Shown here piece by piece: positions 1 to 21,113 of a DNA stretch of 21,113 nucleotides. The notes under the pieces are model-generated. The model was given only the letters and a program-made list of their open reading frames with translations, was not told the DNA's origin and did no database searches. The first letter of the stretch is position 1. Every line of letters starts with the position of its first letter. The translations under genes were made by a program, and so were the position numbers. Source of the stretch: a virus. The stretch spans positions 1-21,113 of the IMG/VR virus record IMGVR_UViG_3300025030_001428. The stretch is one strand, 5' to 3'.

Positions 1-244
1 TTCCGTGGTGAAAATACGTTTCTTCTACTTGAGGGTCTTCTTGTAAGTCTATACCATGAATTTCTACACCTTTTTTGGCTACCATCTTTGCAATAGAAAG
101 AGACTTACCCTTATCAACACCTACTTCTAAATAGATATCTCCTGCTTTTAATTTCATTACTTCAGGTACTAACACTTCTGCGTCAAAAGTGCTAAAAGCA
201 CCTAACCGAGCCTCTCTATCTAATTTTTCATAATCAATTTCCAT
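1..244 (-). CDS. SAM-dependent methyltransferase, N-terminal part (cut by window edge)
   Basis: The reading frame starts with ATG at 244 and runs off the left edge after 81 residues, so only the N-terminal part is visible. Residues 38-50 (YLEVGVDKGKSLS) match motif I of class I SAM methyltransferases, and GIDLQ at 64-68 is the end of strand 2 with its acidic residue. This suggests the small Methyltransf_24/FkbM-like group often found with glycosyltransferases, where the enzyme would methylate a sugar hydroxyl; the acceptor is an inference. The start overlaps the end of the upstream glycosyltransferase by 11 bases, with a modest GGGA about 9 bases before the ATG. It is the last visible member of the glycan operon, which probably continues beyond the window. 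Confidence 0.75.
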   Translation of the reverse strand, partial: MEIDYEKLDREARLGAFSTFDAEVLVPEVMKLKAGDIYLEVGVDKGKSLSIAKMVAKKGVEIHGIDLQEDPQVEETYFHHG

Positions 245-1070
245 ACTTATTTTCCCAAGGTGGATTGAATATTCTACCCTCTTTCTTAGTAGGAATGGAG
301 AATGTAGCTTCCCATATCCCATCATCAGTTCTATCAAATCCCCATTTCTCTTTGAAGTAAGCGTAGTTGGCAAATCTGTAACTATCATTTGCTGGATTAA
401 ATGTCCCTGAAGTTTGGGAGAAGTGATAGACTAAGCAGTTTTGGTTCTGGTAAGGCTGAACTCCTGCAAGTTTTATTTTGTATTCTAAGTCAGAATCTCC
501 GTTACTTCCCCATGGATCGTAATTTATATCGTACCCTCCTACAGTATCCCAAAGCTCACGTCTAATAAGAAAAGGTAAATTAAAGCCTGTTCTAATTCCA
601 TATCCTTCACCACCATAGTTTTTTACAAAATCTATCCATAATTCTTTATTAAAATCTCCTCCAGCTCCACCAAAGAAAACTGTTTTAAAAGTTGGGGCAC
701 CCTGTCTTGGTTCTACTAACTGTGGCGAGATACAGAGCATATTTTTATCTTTTGCATTAGTCCAATTATTTAATGCTTCCCACCACCCAGGGGCATAAAT
801 CATATCGTCGTTAGTAATGAAAATCCAAGGAGTATTAGTAGTTGCTGCTGCTGCATTAACTGCTTTACATTGACCTTGCTCTGAAAGTATTATTCCTGTT
901 TCATATAATGGAGTTTCTTCTGTACATTGATTGCCATTTCTAGCAATAATTTTTTTAATATCAGGTACAGTTTCATTCAGAGATTTTAAGCATTCATCTA
1001 AAGCATATTCAGCCTCAGCAGTTCCCCCTAAATGTGGGATTATAATTGTTACTGACTTTTGATCAATCAT
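234..1070 (-). CDS. Family 2-type glycosyltransferase
   Basis: A 278-residue GT-A fold glycosyltransferase that should move a sugar from a nucleotide donor to an acceptor in the cytoplasm. It opens with the usual first strand (VTIIIPHLGG, residues 7-16). A metal/nucleotide-binding NDD lies at 87-89 within FITNDDMIYAPGWW, and the late acidic motif GDSDLEYK lies at 191-198, after a VGGYD turn typical of GT2 enzymes. There is no signal peptide or membrane segment, so it is soluble. The start at 1070 follows an 87-base gap, the largest break in the glycan cluster, without a clear SD. Donor and acceptor cannot be read from the sequence. Confidence 0.85.
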   Translation of the reverse strand: MIDQKSVTIIIPHLGGTAEAEYALDECLKSLNETVPDIKKIIARNGNQCTEETPLYETGIILSEQGQCKAVNAAAATTNTPWIFITNDDMIYAPGWWEALNNWTNAKDKNMLCISPQLVEPRQGAPTFKTVFFGGAGGDFNKELWIDFVKNYGGEGYGIRTGFNLPFLIRRELWDTVGGYDINYDPWGSNGDSDLEYKIKLAGVQPYQNQNCLVYHFSQTSGTFNPANDSYRFANYAYFKEKWGFDRTDDGIWEATFSIPTKKEGRIFNPPWENKYGN

Positions 1071-1151
1071 CTTATTCTTTTCTTAAAACATAATATGCAC
1101 TCACCAGTTATTGTACTTGTCCTTATTTTTAATCTCCTGCCACAGAATAAG
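1071..1151. repeat. 8-bp inverted repeat in the intergenic gap
   Basis: CTTATTCT at 1071-1078 and its exact reverse complement AGAATAAG at 1144-1151 bracket about 65 bases. One arm abuts the start codon of the glycosyltransferase at 1070. If the mRNA pairs over this distance, initiation could be reduced. The gap also holds a 17-codon ORF (1154 down to 1101) with no recognisable product, and no convincing promoter or terminator. It could be chance in A+T-rich DNA. Confidence 0.3.
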
Positions 1152-1157
1152 CATTTT

Positions 1158-1853
1158 TTATATTTCACCTTTTCGCAAAAGGTATAAAAAATTGTATTTT
1201 GAAGTATCAGAGTTAATCTCTTCCCCTTCTGCTATGTGATCTATAGTTAGATTATTCTTTTTAAATTCTTCTTCTAATACTTCACGGGAGTATTCTTGTA
1301 AAAAAGTATCTTCCCAAGGTTCTTTTCCAGGTAATAATTTACCATTCTCATCAGTTAAACCCATTTCATTTCTACTATTTAAGTTTGTACCTTCATTAAC
1401 AAAACCACGCCAAAGGATAATACAGACATACTTCCTAGCCACTCTTGTTGCTTCTTTAATTGCTGCCTGGTAATCATCTAAATGGTCGAGAGCATGCATC
1501 AAAAGTACGCAGTCCCATGAATTATCAACTTCTTTAAGATTACGGGCATCCTGCATTTCAAATTTCCCATAAGGGAACATTTCTTTTGCTATGTCAACCA
1601 TTGCCCATGAATAGTCAGTCCCTTTGTAGTTTCTAATGTTATCCCATCTATCTTCTTTACTATTCACAATTAAATCGAATATAGGAGCCGTACCCATGCC
1701 TACATCAAGTAGGGTTTCGACGCCTTTAAGTCGCAAAAGATCAAGCATATAAAGCCTATGTTTTTGCTCTCCCATTTGGTAACTTCCTTCAAAACTATCC
1801 CAATATGTTCTCATTGGTTTATTAAATTTTGGATGAGTTTTATATTTATCCAT
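1158..1853 (-). CDS. Class I SAM-dependent methyltransferase
   Basis: A 231-residue Methyltransf_11/25-type enzyme that uses S-adenosylmethionine to methylate a small molecule or sugar. Motif I is LLDVGMGTAP at 48-57, an Asp after strand 2 lies near residue 80, QDA at 101-103 fits the adenine-contacting turn, and LMHALDHLDD at 118-127 is the usual motif IV/post-motif helix. The ATG at 1853 has a good SD (AGGG, 6 bases upstream) and overlaps the preceding DegT-family gene by 8 bases, so the two are probably translated together. Because it sits among glycosyltransferases and a sugar C-methyltransferase, a sugar O-methyltransferase role is the best guess, but the substrate is unknown. Confidence 0.82.
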   Translation of the reverse strand: MDKYKTHPKFNKPMRTYWDSFEGSYQMGEQKHRLYMLDLLRLKGVETLLDVGMGTAPIFDLIVNSKEDRWDNIRNYKGTDYSWAMVDIAKEMFPYGKFEMQDARNLKEVDNSWDCVLLMHALDHLDDYQAAIKEATRVARKYVCIILWRGFVNEGTNLNSRNEMGLTDENGKLLPGKEPWEDTFLQEYSREVLEEEFKKNNLTIDHIAEGEEINSDTSKYNFLYLLRKGEI

Positions 1854-2937
1854 GAAATTCCCTAATTGTTTTAACTATATATTTTAGATCAGCCTTAGAT
1901 AAACTTTGATGGCTTGGGATAAGAAGCCCATGTTTTAAAATATATTCTGATCTGGGATAACCCCTAGCTTTAATATACGGTTGATTTATTAAAGGCATTA
2001 TGGTTCTTGTTGTAATCCCTTTTTTTTCGAGGTACAACATCAATTCATCTCTTCTAAAAGACAACAAGGGGAACATCATAAAGGCATGATTTTCTAAATA
2101 GGCAAAGTCCCACATTCCTAATTTTGAATTTAAGTAGTAAGCATTAAATTGACGTCTTTTAATATTTTCTTCAAGTAACTCTAACTCTATTAATCCTAAA
2201 GCCCCTTCTACTTCCGTCCCTCTATATGAATAACCTGGATAGTTAAATCTAAATCGTGAATGGATAACCTCCTCAGAGTATTTGTCATCATCGTCTATTT
2301 TTAGATACCTATTATCTCTTCCATGAAAAATAAGACTACGGATTAAATCAGCCAACTTCTTATCGTTTGTTATTGTCATTCCGCCTACCCCTGTGATTAA
2401 AAGATGTGCTATATAGAATGAAAAGCAGATTGCATCAGCCTGTCCTACATCAACCCCCATTGTCTCACAACTATCAATTATTACTTTCAGTTTATGCTTC
2501 TTAGCAATTTTGTTGATTTTTTTCATATCACAAGGTTTTCCCAAAAGGTGGACGGGCATAATACATCTAGTTTTTTTGGTTATCTTTCCTTCAATTAAGT
2601 CAGGATTTATATTCAAATCCTCCCCTATATCTACTAGAACAGGCTTCATGTTGTTGTGAAGGATCACATTATAAGTGGCAACAAAAGTAGTAGCTGGTAT
2701 TATAATCTCATCCCCGTCTTTCCAACCATAAAGGATTTTCATAGCATGGATTGTCGCTTGTAGAGCTGAAGTTCCTGAGTTTGTAAAGATTCCGTAGTTA
2801 TTGCCGTGTCTTTTTGAAAACTTACGTTCAAACTCATCTGTCATTAAACCATAAGAAAGCCTATTACTCTTGAGAGCTTTTACAACTTTGGCTATATGTT
2901 TTGGAGTTAAATTCAAAGTTCCGATTTCTATTTTCAT
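1846..2937 (-). CDS. DegT/DnrJ/EryC1/StrS-family PLP enzyme, sugar 3-dehydrase (ColD/RfbH) type
   Basis: A 363-residue fold-type I PLP enzyme of the sugar aminotransferase family. Seen: NSGTSAL at 53-59 (phosphate-binding segment), IIIPATTFVAT at 78-88, the PLP-contacting Asp in IIDSCETMG at 153-161, and SFYIAHLLITGVGG at 173-186. In aminotransferases the sixth position of the last motif is the Lys that forms the Schiff base; here it is His178 (codon CAT, 2404-2406). Known: His at this position is the hallmark of ColD (GDP-4-keto-6-deoxymannose 3-dehydratase) and of the RfbH/E1 3-dehydrases, whose motif reads SFYPAHHITMGEGG, and it removes the 3-OH of a 4-keto-6-deoxy sugar. Inferred: the product is a 3-deoxy sugar nucleotide rather than an amino sugar. 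The ATG overlaps the C-methyltransferase stop by 4 bases. The length is close to ColD. The usual Glu of GEGG is Val. Confidence 0.85.
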   Translation of the reverse strand: MKIEIGTLNLTPKHIAKVVKALKSNRLSYGLMTDEFERKFSKRHGNNYGIFTNSGTSALQATIHAMKILYGWKDGDEIIIPATTFVATYNVILHNNMKPVLVDIGEDLNINPDLIEGKITKKTRCIMPVHLLGKPCDMKKINKIAKKHKLKVIIDSCETMGVDVGQADAICFSFYIAHLLITGVGGMTITNDKKLADLIRSLIFHGRDNRYLKIDDDDKYSEEVIHSRFRFNYPGYSYRGTEVEGALGLIELELLEENIKRRQFNAYYLNSKLGMWDFAYLENHAFMMFPLLSFRRDELMLYLEKKGITTRTIMPLINQPYIKARGYPRSEYILKHGLLIPSHQSLSKADLKYIVKTIREFHG

Positions 2938-4151
2938 AATCTATATTCGCCTTCTCTATCTAAAATGTAAGGGTAAGGCATAATAAAAAGCAACTTACCA
3001 CCTTGCTTAATATATTCTTTCTCACGTTCAACTATCTCAGCTTTGAAATTCCAAGGGATTACAAACATACACACAGGTTTCTTTTTACGAGCTTCTTCCT
3101 CCGAAATCAACTTCATGTCCAATCCTAAATTTCTAAGTCCTATCTTGTGAGTAGCACGTTCTGAAATATATGGAATATCTTTCTTAGTGAGTCCACATAA
3201 TTGAAGTAAAACATTCCCCTTCGTTGAAGCCCCTAAAGCTATTACTAATCCTTTCTGTGATCTAATATAATCTGATACCTTTTTAGCTGCTGCTTTAATT
3301 AAGTCAGAAAATATTTTGTAAGTTTTCTTACTTCTTAGTCTCATAAGTCTCTCTTTTAAAAGAAGGTATTCTAAGTTAGCACTTTGTTTTCTCGCTCCTT
3401 TATGACAGATCATTATCCTTAGAGAGCCTCCATTTACAAAGTTTGTGGAAGCATCAAAAACTTCAAGGCCGTTCTTGTTCATCAAATACATCAAAGTTTC
3501 AAGAGAATAGTATTCTAGGTGTTCGTGGACAAAATCGTAGAAATTCATATCTTTAATAGTATCGTACAGATAGCTTACTTGAATACAAATCACCCCATCT
3601 TCGTCTAATAATCTTTTCATTTCTTGTACTGCCATATTAGGCTCGGGGAAATCATAAAAACAGGCGGTACAAGTTATAATATCAAAATCACCTTCAATTT
3701 TCCTAGAGGGAAAATAATCAGTAATAATATTCAAATCATTCCTTACAGGTTTAATATTAGTAGCAGGATCAATGCCCACTACTATTGCTCCATTAAACAT
3801 AGTTAGCATTAAACCATCATTACACCCAATATCTAAAACTCTATTTCCAACACTATAAGGAAAACCCTTAGCTTGTTTTTGGACTTCATCAACTACATTC
3901 TGTAAATCTAGTTTCATAGTATCGCTTACATTAGAGCGGTAGAAGTAATTCTTATAGAGTAGTTCTGGGTTGACTGTTTCTTTCAACTGGACTAGCCCAC
4001 ACTTCTGACATAGCATTGGAGTCATGGGAATCTTGGTAGTAGGCTTGTTGTTTTTAACAAAGGTAGAGGCAATATACTGAGGAGATATACTAAATAGTTT
4101 CGTTAATTTAGAATCACAGATTCTACAATTTCTAACTAATTTATAATTCAT
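2934..4151 (-). CDS. Sugar C-methyltransferase (TylC3/NovU/TcaB9-like)
   Basis: A 405-residue three-domain methyltransferase of the kind that places a methyl on a ring carbon (often C-3) of a 4-keto deoxy-sugar nucleotide. The N-terminal zinc domain has Cys9, Cys12, Cys48 and Cys51 (Methyltransf_13). The SAM domain has LDIGCNDG at 106-113 and GIDP at 126-129. HEHLEYYS at 209-216 carries the conserved Glu-His pair thought to be catalytic. The C-terminal domain (Methyltransf_14) has ALGASTKGNVLLQLCG at 305-320 and the ER..KIG motif near 331-338. Length and domain order are complete. A strong SD (GGAGGGG) precedes the ATG, which overlaps the upstream glycosyltransferase by 11 bases. It shares an operon with a 3-dehydrase-type enzyme and an epimerase, as in branched deoxy-sugar pathways. 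Confidence 0.9.
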   Translation of the reverse strand: MNYKLVRNCRICDSKLTKLFSISPQYIASTFVKNNKPTTKIPMTPMLCQKCGLVQLKETVNPELLYKNYFYRSNVSDTMKLDLQNVVDEVQKQAKGFPYSVGNRVLDIGCNDGLMLTMFNGAIVVGIDPATNIKPVRNDLNIITDYFPSRKIEGDFDIITCTACFYDFPEPNMAVQEMKRLLDEDGVICIQVSYLYDTIKDMNFYDFVHEHLEYYSLETLMYLMNKNGLEVFDASTNFVNGGSLRIMICHKGARKQSANLEYLLLKERLMRLRSKKTYKIFSDLIKAAAKKVSDYIRSQKGLVIALGASTKGNVLLQLCGLTKKDIPYISERATHKIGLRNLGLDMKLISEEEARKKKPVCMFVIPWNFKAEIVEREKEYIKQGGKLLFIMPYPYILDREGEYRL

Positions 4152-4833
4152 TTCTTATCCCCTCCCAGACTTTACCATCACGGGACATATCTGCAATGTG
4201 TTGTTTTTCGTTCTCATCCCACATTGTATAGCGAGTTCCTGCTGTTATATGAGTAATTAAAGATTTACAACTGGATGTCCAGTTAGCTCCTACTTTACCC
4301 AGCCTTATATACATAGCAGCCTCTCCAAATTCATTAAAAAGTCTATCATCCCAACCACCAACCTTATCAAAAATCTTACGGGTCATAATCACACAGCCTG
4401 CTTCCCTGCCACCCCATTTAGTTGCTTCTTCAAAACTCATTTCATAGGCTCTTTTAATATATTTTCTAGTCTGGGGGAATTGGTCTGGGAAAACAACATC
4501 GTATCCATGATCTAAATACCAGATGGCATTCGTAAGCCATCCTTCGTGTACGAATACGTCAGGTTGGATAAAACAAAGATATTCACCTTTTGCTAATTTT
4601 GCTCCTTGATTTAATGATCCGTAATATCCTTTGTCTTTCTTATTGATTATAAAAGTCATCTGATCCATATCTAGTACTTTATAATCATCTCTAAAAGGGA
4701 ATTTAGGTACATTATCAATGATAATCAATTCGTAAGGTTGGTCTGTAAATCGTCTTATGTTCGAAACAGAAGCCATACTCATATGTCGTAGGATACGAGT
4801 GAAATCAAAAAGACAGTAAATTATAGAAGTCAT
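4141..4833 (-). CDS. Family 2-type glycosyltransferase (tandem paralogue B)
   Basis: A 230-residue compact GT-A enzyme. It starts directly on strand 1 (MTSIIYCLF) and carries CFIQPDVFVHEGW at 87-99, where the Asp replaces the classical DxD, and later VGGWDDRLFNEFGEAAMYIRL, whose acidic residues fit the acceptor-activating site. It aligns throughout its first half with the next gene upstream (YELI, RDDYKVL, GAKLA.G.YLCFIQ.DVFV), so the two arose by duplication and then diverged in the C-terminal acceptor half. A perfect SD (GGAGGT, 6 bases before ATG) supports the start, and there is a 4-base overlap with the upstream gene. Soluble, with no membrane anchor. Donor and acceptor are unknown. Confidence 0.83.
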   Translation of the reverse strand: MTSIIYCLFDFTRILRHMSMASVSNIRRFTDQPYELIIIDNVPKFPFRDDYKVLDMDQMTFIINKKDKGYYGSLNQGAKLAKGEYLCFIQPDVFVHEGWLTNAIWYLDHGYDVVFPDQFPQTRKYIKRAYEMSFEEATKWGGREAGCVIMTRKIFDKVGGWDDRLFNEFGEAAMYIRLGKVGANWTSSCKSLITHITAGTRYTMWDENEKQHIADMSRDGKVWEGIRNEL

Positions 4834-5504
4834 ACAAGTACCTCCATATTTTTTTTCATCATTTGATCGTATTCCAAAGGATTCCTATGTAAAAGAGAGA
4901 GTTTAGTTGCGGACTTAATATGCGTTATGAATACCTTACTCGTAGTTATATATCGAATATTGTTCTGATCCATCCTTTGCTGGAAATCTTTTACTTGCGG
5001 GGGCTGTTCATTAAACCCTCTTGTTGCCCTAAACGCTTCACGGGTAATCAGGAATAACCCTTCGTCTTGAGCCGTATTATTAAAAGTTTCATCATAGTCT
5101 TTGTATGTAGTTGATTGAAAATATTCATAACTGCATGGGGTCTGTTCAGGATAGACGCAATCTGTCATGTTTCTTAGAATGTATTCTTTAAGGTCTCCGA
5201 GCCATTCATTCCATACAAACACGTCATTTTGAATAAAACATAAGTAGTTTCCACGGGCAAGTTTCGCTCCCGCATTCATGGCTTGAGTATAGGAAAAACC
5301 CTTTGTCCGTTCATATCTATCTATTTTTAAAACCTTATAATCATCTCTCACGGGAAATTTTTCTGAATCAGACATCAATATAAGTTCATAAGTGTCAGGG
5401 TCGGTATAGCGAGCAATATTCGCTAGAGCTGCCATAGTCATATGAGCTTGAAATGGTTCTTGTAAATAACAAGTCATAATGATACTGGTTAAGTCATTTT
5501 CCAT
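4830..5504 (-). CDS. Family 2-type glycosyltransferase (tandem paralogue A)
   Basis: A 224-residue GT-A glycosyltransferase. The frame can be extended to a TTG at 5522, but the ATG at 5504 is preferred: it gives MENDLTSII, matching the start of the adjacent paralogue, and cuts the overlap with the epimerase gene to 11 bases. Neither start has a strong SD, although GAGAAAG before the TTG keeps that option open. Visible motifs are LTSIIMTC at the N-terminus, the RDDYKVLKID strand, and CFIQNDVFVWNEW around residues 89-101 with the metal-site Asp. The C-terminal half differs from its neighbour, so the acceptors probably differ. The gene is probably translationally coupled to its neighbours. Confidence 0.8.
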   Translation of the reverse strand: MENDLTSIIMTCYLQEPFQAHMTMAALANIARYTDPDTYELILMSDSEKFPVRDDYKVLKIDRYERTKGFSYTQAMNAGAKLARGNYLCFIQNDVFVWNEWLGDLKEYILRNMTDCVYPEQTPCSYEYFQSTTYKDYDETFNNTAQDEGLFLITREAFRATRGFNEQPPQVKDFQQRMDQNNIRYITTSKVFITHIKSATKLSLLHRNPLEYDQMMKKNMEVLV

Positions 5505-6291
5505 TTTTAACAAGGGCTTCAATGTCTTTCTCTAAATTAGTAGTAAGTTCTTTTTTGTATAAACTCTTTAATATTTGAGTGTTTGCTATTGACCACTTAA
5601 TTTCTCGTTTAGGAGCTTCGTGATAAACTAGCTTTTTCTTTCTAAAATGGGCGAATAGTTCTGCTATATAGTTTATTGTATACTCCTGTCCCGTACCTAC
5701 CTCTACAATCTTATCGTTCCATTTAGATGAAAATGCGGCTTTGATTATTTCGCAAACGTCCTTTACATGAATAAAATCCCTCGTTTGTTCCCCGCTACCA
5801 TAAACTACTATTTCTTTCTTACTCAAGAAGTTGTACATGATTGACCCTGAATTGGGATTCATATTAGACCCAAAGACATTAAACAATCTCAAAATTACTT
5901 TAGAAGTAGGTATTGTTTTAACTATTTCTTCAGCCCAATATTTAGATTTTGCATAAGGTGAAAGTTCAGGGAAGTGATATGCTCCAGTAGAAGGAAAGAT
6001 TAACTTTTTATTATACTTCTGACATAGATAAGCAATTCTTGCTGTACCTATAGCATTAACTATAAAATGTTTTGAGGGATTCTTAAAAGACCCACTTACT
6101 GAGGTTTCTGCTGCTAGATGAATCACAATATCAGATTGTTTAATGATTCTTTCTGTATCTTCTGAAAAAATATCATTACCATCTTTTATATCCCAATCCC
6201 ATACTGCATGATTTTTTAAAAGTAAAGGCACAAGGTTTGAACCTATAAATCCCGAACTTCCTGTAACTAATACCTTTATAATGGTAGCCAT
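5494..6291 (-). CDS. NAD-dependent epimerase/dehydratase (extended SDR)
   Basis: A 265-residue extended short-chain dehydrogenase acting on nucleotide sugars. The Rossmann motif VLVTGSSGFIGSNLV begins at residue 7 (GxxGxxG). An acidic residue (DIK) ends strand 2, VIHLAAETSV is the NAD-contacting strand 4, PSTGAYHF carries the Ser/Thr of the catalytic set, and SPYAKSKYWAEE holds the YxxxK pair. RLFNVFG and VYGSGEQTRDFIHVKDV are standard epimerase segments. Family members (GalE, RmlB, Gmd, WbpP types) make 4-keto or epimerised sugars; which reaction occurs here cannot be decided. It is shorter than the usual 310-340 residues, mostly in the C-terminal substrate domain. A 4,6-dehydratase activity would supply the 4-keto substrate for the neighbouring 3-dehydrase and C-methyltransferase, but this is inference. 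Confidence 0.85.
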   Translation of the reverse strand: MATIIKVLVTGSSGFIGSNLVPLLLKNHAVWDWDIKDGNDIFSEDTERIIKQSDIVIHLAAETSVSGSFKNPSKHFIVNAIGTARIAYLCQKYNKKLIFPSTGAYHFPELSPYAKSKYWAEEIVKTIPTSKVILRLFNVFGSNMNPNSGSIMYNFLSKKEIVVYGSGEQTRDFIHVKDVCEIIKAAFSSKWNDKIVEVGTGQEYTINYIAELFAHFRKKKLVYHEAPKREIKWSIANTQILKSLYKKELTTNLEKDIEALVKNGK

Positions 6292-6998
6292 GTTTTTTGA
6301 TTGTAACTCTCTGGATTATCAAATCTCAACACTTCATTTTTTAAGACTGGGTTATGTCCTTGTTCTTCTGGAGTAATTGTGTCATATCCCCATCCAAGAT
6401 TTCCTTCCACATCTTTTCCAAAGGGATGATAGGCACGGATTCGACTAGTTATCCCCACTTTATACCCAGCAGTTTGAAGTCTTGAACAGATAGTTCTTTC
6501 TTCATGGTTTCTTTGAGGATTTATTTTATTCTCCCACCCCCCAGCTTTTCGCACAGCTTCAGTCCGCATAATTCTCATTACAGCTCCACACATGTTTCTT
6601 TCTTTAACATCTTCAGGGTCATTAGGATCAATTCCAGCTGCTCCTATAAATACATGAGGATGGAGAGAGATTGCACCATATTCTAAGTTTTCATCCATAA
6701 ATCTTACTAATTGAGTAAGCCAATCAGGTTCTAAATCGGGCACATAGATATCGTTGTCTGAAGTTATGAAGTAGTCTGATTCAGCCATAGCCAATGCAAC
6801 ATTCCATGCACAGTGAATGCCTACGTTTTTACTCATTCCAACATAATAACCCACTTGATCTACAAACTGGTAATTCCCCCCATTATCTATAAGGAATGTT
6901 CTGTAGGGGTATTTGGTACGTTCTCTTAAATATCGTAGGGTTTCTCCTGTATATTGAGGTCTTAGATATGAAGTAATAAAGATATCTATAGTTTTCAT
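6276..6998 (-). CDS. Family 2-type glycosyltransferase
   Basis: A 240-residue GT-A enzyme. Strand 1 is TIDIFITSYLRP and the following helix is TGETLRYLRE. The metal-binding motif SDND lies at 80-83 (FITSDNDIYVPD). GAVMRIMRTEAVRKAGGWE is the typical acceptor-loop strand before the late acidic segment NHEERTICSRL, which resembles the ED-containing catalytic motif of GT2 proteins. A His in AYHPFG near the C-terminus could complete the metal site. The ATG overlaps the stop of the next gene upstream as ATGA, with no SD, which points to translational coupling. No membrane segment. Substrate unknown. Confidence 0.83.
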   Translation of the reverse strand: MKTIDIFITSYLRPQYTGETLRYLRERTKYPYRTFLIDNGGNYQFVDQVGYYVGMSKNVGIHCAWNVALAMAESDYFITSDNDIYVPDLEPDWLTQLVRFMDENLEYGAISLHPHVFIGAAGIDPNDPEDVKERNMCGAVMRIMRTEAVRKAGGWENKINPQRNHEERTICSRLQTAGYKVGITSRIRAYHPFGKDVEGNLGWGYDTITPEEQGHNPVLKNEVLRFDNPESYNQKTWLPL

Positions 6999-7789
6999 TT
7001 GAGATTCACTTTGTAAAGATATTTGTCGATTGGTTTTGAATGGTATTTACGGGTATATTTATAAAAAAGGTAGTGGTCTTGACCCCAAGGATTACCAAAT
7101 TCTTTAATTATTTTGTGGGGTTCGGCTACATGATCTACCATAAAATATTTTTGAAGTTCAGGAAACTCAAGCTGGGCTGCTGCTGAAAAATCGTAAGGTG
7201 AAGTCATCCAAAGTTCTCTTATCCCCCCATAATTAAGTGAACTGCAATCAATATTTTCGATATGATGAGGTGGGAAAGCTCCTAAGTCTTCGTAAATTGA
7301 TCTATGAAATACAAATGTTCCATTCACGATATTCCCTCCTCCAAAGACTTCATGACCCACTTTTTTCCTTTTAGGACGAAACGCAGCTCTTTGTGTGGAC
7401 ACACCATCTGAGTGGACGTGTGTACAACCGAAATTAAACATTTTGAATCTAGGAAATTTGTAGTAGAGCTTGTCCACCTCTTCGAGGTAGTTTGGTTCAT
7501 ATTCGTCATCGCTATCGAGAAGACAGAAGATTTCACCTTTCGCTGCTTTGAAGCCGTTGTTGTAGGCTGTGAGTCTTTGAAGGTTTGCTTGGTCGATGAT
7601 TTTAATCCACGGATAGTTGGGGATTTCAAGCGGAATACTACTCCCATCGTTGACAATAATGTGTTCAAAATTTCTATACGTTTGGTTTTTGATACTTTCC
7701 AAAGTTTTGGGAAATAATTTAAGTCGTCGTTCTTTTTCATGATCTTCTCCTAAATAGATTGGAGTTATAACGGAAAATCTTAGCCCCAT
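6995..7789 (-). CDS. Family 2-type glycosyltransferase with canonical DSDDE motif
   Basis: The most canonical GT2 of the window, 264 residues. FSVITPIYLGE begins at residue 5, the nucleotide-binding VNDGSS lies at 47-52, and LLDSDDEYEP at 90-99 holds the DxD. The helix before it, TAYNNGFKAAKGE, is the usual N.G...A.GE segment. The C-terminal half has a GGNIVNGTFVFHR acceptor region and a His-rich stretch (DHVAEPHK), with a GQDHYLFYKY ending, and differs from the other paralogues. It overlaps the upstream fusion glycosyltransferase by 10 bases. Such enzymes act at the cytoplasmic face or in the cytosol; donor and acceptor are not evident. Confidence 0.87.
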   Translation of the reverse strand: MGLRFSVITPIYLGEDHEKERRLKLFPKTLESIKNQTYRNFEHIIVNDGSSIPLEIPNYPWIKIIDQANLQRLTAYNNGFKAAKGEIFCLLDSDDEYEPNYLEEVDKLYYKFPRFKMFNFGCTHVHSDGVSTQRAAFRPKRKKVGHEVFGGGNIVNGTFVFHRSIYEDLGAFPPHHIENIDCSSLNYGGIRELWMTSPYDFSAAAQLEFPELQKYFMVDHVAEPHKIIKEFGNPWGQDHYLFYKYTRKYHSKPIDKYLYKVNLK

Positions 7790-8895
7790 TTTTCAGCAAA
7801 CTCAGCCTTGCTTTCATCTAAGATTTTGCCTTTGTCTGGAAGATCAGTAGCACTTGATATGTGGTGTGTCCTTACCCGCTTGCTTGAGGCATAAGTTAAT
7901 CCCACATCTTTCATCCTTTTAAGAAAGTCTAGGTCTTCACAGGAGTAGAAATATCTTTCATCAAATACCCCGATTGTTTCAACTACTATACGTTTCATAA
8001 GCACACACGAGAAGTCCTGAAATTCTGAGAAAGTTTCCTGTATATCTACTTGCATCTGAGCTTCCCGTAGCTCCTGACTTTCTATACCTCTCATCCATGG
8101 ATCATCCCGTGAATACATGGGAGTTGCCATTATCAAATCTTTGAATACAAGAGCTTCTTTCATATCCTCAAGCCAATGCTCGTAGACTTTGACATCATTA
8201 TTCATAACACAGATATATTCCCCCTGAGAAACTCTAATGCCTTGATTCACCGCATAGGCATAACCCATGTTCTCTTTGTTTTCAATGACTTTATCAGCAT
8301 GGGTATTTTCTTTACTTATTAGTGATGTTCCGTTTATTATTAGAATGATTTCGTAAGGAGTTTTATTTTTATCAGTGTGTTCTCGAATTTGCCCTATGCA
8401 ATCCCCTGTTAAATGAAGCATCTGATAAGAATTAAAGAGTGCTGGTATGATAATTGAGGTCAGTCCGCCCTTGATTACATGAGGCTCTTTTTCGCCTTCT
8501 TCTTTATGGGCGGGAAAAATGATCGTTTCTTGTGAAATCTCTTGATTTTGAGGTAATTCTGGGGCAAGAATAGCCCCTTCCTCAGCCTCTTTGTCGTCAG
8601 AGACGGACATCTGTGAAGCATCGGGAGGGACTTTGAATTGATCTACATTTTCTATCCTAATAGGCTCACCGCTTCTAAATTTCTGCAAATCTGCTCGATC
8701 TATGAAAGTTTCCTGCCCAAATGAAAATCCCAATTCTTTTAAGACTTCAGGAGAAGTAACCCAATGCTTAAATCCATCTTTTATAAGAAAGATTTTATCT
8801 CCTGATTCTTTGCTTCTAACTAACCCCTTGATATCAGGAAGTTCATTTCCGAAAGTGTCTTTGTTTGGTTCAAAATCGTTAAAATATGAATTCAT
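7780..8895 (-). CDS. Glycosyltransferase 2 with an N-terminal KHW-type repeat module
   Basis: A 371-residue two-part protein. Residues about 22-82 form one unit of a small module (KIFLIKDGFKHWVTSPEV...LGF...F...L..F.SGEPI) that resembles repeats in secreted or surface proteins of various bacteria. I recognise its look but cannot name a validated function. Residues 83-144 are a charged, Glu- and Pro-rich linker. From residue 145 there is a standard GT2 domain: LTSIIIPALFN, PYEIILIINGTS, NMGYAYAVNQG at 209-219 and VMNNDVKVYEHW at 230-241 with the metal-site Asp, then a C-terminal FDERYFYSCEDLDFLKRM acidic motif. The module may dock the enzyme to a target or partner (inference). The start overlaps the upstream HNH gene by ATGA and has no SD. 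Confidence 0.82.
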   Translation of the reverse strand: MNSYFNDFEPNKDTFGNELPDIKGLVRSKESGDKIFLIKDGFKHWVTSPEVLKELGFSFGQETFIDRADLQKFRSGEPIRIENVDQFKVPPDASQMSVSDDKEAEEGAILAPELPQNQEISQETIIFPAHKEEGEKEPHVIKGGLTSIIIPALFNSYQMLHLTGDCIGQIREHTDKNKTPYEIILIINGTSLISKENTHADKVIENKENMGYAYAVNQGIRVSQGEYICVMNNDVKVYEHWLEDMKEALVFKDLIMATPMYSRDDPWMRGIESQELREAQMQVDIQETFSEFQDFSCVLMKRIVVETIGVFDERYFYSCEDLDFLKRMKDVGLTYASSKRVRTHHISSATDLPDKGKILDESKAEFAEKWG

Positions 8896-9512
8896 ATAAA
8901 TAAAGACGGCTTAATATATTTAAAACGTATATGGCTATCTTTTATACCATGACAACGATTACATAAAGTCCAAAGATTTGATTTATCATGTGTACCACCC
9001 ATTATTCTGGGTAATTTGTGGTCACACTGTATCTTTAATGGCCCTTGTTTATTGTTACATTTAACACCGCACAATTGACAAGTCCAATTATCCCTAGCAT
9101 AAATTTCATTACGAAGTTTTCTCCACCAAGCATAACCTTTGAATATAATCTCAGTTTTAATTCTACCCCCTAACCAATTTGGAGTTTCAGAACCTCTCCT
9201 AAGCCTCATGCCCTTGTTATAACATTCTCTGCCACAATACTTTCCCCTACCATCCTTAACCCTTGATTTTGTTTCTTTAAAACTTTTTTTACAAATCGTA
9301 CAGTTTCTTTTTAAAGAAGCATTTTTAAAACCTGATCTACTATTCTCACCACTATAATTTACGGAGAGATATTTATACATACATTTCTTAGAACAACATT
9401 TTCTAATGTAATTCCTTTTAGGGTAGGAGACATGGGTAGGAGAAAATTCCATTAGAAAATGACAAATAACACAAGTAATTTCAACCTTTTTATTATTAGG
9501 ATGCCTTTTCAT
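8892..9512 (-). CDS. HNH endonuclease with two N-terminal zinc-ribbon units
   Basis: A 206-residue probable free-standing homing-type nuclease. The N-terminal half has two CxxC...CxxxC units (TCVICH with CCSKKC, then NCTICK with YCGREC), which look like DNA-binding zinc ribbons. The C-terminal domain is an HNH nuclease: ARDNWTCQLCG, then QCDHKLPRIMGGTHDKSNLWTLCNRCHGIKD, with the DH, N and final H of the beta-beta-alpha-metal site and two further CxxC pairs. It sits between a sugar dehydrogenase and a glycosyltransferase, with 4-base ATGA overlaps on both sides, so it is co-translated with genes it does not resemble. This fits a mobile endonuclease lodged in the operon. Neither neighbour is obviously interrupted, though the dehydrogenase upstream ends unusually early. 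Confidence 0.88.
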   Translation of the reverse strand: MKRHPNNKKVEITCVICHFLMEFSPTHVSYPKRNYIRKCCSKKCMYKYLSVNYSGENSRSGFKNASLKRNCTICKKSFKETKSRVKDGRGKYCGRECYNKGMRLRRGSETPNWLGGRIKTEIIFKGYAWWRKLRNEIYARDNWTCQLCGVKCNNKQGPLKIQCDHKLPRIMGGTHDKSNLWTLCNRCHGIKDSHIRFKYIKPSLFI

Positions 9513-10288
9513 TGTTTTGGATATTTTGCTAATAAATCATTGTTTATTCTTACAACCTCTTTCAAGAAGAGAGAGCCACTATAATTAGCAAATGCTTCTA
9601 AATCTTTTTTTAAGCACGTTCCGCCAGCTCCCCTCCCGCCTTTATGGGAAATAATGTTATGTCCTCTTAATCCCCAAGGATGATTTTCTCCTATGATTTT
9701 TAAAGTTTCATAGTTTGCACCATTAGTTTGACAAACATTAAACATTTCATTTGAAAAAACTACTTTATTTGCAAACCATACATTGAGATAATATTTGCCT
9801 GTCTCTGCTGTTATGTTATCTGTGATTACAGGCTTACAATATTTATATCTTCCCATATAAAGCCCTTTTACACGCTCTATATGTTTTTGGCTTCTTCCAC
9901 CTATGACTATCATTCTAGGGTTCTTAGCATCTTTTTCCCAAGTATCTTCTGAGAGAAATTCAGGGTTTGATACTACTCTATCCATTTTAAGTTCATTCAT
10001 CACATAATCTGCAAATCCTGGGTAAACAGTGCTTCTAATGATATATGTTGAATCCGCATACCTAGGATAGGATTCTAACTGTTTGATGATATCAAAAATC
10101 AATGAGGTATCACACTGTCCATTTATCGTAGGTGTAGGAAGACAAATGAAAATAAAGTGGCATTTTGAGGCTTCTTCGAGAGTGACATTCGCATTGTGCC
10201 TCGAAAATCCCTTTTTAATGCCAAAAGCTAGAGATGTTGCTTTACCTACATAGCCTGTAGAACCTATGACTGCTGCATCATCACCCAT
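9509..10288 (-). CDS. Short UDP-glucose/GDP-mannose dehydrogenase-family protein lacking the C-terminal domain
   Basis: A 259-residue member of the family that oxidises the C-6 alcohol of an NDP-sugar to an acid using 2 NAD+. Seen: AVIGSTGYVG at 6-15 (NAD site), FICLPTP at 47-53, RSTVYPG at 85-91, SNPEFLSED at 107-115, AETGKYYLNVWFANKV at 161-176, and GGRGAGGTCLKKDLEAF at 217-233. The residues corresponding to the known catalytic set are all present: Thr87, Glu110 and Glu114, Lys165, Asn169, Cys225 and Asp229. The usual enzyme has about 400-450 residues; here the protein ends 34 residues after the nucleophilic Cys, so the C-terminal nucleotide-sugar domain is missing. It may be a reduced but active enzyme, may need a partner, or may have been cut by the HNH gene that follows. 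It overlaps the GT4-like gene by 8 bases. Confidence 0.85.
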   Translation of the reverse strand: MGDDAAVIGSTGYVGKATSLAFGIKKGFSRHNANVTLEEASKCHFIFICLPTPTINGQCDTSLIFDIIKQLESYPRYADSTYIIRSTVYPGFADYVMNELKMDRVVSNPEFLSEDTWEKDAKNPRMIVIGGRSQKHIERVKGLYMGRYKYCKPVITDNITAETGKYYLNVWFANKVVFSNEMFNVCQTNGANYETLKIIGENHPWGLRGHNIISHKGGRGAGGTCLKKDLEAFANYSGSLFLKEVVRINNDLLAKYPKQ

Positions 10289-11615
10289 AGAATATTGGTA
10301 AATAGAACTTTTTGAATACTGAATCTAAATTACGTTCTTTTCTTACCCATGTCCTTTGGGCTTGTTCAGGAAGTTTAAGTCGTGCAAGTATTTGTCCTGC
10401 AGTACCTCTATGGTAGCTTTGTTCTGCACTCTTACGAGCCTCTTCAGGCAACTTATCATCTCCATATTTAGTCCCAGTCCATGAATCGGCAGTCCTCGAA
10501 TCAGCAAGATCAGCTTGTACGTCAAAAGCACTACTATATTTTTTATAGATAGGATTATCACCATAAATAGCCCTGAAAGGCGGGAAATCTTTATTAAGTA
10601 CAGCTATATTCCCACATAACATAGCTTCCTGTGCAATTAGGGAATAAGTCTCACTTACGGAGGGAAGGATAAAGACATTTGAAATTAACTGAAAATCACG
10701 GACTACGTTTTGGGGAACTTCCTGTGTCCATTCATCAGATTGTTCAGAAGTCCAAATCAGTTCATCTTGGGAAAGACCATAATCTATAGCTACATTTTTA
10801 CATTTATCTCGGTAAGCAATTTTCTCTACCCCCGTTGAGTGGAAGTCAATTATAATAAGTCTAATTTTTAATCCAAACTCTTTGAGCATGGACATAGTTT
10901 TAATAACATACTCAACTTGTTTCCCTGTATCAAGCCTGATAGGATAAGTACAAATAGCATCTGCTGAGAGAATGTCTTTGTCGTAAATTACTCTTTCTGA
11001 TTCACGATCCATTCCCAAAAACCCACAAATATCGGTTGCGTGAGGGATATGTTTAACCTTATCTTCTGGTACTCCGTAGTTCTTGGCTACTGCTGGAATC
11101 GTATAGGGTTCTGGGTAAATATAGAGGGAATTGGGAAATTCTTCTCGTATAAGCTGGGGATATTCGTCTTTAAAGATTCCCACTACCTGATTAACAAGTG
11201 AGGGAGAGGTAGCAGAATGTATCCAATGCAGCCATTTAAGGTTAGGGAGGGCTTTGGCTACTCTACGGGAGGCGAAATTATGTTTTAAACAAGCTGGCTG
11301 GTAAATAATATCGTGAGTTAATACTATATCTTTGTCTTTGAGAATCTCCAAAAGACGTTTCTCCATTTCAGCTACATCAGAATCAAAAGTTTCGTCTTTT
11401 TTAACTTCATTGTGGCAGGGAACATTGGGTATGTACTCTATTTTGACTTTGGGGTGGGCATAGATTCCTTCGGGTTCAAAAGTATCATGTACTATAACTG
11501 TAGGCTCAAAATCGTTTAAGAGAAGCATTTTAATCTGAGACTGAACGATGATATTGAGGCTGTATGCCTTTTGATTGTCAGAAAAACTCGTGGATAAACA
11601 GACTTTTTGAGGCAT
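10281..11615 (-). CDS. GT-B glycosyltransferase (family 4-like), first gene of the glycan operon
   Basis: A 444-residue retaining-type glycosyltransferase with two Rossmann domains. The C-terminal half carries the family hallmarks: YPIRLDTGKQVEYVIKTM at 224-241 (the Arg and Lys that contact the donor phosphates, with an Asp-Thr before the Lys), and LPSVSETYSLIAQEAM around 317-332, an EX7E motif (Glu322 and Glu330). The N-terminal half has WLHWIHS and HIPHATDI, typical of GT4 acceptor and hinge regions. It is the first gene after the virion genes and has its own promoter. The predicted transcript would start on the A of the ATG at 11615, and there is no SD. It may add the first or a linking sugar; the substrate is unknown. 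Confidence 0.85.
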   Translation of the reverse strand: MPQKVCLSTSFSDNQKAYSLNIIVQSQIKMLLLNDFEPTVIVHDTFEPEGIYAHPKVKIEYIPNVPCHNEVKKDETFDSDVAEMEKRLLEILKDKDIVLTHDIIYQPACLKHNFASRRVAKALPNLKWLHWIHSATSPSLVNQVVGIFKDEYPQLIREEFPNSLYIYPEPYTIPAVAKNYGVPEDKVKHIPHATDICGFLGMDRESERVIYDKDILSADAICTYPIRLDTGKQVEYVIKTMSMLKEFGLKIRLIIIDFHSTGVEKIAYRDKCKNVAIDYGLSQDELIWTSEQSDEWTQEVPQNVVRDFQLISNVFILPSVSETYSLIAQEAMLCGNIAVLNKDFPPFRAIYGDNPIYKKYSSAFDVQADLADSRTADSWTGTKYGDDKLPEEARKSAEQSYHRGTAGQILARLKLPEQAQRTWVRKERNLDSVFKKFYLPIFYG

Positions 11616-11650
11616 TATCTAACGCTAACATATTTGGGTATACTTGTCAA
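11616..11650 (-). promoter_or_regulatory. Promoter for the glycan operon, predicted leaderless
   Basis: On the minus strand a perfect -35 (TTGACA, 11650-11645) is followed after 17 bases by TAGCGT (11627-11622), which keeps the most conserved T1, A2 and T6 of the -10 box. Six bases later comes the ATG at 11615, so a start 7 bases after the -10 would make the first base of the mRNA the A of the start codon. The gap of about 43 bases between the virion genes and the glycan genes holds nothing else. The weak -10 core is the main doubt. Confidence 0.55.
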
Positions 11651-11658
11651 TACGCACT

Positions 11659-11967
11659 TTAATTATAAAAGATAGTAGCCTCTGCATTTCCTGAGGATTG
11701 TTCAAGTTCCGCAAAAATTCCCTTTTTCATCAGAATTGGTGAATCGGGATTAAATGGAGTAGATTCTCCTCCATTGGCTGCTACTAGAAAACTATCAAGT
11801 AAGTTTTTACCACTAGCTGAATCTGAAATTCTTACTACCGCACCACCTGATCCCCCAGTTACTAATACTGAGGTTACCTCATTGCCTCCTCCTGTTGCAA
11901 TCTGCAAAGAGGTTCTTGTTCCGTTTAACACTGTCTTGTATCTACTAGCACTGGTTTTTGTCAACAT
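11659..11967 (-). CDS. Small beta-rich protein, probably virion-associated
   Basis: A 102-residue protein that I do not recognise. It is Gly-, Ser- and Thr-rich with alternating hydrophobic residues (SLQIATGGG, SVLVTGGSGGAVVRISDSAS, ATIFYN), which points to a beta-sandwich. It contains no Cys, and has no signal peptide or transmembrane segment. It is the last gene before the glycan promoter and begins 1 base after the zinc-finger gene, so it belongs to the virion-accessory group. A small head- or fibre-associated protein is plausible from place and composition only. Confidence 0.6.
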   Translation of the reverse strand: MLTKTSASRYKTVLNGTRTSLQIATGGGNEVTSVLVTGGSGGAVVRISDSASGKNLLDSFLVAANGGESTPFNPDSPILMKKGIFAELEQSSGNAEATIFYN

Positions 11968-11968
11968 A

Positions 11969-12442
11969 TTACATTGCTACTCCCCTAATAGGGGAGTCAT
12001 CTTCTATCTGCATAGTTATCCCACCACTTTCAAGGTGTTTTTTTTCAGCTTCCTCCCTTAGACGTTCAATCTCTTCATTTGATAAAGGCTCAGTAGTTTT
12101 CTCTGATACTACTTCTATGCCTAGTTCATCTGTCATTTTTTCTTCAGATTCGTGCTTTCTGTTATGCCCTTTTAAAGCAATCTCTACACTTGTTGAAAAG
12201 TCACATTTCCCACACTTAAAGGCTCTGTTTTTTTTAGCAGCTAGATAACTTCCTACTTCTTCTTTAGTTTCTAAAACTTTAAGAAATTCATATAAATGTA
12301 AGAGGTCATCTGCTACCTCATCACTTTCAATCTTACGCATAGAATCCACTTCAAAGGACTTATCCTTGAAAAGGGTTTGCCCTTTTACCTGGACATTCTT
12401 GATGTCTGCTCCGTCTTCTGGGTTTAAAAGTATTTTTGCCAT
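11969..12442 (-). CDS. Unknown protein with a classical C2H2 zinc finger
   Basis: A 157-residue acidic, mostly helical protein. Residues 75-97 contain F-x-C-x2-C-x12-H-x3-H (FKCGKCDFSTSVEIALKGH then NRKH), with ligands Cys77, Cys80, His93 and His97 and the Leu two residues before the spacing to His93. This is the exact spacing of the eukaryote-type C2H2 finger. The N-terminal part (MAKILLNPEDGADIKNVQVKG) looks beta-rich; the C-terminal part (EEIERLREEAEKKHLE) is a short charged helix. The finger could bind nucleic acid or a protein, or serve only structurally. The gene lies between a Ser/Thr-tail gene and a small beta protein, with no SD before its ATG. Confidence 0.75.
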   Translation of the reverse strand: MAKILLNPEDGADIKNVQVKGQTLFKDKSFEVDSMRKIESDEVADDLLHLYEFLKVLETKEEVGSYLAAKKNRAFKCGKCDFSTSVEIALKGHNRKHESEEKMTDELGIEVVSEKTTEPLSNEEIERLREEAEKKHLESGGITMQIEDDSPIRGVAM

Positions 12443-12446
12443 ATTT

Positions 12447-12917
12447 TTAAAGAGTTGTTGTTGTACTAGTTGTTGTACTTGTACTCGTGCTAGATGAACT
12501 TGATGTACTAGAACTGGTACTAGTTGTGCTTGTACTAGTGCTAGTCGTACTTGTAGAAGTAGATGTAGTTGTAGTCATAGCTCCTGCAAACCAAGCCCCA
12601 TTTACATAAATTTTTAGATTATCATTGTCTGTATCATAATACCAATCTCCCGATCTTGGCCCCGTTGGATCATCTGCTTGATCTCTAATTGCTGAGGCTA
12701 AAGCCGAAAAATGAGTTCCAGGAGCATTGGAAGTCTCATTATCAAACGGCAGTACAGGAGTTCCTGTAAACTTAAATCCTATCCATGTATTTCCCGTGTA
12801 ACGGAATAAAGAGTTATTGTCCTCATCATAAAACATCTCTCCTGTAATTGCAGGTGATGGAGGAGTACTTTGTATCCTTATTCTCCCTGTTATTTCACTA
12901 AAATGACTTTTACTCAT
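12447..12917 (-). CDS. Virion-accessory-like protein with two GxxYY modules and a Ser/Thr tail
   Basis: A 156-residue protein. It has two copies of a short module common in phage tail-fibre and head-fibre proteins: GEMFYDEDNNSLFRYTGNTW at 26-45 and GDWYYDTDNDNLKIYVNGAW at 90-109. The spacer between them includes a DPTGPRSG loop. From residue 115 to 155 the chain is only Ser and Thr, ending in Leu. It is a paralogue of the next gene upstream, which has one module and a longer tail. The pure Ser/Thr tail lacks hydrophobic residues, so it should be extended and exposed, and suited to O-glycosylation by the enzymes encoded next door (inference). There is no SD; its ATG follows the upstream stop by 2 bases. 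Confidence 0.72.
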   Translation of the reverse strand: MSKSHFSEITGRIRIQSTPPSPAITGEMFYDEDNNSLFRYTGNTWIGFKFTGTPVLPFDNETSNAPGTHFSALASAIRDQADDPTGPRSGDWYYDTDNDNLKIYVNGAWFAGAMTTTTSTSTSTTSTSTSTTSTSSSTSSSSSTSTSTTTSTTTTL

Positions 12918-13180
12918 ATTTATACAGTAGTTGTTGTTGACGTACTACTGGACGTACTAGTGCTTGTACTGGTTGTTGTTGATGTTGAACTGGACGTACT
13001 CGTTGTTGAAGTACTAGTCATGGTTGTACTCGTAGAGGTAGTCCTCGAAGTAGAAGTACTCGTACTCGTGGATGTTGAGGTAGTCCTCGAAGTAGATGTG
13101 CTCGTAGAGGTTGAAGTAGTACGAGAAGTAGATGTGGTGGTCGACGTACTCGTTGAACTTGAAGATGAAGTTGAAGTTGT
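12450..13180. repeat. Simple-sequence Ser/Thr codon tracts in two adjacent genes
   Basis: Two low-complexity blocks (about 12450-12575 and 12923-13180) are built from repeated ACT/ACA/AGT/TCT/AGC/ACG codons, giving recurrent GTAC, ACTAGT and TCGAGGAC words on one strand or the other. The tracts share no gene boundary, so they are internal coding repeats. They are candidate sites for length variation between related phages. Confidence 0.6.
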
Positions 13181-13324
13181 AAAAGCAAGACCTACCCAAT
13201 TAGTCCCGTTATACCGCATGAAACGATTGTTAGTAGTATCATAATACATTTCCCCTGTTACAGGAGAAGTTGGATTTGATGTTCCTGTTGGTATTGACCC
13301 AGCTAGATTTGAAAAAGATGTCAT
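12920..13324 (-). CDS. Virion-accessory-like protein with one module and an 85-residue Ser/Thr tail
   Basis: A 134-residue protein. Residues 24-45 form one copy of the module (GEMYYDTTNNRFMRYNGTNW) seen twice in the next gene. From 49 to 133 the sequence is almost entirely Ser and Thr, broken only by Arg68, Arg80, Arg94 and Met102; SRTTSTSTSTST-like units repeat at 12-14 residue steps. The corresponding DNA is a simple-sequence tract that could expand or contract by slippage. A strong SD (AAAGGAG, about 5 bases before the ATG) shows it is meant to be well translated, as expected for a structural protein. A role as an exposed head or tail decoration and glycan acceptor is inferred. Confidence 0.74.
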   Translation of the reverse strand: MTSFSNLAGSIPTGTSNPTSPVTGEMYYDTTNNRFMRYNGTNWVGLAFTTSTSSSSSTSTSTTTSTSRTTSTSTSTSTSRTTSTSTSTSTSTSRTTSTSTTMTSTSTTSTSSSTSTTTSTSTSTSSSTSTTTTV

Positions 13325-13358
13325 ACTATCTCCTTTGTAAGTTCGGTTAAGGATACTC

Positions 13359-13375
13359 GGCCTTGGAGTAAGACC
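13359..13375 (-). other. Small RNA hairpin downstream of the capsid gene
   Basis: In the 63-base gap after the capsid gene, the minus strand reads GGTCTT-ACTCC-AAGGCC, a 6-bp stem with one G-U pair and a 5-base loop. No U-run follows, so it is not a standard terminator. It could modulate expression between the abundant capsid protein and the next gene, or be chance. Confidence 0.25.
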
Positions 13376-13387
13376 TACGCTACCCTA

Positions 13388-14308
13388 TTAGTCTGAAAAT
13401 GCTGCTCCATCGCCTTTACTTGCCCAAATTCCATGCCAATCGCTCCAACCTCGTGACAATCTCATGGTTGATTTATAGACTGCGTATTCAGTGTCAAAGA
13501 GTTCATCGTTCTTAAATTCTGGTCTCCTTCTCCAGAACCATGTAAGTGTCCCCCGTCCTTGAACGGTTGACTTATCAACTAAAAACCATGCTGTAGCTGA
13601 AGTGAGATACTTCCAGACCATAATATCGAGCATTCCTTTATAGAAGTTTGCGTCATTGTCTGCTGTCCCTTGTCTTAGGGTAGAATCAATTACTAAGTGG
13701 GCTGTTTTATTAAGTTGGCGTGGGACTAAGAGTTTGTCTGCTGTTACATCTATAATTTGTCCTCTGTCATCTAGTTGGCCTTCAACTGCAAGCCGTCCCG
13801 TTTCTAAATTATCTTCTGTAAAAGTAATACCTGTTGAGGAGGCATTTGATTGTGCTGTCCCTCCATCAGGTCGAGGGTGAGATGTTGAGAATATTGGTTT
13901 CCCATCTCCGCCCAAGTATGATGTTGAAAATCCATTTATGAAGACGTTTGCTGCTTGGTTTTCAGCTCCTCTTCGCATTGCCCTGCCCATTTCAGCAGGT
14001 CTTCGAGAAACGATTCTGTGAAGATCGTCTTCGATGGCTTCACGGGTTACTTTGAATCCAAGAGTGTATTTTTTGTGGCGATAGGTTACATCATACCCTT
14101 GATAGACTTGGTCGTAAGTTACTGGTTCGCCTTCCCCTGTTTCAAATGGAAGGGCAAAGCCTCCATAAGAAGAATCACGCTCTGTGTCTTTTTCTGAAGT
14201 GTTAACCGCAAAAATACTTTCAAGCATCAATGGCTCTTCAGCGTATCCATCATCGAATATCTTGTGAAATCCTGGTGTTAATGCGTCTGCAAAATGTCCT
14301 CTATCCAT
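13388..14308 (-). CDS. Major capsid protein, Mu gpT-like HK97 fold
   Basis: A 306-residue protein that forms the icosahedral head shell. The length and motifs agree with the Mu-like major head subunit (gpT) family: a short N-terminus without a long delta domain, VTYRHKKYTLGFKVTREAIEDD near residues 74-95, then GGDGKPIFSTSHP (around 133-145), which is a strongly conserved stretch of this family, and a C-terminal Trp-rich region (TLTWFWRRRPEF). It follows a scaffold and a probable decoration gene in the usual head-gene order and begins 1 base after the preceding stop. No SD is obvious, so translation may rely on coupling. Confidence 0.88.
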   Translation of the reverse strand: MDRGHFADALTPGFHKIFDDGYAEEPLMLESIFAVNTSEKDTERDSSYGGFALPFETGEGEPVTYDQVYQGYDVTYRHKKYTLGFKVTREAIEDDLHRIVSRRPAEMGRAMRRGAENQAANVFINGFSTSYLGGDGKPIFSTSHPRPDGGTAQSNASSTGITFTEDNLETGRLAVEGQLDDRGQIIDVTADKLLVPRQLNKTAHLVIDSTLRQGTADNDANFYKGMLDIMVWKYLTSATAWFLVDKSTVQGRGTLTWFWRRRPEFKNDELFDTEYAVYKSTMRLSRGWSDWHGIWASKGDGAAFSD

Positions 14309-14309
14309 A

Positions 14310-14909
14310 TTAAGCGGCTATTTTAGCTGTTGCCGTATCCAGCGGGCCTGGCCCATATTGACATTCATTTACTATAAATATTCCTTTTGAAGCATCTGCG
14401 TCTCCATCTGGATCAATCTCAATCAACTGAAATTGTCCACTTGCGTCTGAAGCTGTACCTGTTGCGATCTGATCTCCACCTGCATCTGTGTCAAAGAATT
14501 GACCTAAATTCGCTTGAGCCAGCGAGCCATCTGTATCGTTGTACCATTTTGAATTGAGACCCCATGTTATTGCTACTCTTGCTTTTAATTTGCGTGTTGC
14601 GTCTGAAGTATTAGTTGAAGAAGTTAAAACTGTGTCGTCACCTGTAAGGGTAGCGCCTGAAGTTCCGCCTGCACGTCCTGTTTCAAAGACGTTGATTCCA
14701 TCCTGATCTACTATTCCCATCAAGATTCCAAGAACTGATCCACCCGCTGCAACTACATCTACATTTCCGTCTGCATCAATCGTAACGGCATCTCCTACTG
14801 TAAGTGTTGCTGAGTCATCAATTAAGAAGTCTGTTAAGACAGGAGAAGAACTCACTCCTAAAAGTGATCCTCTGTAGTAAAATCCTTGTGTTCCGCTTGA
14901 TAGTGCCAT
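14310..14909 (-). CDS. Probable capsid decoration / head-stabilising protein
   Basis: A 199-residue Gly/Ala/Asp/Thr-rich protein. The N-terminal half has short beta-forming stretches and a repeated DDSATLTVGDAVTID pattern seen in phage head-decoration and DUF2190-like proteins. The C-terminal half has QFQLIEIDPDGDADASKG. Its place just before the major capsid gene and after the scaffold gene is that of decoration proteins (lambda gpD position), and composition agrees. I cannot assign a family with certainty. The ATG is preceded by AGGA inside the upstream stop region and starts 1 base after it. Confidence 0.6.
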   Translation of the reverse strand: MALSSGTQGFYYRGSLLGVSSSPVLTDFLIDDSATLTVGDAVTIDADGNVDVVAAGGSVLGILMGIVDQDGINVFETGRAGGTSGATLTGDDTVLTSSTNTSDATRKLKARVAITWGLNSKWYNDTDGSLAQANLGQFFDTDAGGDQIATGTASDASGQFQLIEIDPDGDADASKGIFIVNECQYGPGPLDTATAKIAA

Positions 14910-14910
14910 A

Positions 14911-15669
14911 TTATTTTCCTAGATATTCTATGTAATCTTTCTCTGCGATCCCTAGCTTCTTCGCTGCTATTTTCTGTTTATCAGTCAACACTACTTCTTT
15001 AGAGTTGGCTGACGAAGAAGGTATAGATCCTATCATTCCTGTATTGTTAGCTGAGGCTTCTACGATCCCCCTCAATCGGGCTTGTTCTTCACTATCACCT
15101 GATGTTGCTAACTTATACGCATTTTCAAAGTACATTGGGAGCCTGCTCAGTGGAACCTTTAGCATAAGATCATTTATGTTTTCGCCTGATCCATAAGGGT
15201 CTAACATCAGTTGAAGATGTCCTCCTACGGCATTTCTCAAGGCTTTTGCTTTTTCAGGTTCCAGACTTTTGATTCCGTATCTCTCTTCAAACCTATCTAT
15301 AATGTTGTCTCTTATAAATAGTTTTGACTCATCTGGAGCCACTTTGCCGTTTGAATCTCCCTTTTCAGGAGTCTCTACTTTCTTTTTGATTGCTTCAAAA
15401 AGTTCAGGGTCAGACTCTATTACTGTTCCTAATTGCTCCCACTTTTTAAGGTTCTCTGCTAGTGCTTCTCGTTCTTTTTTGGTATCTCCAAGTTCTTTTC
15501 CTTGTTCTCCTAGCTTTTTACTTAATTCTTGATAAGATTTCAGAATTTCTTCTGTTGACTTACCTTCGAATTTGTTTTCTTTGGGTGCTTGTCCTTCTAT
15601 AGGGGCTTCTTCTTTCGTGGATTTGTCCTCTTTGGGATCCTTTACTAGTTCTTCAACTGGGTCTGGCAT
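14911..15669 (-). CDS. Capsid scaffolding protein
   Basis: A 252-residue very polar protein with the form of a scaffold: an N-terminal Lys/Glu/Pro-rich disordered part, a helix with coiled-coil character from about 34 to 80 (FEGKSTEEILKSYQELS is a familiar scaffold-like segment), and a C-terminal region ending in LTDKQKIAAKKLGIAEKDY. No protease active site is visible, so it is a scaffold without a fused protease. The role is to guide capsid protein assembly into procapsids and then leave. A good SD (GAGG, 9 bases before ATG) supports the start. It lies directly before the decoration and capsid genes. Confidence 0.78.
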   Translation of the reverse strand: MPDPVEELVKDPKEDKSTKEEAPIEGQAPKENKFEGKSTEEILKSYQELSKKLGEQGKELGDTKKEREALAENLKKWEQLGTVIESDPELFEAIKKKVETPEKGDSNGKVAPDESKLFIRDNIIDRFEERYGIKSLEPEKAKALRNAVGGHLQLMLDPYGSGENINDLMLKVPLSRLPMYFENAYKLATSGDSEEQARLRGIVEASANNTGMIGSIPSSSANSKEVVLTDKQKIAAKKLGIAEKDYIEYLGK

Positions 15670-15706
15670 ACAGATTATCCTCAGTCTTAGTTATATCCTA
15701 GAAGCG

Positions 15707-15952
15707 TTAAACAGTCGAGGGCATTGACAGAGTAGACATTGACGGACAAAAGCTGCAGGGCTTTGTGGGATTTGTATGCTTTTGGTGTCTCCTTGCCATC
15801 TTATATTTCTCTGTCTTTCGGTATAAATCATAATAACCAGTATAAAGAGACCAAATATATTGGCGTGACCTATCAAAAATACGCCCAATATCAGCAAATG
15901 TCTTGCCTTGATTACGAAGACTATGTACTATTTCACGATTTACTTTGACCAT
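15707..15952 (-). CDS. Small helix-turn-helix protein
   Basis: An 81-residue basic protein. Residues about 6-40 read as a homeodomain-like HTH (REIVHSLRNQGKTFADIG then RIFDRSRQYIWSLYTGY), as in resolvase or transposase-type HTH units. The C-terminal part has basic residues and a lone CxxC (KPCSFC at 65-69), which could be the remnant of a zinc or HNH domain. The start overlaps the stop of the 33-aa gene by 1 base (TAATG), indicating coupling. A DNA-binding regulator placed in the head operon, or a decayed homing endonuclease, are both possible. Competing frames over the same DNA lack such features. Confidence 0.6.
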   Translation of the reverse strand: MVKVNREIVHSLRNQGKTFADIGRIFDRSRQYIWSLYTGYYDLYRKTEKYKMARRHQKHTNPTKPCSFCPSMSTLSMPSTV

Positions 15953-16053
15953 TATTTCTTTTTTCCTTTCATTTTAGCTGCTTTAGCAGCCTTATAACCA
16001 GCTTTTGTGTACGGAAAGTGTTTGACTTTCCCACCAACTTTAACTCTAGGCAT
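15952..16053 (-). CDS. 33-residue Lys-rich phage peptide
   Basis: A short ORF beginning with ATG at 16053 and ending with TAA at 15952. It encodes MPRVKVGGKVKHFPYTK followed by AGYKAAKAAKMKGKKK. Eleven of 33 residues are Lys, with one Arg and one His. An AAGGA lies about 12 bases upstream. It overlaps the preceding gene by 8 bases and the next by 1 base, so it fits the operon tightly, which supports it being real. Similar tiny KVGGK-FPYTK-G proteins are familiar from phage head regions; a nucleic acid-binding or head role is only a guess. Confidence 0.65.
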   Translation of the reverse strand: MPRVKVGGKVKHFPYTKAGYKAAKAAKMKGKKK

Positions 16054-16369
16054 CTTTTACCACTTCCTTTCGTTTCTCAATTTCATTTTCTCTTCTTTCG
16101 ATTTCTTCTGAAGCTGACATTATTATCCTCCCAAATTGTGTATACCCCCCAGCCCGACCTCTCGCATTAGCTTTTAAGACTGCCAAATCGGGGTCATTCT
16201 CTCTTATCCTAAAAACATAATTCTTCTCATAATCAACTAAAATCTTAGTTATTTCAACCAAAGTCTCAAAATCCTTATTATGGGCTATCCCTGAAAGGAA
16301 TTGAAGCTGTTTAATGCTTAATTTTGAAAGAATATCTCTTTCTACTGGTGAAAGTTTTTGTTCAGCCAT
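16046..16369 (-). CDS. Conserved-looking phage protein of unknown function
   Basis: A 107-residue helical, charged protein without a recognised domain. It begins MAEQKLSPVERDILSKLS and ends in a KR/E-rich helix (SEEIERRENEIEKRKEVVKDA). It starts 1 base after the portal stop and overlaps the Lys-rich peptide by 8 bases, so it is part of the packaging/head operon. The position after the portal is compatible with a head accessory protein, but no motif supports a specific role. Confidence 0.65.
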   Translation of the reverse strand: MAEQKLSPVERDILSKLSIKQLQFLSGIAHNKDFETLVEITKILVDYEKNYVFRIRENDPDLAVLKANARGRAGGYTQFGRIIMSASEEIERRENEIEKRKEVVKDA

Positions 16370-16370
16370 A

Positions 16371-18590
16371 TTATCTTGACCCTGTCCCCAAATTTAATGA
16401 AGGTATTATATTCCCTACTGTCGCTGATGGTTGAGCCATTCCGCCTGGCCTATTAGTAATTCCTGCTGACGCTGACGAAGCTGCTGGCTGGCCTGTTTCT
16501 TCTGGTACTGCCCCCTCTGGAGGCTGTCCGCCACTACCCTGAGCACGCCCAGTCTGAGCCATTATTTCTCCTACTACATGATCTGTAAAGATATTTGTCC
16601 GTGGATCTTCGGCTGGGAATTGTTTTTGAAATTCATCTGAGTTCATAAATTCCAAATGCACCCTCGTATGGGCAGGGGAGGCAAAAGGAGTTGGGGGAAC
16701 GGGTCTTCCTTGCATCATTTGTTTATTTTCAAGCCCCGCAAGCTCAATCATTTGTTCTAAGCGTTGTGATTGTTCGTCCTGAATGGCTTGGTCGGGTTTG
16801 AGAGCGTTTGGATCATAATCATAGAGCTGGGCGGTCTTGTCTCCGAGCTTAACTGGGTCATAAGAACCTGGAAAAGTTTGAGCAATCATAAATAATCGAT
16901 CAAAAAGTTCTAAGCCTTGTGTTCTCATTAAAGGTTTTGAGATTTCAAGGTTTGAAGAGGCATCAAATTTAATATCATACCCTCCACGAGCCATCGGAAG
17001 GTAATATTCAGGTCGTGCAAGGAAAAAATCCCTTCCTGGTTTAGTTTCGAGCTTAGGTTCGCCTGTTTTGGTATCAAAATTCATAGTTTCATTCTCTAAA
17101 GGTATAGTTCGAAAGTCCATTCGGAACATATCACGGCCTTTCTCAACTAAAAGACCTTGATTCTTGAGTTTTGCTATCTCCGCTTCATATGCTTGGGTTT
17201 GTCTATCGCCTATAATTTTCTCCATTTTAGGTTGGGGGTAGAATTGCAGAATATTTGACGTCCTAAGACGTGCTAAACGTATAAGAGATTCACGTTTCAT
17301 TAACCAAACCTTTAATCTAAGTCGTTTAAGGGTGGCTTCTTTAAGCATTGCGGCCTCAGTTGCGGTTCCTGCCTGTGGTAGAGCCTGGGCTCGGGGGTTA
17401 ATCCCAGTTGAGATGATACCGTCATCGCTTAAATGCTGGAGTTGGACTTCTACTGAGCGGGGAACATCCCCATATTCGACTGGCTTGGCTGAGTTTACAT
17501 CCCCAACTGGGATCATTCCGTGAGGTCGAGCCATCAAGTCTTCATCTGAGAACGCAAGACGGTCTGAAACGAGGAACATCTTATCTATATCTAAATGGGC
17601 TCGGTCAATCAACATCCGTCTCATGGTATCTGACTCATCTTGAATTGATTCCAAAAGCTCACATTCGCCTTTTCCATAGAATCTGTGAGTTCTTTTAATA
17701 TCGATCCACCTCACAAAAGGAAGTTGCTTATGCTTGTAGGGATTGGAGCCGTCAAATAGAAGGACATCGTTTGCAACGATTACAAGTCTGTCTCTTGGGC
17801 TTCTGGCCCAATACCACAAAACCTCGCATTCTTTGTCGGTATTTATTCCTTGAGGGGGTTGGTAAAACTCGTAGTAATTTGTATCTCCTCCAGCTTTCAC
17901 GTATTTAACATTCCCGAGTTTATTCCATGTATCATTATCAAAAAATAACTTAATGTCATCTACGTTTTGAATGTATCTCCTAATACAATCTCGGACAGCA
18001 AACGAACCAGTAAAACCTCTTGCCTTCTCATCTACATAAAAGTCTTGAAGTTTTACAATCTCCCCCATTACGTCATCATACTCGGCTACCGTTCGTTCAC
18101 TCTCTTTACCGTCTTTAGTGTCGGTGATTTTTTTCATGTCTTTTAAGTAATACTCTTGGGTGATGGCCGTCCCAAACATAAGGGCATCTTTAAGGGCCTC
18201 GTAGGTGAGCATGTCTGAGTCAGAAACCTCCCATGAATAGTCAAAAATTCTCTGCATAACCCTTGCTTTGGCTTCATCTTCCGTTCCACGAGGAAGGACT
18301 AAGGGACGCATGTTTTGTTCTGTAAGTTCCGATAGAGCGGTTTCAACTATCGAAAGCGAAAGAGGGACGGTGTGGCGTGACTGCCATTCTTCTTTCTGGG
18401 AGTCTTTAGCTTTCCAACCCATTCGCCCTTCATATTGTTTCTCCCACTTGTCAGCGTCCTTCATAGCATCCTGACGGTCAGGAGAGGATTCCATGTCAAA
18501 CTTTCGGTTATAGACAAACTTAATCGTCTCCCTCTCTGCTTCGGAAGGATTGTAATCGGTTCTTATTTTTGGTTCTTTAGGTTCTGGCAC
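16371..18590 (-). CDS. Phage portal protein
   Basis: A 739-residue protein forming the dodecameric ring at the head vertex through which DNA is packaged. The central stretch has the portal hallmarks: THRFYGKGECELLESIQDES at 301-320, followed by a helix with DTMRRMLIDRAHLD, then the GINPRAQALPQAGTATEA loop at 396-413. The length resembles large P22-type portals. The C-terminal tail beyond about residue 680 is Gly/Pro/Ala/Gln-rich and disordered. The start codon is GTG at 18590, since the first in-frame ATG would lose 32 residues. It is preceded by an extended -10 promoter, 15 bases downstream of the terminase gene. Confidence 0.88.
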   Translation of the reverse strand: MPEPKEPKIRTDYNPSEAERETIKFVYNRKFDMESSPDRQDAMKDADKWEKQYEGRMGWKAKDSQKEEWQSRHTVPLSLSIVETALSELTEQNMRPLVLPRGTEDEAKARVMQRIFDYSWEVSDSDMLTYEALKDALMFGTAITQEYYLKDMKKITDTKDGKESERTVAEYDDVMGEIVKLQDFYVDEKARGFTGSFAVRDCIRRYIQNVDDIKLFFDNDTWNKLGNVKYVKAGGDTNYYEFYQPPQGINTDKECEVLWYWARSPRDRLVIVANDVLLFDGSNPYKHKQLPFVRWIDIKRTHRFYGKGECELLESIQDESDTMRRMLIDRAHLDIDKMFLVSDRLAFSDEDLMARPHGMIPVGDVNSAKPVEYGDVPRSVEVQLQHLSDDGIISTGINPRAQALPQAGTATEAAMLKEATLKRLRLKVWLMKRESLIRLARLRTSNILQFYPQPKMEKIIGDRQTQAYEAEIAKLKNQGLLVEKGRDMFRMDFRTIPLENETMNFDTKTGEPKLETKPGRDFFLARPEYYLPMARGGYDIKFDASSNLEISKPLMRTQGLELFDRLFMIAQTFPGSYDPVKLGDKTAQLYDYDPNALKPDQAIQDEQSQRLEQMIELAGLENKQMMQGRPVPPTPFASPAHTRVHLEFMNSDEFQKQFPAEDPRTNIFTDHVVGEIMAQTGRAQGSGGQPPEGAVPEETGQPAASSASAGITNRPGGMAQPSATVGNIIPSLNLGTGSR

Positions 18591-18605
18591 AATTTAATTA
18601 TATCA
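18591..18605 (-). promoter_or_regulatory. Extended -10 promoter for the portal gene, predicted leaderless
   Basis: The minus strand carries TGA-TATAAT (a TGN extended -10; the TATAAT is 18602-18597) followed by exactly six bases and the GTG start at 18590. No -35 is recognisable at 15-18 bases, but an extended -10 can do without it. There is no SD before the GTG. The TGN bases fall at 18605-18603, just past the terminase stop codon at 18606. The same six-base spacing occurs at two other genes of this window. Confidence 0.5.
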
Positions 18606-20096
18606 TCAATATAAATACTTCGGTTTATAGTATCCAGTCTTCTTGCGGGGCGGGTGGATAAAGTCGAGAGCATAAGAAAAGGCATCAATCATGTCATCGT
18701 GCTGGTTACGGGGATACTCTTTAAGTTCTGCCTCAAAGTAGTAATTAAAGGGATTTTCCTTGTAATGAAAGACTTTCTTATTATAGTAGAGAGGCTGAAG
18801 CCCCTGAATCCGAAGGTCTTTAGATCGTTCATGAGGCTGGATTTCAGAAATAGGTAGGTATCTGTGGCGTTTATTCATTTCCTCCCTCAGAGAATAGGCT
18901 AGAGCCTTCTGATAGGCAACTGTCTCAAGGCCGATGTGATTAGGATGCCAAGTCTCAGCCATCTCAAAAATCTTTCCTATTAACTGTGCTGGCTGGACTC
19001 TTGCCCTCCAGATATCTAATATAAAGATATTTGACCATTCATCCACCCCGCAGACTATCATCGCTGTATAATCGGCTCCCTTTTCAAGTGAAATCGCAGG
19101 GTCAATAGTCATAATCTTTGTCAGATTCTTACCTCGGATATCTGTGGGATCGTAATACTTAAACCATTCTTGTTTGAATTTAGCATCCTCTTCTGGGACG
19201 GGATTATTTTGATATTGTGAGCTAAATTGGTACCAGCCTTCTTCCCGAAGTCGGGTCTGAAGTTCTTTTAGAGAGAACTTTTGAGGCCATAATGCCTGAA
19301 ACTCTTCTCCTGTTTCGATGTTCCCTTCAAAGGCTTTTAAGACCATCGTATCAAAAGACTGGCTTACGTTATTCTCAGGGTTTTGGATCCATCCGTATAA
19401 ATCTTCAACTGCCCAGCGTGTCCCAATGACGATCAACTGCCCCCCTGGTTCAAGAAGATCAAGAGTATCCTTGTAGCGGTCTATTACTTTTTTGATTTGT
19501 TCAGCGGATTGAGAATTGTCCCGATTGTGAGGGTCATCAATTATAATAAGGTCAGGATGGGAACCTACTAGATTACTTTCAATTCCTGTAGCCCAGACTG
19601 TCGGGCCTTTTATGTTTTGGTCTGTTCTCGATAACGTGATTCGGTCTGCTGACCATTCACCCGCACCCTGTGAGAGGTCGCCAAAAAGTCGGTGGATAGT
19701 TTCATTTTGCTGGAGATGTCTCTTAATCTCTGAAATAAAATCAACCGCAGTCTGCCAAGTAGCCGAAAGGATCAGGATTCGGATATTGGAATCGTTGATG
19801 ATTCGAAAGACCGAGTAGCCTATTGTCACAAGAGCACTCTTTAAATGATTACGGGGAATTAAGATAAGTTTTTTTTTATCCCTGCCATCGGTTACAAAAT
19901 GACACATCTCCTTGTGAAATGGGGCAAGTTTTACTTTTCCCTTCCCTTGTTCTATACCCAGGATATATTTATTAAAAATGTATAAATTAGATTTCCCTTT
20001 GTCTGAAAGGATTTTGTCCTGTAGCTGACGCTGCTTAATCAGCTCATCTGCTAACAGTTCTTTGTTTTCGTTGACTACAATGTTATCTAAATCCAT
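18606..20096 (-). CDS. terL: Terminase large subunit
   Basis: A 496-residue packaging motor ATPase-nuclease. The frame is open back to a TTG at 20129, but the ATG at 20096 gives a natural start (MDLDNIVVNENKELL) and only a 14-base overlap with the upstream gene. Numbered from this ATG: Walker A IPRNHLKS at 80-87 (an Arg-x-His-x-Lys-Ser variant of the terminase P-loop), Walker B LIIIDD at 183-188 and GTRW near 225-228. The nuclease domain has TIDPA at 330-334 (metal-binding Asp332), IGLETVAYQK with Glu391, and QHDDMIDA with Asp467/468 near the end. ATPase and RNase H-like nuclease parts are both complete. It lies before the portal as usual. Confidence 0.92.
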   Translation of the reverse strand: MDLDNIVVNENKELLADELIKQRQLQDKILSDKGKSNLYIFNKYILGIEQGKGKVKLAPFHKEMCHFVTDGRDKKKLILIPRNHLKSALVTIGYSVFRIINDSNIRILILSATWQTAVDFISEIKRHLQQNETIHRLFGDLSQGAGEWSADRITLSRTDQNIKGPTVWATGIESNLVGSHPDLIIIDDPHNRDNSQSAEQIKKVIDRYKDTLDLLEPGGQLIVIGTRWAVEDLYGWIQNPENNVSQSFDTMVLKAFEGNIETGEEFQALWPQKFSLKELQTRLREEGWYQFSSQYQNNPVPEEDAKFKQEWFKYYDPTDIRGKNLTKIMTIDPAISLEKGADYTAMIVCGVDEWSNIFILDIWRARVQPAQLIGKIFEMAETWHPNHIGLETVAYQKALAYSLREEMNKRHRYLPISEIQPHERSKDLRIQGLQPLYYNKKVFHYKENPFNYYFEAELKEYPRNQHDDMIDAFSYALDFIHPPRKKTGYYKPKYLY

Positions 20097-20565
20097 TTTG
20101 TACTTTAGGTTTGGCAAGAATATCGGCAAAATCTATCGCATCCATAACCTTGTCTTCAATAGCCCTCATATCAAACACAGGGACAAAAGAGGGCTCAATA
20201 CCCCTGGCATACCAGGAGTTTTTCGAATCCCTGACCCAAACTACTATCCCTTTCTTGGTTTGAGTTAGTTTTATAAGATACCCTTTAGGAAGTTTAATCC
20301 CTAAAAGCGTCACATTACCCCACCCTATAAGGCCTTGTTTGTATTCTTCGTCTGAGAATTTTCTTTTACGGGTAATTTCTTCTAACTGGTCAGATTTTTC
20401 TTTATCTTGTTTCTTATCGTCTTCCTTTTGGAGTTCTTGGGTGGCTTTAATTCCCCTATCTTCAGATTCATGACCCAGTTCTTTAATCCGTTCTTCCCAC
20501 TCAAATGCTTTTTTTAAGTTTTCTCTTTGCTTTTCTAAAATAGTCTTCTCAACCATATCAACCAT
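20083..20565 (-). CDS. Charged protein upstream of the terminase; small terminase candidate by position
   Basis: A 160-residue protein without a recognised domain. The first 75 residues are highly charged and helical, with coiled-coil character (KTILEKQRENLKKAFEWEER and a Lys/Glu/Asp/Gln-rich run at 43-70). The rest looks beta-alpha (GWGNVTLLGIKLPKGYLIKL, GIVVWVRDS). A small terminase subunit often sits here, but its usual HTH is not visible, so the assignment is positional only. The ATG at 20565 has no SD; a second ATG at 20556 is possible. A TATAAT lies 10 bases before the first ATG. Confidence 0.6.
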   Translation of the reverse strand: MVDMVEKTILEKQRENLKKAFEWEERIKELGHESEDRGIKATQELQKEDDKKQDKEKSDQLEEITRKRKFSDEEYKQGLIGWGNVTLLGIKLPKGYLIKLTQTKKGIVVWVRDSKNSWYARGIEPSFVPVFDMRAIEDKVMDAIDFADILAKPKVQNGFR

Positions 20566-20575
20566 GTCAATATCT

Positions 20576-20581
20576 ATTATA
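20576..20581 (-). promoter_or_regulatory. Possible -10 box upstream of the 160-residue protein
   Basis: A perfect TATAAT on the minus strand ends 10 bases before the ATG at 20565. No -35 matches at 15-18 bases, and the TG lies one base out of register for an extended -10. If used, the 5' leader would be only 3-4 bases. The remainder of the 102-base gap holds C/T and A runs with no gene. Confidence 0.3.
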
Positions 20582-20667
20582 CACTAGGATTTCCGACAGC
20601 CATACCCCCCTTTTTTAGAAAAATATATTCCGTATTTAAACACAGCCTACCCCTATTTTTTCTTAAT

Positions 20668-21045
20668 TTAAAGAGGGGGTCGGCCCCCTTTGTGTGAATT
20701 AACGGTTTCAATCCTATGACAGTTTGGGCAGAGAACCCTTACATTTCCAGGAATATAACCAAGCTCAGGTTTGATTCTATGCCTATCGCAGTAAGCCTTA
20801 TCCCAACCGCATTCTTCGCATTTCTTATTCGGAGTGTGCTTTAGAAGAAAAAAATTCTTTCTATTTGTTTCAGCGTCCAGCATATAAGGCATTCCATATT
20901 TGAGGCAGTGGTGCATATCACAAACGGTACTATACCGCTTCAGACCTTTGGTATTCTTTCCTCTATACCTTTGCAACCTATCACAGCCTTGAACCAAACA
21001 GATACCTCTAATCAATCCCTCCCCGTGCTTTCTCCATTTAGTCAT
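20668..21045 (-). CDS. HNH endonuclease near the terminase
   Basis: A 125-residue HNH nuclease. The frame stays open to a TTG at 21081, but the ATG at 21045 is preferred because a consensus promoter lies between the two; the TTG falls inside the -35 box. The N-terminal part has CLVQGCDRLQRY and VCDMHHCLKYGMPYM, a Cys/His set that may bind zinc. The HNH core is KKCEECGWDKAYCDRHRI, then GYIPGNVRVLCPNCHRIE, with Asp-Arg-His in place of the usual D-x-H-H, an Asn and the final His. HNH proteins beside the terminase are known to assist DNA cleavage during packaging in HK97-like phages; here this is inferred from location. A homing endonuclease is the alternative. Confidence 0.85.
   Translation of the reverse strand: MTKWRKHGEGLIRGICLVQGCDRLQRYRGKNTKGLKRYSTVCDMHHCLKYGMPYMLDAETNRKNFFLLKHTPNKKCEECGWDKAYCDRHRIKPELGYIPGNVRVLCPNCHRIETVNSHKGGRPPL
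20674..20689 (-). other. GC-rich hairpin at the 3' end of the HNH gene
   Basis: AGGGGG and CCCCCT form a 6-bp stem with a 4-base loop, inside the last codons of the HNH gene. On the minus strand it is followed by CTTTAAATT rather than a U-run, so it is at best a weak terminator or attenuator after the HNH gene. Confidence 0.25.
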
Positions 21046-21051
21046 ACCCCA

Positions 21052-21081
21052 ATTATAACACAAAAGAGGTACTATTGTCAA
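21052..21081 (-). promoter_or_regulatory. Consensus sigma-70-type promoter for the HNH gene, predicted leaderless
   Basis: The minus strand has a perfect TTGACA (21081-21076), an 18-base spacer and a perfect TATAAT (21057-21052). Six bases later is the ATG at 21045, so transcription starting 7 bases after the -10 would begin on the start codon itself. It is the strongest promoter in the window and also rules out the TTG start at 21081. Confidence 0.78.
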
Positions 21082-21092
21082 GAAAATATCAG

Positions 21093-21108
21093 CTGTATTT
21101 ATTTACAG
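21093..21108. repeat. Small palindrome upstream of the HNH promoter
   Basis: CTGTA-TTTATT-TACAG forms a 5-bp inverted repeat about 12 bases upstream of the -35 box. It could be a repressor or activator site, or part of a terminator of a gene outside the window. The arms are short, so chance is possible. Confidence 0.3.
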
Positions 21109-21113
21109 TCTTA

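Follow-up and report, generated by a model that had tools for sequence, protein, structure and literature searches.

In a family of tailed phages, genes that open particular operons are preceded by sigma-70-type promoters with only six to eight bases between the -10 hexamer and the start codon. The host polymerase would very probably begin transcription from them at the start codon or no more than two nucleotides away, and in this the phages would resemble their probable hosts, Patescibacteria. Although leaderless genes as such are long familiar, their predicted use at the openings of certain operons in an uncultured phage family, matched by a similar excess in Patescibacteria, appears undescribed in the literature searched. 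The DNA analysed (the window) is a complete record, a virus contig of 21.1 kb, and the genome-wide motif test was therefore run on its relatives. Its tailed-phage gene set comprises a terminase, an SU10/P22-like portal and a Mu gpT-like capsid protein, followed by glycosyltransferases and sugar enzymes (Table 1). The latter form a long series (234-11615, with a DegT-type aminotransferase, an epimerase and a UDP-sugar dehydrogenase) and contain a second HNH gene (8892-9512), while a pair of proteins whose long tails are rich in Thr and Ser (TST) is encoded after the capsid gene (12447-13324). A search for Rfam families in the window was negative, as were tRNA searches of the window and of 19 related loci.

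Table 1. Promoter elements and genes of the window discussed in the text
Feature	Position	Strand	Remark
-35 TTGACA, HNH promoter	21076..21081	-	
-10 TATAAT, TGT before hexamer (extended -10)	21052..21057	-	18-bp spacer, N6 to ATG
HNH endonuclease gene, predicted leaderless	20668..21045	-	weak HNH matches
-10 TATAAT, N10 before ATG of 160-aa gene	20576..20581	-	short leader at best
160-aa gene, function unassigned, precedes large terminase gene	20083..20565	-	
Terminase large subunit	18606..20129	-	phrog_38, E 1.4e-109
Extended -10 TGATATAAT, between terminase stop and portal start	18597..18605	-	N6 before GTG
Portal protein gene, GTG start, predicted leaderless	16371..18590	-	SU10_portal match
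Major capsid protein gene (Mu gpT-like)	13388..14308	-	
-35 TTGACA, glycosyltransferase promoter	11645..11650	-	
-10 TAGCGT, TGT before hexamer	11622..11627	-	17-bp spacer, N6 to ATG
Glycosyltransferase gene, opens glycan cluster, predicted leaderless	10281..11615	-	Glycos_transf_1

The first-pass annotation had read TTGACA-18-TATAAT-N6-ATG at 21045, TGATATAAT-N6-GTG at 18590 and TTGACA-17-TAGCGT-N6-ATG at 11615, all on the minus strand and all without a Shine-Dalgarno (SD) site; the three arrangements are present at these coordinates, and inspection of the sites bears out the missing SD. An extended -10 had been recorded for 18590 only, where it does occur (TGA), and the TG one base upstream of the hexamer is found at 21045 (TGT) and 11615 (TGT) as well. 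Of all sigma-70-type matches in the scanned region 2000-21113, the HNH promoter at 21045 scores highest (12/12); the glycosyltransferase promoter combines a perfect -35 and the TGn with a weak hexamer that agrees with TATAAT at only 3/6 positions. At the portal site the hexamer occupies 18602-18597 within TGATATAAT, the TGA representing the TGn; there is no good -35 at this site, so that only the TGn supports a promoter. The portal start is well constrained, since the reading frame is closed by a TAA two codons before it and conservation of the protein sets in within a few codons, and so is the glycosyltransferase start, with an in-frame TAG two codons upstream and a conserved block beginning a few codons downstream. 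No homologs of the HNH gene at 21045 were found, which leaves its start unconstrained by homologs. A fourth TATAAT, reported ten bases before 20565, is indeed there, but at N10 it is a short-leader site at best rather than a leaderless one; distant homologs of the 160-aa gene have -10 N6 starts in three loci (L009, L055 and L056).

The statement that other genes of the window have strong SDs holds for 13324, 4833 and 4151, where both the SD and its spacing are good, but SDs are few: many window genes have neither an SD nor a promoter, and AT-rich sequence is general ahead of starts in this genome. Taken together, promoter-like sites are no commoner in the window than in shuffled sequence (48 compared with 54 ± 8.5), and hence it is the fixed distance from -10 to start, held across relatives, that constitutes the evidence.

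Portal, glycosyltransferase and capsid sequences served as queries against the viral collection and recovered the relatives. They form a syntenic family whose capsid proteins are mostly 48-62% identical to that of the window; the closest capsid within the phage collection, that of an unclassified podovirus from Manatee Spring, reaches 36%. The family tests cover about 104 related loci, all environmental sequences, and use ORFs of at least 70 aa, with start codons picked mechanically as each ATG or GTG within the first 25 codons and near-identical upstream regions dropped. ATG/GTG codons deep within genes, upstream sequence reshuffled by a first-order Markov model, other distances and outgroup phages served as controls. 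An excess of the motif over shuffled sequence had been named beforehand as the test of the pattern, and across the family it is found: complete or extended -10 promoters at d = 6-8 (d being the number of bases between the end of the -10 and the start codon) number 108 versus 10.9 ± 2.5 in shuffles, about tenfold. Promoters with a perfect TTGACA occur 12, 15 and 9 times at d = 6, 7 and 8 (36 in total), mostly 0-1 times per bin at larger distances, and at no internal ATG at d = 6-8, and the extended -10 at d = 6 is found at 28 starts versus one internal ATG; the perfect TTGACA and the extended -10 TG were themselves partly search criteria. T at -17, which is outside the TG and hexamer criteria, is present in 40 of the 57 d = 6 starts, fitting the TRTGn extended -10, and a pyrimidine, the favoured base class at -1, directly precedes the start codon at 42 of the 57. 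The outgroup is negative, with 1/575 starts in nine phages (of Roseobacter, Alcaligenes, Pelagibacter, Caulobacter, Planktothrix, Pseudomonas and Lentibacter, and two of unknown host) against 105/1863 in the family (Fisher P 1e-11). Mean G+C is 0.50 in the outgroup and 0.41 in the family, yet even the AT-rich outgroup members have no more than one such site, and differences in composition are accounted for by the shuffles.

The sites recur at particular genes. Counting leaderless-type starts at d 5-9, they precede the small terminase gene (TerS) in 14/27 orthologs (SD in one), the gene after the capsid gene in 15/58, the portal gene in 10/55 and the 160-aa gene in 5/17, as against 0/64 for the capsid gene (SD in 33), 1/63 for g199 (SD in 36) and 2/52 for g252 (SD in 26). 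The sites of the 160-aa and portal genes differ among relatives, and the majority of portal orthologs have none. Strong SDs accompany one of 74 leaderless-type starts and 282 of 1049 others, a difference that is partly geometric because the -10 sits in the SD position. Since the sites recur at TerS, portal, post-capsid gene and glycosyltransferase, and not at capsid or g199, the proposed division of the window into HNH, portal/head and glycan transcription units is supported by position. At the post-capsid position of the TST-tailed proteins, relatives have similar genes, often opened by a leaderless-type promoter.

For the glycosyltransferase, the geometry is retained in 16 of 45 distinct orthologs, the rest having an SD or no recognised signal. 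The near-identical contig L003 has the same promoter as at 11615, and the more distant L004 has TTGACA-17-TACCTT-N8-ATG before its glycosyltransferase and TGGTATACT-N6-GTG at its small terminase gene. Further orthologs show TTGACA-18-CATACT-N6 (L018), TTGACC-17-TAGAGT-N6 (L025), TTGACA-18-TACGCT-N7 (L022 and L023) and TTGACA-17-TATCCT-N7 (L029), while L024, L031 and L033 have an SD in place of the promoter motif. An asparagine synthase-like gene (PF00733) of another relative (L087, 17225-18226) starts after TTGACA-17-GATAAT-N7-ATG.

HNH genes of two relatives are similarly preceded, by TTTACA-17-TATAAT-N7-ATG in L038 and by TTGACA-17-TACAAT-N7-ATG in L034. In the latter, a phage contig binned with a Zambryskibacteria MAG, an insert at 2046-3729 splits the capsid gene and matches a group I intron (Rfam RF00028, 78.7 bits); the HNH gene of the insert is encoded on the other strand, and it is this gene that the leaderless-type promoter precedes. 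When this HNH protein was compared with that of the window, relatedness did not go beyond chance. A promoter of its own would allow a mobile endonuclease to be expressed at any site of insertion. The window HNH gene ends in a stem-loop with a T-rich tail (20674-20689), which would close the HNH transcription unit.

The host of the family is probably a member of the Patescibacteria. Among cellular sequences, the capsid protein has its best relative (52%) on a 4.1-kb phage contig (L034) in a Zambryskibacteria MAG, one of 380 Patescibacteria genomes searched. This MAG has 27 promoter sites at d = 6-8 compared with 3.5 expected, with a peak at d = 6, and 19 other Patescibacteria genomes, not picked for the pattern, have 18 compared with 4.8 expected; GC-matched Eremiobacterota/Auribacterota have 4 compared with 5.3 expected and no peak. 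Over 145 Patescibacteria genomes, counts of the pattern are 572 at N6-7 and 276 at N16-17; read backwards it is found 54 times, which was too weak a control, so that the shifted distance N16-17 was used instead; in 28 genomes of the phylum of the Eremiobacterota MAG it was counted 116 versus 92 times. The four Patescibacteria genomes in which the pattern is most frequent (G066, G141, G082 and G121) show the peak too, but were chosen for it and are left out of the evidence. The Patescibacteria excess suggests that the phages follow a promoter habit of a host from this group, and the geometry, put forward earlier as a clue to host type, would thus point to Patescibacteria rather than to the classical leaderless groups.

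That the promoters are real and leaderless while the hosts lie elsewhere, for example in another leaderless-rich lineage, is less likely but by no means remote. The d = 6 peak in the Zambryskibacteria MAG and its absence from the comparators of two other phyla argue against it, although these comparators are Eremiobacterota/Auribacterota, whereas the phyla known to be rich in leaderless genes are Actinobacteria and Deinococcus-Thermus (PMC3160421), and the link consists of a single small phage contig, which could be misbinned, in a single Patescibacteria MAG. Patescibacteria are for these reasons a best guess and not proof. DNA comparison of the window with the 380 Patescibacteria genomes gave short imperfect matches only (69-93% identity) and no clear spacer match, the best spacer-like one lying in an aminotransferase gene, and a portal profile had no match among genome contigs. 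A match in G060 at the HNH promoter, considered as a spacer, was rejected as promoter-to-promoter similarity with a palindromic spacer.

The host RNA polymerase would use TTGACA, a spacer of 17-18 bp, often a TGn, and TANNNT, with the last base of the -10 placed 6-8 bp before the start codon. Bacterial RNA polymerase usually initiates about 7 bp downstream of the -10, so that with N6 the +1 would be the first base of the start codon, its A or G, and with N7-N8 it would fall within two bases of it. A promoter that abuts the start codon in this way would yield an mRNA with neither leader nor SD, for which translation would follow the leaderless route and start with a 70S monosome and initiator tRNA. 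Leaderless promoters would open the small terminase, portal, post-capsid, glycan cluster and HNH operons, and genes within the head operon would mostly rely on SD sites or tight coupling. The family-wide excess at d = 6-8 and the negative outgroup support this leaderless interpretation, first made for the window, in which the transcript ends are predicted from the geometry. Could the -10-like hexamers instead be AU-rich elements that enhance translation by non-SD initiation, with the true promoters further upstream? The commonness of AT-rich sequence before starts and the many genes with neither SD nor promoter would suit such elements, but they would not need a perfect TTGACA tied to the hexamer at the canonical 17-18 bp, as in the 36 cases at d = 6-8, nor the extended -10 TG and the unselected T at -17, and this reading is improbable. 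Chance, by which AT-rich sequence would yield TATAAT-like strings near some starts, agrees with the lack of an overall excess in the window but can hardly explain the tenfold enrichment over shuffles in the family and the near-absence of the sites from AT-rich outgroup phages.

It is about as likely as not that Patescibacteria and their phages have leaderless operon starts in common, the phages matching their hosts, and that the -10-to-start distance could be used as a sequence-only host marker. Phages of Patescibacteria have scarcely been cultured and host links are hard to establish; such a habit would provide a host clue for uncultured viruses, correct start-codon calls and reveal a reliance on leaderless initiation at the openings of operons, both in a bacterial lineage with minimal genomes and in its viruses. 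In the open-licence literature searched, no earlier report of leaderless genes in Patescibacteria was found. In temperate phages leaderless transcripts arise from promoters abutting the start codon, as for lambda cI; the phage promoters described here are placed alike, but lambda cI is a single regulatory gene, whereas here several structural, packaging and glycan operons are concerned across a lineage. A survey of 953 bacterial genomes described leaderless genes that carry a TA-like signal some 10 bp ahead of their start codon and highlighted Actinobacteria and Deinococcus-Thermus (Zheng et al., 2011; PMC3160421). As there, a -10-like signal just before the start replaces the SD, and SD-led and leaderless genes are mixed in one genome; unlike there, the genes belong to a phage family and to Patescibacteria, and TTGACA at 17-18 bp or an extended -10 is common, both being partly search criteria. 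A further parallel in geometry is that of the -10-motif genes of Deinococcus-Thermus, in which TANNNT located 6-7 bp upstream of the ORF gives rise to leaderless mRNA and a -35 at 17 bp strengthens the promoter (PMC12340547), leaderless mRNAs being translated by 70S initiation (literature cited in PMC12340547). The distances of both elements are alike in the phage family, but in D. radiodurans about one third of genes carry the -10 motif, with transcript and reporter data (PMC12340547), whereas here it marks only selected operon-opening genes, known from sequence alone.
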